Below the pieces are notes generated by a model that was not told the DNA's origin, searched no databases, and saw only the letters and a program-made list of their open reading frames with translations. Source: an uncultured Rhizobiaceae group bacterium (lineage in GTDB: Bacteria > Pseudomonadota > Alphaproteobacteria > Rhizobiales > Rhizobiaceae). From it: a stretch of 64,000 bases of DNA. Location of the stretch: positions 1-64,000 of the forward strand of contig CANMVS010000007.1 in NCBI GenBank assembly GCA_947501445.1, written 5' to 3'. A program made the position numbers and the translations under genes. Below are positions 1-64,000 of this stretch, one piece after another (the stretch's first letter is position 1; every line of letters starts with the position of its first letter).

Positions 1-149
1 CGGTGCCATCCCGATCTTACATGACAAGGCAGACGCCAATTCATAACTGGCGCCAGCCGCGCGGGACATAGGGTCTAGCCTGTTTCCAGATACCATTGGC
101 TCCCATATGCATAGTCGCATTCACCCTGAATGACTGATAGCGTGCAGCA

Positions 150-953
150 ATGACCGAAAGGGAATTGACGATGCGATCAGGGAGATCGGGCGCAGTGACA
201 TCAAAAAAGGACCTCATTCAAAAGCTGCTCAAGGGCATTGAAACAGGTGATGCCAATGCTGCGGCGGTCGTTAACGAGGCGAAATATATTCAGCATAATC
301 CGCAGACCCACGAGGGCAGCGAGGGGCTGGCAGCGCTGTTTGCCCGGCTTTCCAAGTCCAATCCGCGTGTCACCTTTGTGCGTGTTTTCGAGGACGGGGA
401 TTTTGCCTTTGCGCATAACCTTTATGATTTCTCCAGTCTGCGTGTGGCTTTTGAGGTCTTTCGGTTCGAGGATGGCAAGGCAGTTGAGCATTGGGACAAT
501 ATCCAGCCCGAACAGGGTCCCAATCCATCGCGACGCGGCATGCTGGACGGTGAGACTGAAATCACGGATCGCGAGAAAACCGAGGTTAACAGGTCTTTGG
601 TCCGCAGCTATGTGGAGGCGGTTCTTGTTCAGCGGCAGATTGATTGCCTTGAGATGTATCTTGACGAGGGGCTGCTGCAGCACAATCCTCAGATCGGCGA
701 TGGAATTGCGGCATTGCGCGCAGCGCTGGAGGCTGAAGTGAATGGCGAGCCGTGCATTCGGTATGACAGGCTGCACCGGGTGCTTGCCGAAGGCAACTTT
801 GTGCTTTGTGTGAGCGAGGGCCAAAGAAGCGGCGTACACTCCAGCTTCTATGATCTTTATCGTGTTGCCGATGGCCGGATCGTCGAGCACTGGGATACAA
901 TCGAGACCATTGCACCGCGCAGTGAATGGAAGAATCAGAACGGCAAATTCTAG
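150..953 (+). CDS. Tandem SnoaL-like (NTF2 fold) protein
   Basis: The 267-residue protein consists of two similar halves, each with the SnoaL/NTF2-like pattern. The motif QHNPQ occurs near residue 48 and again near residue 179. Each half ends in a V-EHWD segment (residues about 110-115 and 246-250), typical of SnoaL-like polyketide-cyclase or ester-cyclase relatives. It therefore looks like an internal duplication of a domain of about 125 residues. There is no signal peptide, so it is probably cytoplasmic. A second in-frame ATG at 171 could be the true start. Substrate and reaction cannot be deduced, because the fold serves many small-molecule isomerases and hydrolases as well as non-catalytic proteins. 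The gene stands alone next to the insertion-like segment downstream. Confidence 0.75.
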   Translation: MTERELTMRSGRSGAVTSKKDLIQKLLKGIETGDANAAAVVNEAKYIQHNPQTHEGSEGLAALFARLSKSNPRVTFVRVFEDGDFAFAHNLYDFSSLRVAFEVFRFEDGKAVEHWDNIQPEQGPNPSRRGMLDGETEITDREKTEVNRSLVRSYVEAVLVQRQIDCLEMYLDEGLLQHNPQIGDGIAALRAALEAEVNGEPCIRYDRLHRVLAEGNFVLCVSEGQRSGVHSSFYDLYRVADGRIVEHWDTIETIAPRSEWKNQNGKF

Positions 954-999
954 GATCGGGATTCTCGGGTTGCTGCATCCTGCATTTCAGCAGACGTTG

Positions 1000-1052
1000 G
1001 CCCCGCTCGATGAGAAATCGGTGTCCGCCGTCGACGCTTTGCGTTTCCATCA
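1000..1052 (-). pseudogene. Duplicated 3'-terminal fragment of tusA
   Basis: These 53 nt match the last coding part of the intact tusA (5489-5541) at 50 of 53 positions and in the same orientation. They encode METQSVDGGHRFLIERG, the C-terminus of TusA. The match stops exactly before the tusA stop codon, and here the reading frame runs on into unrelated sequence. The rest of tusA is absent, so this is a remnant and not a gene. With the copy at 5489-5541 it brackets the propeller-NACHT gene. The rest of 954-1214 holds no gene that I can support. Confidence 0.85.
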
Positions 1053-1214
1053 ATTGCTGTGCTCTCAGTGTCTGCTTTGGCAGAATTCGATCGCTCGTTT
1101 CGCACCTGCAGCTCGTGCCCCGGCCCTCAGTCTTATGGCGTGTTTGAGCACGAGACCCTTACACTGCTCACATCGATGTGTTGGTTTTCTGATGGAACTT
1201 GCTAGATTGCTGTT

Positions 1215-4200
1215 ATGGAAGTGGGGGCCATCTTGCAGAAAATCAATCGCATCTTGTCTTTCACAATTCCAGTCAGCCTGGTTCAGATCGTTTCATTGGT
1301 GATATTGGCAATCTGGTCGTTGAGCGTTTGGCAGGCATCGGCCGCTGAATCACCAAAACGCTGGTATAGTTCGTCATTCACCAAGACCAATAGTGACATT
1401 CCTGACAATGATGTCGGCGCGGTGGTTGCCACCCCGGATGGTGCTGTGTGGGTCGGGACGTCCGGTGGCCTGGCGCGGTTCACTGATAACCAATGGCAGG
1501 TCTTCACCAAAGCCAACAGCGACATTCCTGACAATGGTGTCAACGCGCTGCTTGCGACTTCGGACGGTGCTGTGTGGGTCGGTACGGCTGGCGGTCTGGC
1601 GCGGTTCACTGATAATCAATGGCAGGTCTTTACCGAAGCCAACAGCGACCTGCCCGGCAATACTGTCCGCGCGCTGGTTGCGACTGGGGACGGTGCTGTG
1701 TGGGCCGGCACGACCGGCGGTCTGGCGCGGTTCGCTGACGGCCAATGGCAGGTCTTCACCAAAGCCAACAGTGACATTCCCGACAATGGTGTCAACGCAC
1801 TGGCTGCGACCTCAAAGGGTGCGGTATGGGTCGGCACGTATGGAGGTGGTGTGGCGCGGTTCACTGATAACCAATGGCAGGTTTTCACTAAAGCCAGCAG
1901 TGACATTCCAGGCAATGATGTCCGCTCGCTGGTTGCACTATCGGATGGTACTGTGTGGGTCGGCACGACTGGCGGTCTGGCGCGTTTTGCCGACGATCAT
2001 TGGCAGGCTTTCACTGAAACCAACAGCGACATTCCCAACAACCATGTCCGTGCGTTGGTTGCAGTGCCGGACGGCGCTGTGTGGGTGGGCACGTCCAGTG
2101 GGCTGGCGCGGTTCGCTGATAACCAATGGCAAAGCTTCACCAAAGCCAACAACGATTTTCCCGATGACAATATCCGCGCGCTGTTTTCAATGCCGGACGG
2201 TGCGTTGTGGGTCGGCACGCATGCCGGTGGGCTGACGCGGTTCGCTGACGACGGTCAATGGCAGGTCTTCACCGACACCAACAGTGACCTGCCCGACAAT
2301 AGTGTCCGCGCGCTGGTTTCAACGGCGGACGACGCTGTGTGGGCAGGGACGTCCGGTGGCCTGGCGCTGTTCAGCGACGGCCAATGGCAGGTTTTCACCA
2401 AAGCCAATAGTGACATACCCAACAATGATGTCCGCGCTCTGGTTGCAACCCCGGACGGTGCAATGTGGGTGGGCACGTCCGGCGGTCTGGCGCGGTTTGC
2501 CGACGGCCAATGGCAGGTTTTCACCCATGCCAACAGCGGCCTTCCCTATGACCGTGTCACAGCACTGGTTGCCACCCCGGACGGTGCGCTGTGGGTTGGC
2601 ACCATGCGCGGTCTGGCGCGGTTCACTGATAACCAATGGCGGGTCTTCACCGACGCCAACAGCGACCTGCCTGGCAACACTGTCCAGGCACTGGTTGCGA
2701 CCGCGGACGGTGCAGTGTGGGTCGGCATGTTTGCTGGTCTGGCGCGGTTTACCGATAACCAATGGCAGGTCTTCACCAAAGCCAACAGTGGCCTTCTGTA
2801 TAACCGTGTCCCCGCGCTGGCCGCGACTGCGGATGGTGCGGTATGGGCAGGCACGAATGGTGGTGGTCTGGCGCGGTTCACTGACAACCAATGGCAGGTC
2901 TTCACCAAAACCGGCAGCGACATTGCGGACAACTATGTCCGGGCGCTGGCTGCAGCCGCGGACGGTGCCGTGTGGGCAGGCACGAATGGTGGTCTGGCGC
3001 GGTTCGCTGATAACCAATGGCAGGTCTTCACCGTCGACAACAGCCACCTTCCCGATAACGAGGTCCTGGCTCTCGATGTGACCGCGGACGGTGCGGTGTG
3101 GGCAGGCACGAATGGTGGTGGTCTGGCGCGGTTTCATCCGCCAAAGCTGCGACCACAGGTCGGTTCACTTGTCGGAACGGTGAATGGTCCCGGCAATGCG
3201 GACATTCGGCAAAATCAGCACGCGTTCGCCGTTGTCGCAAACGATCCGAGTTATCACACCCGGGCCGCCGATATCCGCTATGAATGGACGTTGCACCGAT
3301 TGTTACCGACAGGTGACGAATTGGTTGCAAGCCGCACCTCACGAAGCGCCGTGTTTCCTGCTGCATTCGACAATAAGGACGGTGACTACCGAATTAGTGT
3401 TCGCGCAATCGACGTCTACGGCTTCCGCAGCGAGCCTTTCTCATATGCGTTCAAGGTTGATATTGCCAAGCCTGATCCATTGCGGGAAACCATATACCTG
3501 TGGGGGGGCAGGATATTTGCCACCGGGTTTATCCTTGCGACTGTCTATCTGCTTTTCCTATATCCGATGTTGTGGCTTTATCCGTCTCACCGTTGGGCCC
3601 GCGCGCTGATCGATAGCGGTGTTGCGACGAAATTCCCAATTGCGCACAAACTGATATTGAACAGCAGATGGGCGCGGCGAAAGCTGTTCCAAAGTCACAC
3701 AGTCAAGCATGAAAAAGATGCAACAGTGCCGGAACTTTATATTCCACAGGGGATTTGTCAGCGCGGCGCACCGATCGATGATGCCTGTTGGCTGGACAGT
3801 TCGGTTGCCGCGCTTGAGCCACTTCTTGATGCCCCTGGCCAGTTGCTTATACTCGGTCGCTCAGGCACCGGGAAAAGTGTCCTGGTGCAGTTTCTTCTTC
3901 GGGAAACCGCCAGACACTATATCGCAGGCAATAGCAATCTGGTTCCGCTGCACATCGATTTGCGGCGGCAACCACTTACCGGCCAGCCTATCGAACAGCT
4001 GATGCGTGAAACGCTTGCGGACGGCAATGTTGAATTGCCCAATAAGACCCTCGATCACCTGATTGAAAAAGGTGGATTTTTGCTGCTTGTTGATTCTCTA
4101 AGTGAGTTTCCAGCAGACAAAATCCGTGACGTTGTTCAGCCATTCCTCAACCGAAATGCCAACAACAAGGTGTTGTTGTTCAGTGAATACGACATGCTCA

Positions 4201-5036
4201 AACGCATGGATATGCCGGTGCACGTTCTCTGTGACGTCTCACAGCGACAGGCAGAGACCTATCTGAAAAACTATACGGGGAAATCGAACGCATGGTCGAG
4301 CCTGCCTGACGCCGCCAAGGCACTCACCAAGAACCCGCAAGACCTCGCGGTAATTGCGCAAACAGTTTTTGATCTGGGTGATTCCCAAAAGGTTCCAACC
4401 CGGCGCGCGGCGCTTTACAGGCAAATCCTCAATCAGGACAAGACGCTGTCTTTCTGGGCAAGCAGCGATGCGATGCAACTTGGCGCGATTTATGCCGTTT
4501 CATTTCGAATGTTCAGCGAAAAACAAACCCCGACCAACGCGCGTGCCGGCCAATGGGTCCGCCAGGCAATACAGGCTGAAAGCGGTGAGCCGACATCGGA
4601 CACCGTGGTTGATGAATGCCTTGACGCCCTGCACAATTGTGGGATGTTCACACGTGAATCTGAAAAAGACGCGCCAGGCAAACGACAGCCTTTGATTTCG
4701 GTCAGCCATGCATTGATCGGCAAATACCTGGCAGCGTGCCATATCAGCCGCCTGTTGCAAAAAGATGACAAGGATGAGTGCACAACCCTGTTTGACCAGA
4801 TTGACAATGACACCTGGCTCGATGTGCTGGGCTTTGTGGTCGATGAACTCAATTCCAAAGAAGAATTGTCCAAATTCGTTGAAGCGCTGATTGAGCGCGG
4901 CCCTGGGGTCACCATGAAGGCTGCCGGATATGCGTTGTTCAACAAGCCAGACCTGATCAAAAAGACCATCAAGGATCTCTATGCCAGCAGGAGGATCAAA
5001 GAGGATGCACAACAGATTCTGCCGGTGGTTGCATGA
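1215..5036 (+). CDS. Membrane sensor: 14-repeat propeller, Y_Y_Y-like domain, NACHT NTPase
   Basis: A 1273-residue protein. An N-terminal hydrophobic segment (residues about 19-44) ends in an ASA-AES cleavage-like site. Residues 60 to about 643 hold 14 repeats of 42-44 residues of the two-component-regulator propeller type (AVWVGTSGGLARF signature); 14 blades would make two seven-bladed propellers. A Y_Y_Y-like beta domain follows (about 650-755), then a membrane helix (about 766-789). The cytoplasmic part has a Walker A GRSGTGKS at 881-888 and a Walker B GGFLLLVDS with Asp960. Near residue 1170 a SHALIGKYLAA motif resembles the EYLAA signature that follows NACHT domains. In known proteins this periplasmic architecture is joined to a histidine kinase; here a STAND-type ATPase takes that place. 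No effector domain is recognised. Function is unknown; transmembrane signalling or stress/defence sensing is inference. Confidence 0.85.
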   Translation: MEVGAILQKINRILSFTIPVSLVQIVSLVILAIWSLSVWQASAAESPKRWYSSSFTKTNSDIPDNDVGAVVATPDGAVWVGTSGGLARFTDNQWQVFTKANSDIPDNGVNALLATSDGAVWVGTAGGLARFTDNQWQVFTEANSDLPGNTVRALVATGDGAVWAGTTGGLARFADGQWQVFTKANSDIPDNGVNALAATSKGAVWVGTYGGGVARFTDNQWQVFTKASSDIPGNDVRSLVALSDGTVWVGTTGGLARFADDHWQAFTETNSDIPNNHVRALVAVPDGAVWVGTSSGLARFADNQWQSFTKANNDFPDDNIRALFSMPDGALWVGTHAGGLTRFADDGQWQVFTDTNSDLPDNSVRALVSTADDAVWAGTSGGLALFSDGQWQVFTKANSDIPNNDVRALVATPDGAMWVGTSGGLARFADGQWQVFTHANSGLPYDRVTALVATPDGALWVGTMRGLARFTDNQWRVFTDANSDLPGNTVQALVATADGAVWVGMFAGLARFTDNQWQVFTKANSGLLYNRVPALAATADGAVWAGTNGGGLARFTDNQWQVFTKTGSDIADNYVRALAAAADGAVWAGTNGGLARFADNQWQVFTVDNSHLPDNEVLALDVTADGAVWAGTNGGGLARFHPPKLRPQVGSLVGTVNGPGNADIRQNQHAFAVVANDPSYHTRAADIRYEWTLHRLLPTGDELVASRTSRSAVFPAAFDNKDGDYRISVRAIDVYGFRSEPFSYAFKVDIAKPDPLRETIYLWGGRIFATGFILATVYLLFLYPMLWLYPSHRWARALIDSGVATKFPIAHKLILNSRWARRKLFQSHTVKHEKDATVPELYIPQGICQRGAPIDDACWLDSSVAALEPLLDAPGQLLILGRSGTGKSVLVQFLLRETARHYIAGNSNLVPLHIDLRRQPLTGQPIEQLMRETLADGNVELPNKTLDHLIEKGGFLLLVDSLSEFPADKIRDVVQPFLNRNANNKVLLFSEYDMLKRMDMPVHVLCDVSQRQAETYLKNYTGKSNAWSSLPDAAKALTKNPQDLAVIAQTVFDLGDSQKVPTRRAALYRQILNQDKTLSFWASSDAMQLGAIYAVSFRMFSEKQTPTNARAGQWVRQAIQAESGEPTSDTVVDECLDALHNCGMFTRESEKDAPGKRQPLISVSHALIGKYLAACHISRLLQKDDKDECTTLFDQIDNDTWLDVLGFVVDELNSKEELSKFVEALIERGPGVTMKAAGYALFNKPDLIKKTIKDLYASRRIKEDAQQILPVVA
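1392..3146 (+). repeat. 14 tandem 126-nt coding repeats (propeller blades)
   Basis: In-frame repeats of mostly 126 nt (42 codons), with three slightly longer units (units 4, 7 and 12), inside the propeller-NACHT gene. Units differ mainly at the S-D-I/L-P-D-N turn and the third blade position. Neighbouring units are often more than 80% identical in DNA, so the array could expand or contract by recombination. The last unit is incomplete at its end (…GGGLARF then HPPK). Confidence 0.9.
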
Positions 5037-5118
5037 ATTTTTTTGTGGTTTGGAAATTTGAGACCGGCTTGCACTTGCAGTGCGATTGACAGCCATGTTT
5101 TAACGCCGATAATGGCAC

Positions 5119-5169
5119 AATCAAAGGCTGGCACCGTTGTTCCGTTACTGACAACGTGAAACGGTCTGG
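5119..5169 (+). repeat. Partial copy of the two-hairpin intergenic repeat
   Basis: This is a degraded right half of the repeat family seen complete at 9463-9566. It keeps the ACCGTTGTTCCGTT start and the GTGAAACGGTCT end, with a small deletion in the loop. It lies between the propeller-NACHT gene and the DUF1344-like gene. The left hairpin is missing. Confidence 0.75.
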
Positions 5170-5192
5170 ATCGGCCAACGGGGAACCATCGC

Positions 5193-5444
5193 ATGAGATA
5201 TCTGTTGATTGTCGCTTCCACCCTCGCCATGATGATCGCCAGCCTGATCAGCGCCTGGGCAGCGGAAATAACGGCAAGCATTACGCATATTGATGTCCAA
5301 GCGCGGATCATTGTGATCGATCATCGCGCTTTTCACATACCTGAATCCATAAAAATTGGCGTTTTCAAATTGGGTGATCAGGTGACCATCGTCTACGAAG
5401 TCGTCAACGGTCAATTGAAAGTTGTCTCAATCAAAATTAGCTGA
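5193..5444 (+). CDS. Small exported DUF1344-like protein
   Basis: An 83-residue protein with a clear signal peptide (positive MR start, hydrophobic core to residue 21, SAWAAE cleavage site). About 60 mature residues remain, with the pattern A-x-I-x-x-I-D, then I-x-I-D, a proline-containing centre and LGDQVTIVYEVVNG. This resembles the DUF1344 family of small periplasmic proteins common in Rhizobiales; the assignment is from memory of the family pattern. No catalytic residues are apparent and the function is unknown. The gene lies inside the segment bracketed by the tusA duplication and converges on tusA. Confidence 0.65.
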   Translation: MRYLLIVASTLAMMIASLISAWAAEITASITHIDVQARIIVIDHRAFHIPESIKIGVFKLGDQVTIVYEVVNGQLKVVSIKIS

Positions 5445-5453
5445 TTTTTCCTA

Positions 5454-5476
5454 CGGGCACTATCTATCTGTGCCCG
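5454..5476. other. Hairpin between convergent genes
   Basis: A 7-bp perfect inverted repeat (CGGGCAC / GTGCCCG, 9-nt loop) lies between the converging DUF1344-like gene and tusA. No U-run follows on either strand, so it is not a canonical intrinsic terminator. It may still protect or end one of the transcripts. Confidence 0.4.
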
Positions 5477-5485
5477 CCGAACCGA

Positions 5486-5734
5486 TCAGCCCCGCTCGAT
5501 GAGAAAACGGTGTCCACCGTCAACGCTTTGCGTTTCCATCAGATGATGGCCCTGTTCGCTGCAAAAATGCGGGATATCAACCACGGCAAGCGGGTCATTT
5601 GTTTCGACCCAGACCTTTGTGCCCTTGCGCAGGCCCGCCATACGTTTTTGTGTTTTCAAAACCGGCAGGGGGCATTTTAATCCGCGAAGATCATAGCATT
5701 CAATCGGGTCCATTGATGCTACCAGACTTTCCAC
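5486..5734 (-). CDS. tusA: Sulfurtransferase TusA family protein
   Basis: An 82-residue protein with the SirA/TusA signature DLRGLKCPLPVLKT, whose CPxP cysteine carries the persulfide relayed in sulfur transfer (for example tRNA 2-thiouridine formation). The fold's closing segment HFCSEQGH precedes a C-terminus of normal length. The ATG at 5713 (MDPIECYD) fits the family start better than the one at 5734; with the upstream start the gene overlaps the upstream lipoprotein gene by 16 nt, with 5713 by none. The two genes are probably co-transcribed. The last 53 coding nucleotides are duplicated at 1000-1052. Confidence 0.85.
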   Translation of the reverse strand: MESLVASMDPIECYDLRGLKCPLPVLKTQKRMAGLRKGTKVWVETNDPLAVVDIPHFCSEQGHHLMETQSVDGGHRFLIERG

Positions 5735-6813
5735 CAGGATTTCTTTTTCGTCGGCTGCGCGGCAGGTAGCGGCTTTTGCTCTATCGATGCTGTTGATACA
5801 CCATCGGTGATAATGGGTGCGGCGATTGGTACAGGTGTCGATACCGCAGGCGATGCTGGTGCCAATGCCTGCTGGCGGTCGCTCTGTTCAGGTGCGGGCG
5901 CGGCAACAAGCAATTGTTTTTTTGCCTGTTTGCGTTTGGATTTTTCGTCCGCCTTCACGGCCTTTGCAAAGGCGGCATCATATTTTTTTGAGAGCGATGC
6001 ATAGGCCAGTTGCAGCGAGCGCGGCGTCGCAGATGGCGGGCAGGCGCGTTGGGCATGGAATTGGGCGCCATTTTCCTCGGGAATCTGATTGAACACATAG
6101 CCGCGATCACAAACATCCACTTTCGGTGGCCGTTTGGTCAGCTCAAAATGGTCATAACCGACCTTGATCATCTGCCAGTAGTCAAAGTGCTCGCTGTCAC
6201 GGTGTTTGGCCATGTTCTCCGCATTCATGCGGAACGGATAGGCCTGAACCTGAAAGGATGTCTGGCCGCCCCGGAACGCTTCGCGGGCAAAGGCATAGAT
6301 TTCAAGAACCTGCTCGTCGGTCATCGAATAGCAGCCCGCCGAAGAGCAGGCGCCGTGGACCATCAGGTTACTGCCTGTGCGTCCGTGAGAGCGGTCATAA
6401 CGGTTGGGAAAACCCATATTGAATGACAGGTAGTAGCTCGACTTGGGATTCATCTGATGGGCACGGATATCGTAATATCCTTCCGGTGCCTGACGATCGC
6501 CCTCTTTGAATTTGGGGCCAAGCTTGCCGGACCATTTGCAGATCTCATATTCCTTGACCAGAGCATAGCGGCCATTGCTTTTGGCCTTCCAGACCTCAAG
6601 CATGCCTTCCTGCTTGAAAATCCGCATCATGATGGGCGCGCGAGTGCGCTGGTCATGCGCCTTCATCTTGTTGACGACTTTTTTGGGCAGCGGATATTCA
6701 GCTTTATTGTCAACTGATTCCAGCACATCCTGGCAGCCGGCCAAAGCCACTGCCATGCCTGATACTGCAATCATTGTTTTCCAGCTTGTCACAGGTTTGC
6801 GCCTATTTCCCAT
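5719..6813 (-). CDS. L,D-transpeptidase (YkuD/YafK-like) lipoprotein
   Basis: Starting at MGNRRKP, the 364-residue protein has a lipoprotein signal with lipobox ALAGC (Cys27), so the mature enzyme is probably membrane-anchored in the periplasm. The catalytic region reads NLMVHGACSSAGCYSM, matching the HG…S-x-G-C active site of L,D-transpeptidases, with Cys as nucleophile. These enzymes make 3-3 crosslinks or attach proteins to peptidoglycan; YafK-type members can cut such links. The C-terminal 100 residues are rich in Ala, Pro and Lys and look unstructured, ending KKSWWKVW. An upstream in-frame ATG at 6879 is less likely, because it would bury the lipoprotein signal. Confidence 0.85.
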   Translation of the reverse strand: MGNRRKPVTSWKTMIAVSGMAVALAGCQDVLESVDNKAEYPLPKKVVNKMKAHDQRTRAPIMMRIFKQEGMLEVWKAKSNGRYALVKEYEICKWSGKLGPKFKEGDRQAPEGYYDIRAHQMNPKSSYYLSFNMGFPNRYDRSHGRTGSNLMVHGACSSAGCYSMTDEQVLEIYAFAREAFRGGQTSFQVQAYPFRMNAENMAKHRDSEHFDYWQMIKVGYDHFELTKRPPKVDVCDRGYVFNQIPEENGAQFHAQRACPPSATPRSLQLAYASLSKKYDAAFAKAVKADEKSKRKQAKKQLLVAAPAPEQSDRQQALAPASPAVSTPVPIAAPIITDGVSTASIEQKPLPAAQPTKKKSWWKVW

Positions 6814-7048
6814 CCGCACCCAGGATCGTTGTGCCCTGATAATAACAAAGCCGCGATCAAAATGCCTGTCAAAATTCAATTTCCCCGGCAGGGCATGTGC
6901 CGTTTACCGAAAAAACATCTCATGTTGCCCAAAATATGGCAGAATTGTTTCCGAATTCTTTACCACAACAGCAATAATGCGGTTTTCACATCTTTGTAAT
7001 CGCAACCGGTCTCTTCATGCCCCAACCTGGACGTTGGAAACGCGTAAA

Positions 7049-8002
7049 TTAAAGATTGCGGCCGATGTTGAGAAATTTGTCGCGACGGTCCTTGCGAATG
7101 GCCTCGCCATCCATGGTTGCCATCTCGCCCAGCGCAGCGGCAATCGTGTCGCCGGTGGATGCAATGACGGCTGCCGGGTCGCGATGGGCACCCCCCACCG
7201 GCTCACTGATGATGTCGTCAATCACCCCAAGGCCCTTGAGGTCCTGAGCGGTAATTTTCATATTGGCAGCGGCATCCTTGGCCCGTGTCGCATCACGCCA
7301 CAGGATGGATGCGGCACCTTCGGGTGAAATAACGCCGTAGATGGCATGTTCGAGCATGTAAACACGATTGCCGGTGGCAATGGCAATTGCGCCGCCGGAG
7401 CCACCTTCGCCAATGATCACCGATATGATGGGCACTTTGACATTCAGACATATTTCGGTCGAGCGTGCGATGGCCTCAGCCTGACCACGCTCTTCAGCGC
7501 CGACACCGGGGTAGGCTCCGGATGTATCGATCAGGGTAATGATAGGCAGATTGAACCGGTCCGCCATTTCGATGACACGCACAGCCTTGCGATAGCCTTC
7601 CGGGCGCGCGCTGCCAAAATTATGGTGAATGCGCGATTTGGTATCATTGCCCTTTTCCTGGCCAATGACCGCTACACCCTGGCCACGAAAACGGCCGAGG
7701 CCGGACTGGATGGCCGGATCATCGGAAAATTTCCGGTCACCGGCAAGCAGTGTAAAATCCTCGAACAGACCATCGACATAATTGCTGAAATGCGGGCGGG
7801 CGGGGTGTCTTGCAACCTGGGTTTTCTGCCACGGCGTCAATTTGGCATAAAGATCGGTCAGGACATCCTTGGCCTTGGCTTCCAGCTTGCTGATTTCTGA
7901 ACTGGTGTCGATGATTTCATCTTCACCTGCAAGCTTGCGAAGCTCGTGAACTTTTCCTTCAATATCGGAAAGTGGTTTTTCGAAGTCGAGATAGTTGAGC
8001 AT
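7049..8002 (-). CDS. accA: Acetyl-CoA carboxylase carboxyltransferase subunit alpha
   Basis: A 317-residue protein of normal AccA length. It transfers the carboxyl group from carboxybiotin to acetyl-CoA as part of the AccA2D2 complex, the first step of fatty-acid synthesis. Signatures include the N-terminal [14 protein letters not shown], the RPEGYRKA segment, the oxyanion-hole region GEGGSGGA and the [19 protein letters not shown] block. The start at 8002 is chosen because MLNYLDFEK is the usual AccA N-terminus; the reading frame extends 25 codons further upstream without similarity. xerD lies upstream on the same strand with about 100 nt between, so read-through is possible. Confidence 0.95.
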
Positions 8003-8100
8003 GAAAATTGATGATCTCGGGCTGTTGCGACGGGCGGTGTGTGTCTTCTGGCTAAGAGCCAATTTACTGCAAAGCAAGTAAAAACGATATTAAGGAGCCT

Positions 8101-9075
8101 CTATGTGCCCATTTTGGCGGCATTTGCAAGGGGATGATGGTCACTTACCAGTCTGTGCAGTCTTTCCTCCAGAATATGGGTATAGATCTGGGTGGTGGAA
8201 ATATCCGCGTGACCAAGCAGTTCCTGTACGACCCGCAGGTCGGCACCATGATGCAACAGGTGGCTTGCAAAGGCGTGGCGCAGCACATGCGGTGATAACA
8301 GATCGGTATTAAGACCGCAGCGTCCGGCAAGGTCCTTGAGTTCGCGTGCAAAGACCTGCCGGGGCAAATGTCCGCTCGATGAACGCGATGGAAACAAAAA
8401 AGGCGAGGCTGGCTGTTTGCCTGTTTCTTCCTGCCGGTTGAGCAGCCTGACATAATCCGACAGAGCCCTGTGGGAGGCCGAAGACAGGGGCACCAGTCTT
8501 TCCTTGTTGCCCTTGCCGCGGATGATCAGAAAGCGGTGATCGTCCTGAGCCGCAATTGAAACAGGCAGGCTGACGAGCTCCGAGACACGCATACCGGTGG
8601 CATAAAGCAATTCCAGCAGTGTGATCAGCCGGTGGCGCTGCAGATTTTGTCGTTCGTCAAGACCCGCCTGATTGGCCTCCTGGCGCGCTGTCTCGATCAA
8701 CAGCGTGACATCTTCCTCGCTCAGGGACTTGGGCAGGGGTCTGGGTTTTTTTGGCGAATCAAGAATGCCGGTCGGATCGTTGTCACGCTGGCCTTCGGCA
8801 AAAAGAAACTTGTAGAACTGACGCATGGCCGATAGTCGCCGCGCCTGTGAACTGGCGGCAAACCCCCGGGCGGCGACATCGCCAAGATATTGACGCAACT
8901 GCTCACTGCTGGCCCCGGTGAGGCTGGAACCCATGCCGCGCAAAAAGGCCTGCATGTCTTCCAGATCATTGCGATAGGAAACCAGTGTATTGCCGGCAGC
9001 ACCACGTTCGGCACTCATCATTTCCAGAAAAGCTTCCAGATGGGCAAGGCTGAGGTCGTTGTGTTTAGGTGCCAT
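8101..9075 (-). CDS. xerD: Site-specific tyrosine recombinase XerD
   Basis: A 324-residue tyrosine recombinase. It has an N-terminal SAM-like core-binding domain (residues about 8-95) and a C-terminal catalytic domain. All catalytic residues are visible: Arg in ATGMRVSEL, Lys in [12 protein letters not shown], His-x-x-Arg in [10 protein letters not shown], His in LLGHADIS, and the nucleophile Tyr in TQIYTH. The length and its place beside accA and aroKB are those of the chromosomal XerD that works with XerC at dif to resolve chromosome dimers. It is not an island integrase. Confidence 0.92.
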
Positions 9076-9147
9076 GGTGCTCTTTGAGGCTTCCTGCCCG
9101 TTCGGACGTGGCCTTATGACTTTGCAAACAACTGTCTTTGGTCCCGT

Positions 9148-9251
9148 TAGCGCACTTCAGGTTTTGACGGAATCGGCAAAACCTGAATGCATCTACAAAC
9201 TCAAAGGCCGACACCGCTGTCCCGTTTCTGACAAAATGTGAAACGGTCTAG
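9148..9251 (+). repeat. Two-hairpin intergenic repeat, copy 1
   Basis: A 104-nt element bounded by TAG and CTAG. The left part forms a stem TTCAGGTTTTG / CAAAACCTGAA; the right part forms CCGTTTC / GAAACGG. Its right-end CTA (9248-9250) is the stop codon of the 48-residue gene on the minus strand. Confidence 0.9.
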
Positions 9252-9394
9252 CGCGGATTGACCTTTTCCGTTGGAACCCGAACTGAAATTTCGCGCGGCT
9301 TCGGGTCAACATAAATGGTCAGTGCAAACATTGCACCATAGATCAGGCCGGCAATAACGCCACAAAATACCAAAAACCGTATTAAAGACGGCAT
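9248..9394 (-). CDS. Conserved-type small membrane protein (48 residues)
   Basis: A short gene with start ATG at 9394 and an in-frame stop two codons upstream. The protein reads MPSLIRFLVFCGVIAGLIYG…: one membrane helix (residues about 5-28), then a polar tail with DPKPREISVRVPTEK. I recall a very similar small protein in Rhizobiales between xerD and aroK, with a P-x-P-R-E-x-x-V-R-x-P tail, which supports a real gene. Its function is unknown. The stop codon comes from the end of the intergenic repeat, so the last residues may differ from those of relatives. Confidence 0.7.
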   Translation of the reverse strand: MPSLIRFLVFCGVIAGLIYGAMFALTIYVDPKPREISVRVPTEKVNPR

Positions 9395-9462
9395 GCGTCA
9401 TTCCATCATTTCGAGTTCATTGCCCATTTATGGGCGACGTGCACAGTTGTTGCAAGCGACAT

Positions 9463-9566
9463 TAGAGCAATTCATGTTTTGTCGGAATCGGCAAAACCTG
9501 AATGCATCAACAAAATCAAAGGCGGACACCGTTGTCCCGTTTCTGACAAAACGTGAAACGGTCTAG
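9463..9566 (+). repeat. Two-hairpin intergenic repeat, copy 2
   Basis: Complete 104-nt copy from TAGAGCAATTC to ACGGTCTAG. The left stem carries two changes (ATG for AGG; GTCGG for GACGG) and so is slightly weakened; the right stem is intact. It lies in the aroK upstream region and touches no coding sequence. Confidence 0.9.
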
Positions 9567-9635
9567 ATCGAATAGGTTGCCAAATTCTGTCACAAACAAG
9601 GCCACTGCTTGACGGACCTGAAACATTTGTCGATA

Positions 9636-9689
9636 CCGGTAAGACAAAACAGGCCGGTATGACAAATCAGGCCAGTATGACAAATCAGG
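9636..9689 (+). repeat. Three 18-nt tandem repeats before aroK
   Basis: Three consecutive units, CCGGTAAGACAAAACAGG, CCGGTATGACAAATCAGG and CCAGTATGACAAATCAGG. The start of aroK (GCATGACAAAGCAGG) resembles the same unit, so the array looks like a slipped duplication of the translation start. Units 2 and 3 each contain an ATG. Confidence 0.85.
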
Positions 9690-9703
9690 AAAGGTCCGCA
9701 TGA
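9659..9703 (+). CDS. Possible 14-codon leader peptide coupled to aroK
   Basis: The reading frame starts at ATG 9659 (alternative 9677) and encodes MTNQASMTNQERSA. It ends with a TGA that overlaps the aroK ATG (ATGA). The peptide is repetitive because it reads through the 18-nt array and it resembles the AroK N-terminus MTKQAASM. Translation of it could feed ribosomes onto aroK. No strong ribosome-binding site is seen, so it may simply be a by-product of the duplication. Confidence 0.25.
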   Translation: MTNQASMTNQERSA

Positions 9704-10299
9704 CAAAGCAGGCTGCCAGCATGGAAGGATCAAAGGCTGACAGGGCCCGCCAGTGCCTTGGCAACCGCACCGTGGTTTTTGTGGGTCTGATGGGGGCAGG
9801 CAAATCCGTCATCGGTAAAATGTCCGCTGCTGCATTGCAGGTGCCATTTGTCGATTCAGATCATGAGATTGAACGGGTCGCTCGCATGTCCATTCCCGAT
9901 CTTTTCGAAAAATACGGCGAGGCTGAATTTCGGGCACTGGAGGCGCGGGTCATCAGACGATTGATGAAAGGCGGCCCGATGGTTTTGTCGACCGGTGGCG
10001 GTGCATTCATGCAGGATCGCATTCGTGCCAACATCCGCCGTCGTGGCCTGTCTGTCTGGCTTCGCGCCGATCTCAGCGTGTTATGGGAGCGGGTGAGGCG
10101 GCGCAACCATCGCCCATTGCTCAAAACACCAGACCCCAAAGGAACACTTTCGGCACTGCTCGACACCCGCTATCCGATTTATGGTCAGTCCGATATTGTT
10201 GTCCAGTCACGCGATACCGGCAAGGAAATAATCGTTGATGAGGTGCTTGACGCCATCATTGCGCATCAGTCAACACAGATCAAAGGCGACAGTGAATGA
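9700..10299 (+). CDS. aroK: Shikimate kinase
   Basis: A 199-residue enzyme that phosphorylates shikimate at the 3-hydroxyl in chorismate synthesis. The P-loop GLMGAGKS is at residues 29-36, followed by the D-S-D-H-E-I-E shikimate-binding stretch, the STGGGAF segment and the lid region RRRNHRPLL. An N-terminal extension of about 22 residues precedes the conserved core, as in other alphaproteobacteria. The stop overlaps the aroB start by 4 nt (ATGA), which implies translational coupling. The upstream leader array may affect its expression. Confidence 0.93.
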   Translation: MTKQAASMEGSKADRARQCLGNRTVVFVGLMGAGKSVIGKMSAAALQVPFVDSDHEIERVARMSIPDLFEKYGEAEFRALEARVIRRLMKGGPMVLSTGGGAFMQDRIRANIRRRGLSVWLRADLSVLWERVRRRNHRPLLKTPDPKGTLSALLDTRYPIYGQSDIVVQSRDTGKEIIVDEVLDAIIAHQSTQIKGDSE

Positions 10300-11429
10300 G
10301 TGAGAGTGAGACGTTGGCTGACAGTCAATGCGTGCGGGTAAATCTGAATGAGCGTTCCTATGACATTCTGATTGGTCCGGGTCTGATCGGTTCAGCCGGC
10401 ACACAGATTGCCAATCGGTTGCCGGGTATCCGTGCCGCGATTATCGCTGATGACACAGTTGCCGCGCATTATCTTTCGCCCCTGCAGCACAGTCTGGACG
10501 CCGCAGGCATTCAATCGACATCGATCATTTTGCCAGCGGGTGAAAAAACCAAGAGCTTTGAATGTCTCATGGAGGCCGTTGATCAGGTTCTGGCGGCCCG
10601 GCTGGAGCGCGGCGATGCCGTGATTGCGCTCGGCGGTGGCGTCATTGGCGATCTGTCCGGTTTTGTGTCGGGCATTGTCCGGCGGGGCATGCAGTTTGTT
10701 CAGCTGCCAACCTCGCTTCTGGCACAGGTCGATTCATCCGTTGGCGGAAAAACCGGCATCAACAGCGCCCACGGAAAAAACCTGATCGGGGTGTTTCATC
10801 AGCCGGCACTGGTTCTTGCAGACACCGACGTTCTGGATACACTGTCTGAACGCGAATTTCGGGCGGGCTATGCCGAGATGGCCAAATACGGGTTGATTGA
10901 CAAGCCGGAATTTTTTGCCTGGCTGGAAAAGAACTGGCAGGCCGTTTTCAGCGGCGGTGCAGCACGGATTGAAGCCATAGCAACAAGTTGTCAGGCCAAG
11001 GCGGATGTCGTTGCGGCGGATGAATTTGAAAATGGCAAACGGGCTCTTCTTAATCTCGGCCATACGTTCGGTCATGCACTGGAGGCGGCAACCCGCTATG
11101 ATGGATCAAGGCTTGTTCATGGTGAAGGCGTTGCCATTGGTATGGTGCTGGCGCATGAATTTTCGGCACGCATGAACCTTGCCAGCCCGGATGCGGCCCG
11201 GCGGGTTGCAGGCCATCTACAGGCTGTTGGCCTGCCGACAAAAATGAGTGATATTGAAGGTGTGCTGCCGCCACCCGATATACTGATGGAACATATCGCA
11301 CAGGACAAAAAAGTAAAACGTGGTCAATTGACGTTTGTGCTGACGCGTGGAATTGGGCAGTCATTTGTGGCCGATGATGTGCCCGCATCGGAAGTTCTTG
11401 GATTTTTGAGGGACAAGCAAACACAATGA
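10296..11429 (+). CDS. aroB: 3-Dehydroquinate synthase
   Basis: A 377-residue enzyme that converts DAHP to 3-dehydroquinate using NAD and a divalent metal. The sequence shows the nucleotide-binding ALGGGVIGDLSGFVSG stretch, PTSLLAQVDSSVGGKTGIN, and the metal-binding histidines in NLGHTFGHALE and LVHGEGVAIGM. Its length is usual. It is the middle gene of a tightly overlapping aroK-aroB-corC-like operon, with 4-nt overlaps on both sides. Confidence 0.95.
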   Translation: MSESETLADSQCVRVNLNERSYDILIGPGLIGSAGTQIANRLPGIRAAIIADDTVAAHYLSPLQHSLDAAGIQSTSIILPAGEKTKSFECLMEAVDQVLAARLERGDAVIALGGGVIGDLSGFVSGIVRRGMQFVQLPTSLLAQVDSSVGGKTGINSAHGKNLIGVFHQPALVLADTDVLDTLSEREFRAGYAEMAKYGLIDKPEFFAWLEKNWQAVFSGGAARIEAIATSCQAKADVVAADEFENGKRALLNLGHTFGHALEAATRYDGSRLVHGEGVAIGMVLAHEFSARMNLASPDAARRVAGHLQAVGLPTKMSDIEGVLPPPDILMEHIAQDKKVKRGQLTFVLTRGIGQSFVADDVPASEVLGFLRDKQTQ

Positions 11430-12706
11430 TTGCCGAATATGGGCTGGTTATTCTCTTTATCGTAGCGCTGATTGTACTATCGGGTTTCTTTTCCGGATCC
11501 GAAACTGCATTGACGGCAGCATCGCGTGCGCGCATGCACCAGCTGGAATCAAACGGCCAGATCAAGGCCGGCATTGTTGCCCGGCTGATTGACCGGCGGG
11601 ACCGGCTTATCGGTGCATTGCTGATTGGCAACAATCTGGTCAATATTCTGGCGTCTTCGCTGGCAACAAGCGTGTTCCTGAGTATTTTTGGTGAGGCGGG
11701 CGTTGTCTATGCCACACTGGCAATGACAGTTCTTCTGGTTATTTTTGCCGAAGTTCTGCCTAAAAGCTGGGCGATCTCCTCACCGGACAGATTTGCCATG
11801 AGCGTCGCGCCCATCGTTCGGGCCTTTGTTGTCGTTGCAGGTCCCATATCATCCGCCGTGAACTGGATTGTACGTCGTTTGCTGGCTGTATTGGGCATAA
11901 CCCTTTCAACCGATACGTCGATGCTGTCGGCCCACGAGGAATTGCGTGGCACCGTGGCGTTGCTTCACCGTGAAGGTTCGGTGATCAAGGCCGACCGCGA
12001 CCGGCTGGGCGGAGTACTGGATCTGGGTGAAATGGAGGTTTCCGACGTGATGGTGCACCGGACATCCATGCGGATGATCAATGCGGATGAAACATCCAAA
12101 ATTGCTGTGCAGCAGATACTGGAAAGCCCCTACACCCGTCTTCCGGTCTGGCGCGGTGAGACGGATAATATCATTGGTGTCATTCACGCCAAGGATGTCC
12201 TGCGGGTACTGGCCGGTGCAGGCGGCGACAAACAGCCGATTGATATCGTCAAGACAGCGCAAAAGCCGTGGTTCGTGCCCGATACCACCAATTTGAAGGA
12301 TCAGCTCAACGCCTTTTTGCGGCGCAAGGCGCATTTTGCCATCGTGGTCGATGAATATGGCGAAGTTGAAGGGCTGGTGACACTCGAGGACATTCTGGAA
12401 GAGATTGTCGGTGATATTGCCGACGAGCATGATATTGACATTCAGGGCGTTGTGCAGGAGGCCGATGGATCAGTTGTCGTCGACGGCACGGTGCCCATTC
12501 GTGATTTGAACCGTGCGCTCGACTGGAAACTGCCGGATGAAGAAGCAACGACGGTTGCCGGTCTTGTGATTCATGAATCGCAGATCATTCCCGAAGAGCG
12601 CCAAGCATTCACCTATCACGGCAAGCGCTTCATTGTGATGAAGCGGGTCAAGAACCGCATCACCAAATTGCGTATCAGGCCGGTCGAAGCCGAGGGCACT
12701 GTGTAA
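11426..12706 (+). CDS. CNNM/CorC-type membrane protein (DUF21, CBS pair, HlyC/CorC domain)
   Basis: A 426-residue protein with an N-terminal DUF21 membrane domain (four hydrophobic segments within residues about 5-150). A CBS pair follows (about 205-325) with MVHRTSMRMI and VVDEYGEVEGLVTLEDILEE, then a C-terminal CorC/HlyC domain. CNNM relatives take part in Mg2+ homeostasis, sometimes as exporters. The older name hemolysin reflects similarity only. It overlaps aroB by 4 nt, so it is co-translated with the shikimate genes, as in many Rhizobiales. Confidence 0.9.
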   Translation: MIAEYGLVILFIVALIVLSGFFSGSETALTAASRARMHQLESNGQIKAGIVARLIDRRDRLIGALLIGNNLVNILASSLATSVFLSIFGEAGVVYATLAMTVLLVIFAEVLPKSWAISSPDRFAMSVAPIVRAFVVVAGPISSAVNWIVRRLLAVLGITLSTDTSMLSAHEELRGTVALLHREGSVIKADRDRLGGVLDLGEMEVSDVMVHRTSMRMINADETSKIAVQQILESPYTRLPVWRGETDNIIGVIHAKDVLRVLAGAGGDKQPIDIVKTAQKPWFVPDTTNLKDQLNAFLRRKAHFAIVVDEYGEVEGLVTLEDILEEIVGDIADEHDIDIQGVVQEADGSVVVDGTVPIRDLNRALDWKLPDEEATTVAGLVIHESQIIPEERQAFTYHGKRFIVMKRVKNRITKLRIRPVEAEGTV

Positions 12707-12717
12707 TCGCTCCGGGA

Positions 12718-13014
12718 TTACCAGCGCACGGCTTCGCCAGGTGCTGCCGGTTCAACAGCAAGAGCATGAACACTGCCAGCCAGTTCTTCGGCCAGCGCAT
12801 CATTGATGGCGCGGTGCCGGGCAACACGCGGCTTGCCCGAGAATGCGGCCGAGATGATGCGCACTCTGAAATGTGTCTCGCCTGAGCCGTCAAAGCCACC
12901 CTGGTGACCGGCATGAAGATGGCTTTCGTTGATGACCTCGAGACGCTCGGGATGAAAGGCCTGTTCAAGTTTTTTTGTCATTTGGACCTTAATTGATCCG
13001 ATTTCCTGTGTCAT
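12718..13014 (-). CDS. bolA: BolA family protein
   Basis: A 98-residue protein with the BolA fold: the helix region INESHLHAGH supplies the conserved His used with monothiol glutaredoxins in [2Fe-2S] binding. HFRVRIISAAFSGKPRVARHR is the central strand-helix signature. It probably acts in iron-sulfur or redox regulation with a Grx4-like partner encoded elsewhere. It converges on the corC-like gene with only 11 nt between the stops. Confidence 0.9.
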   Translation of the reverse strand: MTQEIGSIKVQMTKKLEQAFHPERLEVINESHLHAGHQGGFDGSGETHFRVRIISAAFSGKPRVARHRAINDALAEELAGSVHALAVEPAAPGEAVRW

Positions 13015-13160
13015 GACCGCTCATTCCTGCTATGTTGTTGCGCCCCGGGTAGAAGCGAGACGATTTATCCCATCGTCACGCAAGCCCAATTCCGATAATA
13101 GGGCAATGGGTAACAAGTCAATCCTTGTTCGCATTGCCGCCACACACCATAATTGAGCAC

Positions 13161-13799
13161 ATGAAACTGGATTCGAAATATTTTGACAGCATTCGTTCGT
13201 CCAAGCGTAAAGGCAAGGGCGGAACCACGGCAAAACCGACAGCACCAACCTGCCAATGGGATGACTGTGAGAAAAAGGGCGAACATCGCGCACCGGTGGG
13301 GCGCGACGCCGAAGGCAAATATTTCATGTTCTGCGCTGACCATGTGCGCGAATATAACAAGGGATATAATTATTTCTCCGGCCTTTCCGATGGCGAAATT
13401 GCCCGCTACCAGAAAGAAGCCCTGACGGGGCATCGACCAACCTGGACAGTGGGCGTCAATACGTCGGGCACCACCCAGACCAATCCCCAGCAATCTCAAA
13501 AACGCTCGGGCAGCGCAGCGGCCTATGCAAATATGCGTGATCCGTTCCGCCTGTTTGAAGAAGGCAAGTCATCACCCAAAGCCCAGCCGAGAAAACGCAA
13601 ACTCAAGGCGCTGGAGGCCAAGGCCTTTGATACGATGGGTCTTGCCGCAAATGCGACGTCCACCGATATCAAGACACGTTACAAGGATCTGGTGAAACAG
13701 AACCATCCTGATGCAAATGGTGGTGATCGCGGATCGGAAGACCGTTTTCGTGAAGTGATTCAGGCCTACCAATTGTTAAAGCAGTCCGGTTTCTGCTAG
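13161..13799 (+). CDS. J-domain (DnaJ-like) protein of alphaproteobacterial type
   Basis: A 212-residue protein starting MKLDSKYFDSIR. The N-terminal half has a C-x4-C motif and a basic, low-complexity stretch, CQWDDCEKKGEHRAP, then FCADHVREYNKGYNYF. The C-terminal 60 residues are a J-domain with the essential HPD motif in KQNHPDANGGD. The order is reversed relative to DnaJ, where the J-domain is N-terminal. It probably recruits DnaK to a specific client. The position between bolA and cobST matches the arrangement I know from Brucella relatives. Confidence 0.85.
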   Translation: MKLDSKYFDSIRSSKRKGKGGTTAKPTAPTCQWDDCEKKGEHRAPVGRDAEGKYFMFCADHVREYNKGYNYFSGLSDGEIARYQKEALTGHRPTWTVGVNTSGTTQTNPQQSQKRSGSAAAYANMRDPFRLFEEGKSSPKAQPRKRKLKALEAKAFDTMGLAANATSTDIKTRYKDLVKQNHPDANGGDRGSEDRFREVIQAYQLLKQSGFC

Positions 13800-13885
13800 A
13801 CGGTGCCTGCAAAGAGATAATTCACATACATATACCGATGGTATAAAGCGAAAGACGGCCGATATGGATAGGCCGCGTTGGAGAC

Positions 13886-14878
13886 ATGATGAATAAGATT
13901 GACCTTGATATTTCCAACTTGCCGGATACGACGGTCTCGGTTCGCGAAGCCTTTGATATCGATTCAGACCTGATGGTCCCTGCCTATTCGCAGGCGGATT
14001 CCTATGTGCCCGATTTTGACAAGGACTACCTGTTTGATCGGGAAACGACATTGGCGATCCTGGCAGGTTTTGCCCACAATCGCCGGGTCATGGTTTCAGG
14101 CTATCATGGCACCGGCAAATCAACCCACATCGAACAGGTTGCCGCCCGGCTCAACTGGCCCTGCGTGCGTGTTAACCTGGACAGCCACGTCAGCCGTATC
14201 GATCTGGTGGGCAAGGATGCCATTGTGCTGCAGGACGGCAAACAGATCACCGAATTCAAAGACGGTATTCTGCCCTGGGCCTATCAGCACAATGTCGCAC
14301 TTGTCTTTGACGAATATGATGCCGGCAGGCCCGATGTGATGTTTGTTATTCAGCGGGTGCTGGAATCATCCGGACGTTTGACCCTGCTCGACCAAAGCCG
14401 GGTTATCCGGCCACACCCGGCCTTTCGTCTGTTTGCTACGGCCAATACGGTGGGCCTTGGTGACACCACCGGTCTTTATCACGGCACGCAGCAAATCAAC
14501 CAGGCACAGATGGACCGCTGGTCCATTGTTACCACGCTGAACTACCTGCCGCATGAACATGAGGTCAATATCGTTCTTGCCAAGGTCAAGAGCTTTCAAA
14601 ATGAAGACGGCCGCGATGCGATCTCCAAAATGGTCCGGGTTGCTGACATGACCCGTGCTGCCTTTATCAATGGTGATCTGTCAACGGTTATGAGCCCGCG
14701 TACGGTGATCACCTGGGCTGAAAATGCTGAAATCTTCGGCGACGTGTCATTTGCATTCCGGCTGACATTTCTCAACAAGTGTGACGAATTGGAACGTTCG
14801 CTCGTTGCTGAACAATATCAGCGTGCATTTGGTGAGGAACTGAAGGAAAGTGCCGCCAATATCGTATTGGGTGCTTAA
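13886..14878 (+). CDS. cobS: Aerobic cobaltochelatase subunit CobS
   Basis: A 330-residue AAA+ ATPase with Walker [11 protein letters not shown] (about residue 72), Walker [10 protein letters not shown], and sensor region [11 protein letters not shown]. Together with CobT it drives CobN to insert Co2+ into hydrogenobyrinic acid a,c-diamide in oxygen-dependent cobalamin synthesis. Two ATGs in a row (13886, 13889) follow a GGAGA site. cobT begins 5 nt after the stop, so the two form one operon. The cobN gene is not in this window. Confidence 0.95.
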
Positions 14879-14883
14879 CAAAT

Positions 14884-16776
14884 ATGGCGGCGCATGGCGA
14901 TAATTCCAAGGTCCGAACCGGCCCTCCGGTTGATTCAGAGCCGTTCAAACGGGCCCTGACAGGCTGTGTGCGCTCGATTGCCAATGACCATGAACTTGAA
15001 GTGGTCTTTGCCAATGACAGGCCGGGCCTTTCCGGAGAGCGGGCGCGTCTGCCTGACCTGCCAAAACGTCCCACCCGTTCTGACATTCTTGTCACCCGTG
15101 GTGTTGGCGATTCACTGGCCTTGCGCAAAGCCTGCCATGATGATGTGATCCACAATACGATGGCACCCCAGGGTGAGGACGCCCGGGTAATATTTGATGC
15201 CGTTGAGCAGGCCCGTGTGGAGGCGATTGGCTCAAACCGGATGGCCGGTGTTCGCGACAATCTGACAGCGGTTCTGTCTGACCGCTGTGCCAAGGCCAGC
15301 TACCGCAATATCACCGATCAGGCGCAGGCACCGCTGCATGAAGCATTGTCATTGATGGTGCGTGAAAAACTGACCGGGCAGAAGCCGCCGGAAAGTGCCG
15401 GACCGGTGCTGGACATGTGGCGCAACTGGATTGAGGAAAAAGCCGGCGAGGATATGCAGCATCTGGGTGATGCGCTTGAGGACCAGAAGGTCTTTGCCCG
15501 TCTGGTGCGTGATATGCTGGCGCATATGGATGTGGCCGAGGAATTTGGCGATGATCCCGATCAGCAGGAACAGCAGGACAATACAGATGATGAGGACCAG
15601 CCACGGTCCGACGAGGAAAATGAGCAGAATTCCGAGGATGAGGCCGGATCCGAGGCTGCACCGGCGGAAGAAAACGAATCTGCTGATGAGCAGATGGACG
15701 ATGGTGAAATGGATGGTGCCGAGATGTCCGATGAGGACATGCTCGACGATCAGGATGAAGACGCTGACACGCCAGGTGAAACCCGTCGTCCCAATATGCC
15801 ATTTGATGATATCGGACAAAAGGTCGACTATTCGGTCTTTACCGCCGAGTTCGACGAGGAAATCGCCTCGGATGAATTATGCGATGAGGCCGAACTTGAT
15901 CGTCTGCGCGCTTTTTTGGACAAGCAACTGGCCAATTTGCAAGGCGTGGTCGGCAGACTGGCAAACCGGTTACAGCGCCGCCTGATGGCACAGCAGAACC
16001 GCGCTTGGGAATTTGATCTGGAAGAGGGTTATCTGGATGCGGCCAGGCTGGTGCGTCTGGTCATCGACCCGATGCAGCCGCTGTCATTCAAGATGGAACG
16101 CGATACGAATTTCCGCGACACGGTTGTGACCTTGCTGATCGATAATTCCGGCTCCATGCGCGGGCGGCCAATCACCGTTGCGGCGACCTGCGCCGACATT
16201 CTTGCCCGCACACTGGAGCGGTGCGGCGTCAAGGTGGAGATTCTCGGATTTACCACAAAGGCCTGGAAGGGTGGTCAGGCGCGCGAAAAGTGGCTTGGCG
16301 AAGGAAAACCGGCCACTCCCGGTCGTCTGAATGATCTGCGCCATATCGTCTACAAGTCGGCGGATGCCCCATGGCGGCGTGCCCGGCGCAATCTGGGTCT
16401 GATGATGCGCGAAGGCCTGCTGAAAGAAAATATTGACGGCGAAGCTTTGATCTGGGCCCATCAGCGCCTGTTGGCGCGGCCGGAGCAGCGGCGCATTTTG
16501 ATGATGATCTCGGACGGCGCACCGGTGGATGATTCGACCCTTTCTGTAAATCCGGGCAATTATCTTGAACGGCATCTTCGTGCCGTGATCGAGGAGATTG
16601 AATCCCGTTCTCCGGTGGAACTGCTGGCAATTGGTATCGGCCATGATGTGACCCGCTATTATCGCAAGGCTGTCACCATTGTCGATGCGGAAGAACTGGC
16701 CGGAGCAATGACCGAGCAGCTGGCGTCATTGTTTGAGGACGAGGACGGTGGTTCCTGCCTTCGCCGCACCGGTTGA
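14884..16776 (+). CDS. cobT: Aerobic cobaltochelatase subunit CobT
   Basis: A 630-residue protein with a conserved N-terminal domain (to about 215). A long acidic Glu/Asp-rich linker follows (about 220-300), then a C-terminal von Willebrand A domain with the MIDAS motif in [13 protein letters not shown] (about 420). This is the typical CobT architecture: it forms the two-ring ATPase chaperone with CobS that activates CobN. The ending GGSCLRRTG is slightly longer than the DG-type ends I remember. Confidence 0.95.
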
Positions 16777-16800
16777 CATGGTATTTTTGTGGTAGCGCGA

Positions 16801-17802
16801 ATGAACTGCACGCATCTGGCCATGGTCGGCCTCATTGCGATGTCCGCTCCAGCCTCTGGCGCAGAACGCAATGGCACGAGCCAGGCGATAGCCGTTGAAG
16901 CGCTGACGATCCCCACTTTCAAGGTACGTTCCGATGAGACGCGGTTTGGAAAACTGGAGTATCTGGGTGGCATGCAGATCTCGACCCCCGGTGATGAACT
17001 TGGCGGTATATCCGCCATGCGTCTGCTGCCCGACGGCGTTGGATTTATCGGGGTCATGGATACCGGTTTCTGGTTCACCGGCAAATTGACCCGTGATGAG
17101 CAGTCCCGATTGTCGGGTCTGTCTGATTTCAAAGCTGCAGCGATGCGCGACACGGATGGCAATATTATCCAACAACGCTGGCAGGTTGATGCGGAAGGCC
17201 TTGCCATTGATGGTGATCGCGTGCTGGTCAGCTTTGAACGCGATCACCGGATCGAGGGTTATCGGCTGGCCGATGTTCCAAAGGGAGCACCTGTTTCAAC
17301 ATTGCCGCTGCCAATCCCGCTGCATGAGTTTCGCAACAACCGCGGTCTGGAAGCTATTGCCGTATCCCCTGCAGGTTCTGCGCTTGAAGGCGCTTTGGTG
17401 GCTGTCAGCGAAAAGAGCCTCAATGATGCCGGTGACATATATGCCGCACTGATCGATGGCTCTGACGCAAGCGTGTTCTTTGTGCGTCGCCACGCGCCCT
17501 TTGACATAACAGACGGCGATTTTCTGCCCAATGGGGATCTGCTGTTGCTGGAGCGCCGCTTCTCACTGGCGCAGGGTGTGGGCATGCGTATCAGGCGCAT
17601 CAAAGGCGGTGACATCAGGCCCAATGCCACAGTAGACGGTGAAATATTGATCGACGCGGATCTGGGCTATCAGATCGACAATATGGAGAGCCTGGATGTG
17701 TTTGTGGCTGCCGATGGCAGCACCCGTCTCCTGCTGGCCTCTGATGACAATCACTCACTGCTGCAACGCAGCCTGGTGCTTGAGTTCCGGCTGCATCCGT
17801 AA
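16801..17802 (+). CDS. Exported esterase-like/phytase-like family protein
   Basis: A 333-residue protein with a signal peptide (hydrophobic core to SAPASGAER). The mature part has the pattern of the 'esterase-like activity of phytase' family: GGMQISTPGDELGGISAMRL near the start, DAEGLAIDGDRVLVSFERDHRIEGY in the middle, NRGLEAIA, and NMESLDVF…LLLASDDN at the end, which suggests a beta-propeller. The name reflects family annotation; substrate and even catalysis are uncertain. A GTG at 16789 could extend it by four residues. It may be the last gene of the cobST unit (24 nt downstream). Confidence 0.75.
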   Translation: MNCTHLAMVGLIAMSAPASGAERNGTSQAIAVEALTIPTFKVRSDETRFGKLEYLGGMQISTPGDELGGISAMRLLPDGVGFIGVMDTGFWFTGKLTRDEQSRLSGLSDFKAAAMRDTDGNIIQQRWQVDAEGLAIDGDRVLVSFERDHRIEGYRLADVPKGAPVSTLPLPIPLHEFRNNRGLEAIAVSPAGSALEGALVAVSEKSLNDAGDIYAALIDGSDASVFFVRRHAPFDITDGDFLPNGDLLLLERRFSLAQGVGMRIRRIKGGDIRPNATVDGEILIDADLGYQIDNMESLDVFVAADGSTRLLLASDDNHSLLQRSLVLEFRLHP

Positions 17803-17833
17803 CCAAGCGGCTCTGAAGTACGCCGGAATTTTC

Positions 17834-18496
17834 TCAGGCGATTTTGGCAGGCTTGGGCGTATTGAAAAACGCCAGCAGCATGCGATAGGGCGCCAGCATC
17901 AGCAGCGAAACCAATAGTTTCACCGTCAAATCACCCAATGCCCATGACATCCAGCGTGGTACTTCCAGTGAAAAGAAGCCAACCAGTGGCGCGGATTCAA
18001 TGGCAAAGGCATCATTGGCGCCCAGCATTGCAAATCCGGCAGCAAAAGCCAGCGAGAAGAAAAGCACTGTATCAAGAAGTGAGCCAAGGACAGATGATAT
18101 CAGCGGTGCGTGCCACCAATGGGAATGACGCAGGCGATTGAATATCGACACGTCAAGCAATTGCGCGACGATGAAGGCTGATCCCGATGCAACTGCGATA
18201 CGCGGCGTTGCGACATATATGGAAATGCCGACCGCCAGGACAAAGCCGATGGTTACGATCAATCGCGCTTTGGCGGGGCCAAAATGGCGATTGGAAAGAT
18301 CGGTTACCAGAAATGCGATCGGATAGGTAAAGGCACCCCATGTCAAAAGGTCAGCCAGAATAAACGGACCAACGGTATAATTGACCGGAAACTGTACGAG
18401 ATAGTTTGACGCGATGACCACCGCTGCCATGGCCAGCATGTAGGGGTAGACGGTCGAAACAGCATTCATTGTCGAGCGAGATGTTTTCATCAGCAT
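17834..18496 (-). CDS. yhhQ: Queuosine precursor transporter (YhhQ/VUT family)
   Basis: A 220-residue membrane protein with about six helices and the family pattern ASNYLVQFPVN, LTWGAFTYPIAFLVTDLSNR, and SALGDLTVKL-like C-terminal residues. YhhQ proteins import preQ0/preQ1, the precursors of the tRNA base queuosine. The start may be ATG 18496, 18490 or 18466 (MNAVSTVYPYML). A candidate preQ1-type pseudoknot overlaps the first start codon, which fits the transported ligand. Confidence 0.85.
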   Translation of the reverse strand: MLMKTSRSTMNAVSTVYPYMLAMAAVVIASNYLVQFPVNYTVGPFILADLLTWGAFTYPIAFLVTDLSNRHFGPAKARLIVTIGFVLAVGISIYVATPRIAVASGSAFIVAQLLDVSIFNRLRHSHWWHAPLISSVLGSLLDTVLFFSLAFAAGFAMLGANDAFAIESAPLVGFFSLEVPRWMSWALGDLTVKLLVSLLMLAPYRMLLAFFNTPKPAKIA

Positions 18497-18522
18497 TTTT
18501 TTATCCTGGGGTATGCCACCAG
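18491..18522 (-). promoter_or_regulatory. Candidate preQ1-I-like riboswitch of yhhQ
   Basis: Read on the minus strand, CTGGTGGCATACCCCAGG is followed by an A-rich tail and ATGCTG. P1 would be CTGG/CCAG. The loop GCAT can pair with ATGC, where ATG is the first start codon of yhhQ, giving an H-type pseudoknot. A stem with C-rich 3' strand, adenine tail and loop-tail pairing is the plan of the small preQ1-I class. The likely Shine-Dalgarno AGGA lies at the end of P1. Several consensus positions cannot be confirmed by eye. Confidence 0.4.
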
Positions 18523-18556
18523 CGAGGTTGTCTCATGCCATATAGACGAGCAACCA

Positions 18557-18586
18557 CAAGAAAACGGGCTGCCATGGCAGCCCGCA
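18557..18586 (-). terminator. Intrinsic terminator of rpmB
   Basis: On the minus strand the sequence is CGGGCTGCC-AT-GGCAGCCCG followed by TTTTCTTG. It is a 9-bp GC-rich stem with a U-rich tail about 45 nt beyond the rpmB stop. Confidence 0.75.
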
Positions 18587-18627
18587 ACAAATCAGTCCAA
18601 TTCAACAGCCGGAACGCGCAGTTGCGT

Positions 18628-18933
18628 TCAGGCAGCCGCCTCAGTTGCTTTTTCAGCAACCTTCTTGGCAATCTGGCGCTTCAGCAGACGGGCACGCATG
18701 GACAGCTGAGCTTCACCGGCTTTTGCCAGAAAAGCATCAAGACCGCCACGATGCTCAACCGTACGCAGAGCCGCAGCGGAAATACGCATGCGAAAGCGCT
18801 GACCGAGCGAATCGGAAATCAGGGTAACATTGCAAAGGTTGGGCAAAAACTTGCGACGCGTTCTGTTTTTCGCGTGGCTGACGTTATTGCCCGACTGAAC
18901 GGCCTTGCCGGTCAATTCACAACTGCGGGACAT
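18628..18933 (-). CDS. rpmB: 50S ribosomal protein L28
   Basis: A 101-residue protein starting [10 protein letters not shown], with [18 protein letters not shown] and GGLDAFL in the typical places. It is a structural protein of the large subunit. The C-terminal tail after [10 protein letters not shown] is the longer alphaproteobacterial form. It is monocistronic with its own terminator. Confidence 0.95.
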
Positions 18934-19385
18934 GGGTTTCACCTTCAGTCTGGTGGCCTTGTAACAATACGTATCCGGTGCCGTGCGCCGGTCGCAGCTT
19001 TCTGGCCTTTAATTGAAAAGTCGCGGTTCTATAGTCCCCACTGGCGCGCCCGTCAAGCCTAAGGTGGGTGTGATCAGCTGATTCATTGCCACGAATGTGC
19101 AGAATCTCATGTGCCGGTCGCGTTATTGGACCTATAGGGCATTTTCCACCGGTAAATCCAGACAATATGGCAGTGAGATCGGTCCGTGAGTCGCTATTTC
19201 ACCAGGTACCAATGAAGTCGATTTCATGCATCGCATTTGGGCAAAAACGTCTGTATAGACAACCTGTCGTTATGCTCTGTTTATTATCTGTCCGGCAGAT
19301 CAGGATTTCAGGGTGCAAAGGGCAATGCAATTTGTGCAACGCAGGGCCTTGCTCGCGTTGAGTCATAATTTCGGACGGAGAGGAA
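18934..19385. other. Intergenic region between rpmB and the EamA gene
   Basis: A 452-nt stretch between divergent genes that must contain both promoters. I see no convincing open reading frame, RNA gene or repeat. A purine-rich CGGACGGAGAGG (about 19373-19384) directly precedes the EamA start and serves as ribosome-binding site. Confidence 0.5.
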
Positions 19386-20258
19386 ATGGCATTGCGCGCA
19401 ACACTCATTGGCTTCAGCGCCATAATCATGTGGTCACTTCTGGCGTTGATGACCGCATCGTCGGGCAAAGTGCCGCCTTTTCAGCTTGCAGCCATGTGTT
19501 TCACCATTGGTACAGCCATCGGTCTGGTTGCCCTGATCACGCGGCCCGGCAGTTTTCGCCGGTTGCGTCAGCCCTGGCGGGTCTGGCTGGTGGGGGTCGC
19601 CGGGTTGTTCGGCTATCATTTTTTGTATTTTACCGCCCTGCGCAATGCGCCAGCCGTAGAAGCTGGCCTGATTGCCTACCTGTGGCCATTGCTCATCGTC
19701 GTTGGTTCAGCGCTGCTGCCGGGCGAGCGTTTGGGATGGCAACATATTTGCGGTGCCCTTGCCGGACTTGCAGGCATGGCGCTGATCGTTTCAAAAAACG
19801 GGCTGTCGTTTGATGATCAATATGTATTTGGTTACGCAACAGCCCTGCTTTGTGCCTTTACCTGGGCGGCCTATTCGCTGCTGTCGCGCCGATTCGGATC
19901 GGTGCCGACTGATGTGGTGACCGGATTTTGTGCCGCCACCGCTGTTTTGGCGCTGCTTTGCCATCTGGCGCTGGAGGACACCGTGTGGCCTCAGGGGACT
20001 ATCGAATGGCTGGCGGTCGCCGGGCTTGGCCTGTTGCCCGTTGGCGCGGCCTTTTACGTCTGGGATTATGGTGTCAAACACGGCAACATACAGATCCTTG
20101 GTACAGCCAGCTATGCGGCACCATTGCTGTCAACGCTGGTATTGATTGTGGCCGGGGTCGGCACGGCAGACTGGCGGGTGGGCATTGCCTGTTTATTGAT
20201 TACCGGTGGCGCTGTTCTGGCGGCAAAGGATTTCATCTTCGGACAATCCAAAGGTTAG
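19386..20258 (+). CDS. DMT superfamily exporter (EamA, YddG-like)
   Basis: A 290-residue inner-membrane protein with about ten hydrophobic segments forming two EamA repeats. The pattern LRNAPAVEAGLIAYLWPLLIV and GALAGLAGMALIV resembles YddG-type exporters of aromatic or other neutral amino acids. The second repeat has GAAFYVWDYGVKHGNIQ and ends in PLLSTLVLIV. The substrate is not deducible. The lysoplasmalogenase-like gene starts 20 nt after the stop, suggesting an operon. Confidence 0.8.
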   Translation: MALRATLIGFSAIIMWSLLALMTASSGKVPPFQLAAMCFTIGTAIGLVALITRPGSFRRLRQPWRVWLVGVAGLFGYHFLYFTALRNAPAVEAGLIAYLWPLLIVVGSALLPGERLGWQHICGALAGLAGMALIVSKNGLSFDDQYVFGYATALLCAFTWAAYSLLSRRFGSVPTDVVTGFCAATAVLALLCHLALEDTVWPQGTIEWLAVAGLGLLPVGAAFYVWDYGVKHGNIQILGTASYAAPLLSTLVLIVAGVGTADWRVGIACLLITGGAVLAAKDFIFGQSKG

Positions 20259-20277
20259 AGGATCAGGAAACCTGAAT

Positions 20278-20946
20278 ATGCAAACGATCTTCCAATACCC
20301 GATTGATTCGCCGCAACTGGGCACATTGCTGTTTTCTGCGGTTGCGGCTTTCATTTATCTGTTTCTGGTGGCTGGCACGCCATCGGCGCGCCGCACCGGG
20401 GTCAAGACACTGGCCATCGCCCTGCTGGCGGTGCTGTCGGTTCTTTTTGATGGTCCGATTTTGCTGACGATTGCCCTTCTGGCATGCGCTGCCGGAGATG
20501 CCTTGCTGGCGCAGGACGATGAGCGGGCATTTCTCCTCGGGCTGATTGCATTTTTGATCGGGCATATCGGCTATGCAGCCCTGTTTGCAAGCCACGGCGA
20601 TGTCACCCTTGTGGCTGCACAGCCCTGGCGCGTCGTTGTTGGCATTGTGATGGTGCTTGTGGCAGCCGTTGCCGCCCGTCGGCTGCTGCCGGGCGTTGCC
20701 ACCATGCGCCTGCCCGTATCGCTCTACATGATCGTTATTGTGGTCATGGGCCTGTCGTCGCTGCTGATGGATGGGTGGGGCGTTGCAATTGGTGCTGTCC
20801 TGTTCATGGCGTCCGATCTGGTGCTTGCAGCGCAAAAGTTTCTCCTGCCGTCCGAAAGCAAACCCTATCCGCGCGCGCTGTTCGTATGGATCAGCTATTA
20901 TCTGGCACAGGTGGTTATAACGCTGTCTGTCCTGGAGCTGGCGTAG
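20278..20946 (+). CDS. YhhN/lysoplasmalogenase-like membrane protein
   Basis: A 222-residue protein with about eight membrane helices and the YhhN family motifs ACAAGDALLAQ and FLLGLIAFLIGHIGYAALF, then ASDLVLA near the C-terminus. Eukaryotic relatives (TMEM86) hydrolyse lysoplasmalogen; the bacterial activity here is not established. The start at 20278 avoids overlap with the upstream gene. Its stop TAG (20944-20946) is the first codon of an intergenic repeat. Confidence 0.75.
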   Translation: MQTIFQYPIDSPQLGTLLFSAVAAFIYLFLVAGTPSARRTGVKTLAIALLAVLSVLFDGPILLTIALLACAAGDALLAQDDERAFLLGLIAFLIGHIGYAALFASHGDVTLVAAQPWRVVVGIVMVLVAAVAARRLLPGVATMRLPVSLYMIVIVVMGLSSLLMDGWGVAIGAVLFMASDLVLAAQKFLLPSESKPYPRALFVWISYYLAQVVITLSVLELA

Positions 20947-21047
20947 AGCAATTCAGGTTTTGACGGAATCGTCAAAACCTGAATGCATCAACAAAATCAA
21001 AGGCCGACACCGTTGTCCTGTTTCTGACGAAACGTGAAACGGCCTAG
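20944..21047 (+). repeat. Two-hairpin intergenic repeat, copy 3
   Basis: Complete copy between converging genes. Its first TAG is the stop of the YhhN-like gene, and its CTA at 21044-21046 is the stop of the ECF sigma gene on the other strand. Here the left stem is perfect over 14 bp (TTCAGGTTTTGACG / CGTCAAAACCTGAA, 4-nt loop), so it could act as a bidirectional transcript end. Confidence 0.92.
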
Positions 21048-21859
21048 CCATCGGGAAGGCCACAATCAGACTCAGGCTCAATGGATCCGTCGCCGGCGTC
21101 TTCAATTTCTTTGGTTCGCCGCCAGAATACATCGTGTAGCTCAGTCATCGAACCCGGTTCTGCCGTGCGCACGATGGCCATCCGGTCCGCATAGGTTGCA
21201 ATGTCCGGAAATGGTCCGCCCTGCTTTTGTGCAGGTGCCAACATTTTCAACCCGGAACACTGGTGGCATATCCCCTGTTTGCTGACCAGGGCGCAAAGAC
21301 CTTGGTATTTTTCCTGCATGGCCGCCCGGGCCGTAGCCAGGCGGTGGCGCAGGACTGAATCCGATACGCCCAATACATTTGACGCTTCTCGTGCCGAAAG
21401 GCCCAACACGTCGCGCACCACCAGTGCTGCCTGCTCATCGGGTGGCAGGGATCGGCCAACACAGGAAAAGCAATAGGAGATATGTTCCTTGACCTCATAG
21501 GCGAAATCAGGCGCGCTGGTCGCCGCAATAACCTCTCCGGACAGTTCATCGGATCCGGCACACAGGTTGGCGTAAGCGACCTGCGCTTCGGTGCGCCAAC
21601 GTTTTTGTTTGCGTAAATAGTCCACTGCAGTTCTGGCGACGATGGAGGCGACCCAGGTTGAAAAGGCAGCGCGCGCCTCAAATTGGCCAATTCCAGTCCA
21701 GGCCTTGATCAATGCATCCTGCAGAATATCTTCCGCATCGTCGGGATGGCCAATCATGCGCCGGGAAATGCGACGCAGTTTGGGCAGTTCCTTATCAACC
21801 AGCCGTGAAAATGCAGCTTTGTCGCCCTGTTTTGCACGTGATATCAAATCTTCAAACAT
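21044..21859 (-). CDS. ECF sigma factor with cysteine-containing C-terminal extension
   Basis: A 271-residue sigma-70 family protein. Region 2 holds HPDDAEDILQDALIKAWTGIGQFEARAAFSTWVASIV, and region 4 holds VRDVLGLSAREASNVLGVSDSVLRHRL. After region 4 comes an extension of about 90 residues beginning LCALVSKQGICHQCSG, with a CHQC pair that may bind zinc; further cysteines are at the FSC block and near the end. I recall ECF factors with this C-terminal Cys motif in alphaproteobacteria. No anti-sigma gene is next to it, so control may reside in the extension. The stop codon is supplied by a repeat. Confidence 0.85.
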   Translation of the reverse strand: MFEDLISRAKQGDKAAFSRLVDKELPKLRRISRRMIGHPDDAEDILQDALIKAWTGIGQFEARAAFSTWVASIVARTAVDYLRKQKRWRTEAQVAYANLCAGSDELSGEVIAATSAPDFAYEVKEHISYCFSCVGRSLPPDEQAALVVRDVLGLSAREASNVLGVSDSVLRHRLATARAAMQEKYQGLCALVSKQGICHQCSGLKMLAPAQKQGGPFPDIATYADRMAIVRTAEPGSMTELHDVFWRRTKEIEDAGDGSIEPESDCGLPDG

Positions 21860-22049
21860 GGATGTAACTCCGGTTACAACTGACCTTGCAAAGGAAAGTG
21901 CCGCTCAAACAGCATGCGATGCCAGATGCGACCCGGGCAAGCACGCCATCGTCTGGAACAGGCAGAAATGTAAAAGGACCTGTGCTCGACGGGGCTCTCC
22001 ATTGAGATTACTTTCAAAAATACTGGCGCAACAAATTGTGCAATGTGCC

Positions 22050-22616
22050 TCAAGCCACATCAGTTTGCGCAAAGCTGGCTCGATCTTTCATCCGGTCGTA
22101 CCAGTTCGACAGAGCCTTGCGTTCAACAAATACATCCGCAGGTTCCCGGCGCTTGAGGTGGTAGCTGAGCATCGGCGCGAGGAAAAGGTCAGCGCCGCTC
22201 AAATCCTGACCAGCAAGAAAATCGCCATCCTTCAGCAATGACTGCATCCAGTCGAAACCCGCATCGGCCTGCACGATGGCACTTTCATCTTCCCCATGAA
22301 CAACAGGTTGATACAGGTTATCGCCTGCTGCCGACATGATCGACAGCACACTGATCCGTGAAGAACCTGACTTGGGGAATAACTTTGAACGCCCTGCCTT
22401 TTCGTCAAGATGGGCAAGGATCGCAATCGTCTCACAGATGGTTGCATCGCCATCACTCAGAATTGGCATTTTGAGAAAGGGGTGCAGCGTGCGGTGGTCT
22501 GGCGAGCGGAAGTCCAGTGCCACCAGTTCATAAGGAACCCCCAATTCGATGCAGGCCATAGCGGCTGTCCGCACATAGGTTGACTGGGCAAACCCATGAA
22601 GCTTAACGGGTGTCAT
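22050..22616 (-). CDS. Glutathione S-transferase family protein
   Basis: A 188-residue protein with an N-terminal thioredoxin-like domain (VKLHGFAQSTYVRTAAMACIELG; the cis-proline region reads LKMPILSDGDATICETIAIL) and an all-helical C-terminal domain. The Ser/Thr in FAQST is the probable glutathione-activating position. The start MTPVKL at 22616 is chosen because it has an AGGAG site just upstream, while the open frame further upstream merely translates an intergenic repeat. It is slightly shorter than most GSTs. Substrate unknown. Confidence 0.85.
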   Translation of the reverse strand: MTPVKLHGFAQSTYVRTAAMACIELGVPYELVALDFRSPDHRTLHPFLKMPILSDGDATICETIAILAHLDEKAGRSKLFPKSGSSRISVLSIMSAAGDNLYQPVVHGEDESAIVQADAGFDWMQSLLKDGDFLAGQDLSGADLFLAPMLSYHLKRREPADVFVERKALSNWYDRMKDRASFAQTDVA

Positions 22617-22639
22617 TTTCTCACTCCTCTTGATTGATG

Positions 22640-22743
22640 CCAGACCGTTTCGTGTTTTGCCAGAAACGGGATAACGGTGTCGGCATTTGATTTTGTAGAG
22701 GCATTCAGGTTTTACCGATTCCGTCAAAACCTGTATTGCCCTA
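22640..22743 (-). repeat. Two-hairpin intergenic repeat, copy 4 (inverted)
   Basis: Nearly complete copy in reverse orientation, 24 nt upstream of the GST start. Left end on this strand CCAGACCGTTTCGTG, right end TTGCCCTAG. The GST promoter must lie inside or beyond it. Confidence 0.9.
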
Positions 22744-22867
22744 GTGAGACGAATGAATGGATTTTTTTCGCCAAGCGTTTGAAAAATATCAATTTTACGA
22801 AAGTATGGAGAGAAGAATATTGTGGAGCACCATCATCGCATCCACCACATGCAATCCGATTCCCCAT

Positions 22868-22935
22868 TGAATGCATAGACAAAATCAACGGTCGACACCG
22901 TTATCCCGTTTCTGACAAAACGTGAAACGGTCGAG
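22868..22935 (+). repeat. Partial copy of the two-hairpin repeat
   Basis: Only the right two thirds are present, from TGAATGCATAGAC to GAAACGGTCGAG. The left hairpin is lost. It lies between GST and the methyltransferase, close to copy 4 but in the opposite orientation. Confidence 0.85.
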
Positions 22936-22962
22936 GTCAAAAATTTCCGTGTGAGCAGGGGT

Positions 22963-23718
22963 CTAGGACGGCAATCTGGCGCTCAACACGATGCAGCTGG
23001 GATTGTCCAGATAAAAACCCATTGCTGTCTTAACGTCCGGCATATCTGGTGATTGCAAAGGATGCCACTGTATGTCTGTAAAGCCGGCTTTGCGAAGGCT
23101 GGTTTCATGAGCCTCGCGGCTCCACTGCCAAATGTCGACCTTGTTGCCGCCAATCAACAATGCGCAATGTGGCCCGGAGACAACGGAATAATCAAATCCA
23201 CAACGCTCCATTAAAAGTGGCTGTGCCCGGCCAAAATCGTAATCAGGGCTCAAAGTATACGTCACCAACCGTCCACCCGGTTTCAGATTTCGGGCAATGA
23301 GATTTGCCATCATCCCCAGTTCGCCCTCACTTGAGGCGTAATGAAACAGGTACATGGCGGTTACAACATCAACAGGCGCATCGAGTTGAAATTTGTCATC
23401 TGAGGCATCCAGCTGGATGTAACTCAGGTCCTGTAAAGTCCCGGTTCGCCCGCTTTGGCTTACCCCAGAGGCCTGGGCAATTTGTTCCGAGGCACGCCGT
23501 ACCATCTCCAAAGAGACATCTGCGCCCAGGACTGACGCTGCGCCCAGTTCGATCAACATCCGTGACGTGCGCCCTTCACCTGCAGCGAGGTCAAGGACAT
23601 TCAGCCCTTCAACCGACCCCAGCACCTGAAGAAAAGTGAAAGCTTCAATAACGCTGTAGGGGGTCTGCTTTCCGCTCCAGCGCTGGTAGGTCTCTGCAAA
23701 TTCGTCATACTCTGGCAT
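22963..23718 (-). CDS. Class I SAM-dependent methyltransferase
   Basis: A 251-residue protein with motif I VLDLAAGEGRTSRML, the acidic residue after the second strand in GADVSLEMV, and the motif III-like region VVTAMYLFHYASSEGELG. These place SAM binding in the N-terminal half. Substrate unknown; the N-terminus DEFAETYQRW resembles small-molecule methyltransferases. It stands between the GST and gloB genes, with 51 nt to gloB on the same strand. Confidence 0.8.
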   Translation of the reverse strand: MPEYDEFAETYQRWSGKQTPYSVIEAFTFLQVLGSVEGLNVLDLAAGEGRTSRMLIELGAASVLGADVSLEMVRRASEQIAQASGVSQSGRTGTLQDLSYIQLDASDDKFQLDAPVDVVTAMYLFHYASSEGELGMMANLIARNLKPGGRLVTYTLSPDYDFGRAQPLLMERCGFDYSVVSGPHCALLIGGNKVDIWQWSREAHETSLRKAGFTDIQWHPLQSPDMPDVKTAMGFYLDNPSCIVLSARLPS

Positions 23719-23769
23719 GGTCTGTGTATTGCTATCCTGATGGCTGGCAACGCGATCTGTTTCGGCCGT

Positions 23770-24540
23770 TCAAAAATTGTCCTTGCGAAGGCGGATTTCG
23801 GTAAAAACTTCCGCGTCTGTGGCATCTTCCATTCCAAGATGGATTCTGATTTTTCTGTCATCAGCCCGCAGGAACGGATTGGTGGCCTTTTCGATACCTA
23901 TGGTCGTTGGCAATGTTGGTTTGCCTGCCGCCCGCAGTGAATGGATGTGGGATGAGCGTTCACGCAAAGCTCTGTTTTCAGGATCAACCGTGACGGCAAA
24001 ATCGGCATTGGCCTTGGTATATTCATGTCCGCAATAGATGGTCGTTTCTTCCGGCAGTGCTGACAATTTTTGCAAAGACTGATGCATTTGAACCGGTGTA
24101 CCCTCAAAGACGCGGCCGCACCCAAGGGCAAACAGCGTATCTGCAGTGAAGGCGGTCATGGCCTGCGGCAGATAATAGCTGATGTGATCCAGCGTATGGC
24201 CGGGTGTCTCAATGACCTTCACCGTGTAGCTGCCAAATTGGAACTCATCGCCTTCGCCAACACGCTGGTCGATGCCCGGGATCTCGTTCTTTTCATTTTT
24301 CGGGCCGATGATCGTGGCGCCAAATGCCTTTTTAAGCGCCATATTGGCTTCCACATGGTCAAAATGATGGTGTGTGACCAATACGTGGCTAAGCGACCAG
24401 CCGGTGCGCTTCAATGCATCAAGAATCGGGCCTTCCTCCGGCGCATCGATCGATGCTGTTGCCCCGGTTTCCGGATCGTGAATCAACACGCCATAATTAT
24501 CACTTCGGCATGAAAACTGTTCTATCTGCAGTGCGGCCAT
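23770..24540 (-). CDS. gloB: Hydroxyacylglutathione hydrolase (glyoxalase II)
   Basis: A 256-residue metallo-beta-lactamase-fold enzyme that hydrolyses S-lactoylglutathione in methylglyoxal detoxification. The metal motif reads THHHFDHVEAN where most relatives have THHHWDH. Further ligands lie in ETPGHTLDH, DTLFALGCGRVFEG and YCGHEYTKAN. The C-terminal GloB domain ends with NPFLRADD. The start at MAALQIEQF is the usual one. A methyltransferase gene is divergent from it, an arrangement common in alphaproteobacteria. Confidence 0.92.
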   Translation of the reverse strand: MAALQIEQFSCRSDNYGVLIHDPETGATASIDAPEEGPILDALKRTGWSLSHVLVTHHHFDHVEANMALKKAFGATIIGPKNEKNEIPGIDQRVGEGDEFQFGSYTVKVIETPGHTLDHISYYLPQAMTAFTADTLFALGCGRVFEGTPVQMHQSLQKLSALPEETTIYCGHEYTKANADFAVTVDPENRALRERSSHIHSLRAAGKPTLPTTIGIEKATNPFLRADDRKIRIHLGMEDATDAEVFTEIRLRKDNF

Positions 24541-24734
24541 GGTCGTCTCCTGTGTTGGCGACAAGCTAGCGCAGTTCCGTCAAAATTGGAAACGCCTGGC
24601 AGGCCCTGACCACGAGGGCTTGTGGCTGCCGGGATTTGTCCGGTGATCACGATGGTAATCTAAGACGTTGTTTCGGCAGGTCTTTAGTCGCACCGTGGCT
24701 TCCACTTTTGCCACGGTTGCTTTAGGCTTGCCCC

Positions 24735-25490
24735 ATGCATGCTGATATCGTTGATTTGAGACAGTTTTATCATACCCGCCTTGGCCAGTTGGCCCAGGAG
24801 GCCATTTCCATGGCGTTGACGTCGTTATGGACTGAACTGCCAGATGAGCGTTTGATGGGACTTGGGTACGCCGCACCCTATCTTGACCGCTTTCGCGCCG
24901 ATGCCGAACGTACCTTTGCATTCATGCCCGCAGGTCAGGGCGCTGTGAACTGGCCGGCCAAGGAACCCTCTGCCACAGTGCTGGTCTTTGATGAGGAGTT
25001 GCCGCTGCCTGATGCAGCACTTGATCGCATCCTGTTTGTTCATGCGCTCGAATATGCAGAAAATCCACGTGAATCGCTGAGGGAAGCCTGGCGGGTTCTG
25101 GCGCCGGGAGGCCGTCTGCTGATTGTTGTTCCCAACCGGCGCGGGGTGTGGGCGCGTTTGGAGCATACGCCATTTGGCTCGGGAACGCCCTATACGCGCA
25201 ATCAGATTACCGGCCTGTTGCGTGATGCCAGTTTCACACCCGGTGCCTTTGCCGACGCGCTTTATTTCCCGCCGTCAAACAGCAAGGCAGTACAAAGTGT
25301 CGCACGGACCGCAGAGCGCCTCGGTCGACGGTATTGGCCCTATTTGAGCGGTCTGGTTATCGTTGAAGCGCAAAAACGGCTTTATCAGGGTTTGCCTGTC
25401 GCAGAACGGGCATCGCGGCGGGTGTTTGTGCCGGTGCTGGCACCACAGGGTGCTTCCAGAGCAACGCGCAGCCGTAACGCGAAACTCTAG
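24735..25490 (+). CDS. Class I SAM-dependent methyltransferase (gloB-linked type)
   Basis: A 251-residue protein with an unusual N-terminus (QFYHTRLGQLAQEAI), a weak SAM-binding region, and a clear methyltransferase type 11 block LFVHALEYAENPRESLREAWRVLAPGGRLLIVVPNRRG. Conserved beside gloB in Rhizobiales as I recall; its substrate is unknown. The C-terminus is basic (RATRSRNAKL). Confidence 0.8.
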   Translation: MHADIVDLRQFYHTRLGQLAQEAISMALTSLWTELPDERLMGLGYAAPYLDRFRADAERTFAFMPAGQGAVNWPAKEPSATVLVFDEELPLPDAALDRILFVHALEYAENPRESLREAWRVLAPGGRLLIVVPNRRGVWARLEHTPFGSGTPYTRNQITGLLRDASFTPGAFADALYFPPSNSKAVQSVARTAERLGRRYWPYLSGLVIVEAQKRLYQGLPVAERASRRVFVPVLAPQGASRATRSRNAKL

Positions 25491-25500
25491 AGTATTTTAG

Positions 25501-26085
25501 TCAGTTGCCCATTGTGTCCAGTTTTTCCTGAAGTGCCTTGAGTTGATCTTTGAGCTCTTTCAGATCCGTGTTGTCAGGCTTGGGCTTTTCCTCGGCCGGT
25601 TTTGCACCGGCTGCAAAGGGTGAAAACATCTGCATGGCCTGCTGGAACACTTCCGTGTTTCGTCGAACCTGTTCTTCCATCATCTTGACCGGCACCTGCA
25701 TATTGCGGGTGATTGGGCTGTCGCCGATGGATTTGGTCAATTGTTCGCGCATGGTGTCCTGTTGCGCGGTAAATGCTGTCATGGAATGTTCCAGATAACC
25801 TGGAACCAGCATTTGCATCTGGTCACCATAATAGGAAATGAGTTGTCGCAGGAAGGAAACGGGCAGCAATGTGTTGCCGGTTTTGGATTCCTGCTCAAAG
25901 ATTATCTGGGTTAGAACCGTGTGGGTGATGTCTTCGCCGGATTTTGCATCAACGACAATGAAATCATCACCTTTTTTGACCATGACCGCCAGGTCATCCA
26001 ATGTCACATATGTGCTGGTCCCGGTATTATAGAGCCGACGATTGGCGTATTTCTTGATCACTATCTGACCGTCAGGCTTAGCCAT
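25501..26085 (-). CDS. phaR: Polyhydroxyalkanoate synthesis regulator PhaR
   Basis: A 194-residue protein with the PHB/PHA accumulation regulator DNA-binding domain at the N-terminus (IVIKKYANRRLYNTGTSTYV) and the second domain MLVPGYLEHSMTAFTAQQ. The C-terminus is charged with a helical tail. PhaR represses phasin and pha genes and is titrated by nascent polyester. It is divergent from phaA, consistent with control of the phaAB unit. Confidence 0.92.
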   Translation of the reverse strand: MAKPDGQIVIKKYANRRLYNTGTSTYVTLDDLAVMVKKGDDFIVVDAKSGEDITHTVLTQIIFEQESKTGNTLLPVSFLRQLISYYGDQMQMLVPGYLEHSMTAFTAQQDTMREQLTKSIGDSPITRNMQVPVKMMEEQVRRNTEVFQQAMQMFSPFAAGAKPAEEKPKPDNTDLKELKDQLKALQEKLDTMGN

Positions 26086-27607
<1,522 letters not shown>

Positions 27608-27621
27608 TTTTTTCGGGCAAC

Positions 27622-27647
27622 GGGCGGCTTTGTAGCCGCCCTTTTTT
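27622..27647 (+). terminator. Intrinsic terminator between phaA and phaB
   Basis: GGGCGGC-TTTGTA-GCCGCCC followed by six T. A strong 7-bp GC stem. It should reduce but may not abolish read-through to phaB, which begins 20 nt later with no room for a separate full promoter. Confidence 0.85.
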
Positions 27648-27667
27648 ATAGCATTAGGGAGAACACA

Positions 27668-28393
27668 ATGAGCAGAGTTGCAATCGTTACCGGTGGCACA
27701 CGCGGCATCGGCGCTGCAATATCCATTGCCCTGCGTGACGCCGGGTATACCGTCGCCGCCAGTTATGCAGGCAATGATGAAAAGGCAAACGCCTTCAAGG
27801 CAGAGACTGGCATTGCGGTCTATAAGTGGGATGTGGGCGATTATCAGGCCTGTGTTGATGGCATAGCACTGGTTGAAGCCGATCATGGTCCAGTGGAAGT
27901 TCTGGTCAATAACGCCGGCATCACCCGCGATGCCATGTTCCATAAAATGAATCCGGAACAATGGTCTGCGGTCATCAATACCAATCTGTCGGGCGTTTTC
28001 AACATGACCCATCCGATCTGGCCGGGTTTGCGCGACCGTGGTTTTGGCCGGGTCATCACGATTTCATCGATCAATGGTCAAAAGGGTCAAATGGGACAGG
28101 CCAATTACTCGGCTGCCAAAGCTGGTGATATTGGCCTGACCAAAGCACTGGCGCAGGAAGGTGCCGCCAAGGGCATTACAGTCAATGTGATCTGTCCTGG
28201 CTATATCGGCACAGAAATGGTGCGCGCAGTGCCTGAAAAAGTGCTCAATGAACGTATCATTCCGCAAATACCTGTTGGGCGCCTGGGCGAGCCTGAAGAG
28301 ATTGCGCGCTGCGTGGTGTTTCTGGCGTCCGATGATGCTGGCTTTATTACCGGTTCGACGATCACTGCCAATGGCGGACAATATCTCGTGTGA
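27668..28393 (+). CDS. phaB: Acetoacetyl-CoA reductase
   Basis: A 241-residue short-chain dehydrogenase that reduces acetoacetyl-CoA to (R)-3-hydroxybutyryl-CoA with NADPH. It has the cofactor motif VTGGTRGIGAA and NNAG at LVNNAGITRD. The catalytic Ser-Tyr-Lys set is in ISSINGQKGQMGQANYSAAK. A GGGAGAA site precedes the ATG. It works directly after PhaA; the polymerase phaC is not in the window. Confidence 0.93.
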   Translation: MSRVAIVTGGTRGIGAAISIALRDAGYTVAASYAGNDEKANAFKAETGIAVYKWDVGDYQACVDGIALVEADHGPVEVLVNNAGITRDAMFHKMNPEQWSAVINTNLSGVFNMTHPIWPGLRDRGFGRVITISSINGQKGQMGQANYSAAKAGDIGLTKALAQEGAAKGITVNVICPGYIGTEMVRAVPEKVLNERIIPQIPVGRLGEPEEIARCVVFLASDDAGFITGSTITANGGQYLV

Positions 28394-28425
28394 TTGTGTG
28401 ACCGGGACTTTTTCTCAAAAACTTC

Positions 28426-28452
28426 AAACGGCGTCCCTGGGCGCCGTTTTTT
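28426..28452 (+). terminator. Intrinsic terminator of phaB
   Basis: AAACGGCG-TCCCTGGG-CGCCGTTT followed by TTT. An 8-bp stem about 33 nt after the phaB stop. Confidence 0.85.
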
Positions 28453-28651
28453 GCGAATAATGATTCGCCAAAATCGGTGATTGCTCCATGCGCCGCTGTT
28501 GAATTTACAGGTGATAACGCTGTTCCACAGGGCAAAAGTTAACACAATCATTAAAACTTGAGGCGTATTCAGCGGCATTTTACCGCGCACTAGTGTTTAG
28601 ACCACTGCCTGACCGCCATATGTTGTGTGAACAAAGGCGGAACCTGGTAAA

Positions 28652-28701
28652 GTCAGCGATTCGTCGCCGGTTCGTTCCGCTTTTGATCGGTTTCTTAACA
28701 A
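28652..28701 (+). repeat. 50-nt direct repeat, copy A
   Basis: GTCAGCGATTCGTCGC… to …TTCTTAACAA, 40 of 50 positions identical to copy B at 28934-28983. Copy A also sits within a larger GCGGAAC / GTTCCGC-TTTT inverted repeat (from about 28637). Confidence 0.7.
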
Positions 28702-28933
28702 AACCAGCGAATATTTGTGGGTTGGCGTTAATGGTTTGTTGGTGAATATTGTTTTTTAACATGAGGTTAATACATATTTTGTTGCACCCTGGACGCATCG
28801 GTGCAATTAGTTAATGAAAATGTCGGTTTAGACCATTGTGGTCCTTGCAGCCGACCGGTCTGAATCACTATCTAGTGGTCTCAATTACGAGAATCGGAAT
28901 ATCTCGCCGTGAACAAAACCTGAATCAACCGGA

Positions 28934-28983
28934 GTCAGTGATTCGTCGCTGATTCGTTCTGCCCCTGTTCCATTTCTTAACAA
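28934..28983 (+). repeat. 50-nt direct repeat, copy B
   Basis: GTCAGTGATTCGTCGC… to …TTCTTAACAA, ending 12 nt before the helicase start codon. It therefore lies in the untranslated leader or promoter of that gene. Confidence 0.7.
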
Positions 28984-28995
28984 TAGCGGTGCCTG

Positions 28996-31900
28996 ATGAC
29001 CGCTCATATCGAAGAACTTCCCAGCTTGATGTCATCTGCTTCCCAGACCCAAATACAGCCCATGATATTCAATGGCCGCGGTGTTACCGCTGTTCTGGGG
29101 CCTACAAACACCGGCAAGACCCATTATGCGATTGAACGTATGGTGGCGCACGAAAGCGGTGTTATCGGGTTGCCGCTGCGATTGCTGGCGCGCGAAGTCT
29201 ACGAGCGCATCTGCCTGAAGGTCGGCCGGGATCGGGTAGCGCTGATAACGGGTGAAGAGAAGATCAGGCCCAAGAACGCCCGTTACTCCGTATGTACGGT
29301 TGAGGCGATGCCACGGGAAACCAATGTCGCCTTTGTCGCCATTGATGAAGTGCAGCTTGCCGGTGATCTGGAGCGCGGGCATGTTTTTACGGATCGCTTG
29401 CTGAACCTGCGCGGCCGTGAGGAAACACTGCTGCTTGGTTCTGCAACCATGCGGACCATTCTGGAAAGGCTGCTGCCAGGCCTTACGGTTGTCTCGCGAC
29501 CGCGACTTTCACACCTGGCCTATTCCGGTGCCAAGAAAATTACCCGTTTGCCGCGTCGCTCCGCCATTGTCGCTTTTTCAGCTGATGAGGTCTATGCGAT
29601 TGCCGAGCTCATCCGACGTCAGCGCGGCGGTGCAGCGGTGGTCATGGGCGCTTTGAGCCCGCGCACCCGTAATGCACAGGTTGCCCTTTATCAGGAGGGC
29701 GATGTTGAATATCTGGTAGCCACCGATGCCATTGGCATGGGGCTTAATCTGGATGTTGACCATGTTGCATTTGCGCAGGATCGCAAATTTGACGGTTATC
29801 AGTTCCGCAAGTTGAACCCCGAAGAGCTCGGACAGATTGCCGGCCGTGCCGGGCGTCATATGCGCGATGGAACCTTTGGTGTGACAAGCCGGGTTGATTC
29901 GTTCGAAGATGACCTGGTGGAACGTCTCGAAGGCCATGATTTTGCGCCAACCAAAATGCTACAGTGGCGCAGCAAGGATTTTGATTTTGGTTCACTGCGT
30001 GACCTGCAGGCAAGTCTGGATACCGCGCCCACTTTGAGGGGGCTGACACGATCATTGCCCGCGGTTGATCAACTGTCGCTGGAATATCTTGTGCGTGACA
30101 GTGACATCGTGGCATTGGCATCATCGGCTGAACGGGTTGAACGGCTCTGGGATGTATGTGCGTTGCCGGATTTTCGCAAAATTACACCGGCACAACATGC
30201 GGATCAGATTGCGGCCATATATAGCGATATTATTCACCACGGATCCATCCGTGAGGACTATATAGCCAAACAGGTGCAACGGGCCGATCGAACTGATGGC
30301 GAAATTGACACATTGTCGGCACGTATTTCGCAGATAAGAACGTGGACTTATGCGGCTCACAGGCCCGGATGGCTTGCGAATCCGTCACACTGGCAAGAAA
30401 AGACGCGAGAAATTGAGGATCGATTGTCAGATGCACTGCATGAGAGGTTGACGAAACGCTTCGTTGATCGCAGGACATCTGTGCTTATGAAGCGGTTAAG
30501 AGAGAACGCAATGCTAGAAGCAGAAATTGGTGTTGATGGTGATGTCTTTGTAGAAGGACATCATGTGGGACAATTGGCAGGATTCCGCTTTACACCGGAT
30601 GCCACGGCCGAGGGGCCGGACGCGAAAGCTGTATTGGCTGCTGCGCAAAAATCGTTGGGTCTGGAGTTTGAAGCGCGCGCTGCGCGTCTGCACGCATCCG
30701 GTAATGGGGATTTTGCGCTTGGCTCGGATGGCGTCCTTCGCTGGATGGGTGACCCGATCGCCCGTCTGACCGATAGTGACGAGATTTTGCGGCCACGGGC
30801 AGTGCTGCTCGCAGATGAGCAATTGTCGGTGCAGGCCCGTGAGGTTGTTGTTGCCCGAATAGACAGGTTTGTGAACCATCATATTAATACGATTCTCAAA
30901 CCGCTCGATGATCTGATGCGCGCCGAGGACCTTGAAGGACTTGCAAAGGGGCTGGCATTTCGCGTCGTGGAAGCGCTTGGAACGCTTTTCCGCCGCGATG
31001 TTGCAGATGATGTCAAAGCGCTGGATCAGGATGCCCGTGGTTCGCTGCGCCGTTATGGCATTCGATTTGGTGCCTATCACGTATTTATGCCGGCGCTTTT
31101 GAAACCGGCGCCGGCGGAGTTGATTACCCTGTTGTGGTCATTGCGTAATGATGGTTTTGACAAGCCTGGCTACGGTGAAATTACCGGGGCGCTGGCGGCT
31201 GGTCGAACATCCATTGTGACTGATCCCTCCTTTGAGCGGGAATTTTACAAGCTTTCGGGTTTCCGTTTTCTGGGAAAACGGGCGGTGCGTATCGATATTC
31301 TGGAGCGACTGGCTGATATCATTCGACCATTGTTGCAATGGAAGCCTGGTTTGGCGTCCCGCCCTGATGGGGCCTATGATGGCCGCAGGTTTGTTACAAC
31401 ACCGGCTATGCTGTCAATTCTGGGTGCCACACCGGATGATATTGAGGAAATCCTCAAGGGTCTTGGCTATCGCGCAGACAGCGCCACAGCGACGGATGTC
31501 GAAGCGCATTTCTCCGCGACGGACGCAAAAATTGCGGCAGCACAAATTGCCAAACAGGAAGAAGCGGACAAGCAGGCAGCGGCAAACGCCATTGCTGAAT
31601 CCGGGGCTGAAGCCGGGTCTGATACTGCCGCTGACACACAGACCAGTCCAGCAGCCGACAGTGTTGTTGCGGCAGGCACTCCGGAGGCCGATAGTGCCAA
31701 GGCGGAAACCCCGGCGCCCGCAACCGTTGAAGTTGTGAAGATTGGCGGCAGTAAACTGGCATCCGGCGACGCGGTTGCTGCAACTGCAGGTGATGCAGTT
31801 CAACCGGCAGCAGAGCAAACGCCTGCGTCGGATGACGACGTCAAGGCGGCTGATGATGGTCAAAATGCTACAGCGGATGCGAAGACCGAAACTGCTGCCG

Positions 31901-32232
31901 AAGAGCCACCCAAACCGATATTGTTGTGGCACCCGGCCGGACGTTCTGACGGCAATAAGGGCCGCGGTCGACCCCAGCACCGCCAGCAACAACGCCAGGG
32001 CGCTGCACGCGGCAAGGCCGGCAGCAGCAATCAACGTGATGGGCAGCGCGATGGACAACGTGATGGAAAACGCGACGGCGGCAATCGGGGCAAGGCCAAT
32101 TTCAAGGGCAAGCCCAACAAGCAGGGCAAGGGAGGTAATTTCTCTTCCCGACCGCCACGCAAGGAAAAGCCGATTGATCCGGATTCACCATTCGCAAAAC
32201 TCGCTGCGCTCAAGGAGCAGATGAGCAAGTAA
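28996..32232 (+). CDS. SUV3-like DExH RNA helicase with basic C-terminal tail
   Basis: A 1078-residue protein. Walker A GPTNTGKT is at residues 35-42 and the DEVQ box at 117-120. The SAT motif is in LGSATM, and the C-terminal helicase motif VI is in QIAGRAGRH. This is the SUV3 group, known in mitochondria as the degradosome helicase. From about residue 840 the sequence becomes Ala/Glu/Asp-rich. The last 90 residues are Gly/Arg/Gln/Lys-rich with imperfect GQRD repeats, a probable RNA-binding tail. Starts at 29029 or 29062 are possible. It precedes an S4 RNA-binding protein, fitting a role in RNA processing. Confidence 0.88.
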   Translation: MTAHIEELPSLMSSASQTQIQPMIFNGRGVTAVLGPTNTGKTHYAIERMVAHESGVIGLPLRLLAREVYERICLKVGRDRVALITGEEKIRPKNARYSVCTVEAMPRETNVAFVAIDEVQLAGDLERGHVFTDRLLNLRGREETLLLGSATMRTILERLLPGLTVVSRPRLSHLAYSGAKKITRLPRRSAIVAFSADEVYAIAELIRRQRGGAAVVMGALSPRTRNAQVALYQEGDVEYLVATDAIGMGLNLDVDHVAFAQDRKFDGYQFRKLNPEELGQIAGRAGRHMRDGTFGVTSRVDSFEDDLVERLEGHDFAPTKMLQWRSKDFDFGSLRDLQASLDTAPTLRGLTRSLPAVDQLSLEYLVRDSDIVALASSAERVERLWDVCALPDFRKITPAQHADQIAAIYSDIIHHGSIREDYIAKQVQRADRTDGEIDTLSARISQIRTWTYAAHRPGWLANPSHWQEKTREIEDRLSDALHERLTKRFVDRRTSVLMKRLRENAMLEAEIGVDGDVFVEGHHVGQLAGFRFTPDATAEGPDAKAVLAAAQKSLGLEFEARAARLHASGNGDFALGSDGVLRWMGDPIARLTDSDEILRPRAVLLADEQLSVQAREVVVARIDRFVNHHINTILKPLDDLMRAEDLEGLAKGLAFRVVEALGTLFRRDVADDVKALDQDARGSLRRYGIRFGAYHVFMPALLKPAPAELITLLWSLRNDGFDKPGYGEITGALAAGRTSIVTDPSFEREFYKLSGFRFLGKRAVRIDILERLADIIRPLLQWKPGLASRPDGAYDGRRFVTTPAMLSILGATPDDIEEILKGLGYRADSATATDVEAHFSATDAKIAAAQIAKQEEADKQAAANAIAESGAEAGSDTAADTQTSPAADSVVAAGTPEADSAKAETPAPATVEVVKIGGSKLASGDAVAATAGDAVQPAAEQTPASDDDVKAADDGQNATADAKTETAAEEPPKPILLWHPAGRSDGNKGRGRPQHRQQQRQGAARGKAGSSNQRDGQRDGQRDGKRDGGNRGKANFKGKPNKQGKGGNFSSRPPRKEKPIDPDSPFAKLAALKEQMSK

Positions 32233-32247
32233 GTATCACGGCCCACC

Positions 32248-32637
32248 ATGACCAATTCTGATCGCCAGCGTGTCGATAAATGGCTGTTCTTTACCAGAGT
32301 AGTCAAATCCCGTTCGCTGGCGGCAAAATTGGTCCAATCCGGGCGTGTGCGTATAAATGGCGACAAGATTTCCCAGGCAAGCAGACAAATTGTGCCTGGG
32401 GATGTTTTGACGATAACGCTGGATCGCCGGATACTCATTTACAAAATGCTGGATCCTGGAGAACGGCGTGGTCCCGCTGATGAAGCGCGCACGCTCTATG
32501 AAGACCTCAGTCCACCACCGGTTCCAAAATCGGACAGGATGCGCAGTGCGTTGGACGGATTGCGTGATGCGGGGAGCGGCAGACCAACCAAACGGCAGCG
32601 CCGTGAGACGGACAAGTGGAAATCCACTGAAGAATGA
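32248..32637 (+). CDS. S4-domain RNA-binding protein (Hsp15-like)
   Basis: A 129-residue protein whose first 60 residues form an S4 domain: RVDKWLFFTRVVKSRSLAAKLV, GRVRINGDKI and PGDVLTI. The tail is basic. Hsp15-type proteins bind stalled 50S subunits carrying peptidyl-tRNA. It starts 15 nt after the helicase, so the two are probably one transcript. Confidence 0.85.
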   Translation: MTNSDRQRVDKWLFFTRVVKSRSLAAKLVQSGRVRINGDKISQASRQIVPGDVLTITLDRRILIYKMLDPGERRGPADEARTLYEDLSPPPVPKSDRMRSALDGLRDAGSGRPTKRQRRETDKWKSTEE

Positions 32638-32896
32638 AATCGATGGGTTTTGGCCCCCGTGCGACAATTTGTACCAGATGGACAAATTTTGCCTACACGC
32701 AGGAATCTTCGCCTCTGGAGTGATTGGGCGACACTTATTTGCTCATCGTTACCGGGTAAAATAGAACAGCATTTCTCGCAGATGCGGTACATTTGGCAAG
32801 ACTTATGCAGGTCGCAGCCTGATGCTCTTGCCAATGCAAAACAAAGCCGCTACCTGAATGTTTGGAAAAAACCGCCAGGACTAACCGGAGCCGTCC

Positions 32897-33235
32897 ATGA
32901 CATATATCGTCAACGACAATTGTATCAAATGTAAATATATGGATTGTGTGGAAGTCTGTCCGGTTGACTGTTTCTACGAGGGTGAAAACATGCTCGTGAT
33001 TCACCCTGATGAATGCATTGATTGCGGCGTTTGCGAGCCGGAATGTCCTGCAGAAGCCATCAAGCCGGATACGGAGCCGGGTTTGGACAAATGGCTGCAA
33101 ATCAATACCGAATATGCGGAAAAATGGCCAAATATCACCATGAAGCGGGATGCGCCGAGCGATGCTGCCGAATTCGATGGTATGGAAGGCAAATTTGATA
33201 AATTCTTCTCCGCTGAACCTGGCGAAGGCGACTGA
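32897..33235 (+). CDS. fdxA: Ferredoxin FdxA
   Basis: A 112-residue ferredoxin with two cluster motifs, [18 protein letters not shown] and [15 protein letters not shown]. This is the alphaproteobacterial seven-iron type ([3Fe-4S] plus [4Fe-4S]). The C-terminal 45 residues without cysteines ([13 protein letters not shown]) are characteristic of FdxA. It serves as a low-potential electron carrier. A 259-nt gap precedes it, in which I see nothing but the probable promoter. Confidence 0.93.
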
Positions 33236-33654
33236 TCGAACAATGGCCAAATCAAATTTGCGTCGGTTCCCAATCAGCGCACAGATATGATTTAGCCTAT
33301 GGATTAACCAAATATCGGGTTGACGTGCCACAATTCATTGTGCAGGTGCGGCAAATAATTGATTTGTGTGGTTTTTTGTGATACTTATGCATCACTAACC
33401 ACAGATGGACCCTGTTGGGTCTGTCATGATTGCCACATTGATGGAAGAAAAACATCCCCACGAATTTGACATTTATTGACGGCAGTTCGCACGTCGGCTG
33501 TTGGAATGCAACGGGTGTTGATTATCCATGTGCGCACTCAACAACAAAGATACAGAGTGTTTGAGCCTTTGATGCGGCAAGACATTTTCTATCCTTATGG
33601 ATCTGTATCCAACCCGGCAGTACCCGGGTCTGTAACAGGGAGTATTATGAGCGT
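33236..33654. other. Intergenic region before carD
   Basis: A 419-nt AT-rich stretch. No reading frame, repeat or RNA gene is supported. It must hold the carD promoter; hexamers such as TTGACG at 33320 are present, but spacing to a -10 is unconvincing. Confidence 0.5.
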
Positions 33655-34239
33655 ATGACAAGCCAGCAGAAAAAGCCTTCGCAGCGTCAGGGTTTCAAAA
33701 TCGGTGAGTTTATTGTGTATCCGGCCCATGGGGTTGGACAAATTGCGATGATTGAAGATCAGGAAGTTGCCGGTCACAAGCTTGAGCTATTTGTCATTGA
33801 TTTTGACAAGGACAAGATGCGGCTCAAGGTTCCAGTGGCAAAAGCATCCACCATCGGTATGCGCAAGCTGGCAGAAACCACACTGGTTGAACGTTCACTG
33901 AAAGTCGTGCAGGGACGGGCGCGTGTCAAACGCACCATGTGGTCCAGGCGCGCCCAGGAATATGATGCAAAAATCAATTCCGGTGATCTGATCTCAATTG
34001 CAGAAGTGGTGCGTGATCTTTATCGAGCAGATAATCAGCCTGAGCAGTCCTATTCGGAGCGCCAGCTATATGAAGCTGCTCTTGATCGCATGGCGCGTGA
34101 GCTTGCAGCTGTCAACAAATTGTCTGACACGGAAGCTGTACGTATGATTGAAACGAACCTCAATCTTGGCCCAAAGCGCGGTAAAGCTGCCGAAGAAGAG
34201 GCTGCTGCCGAAGGCGAATCACAGGAAGCAGCCGCCTGA
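33655..34239 (+). CDS. carD: CarD-family transcriptional regulator
   Basis: A 194-residue protein. The N-terminal RNA-polymerase-interaction domain (GEFIVYPAHGVGQI… to …VPVAKAST) is followed by a helical DNA-binding domain including RAQEYDAKINSGDLISIAEVVRDL. CarD binds the beta subunit and stabilises open promoter complexes, notably at rRNA promoters. The C-terminal 20 residues are Ala/Glu-rich. It has its own terminator. Confidence 0.93.
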   Translation: MTSQQKKPSQRQGFKIGEFIVYPAHGVGQIAMIEDQEVAGHKLELFVIDFDKDKMRLKVPVAKASTIGMRKLAETTLVERSLKVVQGRARVKRTMWSRRAQEYDAKINSGDLISIAEVVRDLYRADNQPEQSYSERQLYEAALDRMARELAAVNKLSDTEAVRMIETNLNLGPKRGKAAEEEAAAEGESQEAAA

Positions 34240-34551
34240 AAGACAAATTCCGTGCCGTTCACCGGAAAGTGAAAGCGGCCCGGAATTTCGACAATCAGAT
34301 GTTTTGAACTGAAAAACCCGGTCTTTGGCCGGGTTTTTTTGTCTATTTTACTCAAGTTTTCCATTTTGGAACGATTGGTTCCAAATTGTGAACACTGCGT
34401 TTCCTTGCATATTGGGTGATCCGAGCACACGATTGTTACGTAGGAAAAACGCATAGAGGCGTCATAATGAGGATATCGGGATGGATTAATTCCGATTTTG
34501 TCGTGAAGCGCAGCCAAGCGTTTGTCAAAGACTTTCAATCGGGAGTACGAC
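34240..34551. other. Intergenic region between carD and rpoH
   Basis: A 312-nt stretch holding the carD terminator (34312-34340) and the rpoH leader. No gene is visible. GGGAG at 34541-34545 serves as ribosome-binding site for rpoH. Confidence 0.5.
34312..34340 (+). terminator. Intrinsic terminator of carD
   Basis: AAAAACCCGG-TCTTTGG-CCGGGTTTTTTT. The stem of at least 7 bp with a run of seven T lies about 75 nt after the carD stop. Confidence 0.9.
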
Positions 34552-35412
34552 ATGAGCGAAGTTCGTGCAGGCCAAAATTTGATCAAAGCTGCCATGGCAG
34601 CCCCTTATCTAGAACGCGATGAGGAGCATGATCTGGCTGTAAGCTGGAAAGAGGACCGGGACCAGGAGGCGTTGCACAAGATTGCAACGGCACATATGCG
34701 TCTGGTCATTTCAATGGCCGCAAAGTTTCGCAATTTCGGGTTGCCGATGAATGACCTCATTCAGGAAGGTCACGTGGGGTTGCTCGAAGCTGCCGCCCGT
34801 TTTGAACCGGACAGGGATGTTCGCTTTTCAACCTATGCAACCTGGTGGATTCGCGCATCCATTCAGGATTATATTTTGCGTAACTGGTCCATCGTGCGCG
34901 GTGGGACAAGTTCAGCCCAAAAGGCCCTGTTCTTCAATCTGCGCCGGCTGCGCGCCAAGCTCTGGGGCAGCAATCAGAATTATTCAGACACGGCCATCCA
35001 CCAGGAGATAGCATTGGCGGTTGGCGTCAATGTCAAAGATGTTGCGGTGATGGATGCCAGGCTTTCAGGGGCCGACACGTCGCTGAATGCACCGGTTGCC
35101 GATTCCGAAACGCCAGGCTCGGACAGGATTGAATTCCTCAAAAGCGATGAGCCTTTGCCGGACGAACAGGTAGGTATCATGATTGATCATGAACGTCGGT
35201 CCGAATGGATCAAATCTGCACTGGACACACTAAACCCGCGTGAGATGAAAATCATCCAGGAGCGACGGTTGAGCGAAAGCGGTGCTACGCTGGAATCTTT
35301 GGGCAGTACTTTGGGAATTTCCAAGGAAAGGGTTCGGCAGATTGAAAACCGGGCGCTGGAAAAACTCAAATCCGTACTTGAAAAGGATGCGCCGGCGATC
35401 ACCACAATGTAA
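34552..35412 (+). CDS. rpoH: RNA polymerase sigma-32 factor
   Basis: A 286-residue sigma factor. Region 2 holds NDLIQEGHVGLLEAAARFEPDRDVRFSTYATWWIRA. The RpoH box is in SSAQKALFFNLRRLRAKL, and region 4 contains SLGSTLGISKERVRQIENRALEKL. It directs heat-shock or oxidative-stress transcription. Rhizobiales often carry two rpoH genes; which paralogue this is cannot be settled by eye. The start MSEVRAGQNL is preceded by a GGGAG site. Confidence 0.92.
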   Translation: MSEVRAGQNLIKAAMAAPYLERDEEHDLAVSWKEDRDQEALHKIATAHMRLVISMAAKFRNFGLPMNDLIQEGHVGLLEAAARFEPDRDVRFSTYATWWIRASIQDYILRNWSIVRGGTSSAQKALFFNLRRLRAKLWGSNQNYSDTAIHQEIALAVGVNVKDVAVMDARLSGADTSLNAPVADSETPGSDRIEFLKSDEPLPDEQVGIMIDHERRSEWIKSALDTLNPREMKIIQERRLSESGATLESLGSTLGISKERVRQIENRALEKLKSVLEKDAPAITTM

Positions 35413-35415
35413 GTG

Positions 35416-36966
35416 TTAGCGGTCGCTGACTATTTTAACTCTTTGGCCGGCCGAAAGACCGACGCCAGCCGGGACCGCATTCAACAGGCGAAACAGATCA
35501 AGTTTGCGGTTTGTGCCGCGCATCCGATTGGCCAGCGATTGCACGGTGTTACCAGCGCGAACGGTCTCAACCCTAATTCTCAACGGTCGAACAGATGTCA
35601 CCTCTGCCGGTGTCATCTTGCGAAATGAGCCGCGGACAATATTCGCGGTTGCCTCAAGTCCCTTGCTGCCTGTCGGTGCAGCAGTCAGCAGACGGTAAAT
35701 GCGGTTTTTCACCCGGATGACCGTGACATCAAAGTCCCATTTATCCGCAGTTGCCTTTGCCGTGGCGGCATCCAGTGTACCCAGCTTGATGGGGCGAATG
35801 GTATCCGGATCAAGCCCACTCACCCAGCCGCTGGCAATATAGTTGGTGAGCGCAGTGCGCTTCTTTTCGGTCACGCCGTCAAAGCGGATGGCAATATCGT
35901 TGGGTCCGGTCGCCAGCACAGCCTGCGCCGTATTATCGATCTCAAAGCCCCTGGGAACCATGAAACGAATTCCAAGATTTGGGTGAAGAAAAGCAAGACC
36001 GCGAACATAACCTTCTTTCGGGCTGTCGCCGTAGAGAAGGCCGTTGATGCCATCCAGATATTTATCCCGGTCTTTTGTTCCCGTTCCAGGCGGCCCGAAA
36101 GCGCGGGCATGGCGCATTGCCAGCTCAAGCCGTTTTGGGGCATCGGGGTGACTGGACAGAAAGTCAAGGCTCTGGTCGCTATTGACATCGTCTGCACGAA
36201 AACGGCCATAGGCTTCCATGGATTGCAGAAACCGCCCCGCTGCATAGGGATCAAAGCCAGCTTCTCCCAACATGCGAACGCCAATCAGGTCAGCCTGAAG
36301 TTCCTGTTGCCTCGAAAACGCGGCAAGACGCAATTTGCTGCGGGCAATGGCCTTTTGTCCGGCCACTTCGCTCGATAGCACTTCCGTTGCAACACGGCTG
36401 GCAATGACCTCTGCTTCTTCACGTTCCTTGCGCTGCAGTCCGTGATTGGCGGTGACATGCGCCATCTCGTGGGCAATAACAGCGGCAACTTCCGATGAAT
36501 CATTGGCCAATGCCAACAGGCCACGGGTGATATAGAGATAGCCCCCAGGCAATGCGAATGCGTTGACGGCCGGGGAGTTCAAGAGCGTTATTCGGTAGGT
36601 CTGCTGCGGGTTTTCGGATACCAGCGTAAGAGCGCCGACAATGCGGGCCAGCAGGCGTTCAACCTTTGGGTCACTATATTCGCCGCCATAGCTGGCGACA
36701 ATGCGCGGATGTTCCCTTGCGCCTACACGGGCCCTTGGATCGTTCTTTTCCAGCTGTCCGACCGTTTGTGGCGTGTCCGAGGGGCCAACAGACGGAGCGT
36801 AGGTTTGATTAAGCAGAGACTGACAGCCGCTAACCGCGATACCCAATGTGCAAACCAGCGTAAATCTGCGTGCGAACCGGCGCAGATTCTGCGCGACCGG
36901 TCGGGTCACGGTCGATCGATCATGTGAAAACGATACGGTAATCGGTACAACGCCTTGCTGATTCAC
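35416..36966 (-). CDS. M48-family metalloprotease, lipoprotein
   Basis: A 516-residue periplasmic peptidase. A hydrophobic segment ending IAVSGC near residue 48 looks like a lipobox. The zinc motif is HEMAHVTANHG, and the third ligand is probably in QELQADLIGVRMLG. The C-terminal 60 residues (GNTVQSLANRM… GLSAGQRVKI) resemble a LysM-like module. This matches BepA/LoiP-type proteases of outer-membrane quality control. It converges on rpoH with only 3 nt between the stops. The start may be further downstream, because about 30 residues precede the signal. Confidence 0.85.
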   Translation of the reverse strand: MNQQGVVPITVSFSHDRSTVTRPVAQNLRRFARRFTLVCTLGIAVSGCQSLLNQTYAPSVGPSDTPQTVGQLEKNDPRARVGAREHPRIVASYGGEYSDPKVERLLARIVGALTLVSENPQQTYRITLLNSPAVNAFALPGGYLYITRGLLALANDSSEVAAVIAHEMAHVTANHGLQRKEREEAEVIASRVATEVLSSEVAGQKAIARSKLRLAAFSRQQELQADLIGVRMLGEAGFDPYAAGRFLQSMEAYGRFRADDVNSDQSLDFLSSHPDAPKRLELAMRHARAFGPPGTGTKDRDKYLDGINGLLYGDSPKEGYVRGLAFLHPNLGIRFMVPRGFEIDNTAQAVLATGPNDIAIRFDGVTEKKRTALTNYIASGWVSGLDPDTIRPIKLGTLDAATAKATADKWDFDVTVIRVKNRIYRLLTAAPTGSKGLEATANIVRGSFRKMTPAEVTSVRPLRIRVETVRAGNTVQSLANRMRGTNRKLDLFRLLNAVPAGVGLSAGQRVKIVSDR

Positions 36967-36994
36967 GACAACGGTTACGGCTTTCTAGCCGATT

Positions 36995-37738
36995 TCAGTG
37001 ATTTGGGGTAGTCCCGACATCTTCATTACGACGTCCCAGATAGTCGATTAGTCCGGGAATATCAATGCGGTCCAAAAACCCGTCGGCTGGTCCGGTAGCA
37101 ACAGCACTGCCCTGATCCAGAAACACAATGTTGTCGGCAAGGCTTGCTGCATCTTCCGGCTGGTGTGTCACCAGCAGAACTGTCATTTTCAATTCTCCCT
37201 GCAGGGCACGCACCAGTTCCAGCATGTCACCGCGTAAACGTGGCCCAAGTGCGGCAAAGGGTTCATCCAGGAGAAGAATTGATTTTCGCCGCACCAGCGC
37301 ACGTGCGATGGCCACACGGCTGCGCTCTCCGCCTGACATTGTACCGGGCATGCGTTTTTCAAAGCCATCCAGCCCCACACGTGACAGCGCGGTTGAAACC
37401 AGGATACGGTCCTGCGCAGTCAATGAAAGGCGCGGCCGAATACCAAGAGCAACATTTGTCTCTATATCAAGGTGCGCAAAGAGATTGTTTTCCTGAAACA
37501 CCATGGATATTGGTCGGTCCGCCGGATCCTTACTGGACACATCCTTGCCATTGATGAATATTTTGCCACTTTCGGGTTGTTCAAAACCGGCAACCAGATT
37601 GAGCAGTGTTGATTTACCTGCGCCGGACGGGCCGATTAATGCGGTTATGGCCCCGGTGGCTATGGCCAGATCGAAACAGATGGAAGCATTGCCATAGTGG
37701 ATGGTGGCATTTTCCAGATTGATTGCCTGGCCCGTCAT
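36995..37738 (-). CDS. thiQ: Thiamine ABC transporter ATP-binding protein
   Basis: A 247-residue ABC ATPase with Walker A GPSGAGKST, Q-loop MVFQENNLFAHL, signature MSGGERSRVAIARAL, Walker B ILLLDEPF and the H-loop in LLVTHQPED. The QENNLF pattern and position after thiB and thiP identify it as ThiQ. It overlaps thiP by 4 nt. The operon imports thiamine and is controlled by a TPP riboswitch. Confidence 0.92.
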   Translation of the reverse strand: MTGQAINLENATIHYGNASICFDLAIATGAITALIGPSGAGKSTLLNLVAGFEQPESGKIFINGKDVSSKDPADRPISMVFQENNLFAHLDIETNVALGIRPRLSLTAQDRILVSTALSRVGLDGFEKRMPGTMSGGERSRVAIARALVRRKSILLLDEPFAALGPRLRGDMLELVRALQGELKMTVLLVTHQPEDAASLADNIVFLDQGSAVATGPADGFLDRIDIPGLIDYLGRRNEDVGTTPNH

Positions 37739-39363
37739 GCCGACCGCTCCACTTTTTCACCATGTCCCTGACGATCAGCGATCACCATCAGTATCAGACA
37801 GACCAGCCCCAGCAGCAGGGCAAGTCCCGCAGCATCACTGGTACGATAACTGCCCATGCGCTGCAATAACAGATAGGGCAGTGTCACGACATCCTGGCTG
37901 CCAAAGAGGGCTATGGCACCCAGGTCCCCAAGCGACAGTGCCATGGCAAATGCCGTGGCCAGTAAAAAGGCGCGTCGCAACCCGGGCCAATCAACCAGCA
38001 TCAGACGTGTCATGCCGTGGATCCCAAGAGATGCACTCAGTCGGCCGGTTCTTGCCATATGGGTTGTGTGGGCCGGCTCGATAACACGAATGACAAAGGG
38101 CAATGCCATCAATGTATTGACGATGATGACGATGACCGGCGCGATGGAAAACACGTCCACGTGTCTGCGCAGCAGAATGAACCAACCGGCACCAAGCACG
38201 ATCGGTGGAACGAGCAGGACAAGGCTGGCCGCCAATGAGGCCAGGGGGCGGAATAAAGTGGCCAGCCGTGAGCGCCCGACCAGCGGCAATGCGCCATAGC
38301 GGGCCCGCACCAGGATCATCGCCAGCGAAACCGAAAGGACCGCCGCGCATGTGGCAATGCCCAGGCTGGTCATAATCGCGCGCCATACGATGGGCTCACG
38401 CAACAGGCGGTCCATGTCTGCCATCAATCCGGAAACGCCAATAGAGACAAGTGGCGAGACGAGGAAGAAGGCCATGGCGGCGATCAACCCGTAGTCAAGG
38501 ATTATAGCACCGGTTCCCTTGCCGGGAAAACGCATCGTGGCCTGTCCCAGCGACGGGCTCTCGTTTGGTGCCCGGTTAATCAAAGCCAGCAGCAGCAGCA
38601 ATGCCGCCGTCAAAAGCAGCTGGATCATCGCCAGTGCCACCGCTCTTTGCGGGTCGAAATCAAACCGGAGCGCCTGATAGATCGCAACCTCAATTGTGGT
38701 TGCTGCGGGACCTCCGCCAAGCAGAAGGACGAGGGTAAAACTGGTGACGCACAGCATGAAAACCAGACCGGCAATACCGGCAATATGGCTGCGCATATAG
38801 GGCCATTCAATCAACCGGAACACAGCCCAGTGGCCCAGGTTCAGCTGGCTGGCGTTGCGCCAGTATTCGGATGGTACCCGCTCGAGCTGAGCAATAAACA
38901 ACCGTGTTGCCAATGGCATATTGAAAAACACATGGGCTATCAGGATGCCCGACAGTCCGTATATGGAAACAGGATTTTCCACACCGATCATCTGCAGACC
39001 CGTGTTAAAAAGGCCCTGTCTGCCCCATATCTCGATGAGCCCCAGGGCGGCAACGATCGGTGGCAGTCCGATGGGGACAGCCAACAACCGCAACAGCCAT
39101 TTTCGGCCGACAAATTGTTGCCGCCGCGCCAGTGCGCGGGCCAGAGGCAGCGCTATGGCAATTGACAGGAGTGTGGAAAGCGTCGCCTGCAGCAGCGTAA
39201 AGCGCGTGACCCGCCAGATATAGGTATTAAATAGTGCTGCCTCATCGTTTGAGGATACAGAAAACAGCAAGGCGAAGACGGCTGCACCAATCACCGCAGC
39301 CATGCCGCCCAGAACGCAATATCCGGCGGCAAGGCTTTTATAGGTCTGTTTTCTGCTCAGCAT
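37735..39363 (-). CDS. thiP: Thiamine ABC transporter permease
   Basis: A 542-residue inner-membrane protein with about 12 helices in two permease halves, each with an EAA-like loop (ASQLNLGHWAVFRLIEWP and ASLGIHGMTRLMLVDWPGL). It forms the channel with ThiQ as ATPase and ThiB as binding protein. Length and order match ThiP. Confidence 0.92.
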   Translation of the reverse strand: MLSRKQTYKSLAAGYCVLGGMAAVIGAAVFALLFSVSSNDEAALFNTYIWRVTRFTLLQATLSTLLSIAIALPLARALARRQQFVGRKWLLRLLAVPIGLPPIVAALGLIEIWGRQGLFNTGLQMIGVENPVSIYGLSGILIAHVFFNMPLATRLFIAQLERVPSEYWRNASQLNLGHWAVFRLIEWPYMRSHIAGIAGLVFMLCVTSFTLVLLLGGGPAATTIEVAIYQALRFDFDPQRAVALAMIQLLLTAALLLLLALINRAPNESPSLGQATMRFPGKGTGAIILDYGLIAAMAFFLVSPLVSIGVSGLMADMDRLLREPIVWRAIMTSLGIATCAAVLSVSLAMILVRARYGALPLVGRSRLATLFRPLASLAASLVLLVPPIVLGAGWFILLRRHVDVFSIAPVIVIIVNTLMALPFVIRVIEPAHTTHMARTGRLSASLGIHGMTRLMLVDWPGLRRAFLLATAFAMALSLGDLGAIALFGSQDVVTLPYLLLQRMGSYRTSDAAGLALLLGLVCLILMVIADRQGHGEKVERSA

Positions 39364-39412
39364 AAGGATGCGTATCGATTGATGTTCAAAGCCCGACCAA
39401 TACGCATGTTAT

Positions 39413-40432
39413 TTACTGCGCCATGACGGCAAGCCATTCATCCACCCAGGCTTTGCGGTTCTGCGAAACCTCATCGGCTGAATAAATCAGTGTCTTTGAT
39501 GGTTTGACAAGCTTGTCAAAGGCTTCCGGCAGCGGTTCGGAAACCGTCCCGGCGGGAAACATCCAATTTGTTGTCGGGATTGCATTCTGGAATTGCGGCC
39601 CGGTCATGAACTCCAAAAACTGCTTCGAAAGTTCCTTGTCGTGTGACGCCTTGAGCATGCCGGCGACTTCGATCTGCAGGTAGTGCCCTTCCTCAAAAAG
39701 TGTTGCCTGATAGCGTTCACTTTCTTCGGCAACCATATGGTAGGCAGGTGATGTGGTGTAGGACAAGACCATCGGCACTTCGCCAGCGGTAAACAGACCA
39801 TAGGCTTCCGACCAGCCCGGGGTGACCGTCAGTACTCGATCTTTCAGTTTTGCCCATGCCTCGGGCGCGTCGTCGCCATAGACAGACTTGACCCACAACA
39901 AAAGGCCAAGGCCCGGTGTTGATGTGCGCGGATCCTGGATGGCGATCTTGACCTGTGGATCACCCTCGACCAGTTCTTTCAGGCTTGCAGGCGGTGTCTC
40001 AAGGACCTCGGTATCATAGACAACAGAGAAATAGCCAAAATCATAAGGAACAAATACATCATCGCTCCAGCCGCCCGGCACCTTCAGATTTGACTGATCA
40101 ATGCTGCTTTCGGCAAACAGGCCGGTTTCCTTGGCGTCCGTTACCAGATTGGTATCAAGACCCAGAACAATATCTGCCTTTGTGCTGTCGCCTTCCAGTT
40201 TGAGGCGGTTCAACAATGCGACACCGTCGGCAACCCCGACCCAGTTCAACGTGCAGTCACACTCAGCTTCAAAGGCCTTTTTGACAACCGGGCCCGGACC
40301 CCAGTCCGAAACAAAGCTGTCATAGGTATAAATGGTCAGACTGCGATCTGCTGCATGGCCGCTGGCTGCCGAAAATGTCAGTGTCAGTGCTGCCGCAAAT
40401 GCAGCGACGAAATTGGGTCGTATGTAGGGCAC
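39413..40432 (-). CDS. thiB: Thiamine-binding periplasmic protein
   Basis: A 339-residue substrate-binding protein with signal peptide ([14 protein letters not shown]). The mature part has [17 protein letters not shown] and [13 protein letters not shown] near the start and [12 protein letters not shown] in the middle, all typical of ThiB. It captures thiamine or its phosphates for ThiPQ. It is the first gene of the riboswitch-controlled operon. Confidence 0.93.
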
Positions 40433-40480
40433 AGGCGCCTCCTTTACGTGTTGTTTCAGGAAATAGGCGCTTGATAACGT

Positions 40481-40567
40481 CTAATCCCTCCGCCGGTACA
40501 AGCCGGATCAGGTTCTTCGGGTTGGCATGGCCTCTCAGCAAACTGCAACTGCAGTCGGCACCCCGTT
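40481..40567 (-). promoter_or_regulatory. TPP riboswitch (THI element) of thiBPQ
   Basis: On the minus strand the conserved pieces appear in order: ACGGGGTGCC, the pyrimidine-sensing GCTGAGAGG, ACCCGAAGAACCTGATCCGG, and the closing GTACCGGCGGAGGGATTAG. The element ends about 48 nt before the thiB start, so translational or transcriptional repression by thiamine pyrophosphate is expected. Confidence 0.95.
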
Positions 40568-40639
40568 AGAGCTGGCAATGTCATAATCTGCATCATCGCC
40601 GCTGGCAAGTGGGCTAAAAGCTGCTATGTGCATCAAACG

Positions 40640-41293
40640 ATGACAAAACAAACGACATTTGCGATCCTGCTGGGCGGCGATCTGGTGAAAACCGAACGTC
40701 TCGAGCGTCAACTTGCCGGTGCGCGGGTTATCGCTGCTGACGGGGGCATGCGGCATGCGCACGAACTATCGTTGCAGCCCGACCTGTGGGTGGGTGATTT
40801 TGATTCATCCCCGCAGAACCTGCAGGCGCATTGGGCCGATATAAGGCGCAAGCCATTTCCAGCGGCGAAAAACCTGACCGATGGTGAACTCGCGGTCGAA
40901 GAGGCACTGTCCGAAGGGGCCACGCGTATCATTCTGGCTGGTGCACTTGGCGGTGATCGCAGTGACCACGCACTGCTTCACATGACATTTGCCTGTGCAT
41001 TGCGTGCCCGTGGCATTGATGTTCTTTTGACATCAGGACGCGAGGAAGGCCGGCCATTGCTGCCTGGCCGACAGGAATTTGACCTGCCAGCCCGATCAAT
41101 GTTTTCCATTCTCAATTTTGATGACGTGTCGGGGCTTTGCATTGAAGGCGCCCGTTACGGACTAGATAACCACGCACTTGCCTTCGGCTCCTCGCGTACG
41201 TTATCCAATGTCGCTGAGGGTAAGGTGGTTATCACCTTGCAGGCCGGAACGGCACTGTTACTCGCGCGCCCTTACGATTTTTCAGGCAGGTAA
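40640..41293 (+). CDS. thiN: Thiamine diphosphokinase
   Basis: A 217-residue enzyme that transfers pyrophosphate from ATP to thiamine. Motifs are ILLGGDL near the start, VIAADGGMRHA, DLWVGDFDSS, KNLTDGELAVEEAL and GALGGDRSDHALLH. The start may also be ATG 40628. It is divergent from the thiBPQ operon, so uptake and activation of thiamine are encoded side by side. The ABC-F gene begins 3 nt after the stop. Confidence 0.9.
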   Translation: MTKQTTFAILLGGDLVKTERLERQLAGARVIAADGGMRHAHELSLQPDLWVGDFDSSPQNLQAHWADIRRKPFPAAKNLTDGELAVEEALSEGATRIILAGALGGDRSDHALLHMTFACALRARGIDVLLTSGREEGRPLLPGRQEFDLPARSMFSILNFDDVSGLCIEGARYGLDNHALAFGSSRTLSNVAEGKVVITLQAGTALLLARPYDFSGR

Positions 41294-41296
41294 ACT

Positions 41297-43114
41297 ATGG
41301 CTCCGCCCATTCTCAAACTCGATAATATGATGCTGACATTCGGGGGAACGCCCCTGTTGAACGGCGCAAACCTGCAGGTTGAGCCGGATGATCGCATCTG
41401 TCTGGTTGGACGCAATGGTTCTGGCAAGTCAACACTGATGAAAATGGCGGCGGGTATCGTTGAGCCACAATCCGGCGAGATATTCAAACATCCCTCTGCA
41501 ACAGTTCGCTATCTGGAACAGGCTCCCGATTTTGATCAGCATAAAACGGTGCGCACCTATGCGGAAGCAGGTCTTGGGCCGGGTGATGATCCACATCGGG
41601 TGACCTATTTGATGGAACATCTCGGTTTGAGCGGGGACGAAGACCCGCAGCAATTGTCCGGTGGAGAGGCGCGCAGGGCCGCCCTGGTGCGCGTCATGGC
41701 ACCGCAACCGGATGTTCTTTTGCTGGATGAGCCCACCAATCACCTCGACCTGCCGACCATCGAATGGCTTGAGGTCGAGCTGAAACGCATGCGCGGTGCA
41801 CTGGTCGTCATCTCCCATGACAGGCGCTTTCTGGAAAATGTTTCCCGTTCAACCATTTGGCTCGACCGTGGCACGGCCAGACGGTTGAATCAGGGGTTTG
41901 GGTCCTTTGAGGCCTGGCGTGACCGGGTATTGGAAGAAGAGGAAATCGAGCAGCATAAGCTGGGCCGAACAATCCTGCGCGAGGAGCACTGGCTGCGCTA
42001 TGGGGTGACGGCACGGCGAAAACGCAATGTGCGACGGCTGTCGGAATTGCATGACCTGCGTGCACGCCATCGCAATCATCGCGGGCCGACGGGTACGATC
42101 GAAGTGACGAAATCCGAGGCCCGTGAATCGGGTAAACTGGTCATTGAAGCTGAAGCAGTCAGTAAATCCTACGCAGCACGTCGCATCGTTGACGATTTCT
42201 CCATTCGTATTCATCGCGGTGACCGACTGGGTTTTGTCGGCCCTAATGGAGCCGGCAAAACAACATTGCTCAAACTGCTGACCGGGCAACTGAAATGCGA
42301 TAGCGGCTCGGTGCGCCTTGGTGCCAACCTTGAGATCGCGACACTGGATCAAAAACGCGATGATCTGGATTTGAACCAGACACTGGAGCATTTTCTCACC
42401 GATGGGCGTGGCAGCAACCTTCTGGTCAATGGCGAACAACGCCATGTCACCGGCTATATGAAGGACTTTCTGTTCCAGCCAGAACAGGCGCGCACGCCCA
42501 TTCGCGAGCTTTCCGGTGGGGAGCGGGCACGGTTGATTCTGGCCCGCAATCTGGCACGGCCCGCCAATCTGATTGTGCTGGATGAGCCGACCAATGACCT
42601 GGATATGGAAACACTGGATCTGTTGCAGGAGATTGTCGCCGGTTTTGCCGGAACAGTCATATTGGTCAGCCATGATCGCGACTTTCTCGACCGCACGGTC
42701 TCTTCCATTATTGCGCCTGCCAATCCATCCAACCCGGATGGTCAGTGGCTGCGATATGCCGGAGGCTATACGGACATGCTGGCGCAGCGCGGGCAGGCCA
42801 GCGCCGAACGCAAACAGGCACGCGAGAAAAATGCCACGCGCAACACATCTGCAAAACCCACTGAGCCAAAGGGTAAGCTTTCCTACAAGCAGAAATTTGC
42901 GCTGGAAACACTGCCCGTCAAAATCAGCGAGGCAGAAGATCAGGCAAATCAATTGGAAAACAAAATGGCCAATCCTGACTTTTTTGCCCGTGATCCGGAC
43001 GGTTTCAGCAAAACAGCAGAAGAACTTTCATCACTGCGCGTTGCACTGGCCAAAATGGAAGAGGAGTGGCTGGAGCTGGAAATGCTGCGCGAATCGCTGG
43101 AAAATGGCGCCTGA
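41297..43114 (+). CDS. ABC-F ATPase (Uup-like)
   Basis: A 605-residue cytoplasmic protein with two ABC cassettes and no membrane segment. Walker A GRNGSGKST and GPNGAGKTT; signatures LSGGEARRAAL and LSGGERARLIL; Walker B DVLLLDEPTNHLDL and LIVLDEPTNDLDM. The linker is rich in charged residues, and the C-terminus forms a coiled coil (AKMEEEWLELEMLRESLE), as in Uup. ABC-F proteins act on ribosomes; Uup also affects DNA recombination. The short distance to thiN suggests co-transcription. Confidence 0.9.
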   Translation: MAPPILKLDNMMLTFGGTPLLNGANLQVEPDDRICLVGRNGSGKSTLMKMAAGIVEPQSGEIFKHPSATVRYLEQAPDFDQHKTVRTYAEAGLGPGDDPHRVTYLMEHLGLSGDEDPQQLSGGEARRAALVRVMAPQPDVLLLDEPTNHLDLPTIEWLEVELKRMRGALVVISHDRRFLENVSRSTIWLDRGTARRLNQGFGSFEAWRDRVLEEEEIEQHKLGRTILREEHWLRYGVTARRKRNVRRLSELHDLRARHRNHRGPTGTIEVTKSEARESGKLVIEAEAVSKSYAARRIVDDFSIRIHRGDRLGFVGPNGAGKTTLLKLLTGQLKCDSGSVRLGANLEIATLDQKRDDLDLNQTLEHFLTDGRGSNLLVNGEQRHVTGYMKDFLFQPEQARTPIRELSGGERARLILARNLARPANLIVLDEPTNDLDMETLDLLQEIVAGFAGTVILVSHDRDFLDRTVSSIIAPANPSNPDGQWLRYAGGYTDMLAQRGQASAERKQAREKNATRNTSAKPTEPKGKLSYKQKFALETLPVKISEAEDQANQLENKMANPDFFARDPDGFSKTAEELSSLRVALAKMEEEWLELEMLRESLENGA

Positions 43115-43239
43115 GGTCCTATCTGGGACGCTGCCAGGAGAATTGAATTTTCACAAACTTTGGCAATTGGATGATGATCTGATTGCAATTACAAATAAAT
43201 TGCCCGATCAATAGGTTCCGGCAAATATCATGAGAGACG

Positions 43240-44088
43240 ATGACAATGCGTTTTGAAGGCACAAAAGCCTATATTGCAGAAAAAGATCTGACGGTTGCGG
43301 TCAATGCTGCCATCACGCTTGAACGACCACTGCTGGTCAAAGGTGAGCCGGGCACCGGCAAGACTGAACTTGCCAAACAGGTTGCATCTGCACTGGGACT
43401 TGAGTTGTTTGAATGGCACATCAAGTCAACCACCAAGGCGCAGCAGGGTCTATATGAATATGATGCGGTTTCGCGTCTGCGCGACAGTCAGCTTGGCGAC
43501 GACCGTGTCAACGACGTGGCCAATTACATCAAACGCGGCAAATTATGGGATGCATTTGCGTCGCAAAAGAAAGTCGTGCTGCTGATCGATGAAATTGACA
43601 AGGCGGATATCGAGTTTCCGAACGATCTGTTGCAGGAACTCGATAAGATGGAGTTCTTTGTCTATGAGACGGGCGAGACGGTGAAAGTTGTCAACCGGCC
43701 GGTTGTCATCATCACATCCAATAATGAAAAGGAACTGCCGGATGCATTTTTGCGGCGGTGCTTCTTTCACTATATCAAATTCCCGGATTCGGAGACCCTG
43801 CAGCAGATCGTCGACGTGCATTATCCGGGTATCAAACAGGATCTTGTGCGCACAGCGCTGACCCAGTTCTATGAGGTGCGCGAGGTTCCGGGATTAAAGA
43901 AAAAACCGTCAACATCCGAGGCGCTGGACTGGATACGACTATTGGTTGCCGATGATGTTGATCCTGCCGATCTTCGCGGCAGCGCCGGTAATGCACTGCC
44001 TAAACTGCACGGTGCACTTTTGAAAAATGAGCAGGACGTCCATCTGTTTGAAAGACTGGCATTCATGGCAAGGCGCGATGGTGTGTGA
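43240..44088 (+). CDS. MoxR-type AAA+ ATPase
   Basis: A 282-residue ATPase with Walker A KGEPGTGKTELA, Walker B VVLLIDEIDKAD and the sensor segment VVIITSNNEKELPDAFLRRCFF. MoxR proteins act as chaperones with VWA-domain partners. The probable partner is the VWA protein at 45241. The two are usually adjacent but here are separated by metA and a repeat. Confidence 0.88.
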   Translation: MTMRFEGTKAYIAEKDLTVAVNAAITLERPLLVKGEPGTGKTELAKQVASALGLELFEWHIKSTTKAQQGLYEYDAVSRLRDSQLGDDRVNDVANYIKRGKLWDAFASQKKVVLLIDEIDKADIEFPNDLLQELDKMEFFVYETGETVKVVNRPVVIITSNNEKELPDAFLRRCFFHYIKFPDSETLQQIVDVHYPGIKQDLVRTALTQFYEVREVPGLKKKPSTSEALDWIRLLVADDVDPADLRGSAGNALPKLHGALLKNEQDVHLFERLAFMARRDGV

Positions 44089-44120
44089 GCCTTTTTTGAA
44101 ACGAACAAGTTGACAGTCCA

Positions 44121-45044
44121 ATGCCTATAAAAATTCCAGACCAGCTTCCTGCGCGCAAGACCCTTGAGCACGAGGGTGTCAGGGTTATGACCGAAACCGC
44201 TGCTTTCAGGCAGGATATTCGGCCACTGCAGATTGGTCTGCTCAATCTGATGCCCGACAAGATACGCACAGAGGTGCAAATGGCGCGTCTGATCGGTGCA
44301 ACACCGCTGCAGGTCGAGCTTACCCTTGTGCGCATAGGTCAACACAAGGCGAAAAACACCTCCGAAGACCACCTGCTGGCTTTCTACAAGACCTGGGAAG
44401 AGGTGCGCGATCGAAAATTTGATGGCTTCATCATCACCGGCGCGCCCATCGAGTTGCTGGAATATGAAGAGGTTGCCTATTGGGAGCAGATGCAGCAGAT
44501 ACTGGATTGGACCACAACCAATGTTCATTCCAGCCTGAATGTGTGCTGGGGGGCAATGGCCGCGATCAGCCATTTTCACGGCGTACCCAAATATACATTG
44601 GATAAAAAGGCCTTTGGTGTCTATCGGCATCACAACCTGCAGCCGGCATCGCCCTATCTCAATGGTTTTTCAGACGATTTTCAGATCCCGGTCTCCCGGT
44701 GGACGGAAATTCGCGATAGCGACATTGATCCGGCCAGTGGTCTGGAAGTGCTGATGAAGTCAGATGAAACGGGCGTGTGCCTGGTCCATGAGGCCCATTG
44801 CAATCGCCTGTATATCTTCAATCATATCGAATATGATTCATTCTCACTGGCTGAAGAATACCACCGTGATGTCAGTCAGGGTAAAACGATCCATATTCCG
44901 CATAACTATTTCCCCGATGATGATCCGTCGGGCGAGCCGCAAAATCGCTGGCGCAGCCATGCGCATTTGCTGTTCGGCAACTGGATCAATACGCTGTATC
45001 AAACGACACCATACGATATGGAGAAGATTGGCAACGGGTCCTGA
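44121..45044 (+). CDS. metA: Homoserine O-acetyltransferase (MetA family)
   Basis: A 307-residue acyltransferase of methionine synthesis. The nucleophile Cys142 (NVCWGAM), the His235/Glu237 pair (FNHIEYD) and Lys46 are in place by direct count. Residue 111 is Glu (TGAPIE). In studies of MetA enzymes Glu111 favours acetyl-CoA and Gly111 succinyl-CoA, so this one is predicted to be acetyl-specific despite the family's usual name. No SAM-II riboswitch fits in the 32 nt before it. Confidence 0.92.
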
Positions 45045-45105
45045 AGCCTGCTGTCATGCACGAGTCAATCACGTGCCCGGCCATAAGGGTTGCCCCGGCC
45101 CGGGT

Positions 45106-45209
45106 TAGAGCAATTCATGTTTTGACGGAATCGGCAAAACCTGAATGCATCAACGAAATCAACGGCCGACACCGTTGTCCCGTTTCTGACAAAACGTGAA
45201 ACGGTCTAG
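45106..45209 (+). repeat. Two-hairpin intergenic repeat, copy 5
   Basis: Complete copy with ends TAGAGCAATTC and ACGGTCTAG, lying between metA and the VWA gene, 31 nt before the VWA start. Confidence 0.92.
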
Positions 45210-45240
45210 GTAAACGCCAGAAGATGAAAGGGCGATCGCC

Positions 45241-46425
45241 ATGTTCATACCCTTTTTCCTCGAGTTGAAGGCGGCAAAAATTCCGGTTTCACTGCGTGAA
45301 TATCTGACCCTTCTGGAAGGGATGGATGCGCAACTGGTGCCTTATGACGTGGAAGGGTTTTATTACCTTTGTCGTGCGGCGCTGGTAAAGGACGAGCGCT
45401 ACATAGACCGGTTTGACCAGGTGTTTTCCCACGCTTTTCGCGGTGTGGAAGCTGTGGCCGGAGAAGCGGAAACGCAAACAGCGGAGATACCGGAGGAATG
45501 GCTCAGAAGGCTGGCGGAAAAGCACCTGTCGGAAGAAGAGAAGAAGCTGGTTGAAAGCCTGGGTGGTTTTGACAAGCTGATGGAAACGCTGAAGAAACGC
45601 CTGGAAGAGCAGCAAAAAAGGCACCAGGGCGGCAACAAGTGGATCGGTACGGCAGGCACGTCCCCCTTCGGCGCCTACGGATATAATCCTGAAGGTATTC
45701 GCATTGGACAAAACGAGAGCCGGCATCGACGGGCGGTCAAGGTCTGGGACAAGCGCGAGTTCCGCAATTTTGATGATTCTGTCGAACTTGGCACCCGCAA
45801 CATCAAGGTCGCCTTAAAGCGGCTGCGCCGCTGGATACGATCGGGGGCAGATGAGGAATTTGACCTGTCCGGCACGATCCGTTCAACTGCTGAACATGGG
45901 TATCTGGATGTGCAGACCCGCCCCGAGCGGCGCAATGCCGTCAAGCTGCTGATGTTTTTTGATGTGGGCGGATCAATGGACGGCCATGTCAAGGTTGTGG
46001 AAGAGCTGTTCTCGGCTGCGCGCAGTGAATTCAAGCACATGGAGTATTTCTATTTTCACAATTGCCTTTATGAGGGCGTGTGGAAAGACAATCGGCGTCG
46101 CCATGGCGAGAAATTGTCAACCTATGAGGTTCTGCGAACATTTGGCTCAGACTACCGGGTGATCTTTGTTGGCGATGCGTCGATGAGCCCCTATGAAATT
46201 GTTTATCCCGGGGGTGCCGTTGAGCACTGGAACGAAGAATCGGGGGAGGTCTGGATGCGCCGTGTCATGGATCATTTTTCCAAGGTGGTATGGATCAACC
46301 CAACGGTGCAAAAACATTGGCGGCATACCCATTCCATTGGTCTGATTGAACAGATCGTCTCAAATCACATGTATCCTTTGACCCTTGCTGGCCTGGAGGC
46401 CGCGACCCGCGAATTATCCCGCTGA
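45241..46425 (+). CDS. VWA-domain (CoxE-like) protein
   Basis: A 394-residue protein with a helical N-terminal half, a basic linker of KKRLEEQQKRHQGG type, and a C-terminal von Willebrand A domain with MLFFDVGGSMDGHV, a MIDAS variant. It is the likely partner of the MoxR ATPase at 43240, as in CoxD/CoxE-like pairs. The client complex is unknown. Confidence 0.85.
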   Translation: MFIPFFLELKAAKIPVSLREYLTLLEGMDAQLVPYDVEGFYYLCRAALVKDERYIDRFDQVFSHAFRGVEAVAGEAETQTAEIPEEWLRRLAEKHLSEEEKKLVESLGGFDKLMETLKKRLEEQQKRHQGGNKWIGTAGTSPFGAYGYNPEGIRIGQNESRHRRAVKVWDKREFRNFDDSVELGTRNIKVALKRLRRWIRSGADEEFDLSGTIRSTAEHGYLDVQTRPERRNAVKLLMFFDVGGSMDGHVKVVEELFSAARSEFKHMEYFYFHNCLYEGVWKDNRRRHGEKLSTYEVLRTFGSDYRVIFVGDASMSPYEIVYPGGAVEHWNEESGEVWMRRVMDHFSKVVWINPTVQKHWRHTHSIGLIEQIVSNHMYPLTLAGLEAATRELSR

Positions 46426-46567
46426 ATTTGAGTTTTGGGCTGTTGTGCCCAACTGATGAATGGCTGTGGCAGGCATCAGCGCTGCCTTGAGTTTATCTCG
46501 ACGCCAATCGCAAATATGTCCTGAGCCAGGCCCAAGGGGTACTGGCGATTTAATGAAGGAGCTGGCT

Positions 46568-48025
46568 ATGTTGACGCGCACAAATCGTTTTTTGAAGGAA
46601 GCCAATCTGATTGGTGCTGACTGGGTTGGTGCCGACAGTGGCGCAACCTTTGATGTTTTCAACCCGGCCAACGGGCAGCGTCTTGGCCACGTTCCCAATG
46701 CTGGCGCTGTTGAAACAAGACGCGCCATTGAGGTCGCCCATGAATGTTTTCAGGAATGGCGCAGGACAACAGCTGCCCACCGTGCCGGGCTGATGCGCAA
46801 GCTTCACGATGTCATTATGGATAATCGCCAGGTATTGGCCGAGCTTTTGACCCTTGAACAGGGCAAGCCACTGGCCGAATCCCTTGGAGAAGTGGGCAAT
46901 TCTGCGGCCTATATTTTGTGGTATGCGGAAGAGGCGCGCCGCGTCTATGGCGATACAATGCCTTCGCCCTGGGCAGACCGAAAGATGATGGTCGTCAAGG
47001 AGCCGGTCGGGGTCATTGCTGCCATAACCCCGTGGAACTTCCCTTCATCCATGTTAGCCCGTAAAATTGGCCCGGCACTGGCAACCGGATGTACGGCGGT
47101 TGTAAAACCGGCTGAGGCCACCCCTTACTCTGGTCTGGCATGGGGGCTTCTGGCGCAGGAAGCCGGTATTCCCGATGGGGTTATCAACATCGTGACCGGC
47201 GATCCTGCCCCCATAGGCAAGGAGCTGACGGGCAATCCGCTGGTGCGTAAAATCACCTTCACCGGATCTACCCGTACGGGTAAAATACTGCTGAAACAGG
47301 CTGCCGGAACGGTGAAGAAAGTGTCGATGGAGCTTGGTGGCAATGCGCCATTTATTGTGTTTGACGATGCGGATGTTGAAGCAGCTGTCAGTGGTGCGAT
47401 GTTGGCGAAATTCCGCAATTCAGGCCAGACCTGCGTATGTACAAACCGGTTTTACGCGCAATCGAAAATTTACGACAAATTTGTTGAGCGCCTTGCAGAA
47501 GAAGCAGCAAAACTGACCGTCGGTAATGGTCTCGATGATGGTACCGTTCAGGGGCCCGTCATTAATGAGATGCAGTTGGGCAAGATTGAAGAACTTGTTG
47601 CTGATGCGGAAAAAAAGGGCGGCAAGATCCTGACAGGTGGCAAGCGCCATACCCTGGGTGGCACATTTTATGAACCCACTGTGATTGCCAATGCCAAGCC
47701 ACGTATGCGCTTCAGCAAGGAGGAAATCTTTGGACCTGTGGCACCGGTTTACAGGTTCAAGGATGAGGCGGACGCCATCGCCATGGCCAATGACACGGAT
47801 TACGGTCTGGCCTGCTATTTCTACACCCAGAACCTGGGGCGTGCCTATCGGGTCATGGACGGTCTCAAATATGGGTTGGTTGGTGTGAACGAAGGCATGA
47901 TCACGGCCGTTGAAGCACCCTTTGGCGGTTTCAAGGAATCGGGCCTGGGCAAGGAGGGCGGACATCAGGGTATCGATGAATATCTTGATTCCAAATATGT
48001 CTGCATTGGCGGACTTGGACAGTGA
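46568..48025 (+). CDS. GabD-like aldehyde dehydrogenase, possible sulfolactaldehyde dehydrogenase
   Basis: A 485-residue NAD(P)-dependent aldehyde dehydrogenase. It shows AITPWNFPSSMLARKIGPAL and FTGSTRTGKIL; the general base Glu is in MELGGNAPFIV, the catalytic Cys in GQTCVCTNRF, and the closing part is FGGFKESGLG. By family it is succinate-semialdehyde dehydrogenase. In sulfoglycolytic clusters a GabD-like enzyme oxidises sulfolactaldehyde to sulfolactate, and the neighbours here suggest that role. The start at 46568 follows a GAAGGAG site; 46553 is an alternative. The stop overlaps the epimerase start. Confidence 0.85.
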   Translation: MLTRTNRFLKEANLIGADWVGADSGATFDVFNPANGQRLGHVPNAGAVETRRAIEVAHECFQEWRRTTAAHRAGLMRKLHDVIMDNRQVLAELLTLEQGKPLAESLGEVGNSAAYILWYAEEARRVYGDTMPSPWADRKMMVVKEPVGVIAAITPWNFPSSMLARKIGPALATGCTAVVKPAEATPYSGLAWGLLAQEAGIPDGVINIVTGDPAPIGKELTGNPLVRKITFTGSTRTGKILLKQAAGTVKKVSMELGGNAPFIVFDDADVEAAVSGAMLAKFRNSGQTCVCTNRFYAQSKIYDKFVERLAEEAAKLTVGNGLDDGTVQGPVINEMQLGKIEELVADAEKKGGKILTGGKRHTLGGTFYEPTVIANAKPRMRFSKEEIFGPVAPVYRFKDEADAIAMANDTDYGLACYFYTQNLGRAYRVMDGLKYGLVGVNEGMITAVEAPFGGFKESGLGKEGGHQGIDEYLDSKYVCIGGLGQ

Positions 48026-49041
48026 GTGAAATGGATATTGAAGTTTTTGGCACAACCGCCAATGGAGACAATGTTCACCGTGTCGAAATCAGCGGAGGCG
48101 GGCTGACGGCCCGCCTTATGACCTGGGGTGCCAGCCTTCAGGATCTGCGGCTTGCCGGCCACGCACCGCCGCTGGTGCTCGGGTTTCCCAAATTTGATCA
48201 TTATCCGGCCCATTCGCCCTATTTTGGTGCGACGCCGGGGCGCTACGCCAACCGCATTGCCCATGGCAGGTTTCAGCTGGATGGCACAGATTATCAGTTG
48301 GATCGCAACCAGCAGGGCAAACATCATCTGCACGGCGGGTCGCAGGGTATTGGCAAGCGGGTTTGGACCATTGCACAGCGTGGTGATGATTTCGTGCGCT
48401 TTGAAATCGATGATCGTGACGGTCACATGGGCTATCCGGGCAATTGTCGCATCGCCTGCACCTACCGGTTGAAGACCGGCGGCGTCTTATCCGTGGTGCA
48501 TGAGGCTGAGAGCGACCAGCCGACACTATGCAATATGGCCCACCACAGCTATTTCAATCTTGATGGCAGCAGTGAAATTCTTTCCCATGAACTGATGATT
48601 GCCGCCGAGCATTATCTGCCGGTTGATGGTGATCAGATACCAACCGGCATGATCGAGCCCGTGGCCGATACGGATTTCGATTTTCGCGATATGCGGGCGA
48701 TACGACAGGCCACAGATAACGCTTTTGTTGCCTATGATCACAATTTTTGTCTTTCCGAAAAACGCGTGCCAAAACGTGTTGTTGCACTGGCGCGAAGCCT
48801 GAATTCGGGTGTTGTGCTCGAAGTTTGGACCGGCGAACCGGGTTTGCAGTTTTACGGTGGATTTAAAATTTCACCGACGGTTGAAGGTCTGCAGGGGCAG
48901 ACGTATCAGGCTCATGCGGGCTTTTGTCTGGAAAGTCAGATTTGGCCGGATTCGCCCAATAACCGGGGTTTTCCGAGTGCGGTTCTGCGTCCAGGAGAAA
49001 GACTGACACAGGAAACGGATTATATTTTTTCACGTAGTTGA
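48022..49041 (+). CDS. Aldose 1-epimerase, possible sulfoquinovose mutarotase
   Basis: A 339-residue GalM-type epimerase with the GATPGRYANRIAHGRF segment, catalytic His in NMAHHSYFNL and the C-terminal Glu in CLESQIWPDSPN. It interconverts sugar anomers. The GTG start at 48022 overlaps the dehydrogenase stop (GTGA); ATG 48031 is an alternative. In E. coli the sulfoquinovose operon has its own mutarotase of this family (YihR), and the setting here suggests the same purpose. Confidence 0.88.
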   Translation: MSEMDIEVFGTTANGDNVHRVEISGGGLTARLMTWGASLQDLRLAGHAPPLVLGFPKFDHYPAHSPYFGATPGRYANRIAHGRFQLDGTDYQLDRNQQGKHHLHGGSQGIGKRVWTIAQRGDDFVRFEIDDRDGHMGYPGNCRIACTYRLKTGGVLSVVHEAESDQPTLCNMAHHSYFNLDGSSEILSHELMIAAEHYLPVDGDQIPTGMIEPVADTDFDFRDMRAIRQATDNAFVAYDHNFCLSEKRVPKRVVALARSLNSGVVLEVWTGEPGLQFYGGFKISPTVEGLQGQTYQAHAGFCLESQIWPDSPNNRGFPSAVLRPGERLTQETDYIFSRS

Positions 49042-49115
49042 AGCCGCGATTTTGGCCTGACAATTGAACCAATTCAGGACCATGACTTGACAGATACCCC
49101 TTAAATGGGCGCATA

Positions 49116-49132
49116 CTTATATATTATATAAG
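49116..49132. promoter_or_regulatory. Palindromic operator 1 (before dctQM)
   Basis: CTTATATATTATATAAG followed by ACT. It is an inverted repeat CTTATAT-ATT-ATATAAG, nearly identical to sites at 51188 and 54553. A TTGACA hexamer (49087-49092) lies 23 nt upstream, so the site overlaps or follows the -10 region, as expected for a repressor. Confidence 0.75.
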
Positions 49133-49203
49133 ACTCGATATGGGGACGCCAGTTGGGAGCATTGGTGTCTGACCCAAAGTCGGGATAACTGCGGGGGAAT
49201 GTC

Positions 49204-49791
49204 ATGGCTGTCATTTTGGCCTTCATTAGTCCACTTGCCTGGATCAACACAATTTTGTTGCGCATTGGCCGCAACATTGCGTGGGTCTGTATGGGGCTGA
49301 TGGTTCTGGTTATCGTATTGCAGGTATTTTGCCGCTACGTGTTGAACAATGCGCTGCCCTGGCCGGACGAAGGCGCGCGATTCCTGATGTTATGGATGAC
49401 CGGGCTGGTCGCGCCCAGCGCCTATCGCTGGGGTGGGTTTGTTTCCATTGATCTGATCAAGGATATGCTGCCGCTTCGATTGGGACGGCTGATGACGCTG
49501 ATCCTGCTGTTCTTTGCATTGATGGTTCTGGTTGTTGGGTTTCAGCTTGGGCTGAAGCATGTTCAATCAGGATGGCTGTTTGCTTCCAGTACCCTCAAAT
49601 TACCGCTGGAGGTCTTTGGCCTCGGGCTGGTGCGCCTGAAACTGGCGTGGATGTACATGTCGCTGCCGGTTGGCATTGCCATGATGATCCTGGTCAATAT
49701 TGAGCTTTCCCTCAAAACCATTGTTGGACTTATCGACCCGACCATAGAAGTGCCGGGCGATCACGATCAGCAAGCAATTTCGGCGGAGTAG
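49204..49791 (+). CDS. TRAP transporter small permease (DctQ)
   Basis: A 195-residue protein with four membrane helices and the DctQ pattern VFCRYVLNNALPWPDEGARFLMLWM. It forms the membrane part with the DctM protein, which follows after 5 nt. Import is driven by an ion gradient, with the substrate delivered by the DctP protein at 51241. The substrate is inferred from context to be sulfoquinovose or its glyceryl glycoside. Confidence 0.9.
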   Translation: MAVILAFISPLAWINTILLRIGRNIAWVCMGLMVLVIVLQVFCRYVLNNALPWPDEGARFLMLWMTGLVAPSAYRWGGFVSIDLIKDMLPLRLGRLMTLILLFFALMVLVVGFQLGLKHVQSGWLFASSTLKLPLEVFGLGLVRLKLAWMYMSLPVGIAMMILVNIELSLKTIVGLIDPTIEVPGDHDQQAISAE

Positions 49792-49796
49792 ATATC

Positions 49797-51086
49797 ATGC
49801 TGTTTCTTTTTCTGCCGTTGTTCCTTGTCTTCCTGATGATTGGTCTGCCGGTCTTTTTCGGCCTGCTGGGTGCACCTGGTTTATTGTTGTGGCTCAACGG
49901 GCAGGAGCGCGATATCGCGCTTTTGTACCGCAATGTCTATACAGGTATGGATTCCTTTCCACTGATGGCGATCCCGTTCTTTATGCTGGCCGGCGAATTG
50001 ATGAACCGTGGGGGGATCACACTTCGCATTGTCGAGTTCAGCCAGTCGCTGATCGGTCATCTGCGTGGCGGACTGGCACATGTCAATATTCTGTCCTCAA
50101 TGCTGTTCGCCGGACTTTCCGGGTCTGCGGTTGCTGATACGTCAGCGCTGGGGTCGATGCTTATTCCGGCGATGGAAAAGAACGGCTATACGCGAAAATT
50201 TGCGGCAGCCATTACAGCCGCCTCCTCGGTGATTGGACCGATCATTCCGCCCTCGGGCATCATGATTATTTACGCTTATGTCATGGGTGAATCGGTGGCA
50301 GCGCTGTTTCTGGCAGGCATTGTGCCCGGCATTCTGGTTGGCGTCGGCCTGATGTTGATGACGGCCTATATGGCCCGTTCAAATGACTTCCCGGTGGCAG
50401 CGCCACGGGCAACAGCGCGAGAGCGTGGTCAGGCAACGATGCGGGCCTTTTTTCCGCTGTTGACCCCGGTCATTATTCTTGGCGGAATTCTCGGCGGCAT
50501 CTTCACACCGACGGAAGCCTCTGCAGTTGCAGCCGTCTATGCCTTTATTGTGAGCATGTTTATCCTGCGGACGATGACCTGGTCCGACCTGCCAAAGGTT
50601 CTGACGAAGGCAGCGCTGACAACCTCTGTTGTGCTGCTGCTTGTGGGATCAGCCATGGCATTCAAAACAGTTGTCAGCCTCTCCCACGCACCGGAAATAC
50701 TGGCGGCCTTCATCCTCAGCCTATCGGAAAATCCGCTGGTTCTGCTGCTTCTGATCAACCTGCTGCTGTTTATCGTTGGCATGTTTTTGGATGCCGGACC
50801 GGCCATCATCATTCTGGGCCCGATCCTGGCACCCATTTTTATTCAGCTGGGTGTGCATCCGGTGCATTTTGCCATCATCATGAGTGTCAATCTGACGGTG
50901 GGACTGGCGACGCCGCCGATGGGGCTTGTGTTGTTCGTGGCATCCAGTGTGTCGGGGGTCAAAGTTGAAACCATCGCCCGGTCCATATTGCCATTTTTGG
51001 CAGTGGAAGTTTTCGTGATCTTCCTGATCACCTATATTCCGGCCATTTCCATGGCGGTGCCAACGTTCTTCGGATTTATCAAATAG
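49797..51086 (+). CDS. TRAP transporter large permease (DctM)
   Basis: A 429-residue protein with about 12 helices. It shows MAIPFFMLAGELMNRGG, the SGSAVADTSALGSMLIPAM segment, SSVIGPIIPPSGIMIIY and VNLTVGLATPPMGLVLFV, all classic DctM motifs. It is the ion-coupled transport subunit. Co-transcribed with DctQ. Confidence 0.93.
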   Translation: MLFLFLPLFLVFLMIGLPVFFGLLGAPGLLLWLNGQERDIALLYRNVYTGMDSFPLMAIPFFMLAGELMNRGGITLRIVEFSQSLIGHLRGGLAHVNILSSMLFAGLSGSAVADTSALGSMLIPAMEKNGYTRKFAAAITAASSVIGPIIPPSGIMIIYAYVMGESVAALFLAGIVPGILVGVGLMLMTAYMARSNDFPVAAPRATARERGQATMRAFFPLLTPVIILGGILGGIFTPTEASAVAAVYAFIVSMFILRTMTWSDLPKVLTKAALTTSVVLLLVGSAMAFKTVVSLSHAPEILAAFILSLSENPLVLLLLINLLLFIVGMFLDAGPAIIILGPILAPIFIQLGVHPVHFAIIMSVNLTVGLATPPMGLVLFVASSVSGVKVETIARSILPFLAVEVFVIFLITYIPAISMAVPTFFGFIK

Positions 51087-51187
51087 AGCGCAGGAGACAA
51101 TGTGCTGATCAATGATTTGATGCAAAAAATGGAACTTATCAGGCGGGTTGATCCGAACGCCTTGACAAGTGGGAATGGCTCGTCAAT

Positions 51188-51204
51188 CTTATATCTTATA
51201 TAAG
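51188..51204. promoter_or_regulatory. Palindromic operator 2 (before dctP)
   Basis: CTTATATCTTATATAAG followed by ACTTG, 36 nt before the dctP start. A TTGACA hexamer at 51162-51167 lies 20 nt upstream. The same geometry is seen at operator 1, which implies that dctP has its own promoter under the same regulator. Confidence 0.78.
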
Positions 51205-51240
51205 ACTTGCCAAGCGACTAAATTCGGGAGGAATGAAAAA

Positions 51241-52332
51241 GTGGTTAAACAAACGGCAAATATCCTGGGCGCACTGGCGCTTGGACTATCCTTGACAGCG
51301 GTGACTTCGGTCATTGGTGCGACCGTCACAACGGCTGATGCGGCTGATTACAAATTGCGCGCGACAGCCAACTCCAACGAAAATGATGAGGACTATGATG
51401 GTCTGATTGTTTTCAAGGACTATGTTGAAAAAGCCTCAAACGGTGCCATCGAAGTCGAGCTTTTCATCGGAACGCAGCTTTGTTCCAATGGTGCTGAGTG
51501 CCTTCAGGGCATCGCGGATGGCTCCATTGACATCTATATTTCAACATCAGGTGGCGCATCAGGCATTTTCCCATACGTTCAGGTGTTGGACCTGCCTTAT
51601 CTGCTGCGTGATGACCGGATTGCCGAAGAGGTCTTGAGCGAAGGCACATTTACCCGTTCAATTCGTAACCTTGCACTGGCTGATTCCGGCGACAAAATTC
51701 GCCTGATGACGGTGGGTAATACCGGTGGCTGGAGAAATTTCGCCAATACCAAACGGCGGGTGCAGACACCTGCCGATATGGAAGGCCTCAAGATTCGCAC
51801 AGTGGTTGCCGATCTGCCGCAGGAACTGGTGAAATCACTGGGTGCAGCGCCCACGCCAATCCCATGGCCGGAGCTGTTCACATCATTCCAGACCGGTGTT
51901 GTTGAAGGATCCAAAAACGGCATTACCGATATCATGGGCATGAAGTTCCCTGATGCCGGATTGAAATATGTCACACTGGACGGCCACGCCTATATGGGGG
52001 CTTTGTGGTGGATGAGCAATGACCGTTTCATGTCCATGCCAGAGGACATGCGCCGGGTCGTTGTCGACGGGTTTGCTGCTCTGCAGCAGGCAACATTTGC
52101 CTCACCAAAGCGTAAATCCATTGCTGCCTATTCCGAATTTGTATCAGAAGGTGGTGATCTTTATGTGCCTTCACCGGATGAAAAGGCGGCCTTCAAGGAA
52201 GCTGCTGCGCCGGTTTATGACTGGTTCAAAACCAATGTGGCAAACGGCGATGTCGCTTTTACCGCGCTTGCAGATGCTGCAGCTGGTGCTGAAGCCAAGA
52301 TTGATGGCGCCGCCGCCATGGATGTAAAATAG
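51241..52332 (+). CDS. TRAP transporter substrate-binding protein (DctP)
   Basis: A 363-residue periplasmic protein, GTG start at 51241 after GGGAGG, with a signal peptide ending TTADAAD. Mature motifs include VELFIGTQLCS, GIADGSIDIYI, the NTGGWRNFANTKR and KIRTVV region with the conserved Arg that normally grips a carboxylate, and VVEGSKNGITDI. It captures the ligand for DctQM. A sulfonated sugar would be an unusual TRAP ligand. It is followed by a terminator, so it is transcribed separately from dctQM. Confidence 0.9.
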   Translation: MVKQTANILGALALGLSLTAVTSVIGATVTTADAADYKLRATANSNENDEDYDGLIVFKDYVEKASNGAIEVELFIGTQLCSNGAECLQGIADGSIDIYISTSGGASGIFPYVQVLDLPYLLRDDRIAEEVLSEGTFTRSIRNLALADSGDKIRLMTVGNTGGWRNFANTKRRVQTPADMEGLKIRTVVADLPQELVKSLGAAPTPIPWPELFTSFQTGVVEGSKNGITDIMGMKFPDAGLKYVTLDGHAYMGALWWMSNDRFMSMPEDMRRVVVDGFAALQQATFASPKRKSIAAYSEFVSEGGDLYVPSPDEKAAFKEAAAPVYDWFKTNVANGDVAFTALADAAAGAEAKIDGAAAMDVK

Positions 52333-52380
52333 GCGCGGGACATTTGTCTGCGGGCTCTTGTCCGCACAAAGCAAATGGAG

Positions 52381-52411
52381 GAGGCTGCGCGCAGGTGCAG
52401 CCTCTTTTTTT
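52381..52411 (+). terminator. Intrinsic terminator of dctP
   Basis: GAGGCTGC-GCGCAGGT-GCAGCCTC followed by seven T. An 8-bp stem about 48 nt after the dctP stop. Confidence 0.9.
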
Positions 52412-52414
52412 CTG

Positions 52415-52518
52415 CCAGACCGTTTCACGTCATGTCAGAAACGGGATAACGGTGTCGGCCTTTGATTTTGTTGATGCATTCCGGGTTTGCCCATTCCGTC
52501 AAAACCTGAATTGCCCTA
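52415..52518 (-). repeat. Two-hairpin intergenic repeat, copy 6 (inverted)
   Basis: Nearly complete inverted copy immediately after the dctP terminator, from CCAGACCGTTTCACG to TTGCCCTA. Confidence 0.9.
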
Positions 52519-52567
52519 TGGACTGGATTCGGCCATATTTTTATACGATGGCCACAGTTGGTGGAGA

Positions 52568-53059
52568 TCACCGGAAGGGATACATCCACGGTTTGTAGTC
52601 ATTGATGAGGATCTGTGCGTGATCAATCTGTTCCGGCGACATTTTTTTAACAACCTCTTCAAGGCTGATCGCCGCATCGGGGTCGCCGCCAATCGCCGAA
52701 AGAACGTACCACATATAGGCCCGCACCAGATCAGGTTCGGGGATACCGCGCCCGACCTCATAGTACCAGCCAACACCCGATTGCGCGCCCGGATGTCCTT
52801 TCATGGCCGATCGCAGGTACCATTCAAATGCTCGTACATCATCACGCGGGACCCCAAGGCCCATGGCATACATGACACCGATCAGTTCTTCGGCGTCGGC
52901 GTTGCCGGATCTAGCCGCCGGAAGCAATTCCTGCATGGCGTCCTCAAAGCGGTTGGCTTCCATAAGGTCACGCGCCGTCTCAATTTCAGCAAACGCCGAT
53001 CGGCCGCTGAAAATGATCAGCAATGCCAGCGTCAGAACGGTAAAATTGCGCAACTTCAT
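52568..53059 (-). CDS. Exported Sel1-repeat (TPR-like) protein
   Basis: A 163-residue protein starting MKLRNF with signal peptide (IIFSGRSAFAE). It has about three Sel1 repeats, with AEELIGVMYAMGLGVPRDDVRAFEWYLRSAM as the clearest. Sel1 repeats mediate protein interactions; no enzyme domain is present. It is divergent from the dihaem peroxidase gene and may share a promoter region of only about 45 nt. No link to sugar metabolism is visible. Confidence 0.8.
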   Translation of the reverse strand: MKLRNFTVLTLALLIIFSGRSAFAEIETARDLMEANRFEDAMQELLPAARSGNADAEELIGVMYAMGLGVPRDDVRAFEWYLRSAMKGHPGAQSGVGWYYEVGRGIPEPDLVRAYMWYVLSAIGGDPDAAISLEEVVKKMSPEQIDHAQILINDYKPWMYPFR

Positions 53060-53103
53060 GGTTCGGATATCTCCCGCAAAAATCGAAGCGGCCGTTTCAG
53101 CCA

Positions 53104-54510
53104 ATGAGGATCAATAGTATCAACAGTTCCGGCGCTGCGAAACACCTGTTCACTACCGGTCGATTGGCCCTTATTGCCATCGGCCTCCTATTGGGGTTCG
53201 GCCCGGTTGCCGCAGCCGGCGGCGATGGCACTACAACAGCAAAGGCCAAACACCGGCCCGCGCTGTTAAGCAACAGCGACTTTATACCGTTTGATGAAAA
53301 ACGCGCAGCCCTTGGCCGTTTGCTGTTTTACGATCCGATTTTGTCGGGCAACCGCAATATCTCCTGCGGCACCTGCCATCACCATACGCTGGCCAGCGCT
53401 GATGGGCTGCCATTGGGTGTTGGGGAAGGTGGCACCGGGCTTGGGGCGAAACGCTCGACGGGCAGCGGTGCAGCACAGATAGATCGTCGTGTGCCGCGCA
53501 ATGCACCAGCCTTGTTCAATCTTGGACACCGCGATATTCGGGTTCTGTTTCATGATGGCAGGCTGAGTATCAGCGATCTTTATGGCAATGGTTTCAATTC
53601 ACCGGCCGAAGAATATCTGCCAAAGGGCCTTGCCAGTATTGTCGCGGCGCAGGCGATGTTTCCGGTGACGTCGGAAACCGAGATGGCAGGCCGCCCGGAA
53701 GAAAATGAGATAGCCGGCGCACGGAACAATCGCATCGATAAAGTATGGTCCCTATTGGCAGAGCGCGTTCGCAATATTGCGGCCTATGAACCCTTGTTTG
53801 TTGAAAGTTTTTCAGACCTCAAGCAGGCGTCAGATATCAGCTTTGTGCATATTGCCAATGCCATTTCGGATTTTGTCACCTCTGAATGGCGCTCATTTGA
53901 CAGCCCCTTTGACCGGTATCTGCGCGGTGAGGATGATGCACTGAACCCACAACAAAAGGCCGGCATGAATGTTTTTTATGGCAAGGGGCAATGTGCAAGC
54001 TGCCATGGTGGACCGCTCTTTACTGATCAGCAATTTCATGCCCTGGCGCTGCCACAGTTCGGTCCGGGACGAACGCGCACCTTTGAATTGTTGATGCGTG
54101 ACGTGGGGCGCATGGGGGCAACGGACCGGTTGGAAGATGCCTATCGTTTTCGCACGCCCTCGCTGCGCAACAGCGCTTTGACCGGCCCCTATGGACATAA
54201 TGGCGCCTATGGCGACCTGGAAGGCATTATCCGCCATCACCTCGATCCGCTTGCTGCGTTTGAGCAGTGGAGTCCGGACAAGGTCACGCTGCCAAAAGCG
54301 GCCCATCTTGAAGCGGCAGATTTTCTTGCACTGCAGGATAAGCGCGAGCGTCAACGCATCCGGCGCTTTGTTGATATTGAGCCCGTCGCCCTGAGTGATC
54401 AGGAAATTTCGGAACTGATTGCATTTTTGAATGCCCTTACCGGTGAAACAAGTCTGAAAGGCAGGCTGGGCAGGCCGCAGGTTGTTCCATCCGGATTGCC
54501 GGTGGATTGA
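53104..54510 (+). CDS. Dihaem cytochrome c peroxidase/MauG-family protein
   Basis: A 468-residue exported protein with two haem c sites, CGTCH (residues about 88-92) and CASCH (about 297-301), in the order and spacing of bacterial cytochrome c peroxidases. The N-terminal hydrophobic stretch ends AAAGG, a signal peptide. FRTPSLRNSALTGPYGHNG is the family's C-terminal block. It reduces peroxide, or oxidises a partner as MauG does. At 468 residues it is longer than the usual 320-350. It lies between the TRAP genes and the kinase operon without an obvious functional connection. Confidence 0.85.
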   Translation: MRINSINSSGAAKHLFTTGRLALIAIGLLLGFGPVAAAGGDGTTTAKAKHRPALLSNSDFIPFDEKRAALGRLLFYDPILSGNRNISCGTCHHHTLASADGLPLGVGEGGTGLGAKRSTGSGAAQIDRRVPRNAPALFNLGHRDIRVLFHDGRLSISDLYGNGFNSPAEEYLPKGLASIVAAQAMFPVTSETEMAGRPEENEIAGARNNRIDKVWSLLAERVRNIAAYEPLFVESFSDLKQASDISFVHIANAISDFVTSEWRSFDSPFDRYLRGEDDALNPQQKAGMNVFYGKGQCASCHGGPLFTDQQFHALALPQFGPGRTRTFELLMRDVGRMGATDRLEDAYRFRTPSLRNSALTGPYGHNGAYGDLEGIIRHHLDPLAAFEQWSPDKVTLPKAAHLEAADFLALQDKRERQRIRRFVDIEPVALSDQEISELIAFLNALTGETSLKGRLGRPQVVPSGLPVD

Positions 54511-54552
54511 TTGTGATGGCCATGGCAAATCGCGCCTGGATGTGATTCTGGT

Positions 54553-54569
54553 CTTGTATCTTATATAAG
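54553..54569. promoter_or_regulatory. Palindromic operator 3 (before the kinase operon)
   Basis: CTTGTATCTTATATAAG followed by ACTTG, differing from operator 2 at one base within the 17. It lies 66 nt before the kinase start. No clear TTGACA is seen at the distance found for the other two sites. Confidence 0.75.
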
Positions 54570-54635
54570 ACTTGCTAGATTGCGGCGAACAAGGATGGTC
54601 GGCATCCCTGTTGCCGGAGGCCCCATGTTGTTGTC

Positions 54636-55532
54636 ATGACAGTTGTTCTTACCGCAGGTACTGCGGTCATCGATTTTGTGTTTCAGCTGGATGCATTTCC
54701 CTCGCGCTCGGAAAAGCACCGGGCAAAGGATGCGGCCATTGTCGGCGGTGGCTGCGCGGCCAATGCGGCCGTGGCCGTCGCGCGACTGGGCGGGCAGGCA
54801 CATCTGGCCGCACGTCTTGGCGATGATATTATCGCCGATATGATCATGGCAGACCTGGTCCGCGAACAGGTTGATTGCACACTGGTCAAGCGGTTTGAGG
54901 AGCATCGCTCGTCATTCTCCTCAGTCCTGGTTGATCCGCAGGGCGAGCGCAGTATTGTCAACTTTCGTGACATGACGATTGATTTTGACGGCGCGTGGCT
55001 GGAGCAAAGCCCCATGCCCGAATTTGACGTGGCGCTTGCCGATACCCGCTGGCCCGATGGTGCGCGGGTGTTGATGGAAGCGGCCCGCAAACGCGGTGTT
55101 CCCGGCGTCATTGACGGTGAAGCACCGGCAAGAGAGGCGATGCCCGCACTCAATGCTGCCTCCCATATCGCGTTTTCGCTCCAGGGATTGCGTGATTTCG
55201 ATGACGACAGCAATTGTGATGTTGCCCTGCTGCGGGCGGCAGAACAAACCGGTGCCTGGGTTTGCGTGACGCAGGGCGAAGAAGGTGTGCGCTGGGTGGA
55301 AGACGGATCTGTCAGATATATGCCCGCCTTCAAGGTTGACGCGGTGGATACGCTGGGCGCCGGTGATGTGTGGCACGGCGCTTTTGCGCTTTGTCTGGCG
55401 CGCACGGGCAGTGAAACGTCAGCCATTCACTTTGCCAGCGCGGCCGCTGCACTCAAATGCAAACGATTTGGCGGGCGTTCGGGAACACCGGACGCCAGTG
55501 AAGTGGAAACATTCCTCAAGGAGAATTCATAA
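54636..55532 (+). CDS. PfkB-family kinase, probable 6-deoxy-6-sulfofructose kinase
   Basis: A 298-residue ribokinase-fold enzyme with VGGGCAANAAVAVARLG near the start and the catalytic DTLGAGDVWHGAF (Asp in GAGD) near residue 245. It resembles E. coli YihV throughout (DVALADTRWPDGA, AALKCKRFGGRSG). Lys27, Asn109 and Arg138 are present at the positions I recall as YihV's sulfonate pocket. It would phosphorylate sulfofructose at O1. An SD-like GGAGG is better placed for a 4-codon frame (ATG 54625) ending in an ATGA overlap with this start; TTG 54630 is also possible. Stop and aldolase start overlap (TAATG). Confidence 0.85.
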   Translation: MTVVLTAGTAVIDFVFQLDAFPSRSEKHRAKDAAIVGGGCAANAAVAVARLGGQAHLAARLGDDIIADMIMADLVREQVDCTLVKRFEEHRSSFSSVLVDPQGERSIVNFRDMTIDFDGAWLEQSPMPEFDVALADTRWPDGARVLMEAARKRGVPGVIDGEAPAREAMPALNAASHIAFSLQGLRDFDDDSNCDVALLRAAEQTGAWVCVTQGEEGVRWVEDGSVRYMPAFKVDAVDTLGAGDVWHGAFALCLARTGSETSAIHFASAAAALKCKRFGGRSGTPDASEVETFLKENS

Positions 55533-56578
55533 TGCAACTGTCACCGGGCAAATTATGGGGCATGCGGCGCATGGCCGATGCTGATGGGCGCTTCAAGATG
55601 ACAGCGGTTGATCAGCGCCCGCCCATCAAAAACCCGATAGCTGCCCACTATGGACAGGATCAGGCGCCCTATGATGATGTGGCACGCTTCAAGGCGCTGA
55701 TGACGCAGACACTACAGGGCGAATCATCGGCCATGCTGCTTGATCCACATTTTGCCATTCCACGCGGCATACAGCATCTGTCGCCGACAAAGGGTCTCAT
55801 TGTCACACTGGAAGATTCGCTCTTTGAGGAAACTGCCGGCGGCAGGCTTTCGGCGCAGATCGACGACTGGTCCGTGGCAAAGATAAAGAGGATGGGCGGT
55901 GACGCCGTCAAGGTTCTGGCCTGGTACCGGCCCGATGCTTCCAAATCTGTCAACGATCATCAAAAGGATTATGTCAAACAAATCGGCGAAGATTGCGCCC
56001 GCCATGATATTCCATTTCTGTTTGAATTGCTCGTATACCCGCTTGCCAGCGATGCACATCAAACACAGGATTATGTCGAATTGCAGGGCAAGAAGACGGA
56101 CGACGTTCTTGCGTCGGTGGAAGAATTTGCCAGGCCGGACTATGGCGTTGATGTTTTCAAGCTTGAGAGCCCGATGAACGCTGTCGATGTTCCGGGCGTT
56201 GGCAATGAAGGATGGCAGGAAGCACAGAATATATTTGACGAAATGGGCCGACTTGCCGGACGGCCATGGGTCATGCTTTCGGCAGGCGCCGGCAAGTCAG
56301 ATTTTCGCAATATTCTGACCCACGCCTATAAGGCCGGCGCTTCGGGTTATCTTGCCGGACGAGCCATTTGGCTTGATGCGTTCGCTCATTTCCCCGATTG
56401 GGATTTGATGCGCCGTGGATTGGAAACTGAGTCAGTTGACTACATGAAAGACATCAACCAGCTCACGAACAGCCAGGCAACACGCTGGAATGAGCACGAA
56501 ATCTACGGTCCGCAAGGTGCACATTTTACACCGGACAATGCTGCTTTTCGCCACGAATACGCTGACTTCAAGGGTTGA
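55532..56578 (+). CDS. LacD/YihT-like aldolase, probable sulfofructose-1-phosphate aldolase
   Basis: A 348-residue class I aldolase of the tagatose-bisphosphate/YihT family. Landmarks are FKMTAVDQRPP, LLDPHFAIPRGI, VKVLAWYRPDAS, the probable Schiff-base Lys in VDVFKLESPMNA, and WVMLSAGAGK followed by GASGYLAGRAIW, whose Arg matches the sulfonate-binding region recalled for YihT. It would split sulfofructose 1-phosphate to DHAP and sulfolactaldehyde. It is about 50 residues longer than YihT, mainly at the C-terminus. Translationally coupled to the kinase. Confidence 0.85.
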   Translation: MQLSPGKLWGMRRMADADGRFKMTAVDQRPPIKNPIAAHYGQDQAPYDDVARFKALMTQTLQGESSAMLLDPHFAIPRGIQHLSPTKGLIVTLEDSLFEETAGGRLSAQIDDWSVAKIKRMGGDAVKVLAWYRPDASKSVNDHQKDYVKQIGEDCARHDIPFLFELLVYPLASDAHQTQDYVELQGKKTDDVLASVEEFARPDYGVDVFKLESPMNAVDVPGVGNEGWQEAQNIFDEMGRLAGRPWVMLSAGAGKSDFRNILTHAYKAGASGYLAGRAIWLDAFAHFPDWDLMRRGLETESVDYMKDINQLTNSQATRWNEHEIYGPQGAHFTPDNAAFRHEYADFKG

Positions 56579-56700
56579 CGATCATGCATGAGTGGGGTTT
56601 TCAAAACGTATTCCTGATGAAACGCATGCCGGATTGCGGCGTGCGTTCGCCAAGCAGTTTACGTTTTTATCCCAACATGGCAGGTCACACATCATCGGGC

Positions 56701-57291
56701 CTAGTCCAGCAGGATGCGCCCCACTTCGCGCAATCTTGGTCCTTCCGGATCTTTCGAGCCCGAAGGCGCCATAATAATGGCTTCGCCGGGCCTTGGCAGT
56801 GTGCCGGTCAGCGCTTCCACATTTTGCGGATGCGTCATCAGAACCTGATTGCCGGGGCCGCGAAATTGCTCGATGATTTCAATCGCGCCTTCGGTTTTTG
56901 CCGCCAGCGCTTCGGGGTCATCCTCAACCAGGTCAAGCGCTTCGGATGGCACAATTTCCGTGTTGCGAAAGGCATTTTCGGCTGTCTCAATGGTGCGGCA
57001 CCATCGGCTGGAATAGATTCTGGATATGGAAACAGCGCGTGCGGCAAAGCGCGTGCCTCTGCGACTGGCCTGCTGGCGCCCGCGATCGGACAGGTTTCGT
57101 TGGGTCGTGCAGTCCTCAATGTCGAAAAATGGCGGATCGCCAACGCCTGGAGCCTGTGCGTGGGTCATCAGGATCGAATAGCCACCTGTGGCAAGGTGTG
57201 CCCAGGCGGCGTCCGTCGCTGCGGCGACGGTCAATCCAAAAGGCACCTGTATCAGACAGATTACGATCAATACGACAAGTCGTTGTATCAT
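56701..57291 (-). CDS. Exported histidine-phosphatase-like protein with altered RH motif
   Basis: A protein of about 196 residues starting MIQRLVV, with signal peptide (FGLTVAAAT). It belongs to the histidine phosphatase superfamily: CTTQRNLSDRGRQQA, SRWCRTIETAENAF and the second His in LMTHPQNVEALTG. The first motif, normally RHG/RHA, reads MTHAQAPG: the Arg is Thr (codon ACC), so activity may be reduced or altered. It lies on the opposite strand inside the sugar cluster. ATG 57312 would extend it by seven residues. Confidence 0.78.
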   Translation of the reverse strand: MIQRLVVLIVICLIQVPFGLTVAAATDAAWAHLATGGYSILMTHAQAPGVGDPPFFDIEDCTTQRNLSDRGRQQASRRGTRFAARAVSISRIYSSRWCRTIETAENAFRNTEIVPSEALDLVEDDPEALAAKTEGAIEIIEQFRGPGNQVLMTHPQNVEALTGTLPRPGEAIIMAPSGSKDPEGPRLREVGRILLD

Positions 57292-57335
57292 GCAGCGGCT
57301 CCGGTCTTTCAAGTATCTAGGAGTTAGTTCAGCTT

Positions 57336-58739
57336 ATGGGCGAGGTTAACACTATAGGGGTTCTGCCTTTAGGGCGACCAACTTTTGATGTGGAATTTGC
57401 TGAGCAAAAACTTGATGCCATGTTGAAAGGTCTGATTGCAACTGGCAAGACAATCCTTGGGTCTGAGCGCCTGCTTATGGATGCAGCAACAACCGAGGCT
57501 GCAATTGCCGATCTGAAGCAGCAGAAGCCGGATGTGATCGTTGTATTACAGGTGACATTTACGGATGCGAGCGCGGTTATCAGTGCCTGCAATGCCTTCA
57601 CGCAACCCTTGTGTATCTGGGCTGTGCCGGAGCCGAGGCTTGGTGGACGATTGCGGCTGAACGCCTTTTGCGGCCTCAATCTGGCATCCCATGCACTGGG
57701 GTTGGCGGGGCGGGTTTTTTCCTGGCTCTATGCGGACCCGCAGGCCGAGAATATCGACAGCGAGCTTGCAGCCCTGCTGGCGGGTAAAAAAACTGTGATG
57801 CCGTTGGAGGGACAGCAAAGAACCGCTGATACATCACAGGCCCAACGGGTGTTGGCGCAGGTAAAGGGATCCCGAATCGCCCGTCTCGGTGCCCATCCGG
57901 ACGGGTTTGATACCTGCAAATATGATCCCGAACGCCTGCTTGCACTGGCCGGGATCGAGGTGGATGAGCTCCCATTGGACCAGCTGTTTGATACTGCAAG
58001 GGGCGTGCCCGATGTTGCAGTGGATGCTGTTCGCGCAGAGGCAAAGCGGGATCTGCAAGGGTTGGAGGACGTTGATCCGCAGGAACTGGACAAATCATTG
58101 CGCCTGAAATCGGCAATCGAAGCCATACGGGCGAGCGGTCACTATGATGCTTTTGCCATTCGTTGCTGGCCGGAGACCTTTACCGAATACGGTGGCGCCG
58201 TGTGTGGACCGGTCGCCATGATGGGGCAATCGCGGGTGCCCTGTGCCTGTGAGGCTGATGTCTATGGTGCTGCAACCCAATTAGTGCTTCAAAGTGTGGT
58301 GGACGCGCCGGTTTTTCTCGCCGATCTGGTTGATATGGACATCGAGGACAACACGGGTGTGGTCTGGCATTGCGGTCAGGCACCGATATCCATGGCCCCC
58401 GCCGATGTCATGGCACAGGCAACCATTCACACCAATCGCAAGATGCCGCTGCTTTATCAGTTTCCGCTCAAACAGGGGCGTGTGACGCTGATGCGTATCA
58501 GCCAGGCCCATGGTGTGCACAAAATGATTATTGCCAGTGGTCGGATGCTGCAAAGGCCAATGGCTTTTACCGGCACATCAGGCGTCGTGGAATTTGACCG
58601 GCCGGTACGCGACGTCTTACCTGCTGTGATGGATAGCGGCCTTGAGCACCATATGGCGCTGGCCTATGGAGATCACACGGAACCGCTGGTCGCCATTGCC
58701 GCAGCGCTTGAGCTGCCGGTCATCCATCTTTGTCAATAA
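57336..58739 (+). CDS. L-fucose/L-arabinose isomerase-like protein, probable sulfoquinovose isomerase
   Basis: A 467-residue protein of the FucI/AraA fold. The N-terminal part has GVLPLGRPTFDV and DVIVVLQVTF, the middle part AIRCWPETFTEYGG and CACEADVYGAA, and the C-terminal part VVWHCGQAPISM. The Glu and His in these blocks are candidate metal ligands. In some sulfoglycolytic clusters of Gram-positive bacteria a member of this family (SqvD) isomerises sulfoquinovose to sulfofructose in place of YihS. The kinase and aldolase nearby support that role; another aldose substrate cannot be excluded. No operator copy is seen directly before it. Confidence 0.75.
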   Translation: MGEVNTIGVLPLGRPTFDVEFAEQKLDAMLKGLIATGKTILGSERLLMDAATTEAAIADLKQQKPDVIVVLQVTFTDASAVISACNAFTQPLCIWAVPEPRLGGRLRLNAFCGLNLASHALGLAGRVFSWLYADPQAENIDSELAALLAGKKTVMPLEGQQRTADTSQAQRVLAQVKGSRIARLGAHPDGFDTCKYDPERLLALAGIEVDELPLDQLFDTARGVPDVAVDAVRAEAKRDLQGLEDVDPQELDKSLRLKSAIEAIRASGHYDAFAIRCWPETFTEYGGAVCGPVAMMGQSRVPCACEADVYGAATQLVLQSVVDAPVFLADLVDMDIEDNTGVVWHCGQAPISMAPADVMAQATIHTNRKMPLLYQFPLKQGRVTLMRISQAHGVHKMIIASGRMLQRPMAFTGTSGVVEFDRPVRDVLPAVMDSGLEHHMALAYGDHTEPLVAIAAALELPVIHLCQ

Positions 58740-58766
58740 TCTACATTCGAAAACAGGCTCCAATCC

Positions 58767-59864
58767 ATGAAAAACATTCGCTACGGCATCATCGGTTCGG
58801 GAATGATGGGTCAGGAGCATATTCGCAATATATCGTTGCTGGAGGGGACGCAGGTTACTGCGATTGCTGACCCGAATGAGGCCATGCGCTCACAGGCTGC
58901 AGCTCTGGCCGGGCCTGATTGCGCCGCCTTTGATCATCACGATGAGCTGATTGCCTCTGGCCGGTGTGACGCGCTGGTTATTGCAGCACCCAATCACCTT
59001 CATCATCAGATTTTGATGGATGTCCTGCCTGTCAATCTGCCGCTGCTTGTTGAAAAACCGCTCGGCATTGATGGTGCGCAATGTGCAGATATCATCAGGG
59101 TTGCGCAGACCCGGGAAGCGCCGGTCTGGGTGGCGATGGAATATCGCTACATGCCACCCATCGAGCGCATGCTCAGCGAGTTGCGCCTTGGAACCATTGG
59201 AAGTCCGCGGATGATTGCCATTCGCGAACATCGTTTCCCGTTTTTGGACAAAGTGGGCCATTGGAACCGTTTTCAGGATCAGACGGGCGGCACACTGGTG
59301 GAAAAATGCTGTCACTTTTTTGACCTGATGCGATTGGTCATGGGCAGTGAAGCAAAACGGGTCTATGCGTCCGGCGGCATGGATGTCAATTTCCGCGGCG
59401 AGGCATTCGAGGGGCGACCGGCAGATATCCTCGACAATGCCTTTGTCATTGTCGATTTTGAAAATGGTACCCGGGGCATGCTTGATCTTTGCATGTTTGC
59501 CGAAGGGTCCTACTGGCAGGAAAAAGTCAGCGTGACCGGTGACAAGGCGCGCGTTGAAGCGCTGGTTCCCGGCCCTGCCAGATTCGCGCCGGACGGCATG
59601 GAGCGCGCCTCCCGGCTGGTTGTCTCAAGACGGGCCGACCGATGCGAAACGCTGGAGGATGTTCACGTCGATGAAACCATATTGGCGGCCGGAGACCACC
59701 ATGGATCGACCTTCTTTCAACATCAGAAGTTCCTGCGCCTGCTGCGTGATGGCGGTCAGCCGGAAGTCAGCATGATTGATGGTGCCAGATCGGTGGAAAT
59801 TGGTGCAGCGGCGGAATATTCGGCCCGCAAAGGCGTGGCCGTGGATTTGCCTTCAGGCGTTTGA
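58767..59864 (+). CDS. Gfo/Idh/MocA-family protein, possible NAD-dependent sulfoquinovosidase
   Basis: A 365-residue protein with N-terminal Rossmann domain (YGIIGSGMMGQEHI) and the conserved LLVEKPLGID, followed by the larger beta-sheet domain with GGTLVEKCCHFFDLMR. It is either a sugar dehydrogenase or an oxidoreductive glycosidase. NAD-dependent sulfoquinovosidases (SqgA, GH188) belong to this superfamily and occur with isomerase/kinase/aldolase clusters, which makes that the leading guess. It follows the isomerase by 27 nt. Confidence 0.7.
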   Translation: MKNIRYGIIGSGMMGQEHIRNISLLEGTQVTAIADPNEAMRSQAAALAGPDCAAFDHHDELIASGRCDALVIAAPNHLHHQILMDVLPVNLPLLVEKPLGIDGAQCADIIRVAQTREAPVWVAMEYRYMPPIERMLSELRLGTIGSPRMIAIREHRFPFLDKVGHWNRFQDQTGGTLVEKCCHFFDLMRLVMGSEAKRVYASGGMDVNFRGEAFEGRPADILDNAFVIVDFENGTRGMLDLCMFAEGSYWQEKVSVTGDKARVEALVPGPARFAPDGMERASRLVVSRRADRCETLEDVHVDETILAAGDHHGSTFFQHQKFLRLLRDGGQPEVSMIDGARSVEIGAAAEYSARKGVAVDLPSGV

Positions 59865-59918
59865 CGCATCTGGACGGCCAGCCGGATGGGGAATTGAGAG
59901 TGGCCTGCAGGCACAACC

Positions 59919-60281
59919 TCACGATTTTGAGATCGCCCGCCCGCGCCAGATACTGATGAACAGCAGGGCGAAAATGACCACATCAAATGCGAAAAAGGTC
60001 CTCATCAGCCAGTCTGTGGCCGGCGATGCGGTAAGCAGAACAAAGGTGCCGGTGCCGCCAATCAGGACGATCAGCAGCGCCAGATAGCGAATTTTGGTGA
60101 GCCGCATATAGAGCAGTGCGCCCAATGCCGTGTAGACAAGGCCGAACAGGACGAGCATATCGCCACCGGCGCTGAACCCACGCCACAGCCCGCCAACGCA
60201 ATGCAGCAGACCGGTTGCGATCAACAGCGTTGCGGCCAGTTTCAGCCCTGCGGGGAACGCATCAACGGGTTTGCTCATCAT
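59919..60281 (-). CDS. Small four-helix membrane protein
   Basis: A 120-residue protein with four hydrophobic segments (residues about 12-31, 35-56, 62-80 and 88-110) and no recognised motif. It starts at 60281 (MM), overlapping the stop of the cytochrome gene by one base (TAATG), and is the last gene of the molybdenum-hydroxylase operon. A membrane partner or quinone-linked role is possible but not shown. Confidence 0.65.
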   Translation of the reverse strand: MMSKPVDAFPAGLKLAATLLIATGLLHCVGGLWRGFSAGGDMLVLFGLVYTALGALLYMRLTKIRYLALLIVLIGGTGTFVLLTASPATDWLMRTFFAFDVVIFALLFISIWRGRAISKS

Positions 60282-60919
60282 TACTCCTCCGGCGGGCATG
60301 GGGTTCCGGCTGCTGACCATTTCATCAGCGCGTCAATGGCCAGTGCCAATGAGTGCGGGGCCGGTTCCCGGTTGCCTCCAGGGTTCCAGGCCCAATTGAG
60401 GACAAGGTCGTGGTCCACATGGCTGGCAACCTCACCTATGGTGCGATTGCCATTGCGTTGCGGATCCTTGAGCTGATTGCAAACGTAGTTTGAGGACTTG
60501 CCAAACCATTCGGCCTCAACCGGTGCAAGGCCCCAGATCGATGCAACCCGTGGCGCGGAATGCGGTGTTCGATTGGCGTTTTCATCGGGTTCGCTCAACG
60601 TCGTATGGCAGGTGGAACATATCAGCGCTTCGGCACCAATCCTGCTTTCATCGGCATTGATATTCATGCCGTGCGGCCGCGTCTTGCCGTAGCTTGGACC
60701 AGACCACATGGGCACATTGCTTGGTCCCACATGACAATTGGAGCATCGCGGGTGGGATGCCACCTCATAAAAGGTCTGCCAATTGGCAAGCCCTTCCTCG
60801 AGCGTCACCGATCCGGGCGGATATTCGCGAACAGGTGCGGCGCTGTCATCACCGGCAGCCGGCAAAACAAGACCGGTCAGCAGCGCCAGGGCGCCTGCGG
60901 TTACTCGTGTTTTTTTCAT
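60281..60919 (-). CDS. Periplasmic dihaem cytochrome c
   Basis: A 212-residue protein with signal peptide (LLTGLVLPAAGDD) and two haem c sites, CSNCH and CSTCH, about 50 residues apart. The C-terminal part has PHSLALAIDALMKW. It lies 10 nt after the molybdopterin subunit and probably accepts its electrons. An upstream ATG at 61063 lies within the preceding gene and is not favoured. Confidence 0.82.
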   Translation of the reverse strand: MKKTRVTAGALALLTGLVLPAAGDDSAAPVREYPPGSVTLEEGLANWQTFYEVASHPRCSNCHVGPSNVPMWSGPSYGKTRPHGMNINADESRIGAEALICSTCHTTLSEPDENANRTPHSAPRVASIWGLAPVEAEWFGKSSNYVCNQLKDPQRNGNRTIGEVASHVDHDLVLNWAWNPGGNREPAPHSLALAIDALMKWSAAGTPCPPEE

Positions 60920-60929
60920 CTGCGCACCC

Positions 60930-63170
60930 TCAAACGAAATCAATGTGTTTGTCGAATGGCATTTCGCGAATGCGCTTGCCGGTCGCGGCAAAAATGGCAT
61001 TGGCAAGCGCCGGTGCTGCAGGGGGAACCGGCGGTTCACCGATACCGCGTATGCGATCACCATTTTCCAGTCCGCGCACTTCTATTTTTGGACACTGGTA
61101 AAGGCGCATGCCTTCAAAGGCGTGGTAGTTGGTCTGTTCTGCCATGCCATCTGAATAGGTGGTTTCGCAATTCATGGCGTGCCCAAGTCCCCAGATAACA
61201 CCGCCCTTGACGAGATTATCGAAATTGACCGGATCAATCACCCGGCCCACTTCCGCAGCCACATAGACATTGTCGATGCGGATACCGTTGTCGGTATTGC
61301 TCACCTCGACAACTTCGGCAGTGGCAACGCCAAATGACATGCAAAAGGCCACACCGCGGCCCCTGTCCGGCCCCAGATCACTGCCCCAGTTGGACATTTC
61401 ACCGACAGCTTCCAGAACCTTGCGCGAATCGTCATGCCACATCAGCCGGATGCGTTCCTCCAGCGGGTCTGCCCCGGCGGCATGGATCAATTCGTCCAGC
61501 GAACAGTCATGAAAAAAGCCATTTGTTGAGGCCCCGACCGAACGCCATGAACTGATGGGCGCAAGTTCGGGTGCGCGGTATCCGGTCATGCGGTAATTCG
61601 GAATGGCAAAGGGTTGCTCCCATGCACCGGCGCTGATCTGGCTGTCACCGCCCGGCAGGGTGAGGCCCTGCCTGCTGAATTGTGAGGTTATGACCGAAGG
61701 CATTGCAATGCTCAGATCATAGGTATCGATCTTGCCATCGCTAACGGCACCGCGCATGCGCGCCATGGCGATCTGGCGCGGGTAATCATGGGCCATGTCT
61801 TCTTCACGGCTGTAGGTCAGTTTGACCGGGGTGCCTTTCATGGCGATGGCAAGCTCCGTTGCCCGTTTGACAACATCATCTTCAAGCCGGTGCCCGAAAC
61901 TGCCACCAACGTATAGAACATGCACATGCACCCTGTCGGTTTCCAGACCCGTCATTGCTGCAACATTGTTTTGCACAAAGCGCGGCATTTGTGTGCCTGT
62001 CCACACATCGGCGCGTTCATCGGTTACCTTGACGATGGCACCAATGGGTTCCAAAGGCGCGTGTGCCAGATAGGGCGCACGGTATTCAGCCTCAATGACA
62101 TCGGCATCCGCCAGTGCCGCATCCACATCACCATCGTCGCGGGTTCGTGCCTCGATCCTTTCTTCGGTGAAAGAATCACTGAGAACCTGCCAGTGTTCGT
62201 CCATTTCCGGCGGATAGGGCGCTTCGCCCCAGTCAAACTCAATGGCGTTGCCCGCCTGAATTGCCCGCCAGGTATTGTCCGCAATGATGCCGACACCGCC
62301 GGTTACGGGAATGATCCTTTGCACGCCGCGCATTTTTTCGGCGGCGCTGGCATCAAAGCCATTCATGACACCACCCTGGCGCGGGTTCAGTTTGACGGTT
62401 GCATGCACCATGCCATCAATAACCGTATCGATACCATAGGTGAGCGTGCCGGTGGACTTGGCGACAATATCGTGGCGGCGCATGGGTTTGCCGATCAGGC
62501 GCCACTGGTCCGGATCGCGCAATTTGACATTAGTCACCGGTTTCAAAGTTGCAGCTATCGGCGCCAGCTCAATATAGCTGAGTTCGCTGCCGTCCGGCAG
62601 GATGACCATGCCATTGGCCGTTTTCAACTGGCCGGTGGCAATGCCGGATTTCTGTGCGGCGGCGGCTTTCAGCGTCTCGCGTGCCACAGCACCTGCCATG
62701 CGCAGTTTTTCATAGCCATCGGGTACGGAACTGGAACCGCCGGTGACCTGCATGCCGAGAAATTTCATCAGCACATCCATCACGGCGCGGGCCGATTCCG
62801 CCATGGCGCTCTCGTCGGTGGAACGAAAGGGCGCGCCCTCTGTTGCCAGGGCCGTATTGTAATAGGCAGGGGCTGGTCGGCCCGGATCAACCATGACGGA
62901 ATCAAGTTCCACATCCAGCTCTTCGGCAATCAGGGCCGCCTGCATGGAATAGGCACCCTGGCCAAGATCGGTGCGCGGTGTAATCAGCGTAATGCCCTGA
63001 TCATTGATTTTCACATAAGGGGTCAGCGCGGTATCACCATCGGCGAGATTGACGAGCAACGGATTGTCTCCGGGCTGGTTATACCAGTAGGCGCCGAATG
63101 CCACACCGCCGGCAATGGCGGCAGAGCCGATAAGAAATGTGCGGCGGGCTATTGTTTTGACGCGTCCCAT
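60930..63170 (-). CDS. Molybdopterin subunit of xanthine-dehydrogenase-type hydroxylase (IorB-like)
   Basis: A 746-residue protein starting MGRVKTIARRTFLIGSAAIA: a twin-arginine signal, so the enzyme works in the periplasm. It has the aldehyde-oxidase/xanthine-dehydrogenase molybdopterin-binding fold: TDLGQGAYSMQAALIAEELD near the start, GGSFGHRLEDDVVKRA, APISSWRSVGAS and GVIWGLGHAMNCETTY later. It resembles the beta subunit of isoquinoline 1-oxidoreductase and membrane-type aldehyde dehydrogenases. Substrate unknown. The small 2Fe-2S subunit gene is immediately upstream. Confidence 0.9.
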   Translation of the reverse strand: MGRVKTIARRTFLIGSAAIAGGVAFGAYWYNQPGDNPLLVNLADGDTALTPYVKINDQGITLITPRTDLGQGAYSMQAALIAEELDVELDSVMVDPGRPAPAYYNTALATEGAPFRSTDESAMAESARAVMDVLMKFLGMQVTGGSSSVPDGYEKLRMAGAVARETLKAAAAQKSGIATGQLKTANGMVILPDGSELSYIELAPIAATLKPVTNVKLRDPDQWRLIGKPMRRHDIVAKSTGTLTYGIDTVIDGMVHATVKLNPRQGGVMNGFDASAAEKMRGVQRIIPVTGGVGIIADNTWRAIQAGNAIEFDWGEAPYPPEMDEHWQVLSDSFTEERIEARTRDDGDVDAALADADVIEAEYRAPYLAHAPLEPIGAIVKVTDERADVWTGTQMPRFVQNNVAAMTGLETDRVHVHVLYVGGSFGHRLEDDVVKRATELAIAMKGTPVKLTYSREEDMAHDYPRQIAMARMRGAVSDGKIDTYDLSIAMPSVITSQFSRQGLTLPGGDSQISAGAWEQPFAIPNYRMTGYRAPELAPISSWRSVGASTNGFFHDCSLDELIHAAGADPLEERIRLMWHDDSRKVLEAVGEMSNWGSDLGPDRGRGVAFCMSFGVATAEVVEVSNTDNGIRIDNVYVAAEVGRVIDPVNFDNLVKGGVIWGLGHAMNCETTYSDGMAEQTNYHAFEGMRLYQCPKIEVRGLENGDRIRGIGEPPVPPAAPALANAIFAATGKRIREMPFDKHIDFV

Positions 63171-63171
63171 A

Positions 63172-63630
63172 TCAAGCACTCCGCAGGTTTTTGGCGGCGG
63201 TCTTTACCGCTTCACGAATACGCGGATAGGTGCCGCATCGGCAAAGATTGGCCGACATATTGGCATCTATCTGGGCATCTGTCGGGTCGTCGTTCACATC
63301 CAGAAATGAGGCTGCGGCCATGATCTGTCCGGACTGGCAGTAGCCACATTGTGCCACCTGATGTTCAACCCATGCGGCCTGCACAACATGCAGACTGTCG
63401 GGCGTTCCAAGCCCTTCGATGGTGGTTACTTCGCCATCCACATCGCCAGCGGCCAACTGGCATGAGCGAACCGCAACGCCATCCACATGGACGGTGCAGG
63501 CACCGCATTGGGCGATCCCGCAGCCATATTTCGGGCCGGTAATACCCAACTCATCTCTCAACACCCACAAAAGGGGCATGTCCTGTTCAACATCCACCTC
63601 ATGGGCGGTGCCATTAACGGTAATCTCCAT
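63172..63630 (-). CDS. 2Fe-2S subunit of molybdenum hydroxylase (IorA-like)
   Basis: A 152-residue protein with the plant-type cluster [14 protein letters not shown] and the C-terminal cluster [10 protein letters not shown] … [11 protein letters not shown]. It relays electrons from the molybdenum centre to cytochrome c. The start [12 protein letters not shown] is the family N-terminus; the frame continues upstream through a tandem repeat. It has no signal peptide, as expected if exported with the Tat subunit. Confidence 0.92.
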
Positions 63631-63639
63631 GGGTACTCT

Positions 63640-63695
63640 CCAGATCAAATGGGCCAGATCAAATGGGCCAGATAAAATAGGCCAGATCAAACGGG
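63640..63695 (-). repeat. Four 14-nt tandem repeats in the leader of the hydroxylase operon
   Basis: Units on the plus strand: CCAGATCAAATGGG twice, then CCAGATAAAATAGG and CCAGATCAAACGGG. They end 9 nt before the start codon of the 2Fe-2S subunit gene, so they occupy its untranslated leader, including the ribosome-binding region. Confidence 0.88.
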
Positions 63696-63798
63696 TTGAA
63701 GTCATCATGCCTGTGCGGATTGTGCCAATTTTAACCGTCCGCAATACATGTTAGCGTCAACGTCACGCGAATGACGGGACGTGTTTCTCGAGAGAATA

Positions 63799-63823
63799 TT
63801 GACAAATCGTCGAAATTTGTCAA
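63799..63823. promoter_or_regulatory. Palindromic operator before the TetR gene
   Basis: TTGACAAAT-CGTCGAA-ATTTGTCAA, a perfect 9-bp inverted repeat with 7-nt spacer, 10 nt before the TetR start. The left arm contains a TTGACA hexamer. It is probably the self-operator, and may also control the divergent hydroxylase operon. Confidence 0.7.
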
Positions 63824-63833
63824 GTTGTAAAGT

Positions 63834-64000
63834 ATGAGTTCGAAAATGACCGAGAAAGAAAAGAAATATATCGAGAGTGCCGTCAACGTCTTTGCGCGTT
63901 ATGGCGTGCGCCGGGCAACCATGGGCGATATTGCCACCCAGGCAGGCGTATCAAGGCAAACACTCTATGCAAGCTATGCCACCAAGGATGATATATTGTC
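63834..64000 (+). CDS. TetR-family regulator, cut by the window end
   Basis: The first 55 residues are visible and include the TetR helix-turn-helix: AVNVFARYGVRRATMGDIA, QAGVSRQTLYASYATKDDIL. The start at 63834 (MSSKMTEKEK) or 63846. Divergent from the hydroxylase operon, which it probably regulates. The ligand domain lies outside the window. Confidence 0.85.
   Translation, partial: MSSKMTEKEKKYIESAVNVFARYGVRRATMGDIATQAGVSRQTLYASYATKDDIL

Follow-up and report, generated by a model that had tools for sequence, protein, structure and literature searches.

A predicted sulfoquinovose regulon of hybrid sulfo-EMP type, with a TRAP importer, in a Hoeflea-like bacterium

The window analysed, a 64,000-nucleotide stretch of DNA from a Hoeflea-like bacterium, carries at positions 46568–59864 the set claimed by the sequence-only reading: glycosidase, mutarotase, isomerase, kinase, aldolase, aldehyde dehydrogenase (ALDH) and TRAP transporter. 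This set proved to be real. All named genes are intact open reading frames at the positions first given, as found by a check of the ORF list, and a Pfam and NCBIfam scan placed each in a family that agrees with the earlier level of naming. Three further genes in the same interval encode Sel1-like, MauG-like di-heme and histidine phosphatase proteins. The features are as follows.

46568..48025, + strand: aldehyde dehydrogenase, candidate sulfolactaldehyde dehydrogenase (PF00171; ORF opens at 46460)
48022..49041, + strand: GalM-like aldose 1-epimerase, presumed sulfoquinovose (SQ) mutarotase (PF01263, 266 bits; NF008277, 263.7 bits, cut-off 240)
49116..49135, + strand: operator-like motif CTTATATATTATATAAGACT, 68 nt before dctQ
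49204..49791, + strand: DctQ, TRAP small permease (PF04290, 75 bits)
49797..51086, + strand: DctM, TRAP large permease (PF06808, 399 bits; TIGR00786, 439 bits)
51188..51207, + strand: operator-like motif CTTATATCTTATATAAGACT, before dctP
51241..52332, + strand: DctP, TRAP substrate-binding protein, proposed receptor for SQ or SQ glycosides (PF03480, 172.5 bits)
52568..53104, − strand: Sel1-repeat protein (PF08238, 57 bits), signal peptide apparent on visual inspection
53104..54510, + strand: MauG/CcP-like di-heme protein (PF03150, 117 bits; CXXCH at residues 88 and 297)
54553..54572, + strand: operator-like motif CTTGTATCTTATATAAGACT, before the kinase gene
54636..55532, + strand: PfkB-family kinase, predicted sulfofructose kinase of YihV type (PF00294; best PDB match 7ag6)
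55532..56578, + strand: class I aldolase, LacD/PRK12858 branch, proposed sulfofructose-1-phosphate aldolase (PF01791)
56701..57312, − strand: histidine phosphatase, branch 1, between aldolase and isomerase on the opposite strand (PF00300, 29.5 bits)
57336..58739, + strand: AraA/FucI-fold isomerase, SftI/SqvD-like, proposed SQ isomerase (NF048012, AF2 model, Foldseek)
58767..59864, + strand: Gfo/Idh/MocA protein, predicted GH188 NAD+-dependent sulfoquinovosidase of SqgA type (PDB matches, conserved residues)

The neighbourhoods of related isomerases were compared by tblastn, taking the 20 best-scoring same-family places with the window's own left out. The kinase was found in 18 of these, the aldolase in 17 (one of them partial), GH188 at a minimum of 56% identity in 15, and TRAP genes in 9. 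Because these genes recur together, the grouping goes beyond chance. Gene order, ALDH excepted, is shared with Hoeflea poritis, Nitratireductor sp. XY-223 and Hoeflea halophila, and Maritalea porphyrae holds the entire set within one stretch. The histidine phosphatase has a relative in 8/20 neighbourhoods and also in the Hoeflea and Nitratireductor loci; like the Sel1 and MauG-like proteins, it has no place in the pathway proposed below.

The Gfo/Idh/MocA protein had been taken for a glycosidase, and the assignment to GH188 is well borne out as a prediction. Its best PDB matches were 8qc2, 8qc3 and 8zn9 (380, 376 and 371 bits), with the next at 82; 8QC2 and 8QC3 are described as GH188 SqgA in PMC10755693. 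The reference residues given there are Arg166, Leu170 and Lys172 for the sulfonate, with Lys107, Tyr136, Glu189, His193 and His321. At a constant offset of 10, the window protein has R156/L160/K162 and active-site K97/Y126/E179/H183/H311, invariant in 63/63 aligned rows. GH188 also occurs within a sulfofucose-ED-like Arthrobacter cluster containing a galactonate dehydratase. For the kinase, the YihV-like label likewise appears sound, the nearest PDB match being sulfofructose kinase 7ag6 at 228 bits and the next 155. Its K27, R138 and D244 were invariant in 13 rows and N109 was present in 8/13; we take K27, N109 and R138 to be the residues with a sulfosugar role.

The only NCBIfam match of the isomerase was the SQ isomerase SftI model (NF048012; 280 bits, E 4e-83, far under its equivalog cut-off of 700). 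Its AF2 model (pLDDT 91.9) matched L-arabinose isomerase (E 2e-21, TM 0.57) and FucI (E 2e-15, TM 0.53) in Foldseek. The aldolase had been called YihT-like: it does share Pfam PF01791 with YihT, but it lies in the LacD/PRK12858 branch, with matches of 325 bits to 8tnf, 142 to LacD-type structures and only 66–72 to sulfofructosephosphate aldolase/YihT. The function of 8tnf was looked for and not found. K210, the proposed Schiff-base lysine, was invariant in 18 rows. Grouping of the aldolase with tagatose enzymes, named beforehand as evidence against the assignment, was found in part, by name, as the protein passes the NCBIfam subfamily model 'tagatose 1,6-diphosphate aldolase' (352 bits, cut-off 184). 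Because of the gene context, this label is weak evidence.

ALDH is the weakest enzyme assignment of the cluster. The proposal of a GabD-like sulfolactaldehyde dehydrogenase stood at the level of the ALDH family. The two Arg and the catalytic Cys are present: R165/R283/C289 correspond to RlGabD Arg171/Arg289/Cys295, at a constant offset of 6 from a shared WNF motif. The same residues are, however, common to succinate-semialdehyde dehydrogenase (SSADH), and the protein also just passes the SSADH model TIGR01780 (650.9 bits, cut-off 646.35); by sequence the two activities are indistinguishable. ALDH was present in just 1/20 of the isomerase neighbourhoods and in 1/80 of the titled DctP loci surveyed below, where a GalM-like gene was found in 11/80. 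The ALDH–GalM pair recurs in locus L020 and in Maritalea (L136).

Comparison with known systems indicated a mixed composition. The YihV-type kinase, the PF01791 class I aldolase superfamily and the candidate sulfolactaldehyde dehydrogenase are as in the sulfo-EMP pathways of E. coli (Yih) and Arthrobacter AK01, and GH188 is as in Arthrobacter, as these are described in PMC8873060 and PMC10755693. The window cluster differs in having the AraA/FucI fold in place of a YihS-type isomerase, an aldolase of the LacD branch, and TRAP where E. coli has permeases and Arthrobacter an ABC transporter; it also adds linked sulfolyase-type genes. In sulfo-EMP2, by the account in PMC9594981, the kinase is SqiK (PF00365) and the aldolase is the class II SqiA (PF01116). 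The earlier assignment to this type probably holds for the isomerase, which appears to be of the SqvD/SftI kind found in Bacillus urumqiensis and Megamonas (here 280 bits against a cut-off of 700), but not for the kinase (PF00294) or aldolase (PF01791). Since both belong to other families, the cluster is a hybrid sulfo-EMP and not sulfo-EMP2. It also has GalM, whereas SqvB is reported for most sulfo-EMP2 clusters (PMC9594981).

In mixing isozymes, the cluster resembles the sulfo-EMP/EMP2 hybrids described from Proteobacteria, Actinobacteria, Firmicutes and Vibrio (PMC10599462, PMC12890257, PMC13372026). The Vibrio hybrid is described as using SqiA and making DHPS, in contrast to the LacD-branch aldolase, TRAP and SuyAB-like genes here. 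A similar set (GH188, fucose isomerase, SF kinase, SFP aldolase, SLA dehydrogenase, PGDH and sulfolactate sulfo-lyase) is given in PMC11465081 for the actinobacterial GH188 Tyr-variant Y160 cluster, where an ABC transporter is present and Tyr replaces Leu170; the window retains the equivalent Leu160 and has TRAP. Paracoccus wurundjeri, as presented in PMC12421959, combines sulfohexose breakdown with SlcC/ComC/SuyAB in one cell, as is proposed here, but by an ED route with an ABC transporter and sulfofucose, compared with an EMP route, TRAP and probably SQ here.

SuyAB-, SlcC- and ComC-like genes lie 2–6 kb beyond the window end. In the bacterium's own genome the SuyB-, SlcC- and ComC-like genes fall at C7:66530-69724, with 93%, 73% and 68% identity to relatives' copies, beside SuyA-like and GntR genes. 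Pfam analysis of the relatives' copies gave a family-level match, with 2-Hacid_dh (SlcC), Ldh_2 (ComC) and a GD_AH-type SuyB together. ComC scored 186 bits against the NCBIfam L-sulfolactate dehydrogenase model (cut-off 500), and SuyB matched galactarate dehydratase alone, far under the cut-off. The 103-aa ORF ahead of SuyB is 66% identical to that of a relative, whose copy had no Pfam match and a weak galactarate dehydratase match. We infer the Suy, Slc and Com names from family and context. With these genes just past the window, sulfolactate cleavage probably takes place in that cell as well.

An exact 20-bp motif occurs at just four places in the 6.8-Mb genome assembly: before dctQ, dctP, the kinase gene and suyA. 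The reversed motif gave no matches in the assembly, 100 shuffles of the window contained none, and the motif search of the assembly placed no copy upstream of the ALDH gene. The four sites suggest one regulon. Among 40 EMP-type loci of relatives, the motif preceded DctP in 8, and 18/47 motif matches lay before the kinase. It was present in 13/15 loci with GntR (absent from the other 2) versus 0/7 with DeoR alone, and in 6/18 with neither regulator in the stretch. GntR, encoded beside suyA, probably controls importer, sulfoglycolysis and sulfolyase by presumed binding to this shared operator.

DctP, DctQ and DctM of one TRAP system are all present (PF03480, PF04290, PF06808). The DctP start was moved from the listed 51169 to a GTG at 51241, which fits relatives and a Shine-Dalgarno-like sequence. 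Its anion clamp R189/R210/N250 (numbered from 51169; Arg152, Arg173 and Asn213 of 4P47 by alignment) and the pair Cys105/Cys111 were invariant in 15 aligned rows. A clamp of two Arg and one Asn is also reported for the sulfonate TRAP receptor IseP, whose cargo is C2 (PMC11668362), compared with the C6 sulfosugar proposed here.

In the 80 best titled loci, with receptors 73–88% identical to the window's DctP and stretches read to roughly 10 kb on either side, SQ-type genes lay beside DctP in 69. Sulfo-SMO-type genes were found in 50, a label set by the Pfam content of one locus and homology to that locus rather than by a characterised SmoC sequence, and EMP-type genes in 18. Sel1 was present in 72/80 and the MauG-like protein in 67/80. 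Eleven loci had no SQ-type gene, four of these on stretches >12 kb, and SQ genes were absent from the stretches of TRAP–Sel1–MauG loci L151 and L152. The one congener sampled (G085) has the pathway, with no such TRAP in the stretch and a best DctP 36% identical. TRAP coupling had been thought unusual, which did not hold: besides the 9/20 isomerase neighbourhoods, TRAP genes were found in 13/20 SmoC-anchored loci (every third place in a ranked list of 60). The same importer set recurs in many marine bacteria whose breakdown route seems to differ, and its presence beside two unrelated routes points to SQ or its glycoside as cargo. Among the literature matches listed, we found no TRAP importer for SQ and no heme enzyme tied to its uptake.

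It is improbable that the enzymes act instead on the C4 epimer sulfofucose, with sulfotagatose and sulfotagatose-1-phosphate as intermediates, or on both sulfohexoses. The AraA/FucI fold, the LacD branch and the Arthrobacter galactonate-dehydratase cluster with GH188 would suit this, as would a Shinella cluster in which a 50%-identical aldolase accompanies a sugar kinase, SSADH, SDR and an enzyme of the enolase superfamily; PF00294 and PF01791 kinase and aldolase homologues are also reported, though not induced, in the P. wurundjeri sulfofucose cluster (PMC12421959). The kinase, however, is nearest to sulfofructose kinase, many of the 80 titled loci combine the importer set with GH188 and SMO-type genes, and SfcF families were absent among the ten window proteins scanned. 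We give similarly little credence to a C3 sulfonate cargo (DHPS or sulfolactate) destined for SuyAB, which the motif common to dctQ, dctP and suyA would allow and to which the isethionate receptor, called in PMC11668362 the first sulfonate-specific TRAP receptor with functional and structural data, lends a precedent for short sulfonates. Yet SuyB was seen in 0/50 stretches of the SMO-type titled loci with TRAP genes, all 7/7 loci with SuyB are of EMP type, and SMO is described as yielding glucose and sulfite, with no C3 sulfonate (PMC12890257). That this is an ordinary cluster for tagatose, fucose or a similar hexose, with enzymes that only look like sulfosugar ones, is barely credible: the tagatose name of the aldolase and loci L151 and L152 agree with it, but the GH188 sulfonate pocket is intact and the sulfolactate-type genes carry the same motif upstream.

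The evidence strongly favours an EMP-type pathway for a sulfosugar: the kinase is nearest 7ag6, GH188 is nearest SqgA, the isomerase matches only the SftI model, and sulfolactate-type genes are linked. We consider it highly likely that these window genes form part of a single regulon through which SQ and its glycosides would be used completely under aerobic conditions, with every activity and the DctP cargo being predictions. The gene set is very probably co-regulated, importing SQ via TRAP and degrading it to ordinary metabolites and sulfite. In this scheme, DctP and DctQM would take up SQ or sulfoquinovosylglycerol, GH188 with NAD+ would split glycosides, and GalM would equilibrate the anomers. 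The isomerase would convert SQ to sulfofructose (SF), the kinase would produce SF-1-phosphate, and the aldolase would release DHAP and sulfolactaldehyde, which an ALDH, probably the window's own, would oxidize to sulfolactate. SlcC/ComC-like enzymes could then invert sulfolactate, and SuyAB-like enzymes cleave it to pyruvate and sulfite.

It is conceivable, though rather doubtful, that TRAP, Sel1 and the MauG-like protein act together as one periplasmic module dedicated to capturing and processing sulfoquinovosyl glycosides, passed between catabolic pathways, in which the di-heme protein would oxidize the substrate or a module protein such as DctP (Cys105/Cys111). The range of such a module might perhaps extend to thylakoid glycolipid head groups generally.

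According to PMC10755693, roughly 10 billion tons of SQ are made each year; its import is described in PMC8873060 as poorly characterized. If the SQ reading is true, window-type DctP (73–88% identity among the 80 best titled loci), spanning SMO- and EMP-type clusters, would be a testable SQ-uptake marker for ocean metagenomes. TRAP chemistry, which PMC4646407 describes as serving mainly carboxylates and PMC11668362 shows for isethionate, would be widened to include a C6 sulfosugar. The four sites of the motif point to common control of sulfoglycolysis and sulfolactate lysis within a single genome; PMC12421959 calls it unusual for such pathways to coexist in one bacterium. The recurrent Sel1 and di-heme partners may be a pointer to new periplasmic chemistry.

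The open reading frames of all genes named in the sequence-only reading were intact at the positions assigned to them, and Pfam and NCBIfam returned the families proposed there, confirming that the named gene set exists. Three genes it did not mention were also present: a Sel1-repeat gene and a histidine phosphatase gene, both on the opposite strand, and a gene for a MauG-like di-heme protein. The phosphatase gene recurred by the isomerase gene in 8 of 20 same-family neighbourhoods (those anchored on the isomerase), and also in Hoeflea and Nitratireductor loci. An insertion of oxidoreductase genes downstream was absent from the close relatives read; as gntR directly follows the GH188 gene in Hoeflea poritis and Nitratireductor, these genes (about 60-64 kb) were rejected as pathway members.

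56701-57312, minus strand: histidine phosphatase that, judged by eye, seems to have a signal peptide
60281-63744, minus strand, separating GH188 from the suy genes: molybdopterin (MoCoBD) and [2Fe-2S] oxidoreductase subunits, and a protein without a Pfam match in which two CXXCH were read by eye

The assembly comprises 6.82 Mb in 110 contigs, with the window at C7:1-64000. The source bacterium would be a Hoeflea-like alphaproteobacterium, since the closest titled DctP loci among the best 80 were those of H. poritis (88%) and of Rhizobiaceae, Alphaproteobacteria and Nitratireductor records.

The Gfo/Idh/MocA protein, proposed to be a glycosidase, is indeed a GH188 member, as found by its PDB matches (8qc2, 8qc3 and 8zn9 at 371-380 bits, the next at 82) and by residue conservation. 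The sulfonate and active-site residues described in the available text of PMC10755693, which gives 8QC2 and 8QC3 as SqgA structures, were kept and were invariant in 63 rows, namely the window and the 62 of 80 titled loci having GH188; 8zn9 is known here from its match alone. The kinase matched sulfofructose kinase 7ag6 best (228 bits, against 155 for the second PDB match), in agreement with its designation as YihV-like. Residues K27, R138 and D244 were invariant in 13 of 13 aligned sequences and N109 was found in 8 of 13; we take K27, N109 and R138 to be sulfosugar-binding. The aldolase was assigned to PF01791, as expected of a YihT-like enzyme, but to its LacD branch, with PDB matches of 325 bits to 8tnf and 142 to LacD-type enzymes, versus 66-72 to sulfofructosephosphate aldolase/YihT. 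No mention of 8TNF was found in the literature searched.

By sequence, the isomerase had no PDB match at E 0.001, and its sole NCBIfam match, sulfoquinovose isomerase SftI, scored 280 bits, far below the cut-off of 700. An AlphaFold model (pLDDT 91.9) matched L-arabinose isomerases (E 2e-21, TM 0.57) and L-fucose isomerase (E 2e-15, TM 0.53). The overall rmsd was about 23 Å; the domains thus do not align jointly as a rigid unit. In genome G077, an isomerase orthologue (L011/L022) carried one in-frame TGA, with most of the cluster kept. In two relatives for which GH188 was not found, the isomerase had a GH31 enzyme as its neighbour (L087, 15273-17390; L063, 11882-13942), in line with GH31 being the classical family of sulfoquinovosidases. 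The aldehyde dehydrogenase (ALDH) has the RlGabD Arg/Arg/Cys set, assigned by motif offset. Because succinate-semialdehyde dehydrogenase (SSADH) has the same set, and ALDH passed the NCBIfam SSADH model, its pathway role is proposed from the ALDH-GalM pairing, seen in the window, in L020 and in a Maritalea locus (L136). ALDH was present in one of 20 same-family loci and one of 80 titled loci.

Genes resembling those for sulfolactate breakdown were located past the window end, adjoined on the same contig by a SuyA-like ORF and a GntR-type regulator gene.

C7:66530-67678: SuyB-like, 93% to a relative's copy
C7:67769-68689: SlcC-like, 73% to a relative's copy
C7:68732-69724: ComC-like, 68% to a relative's copy

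Pfam assigned GD_AH domains, 2-Hacid_dh, Ldh_2 and GntR/UTRA to the relatives' copies. The Suy, Slc and Com names are putative, resting on family and context, because the relatives' copies matched NCBIfam models below cut-off and their SuyA copies gave no Pfam match. Of the 20 same-family isomerase neighbourhoods (stretches of up to 20 kb, some contigs being shorter), six contained SuyB and 13 contained SlcC, for which there was one further, weak match. A ComC-like fragment (L054, 12768-13073; about 71.8 kb on the window's contig; 54% over 29% of length) stands after the intact ComC-like gene, with one unrelated ORF between. No single gene could be picked out as a TauE-type sulfite exporter, as nine matches exceeded the cut-off in this genome and the family was also matched in 14 of 14 control genomes.

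An operator-like motif, CTTRTATMTTATATAAGACT, occurred at four exact sites in the assembly: before dctQ, dctP and the kinase gene, and between gntR and suyA. One more match, with 2 mismatches, was on another contig. The reversed motif had no match in the assembly, and 100 shuffles of the window produced none at ≤3 mismatches. The ALDH-GalM pair was without a site. The scan of relatives covered 40 EMP-type loci (22 same-family and 18 titled; L016 and L076 are on the same contig). Sites with ≤2 mismatches were present in 13 of 15 loci having a GntR like the window's, in none of 7 with only a DeoR regulator, and in 6 of 18 with neither in the stretch. All 47 matches (44 excluding three overlapping pairs) were near gene starts, those of the kinase (18), suyA (15), dctP (8) and dctQ (6). 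At ≤3 mismatches, the motif was found in none of 50 SMO-type loci. We infer that GntR binds this motif. Scans for sigma-70-like promoters (14 matches; 10.0 in shuffles, sd 3.1) and terminator-like sequences (20; 16.1 in shuffles, sd 4.3) were within about 1-2 sd of shuffled sequence.

For DctP the most likely start is GTG 51241 rather than 51169, because most relatives align from approximately there and because this codon lies downstream of both a Shine-Dalgarno-like sequence and the operator-like motif. Its AlphaFold model, with 15 close relatives as input, was poor (pLDDT 51) and was discarded as a basis. The two Arg and one Asn with which TRAP receptors bind carboxylates, or a sulfonate in the case of IseP (available text of PMC11668362), are conserved in DctP; this set fits the proposed cargo but is no proof of it. 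Two Cys of DctP (51241-52332), residues 105 and 111 counted from 51169, were invariant in 15 aligned rows and possibly form a disulfide or redox pair.

At least 536 DctP relatives were confirmed. Among the best 80 loci, some of them MAGs or near-duplicates, GH188 was found in 62, Sel1 in 72, MauG-like protein in 67, SmoC in 49 and the isomerase in 17. By pathway, 50 had SmoC or SmoB, 18 had isomerase, aldolase or kinase, and one had GH188 alone. The remaining 11 lacked sulfoquinovose (SQ)-type genes; seven were on stretches <12 kb, and the longer L093, L106, L108 and L110 count against SQ coupling. The SMO label derives from the Pfam families of one locus (flavin reductase, aldo/keto reductase, luciferase-like monooxygenase) and homology to that locus, not to a characterised SmoC; an annotated Ruegeria sp. 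TM1040 record has the same gene order. A quick DctP tree (81 rows) required at least five EMP/SMO changes, of which 2 to 3 were forced by starred branches alone.

SmoC was found in 60 of 149 genomes of one family. Of these 60, 20 were sampled by taking every third in rank order; window-type DctP occurred at 13 of their SmoC loci and Sel1 at 10. TRAP genes were present at 9 of 20 isomerase-anchored loci, and none of the window's kind at that of the congener G085. TRAP coupling is thus common, not universal, and the expectation that it would be unusual did not hold. Since the module adjoins SMO-type genes, and that route is described as making no C3 sulfonate (available text of PMC12890257), the simplest cargo common to both routes would be SQ or an SQ glycoside. 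For the genome that holds the window, a sulfo-SMO pathway was rejected, the SmoC search there giving only a 20-bit match.

MauG-like proteins at E 1e-90 or better occurred in 21 of 297 genomes of the order (own included), at 23 places. The 20 places examined, which exclude the window's own and two others, comprised 6 with Sel1 and DctP (54-61% identity) and 14 without them (44-55%). Identity alone does not split these groups because the ranges overlap, with one linked relative at 54% and one unlinked at 55%. In L151 (genome G351) and L152 (G178), two of the six linked loci, the TRAP-Sel1-MauG genes were accompanied by an AraC regulator and a PhyH-type dioxygenase but, in the stretch, by no SQ-type genes; L151 further had GH116, YdjC-like and weakly glucosamine-isomerase-like genes. 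They perhaps represent a further sugar pathway for this importer, so the module may serve more than SQ.

Related clusters were found on two plasmids. That of Zymomonas mobilis pZZM402 (L148) holds a class II aldolase, GalM, isomerase (37%), GH188-like protein (45%), MFS, TonB and SSADH, and looks like another hybrid sulfo-EMP set. The cluster on Arthrobacter sp. YA7-1 pYA7-1a (L172) has genes for a GH188-like protein (50%), a galactonate dehydratase, and DHDPS-family, SMP-30 and SDR proteins. This set is similar to the sulfofucose ED route; sulfofucosides may be substrates of GH188.

Publications already describe hybrid sulfo-EMP clusters, GH188, and the actinobacterial association of GH188 with fucose isomerase and sulfolyase genes (available text of PMC9594981, PMC10599462, PMC12890257, PMC13372026, PMC8873060, PMC10755693 and PMC11465081). 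Sulfosugar breakdown and biomineralization in one bacterium has been called unusual (PMC12421959, available text). No TRAP importer for SQ was found among the papers listed by the literature searches, and the SQ papers checked for the word TRAP do not contain it; an earlier mention is possible. The proposal of a sulfo-EMP-type cluster with a TRAP importer stands in hybrid form, given the GH188 enzyme and a kinase nearest sulfofructose kinase; the aldolase, of the LacD branch, is a remote relative of YihT. The cluster is well supported as a hybrid sulfo-EMP set; genes for putative sulfolactate lysis are linked to it, and its TRAP-Sel1-MauG module is shared by many other loci.
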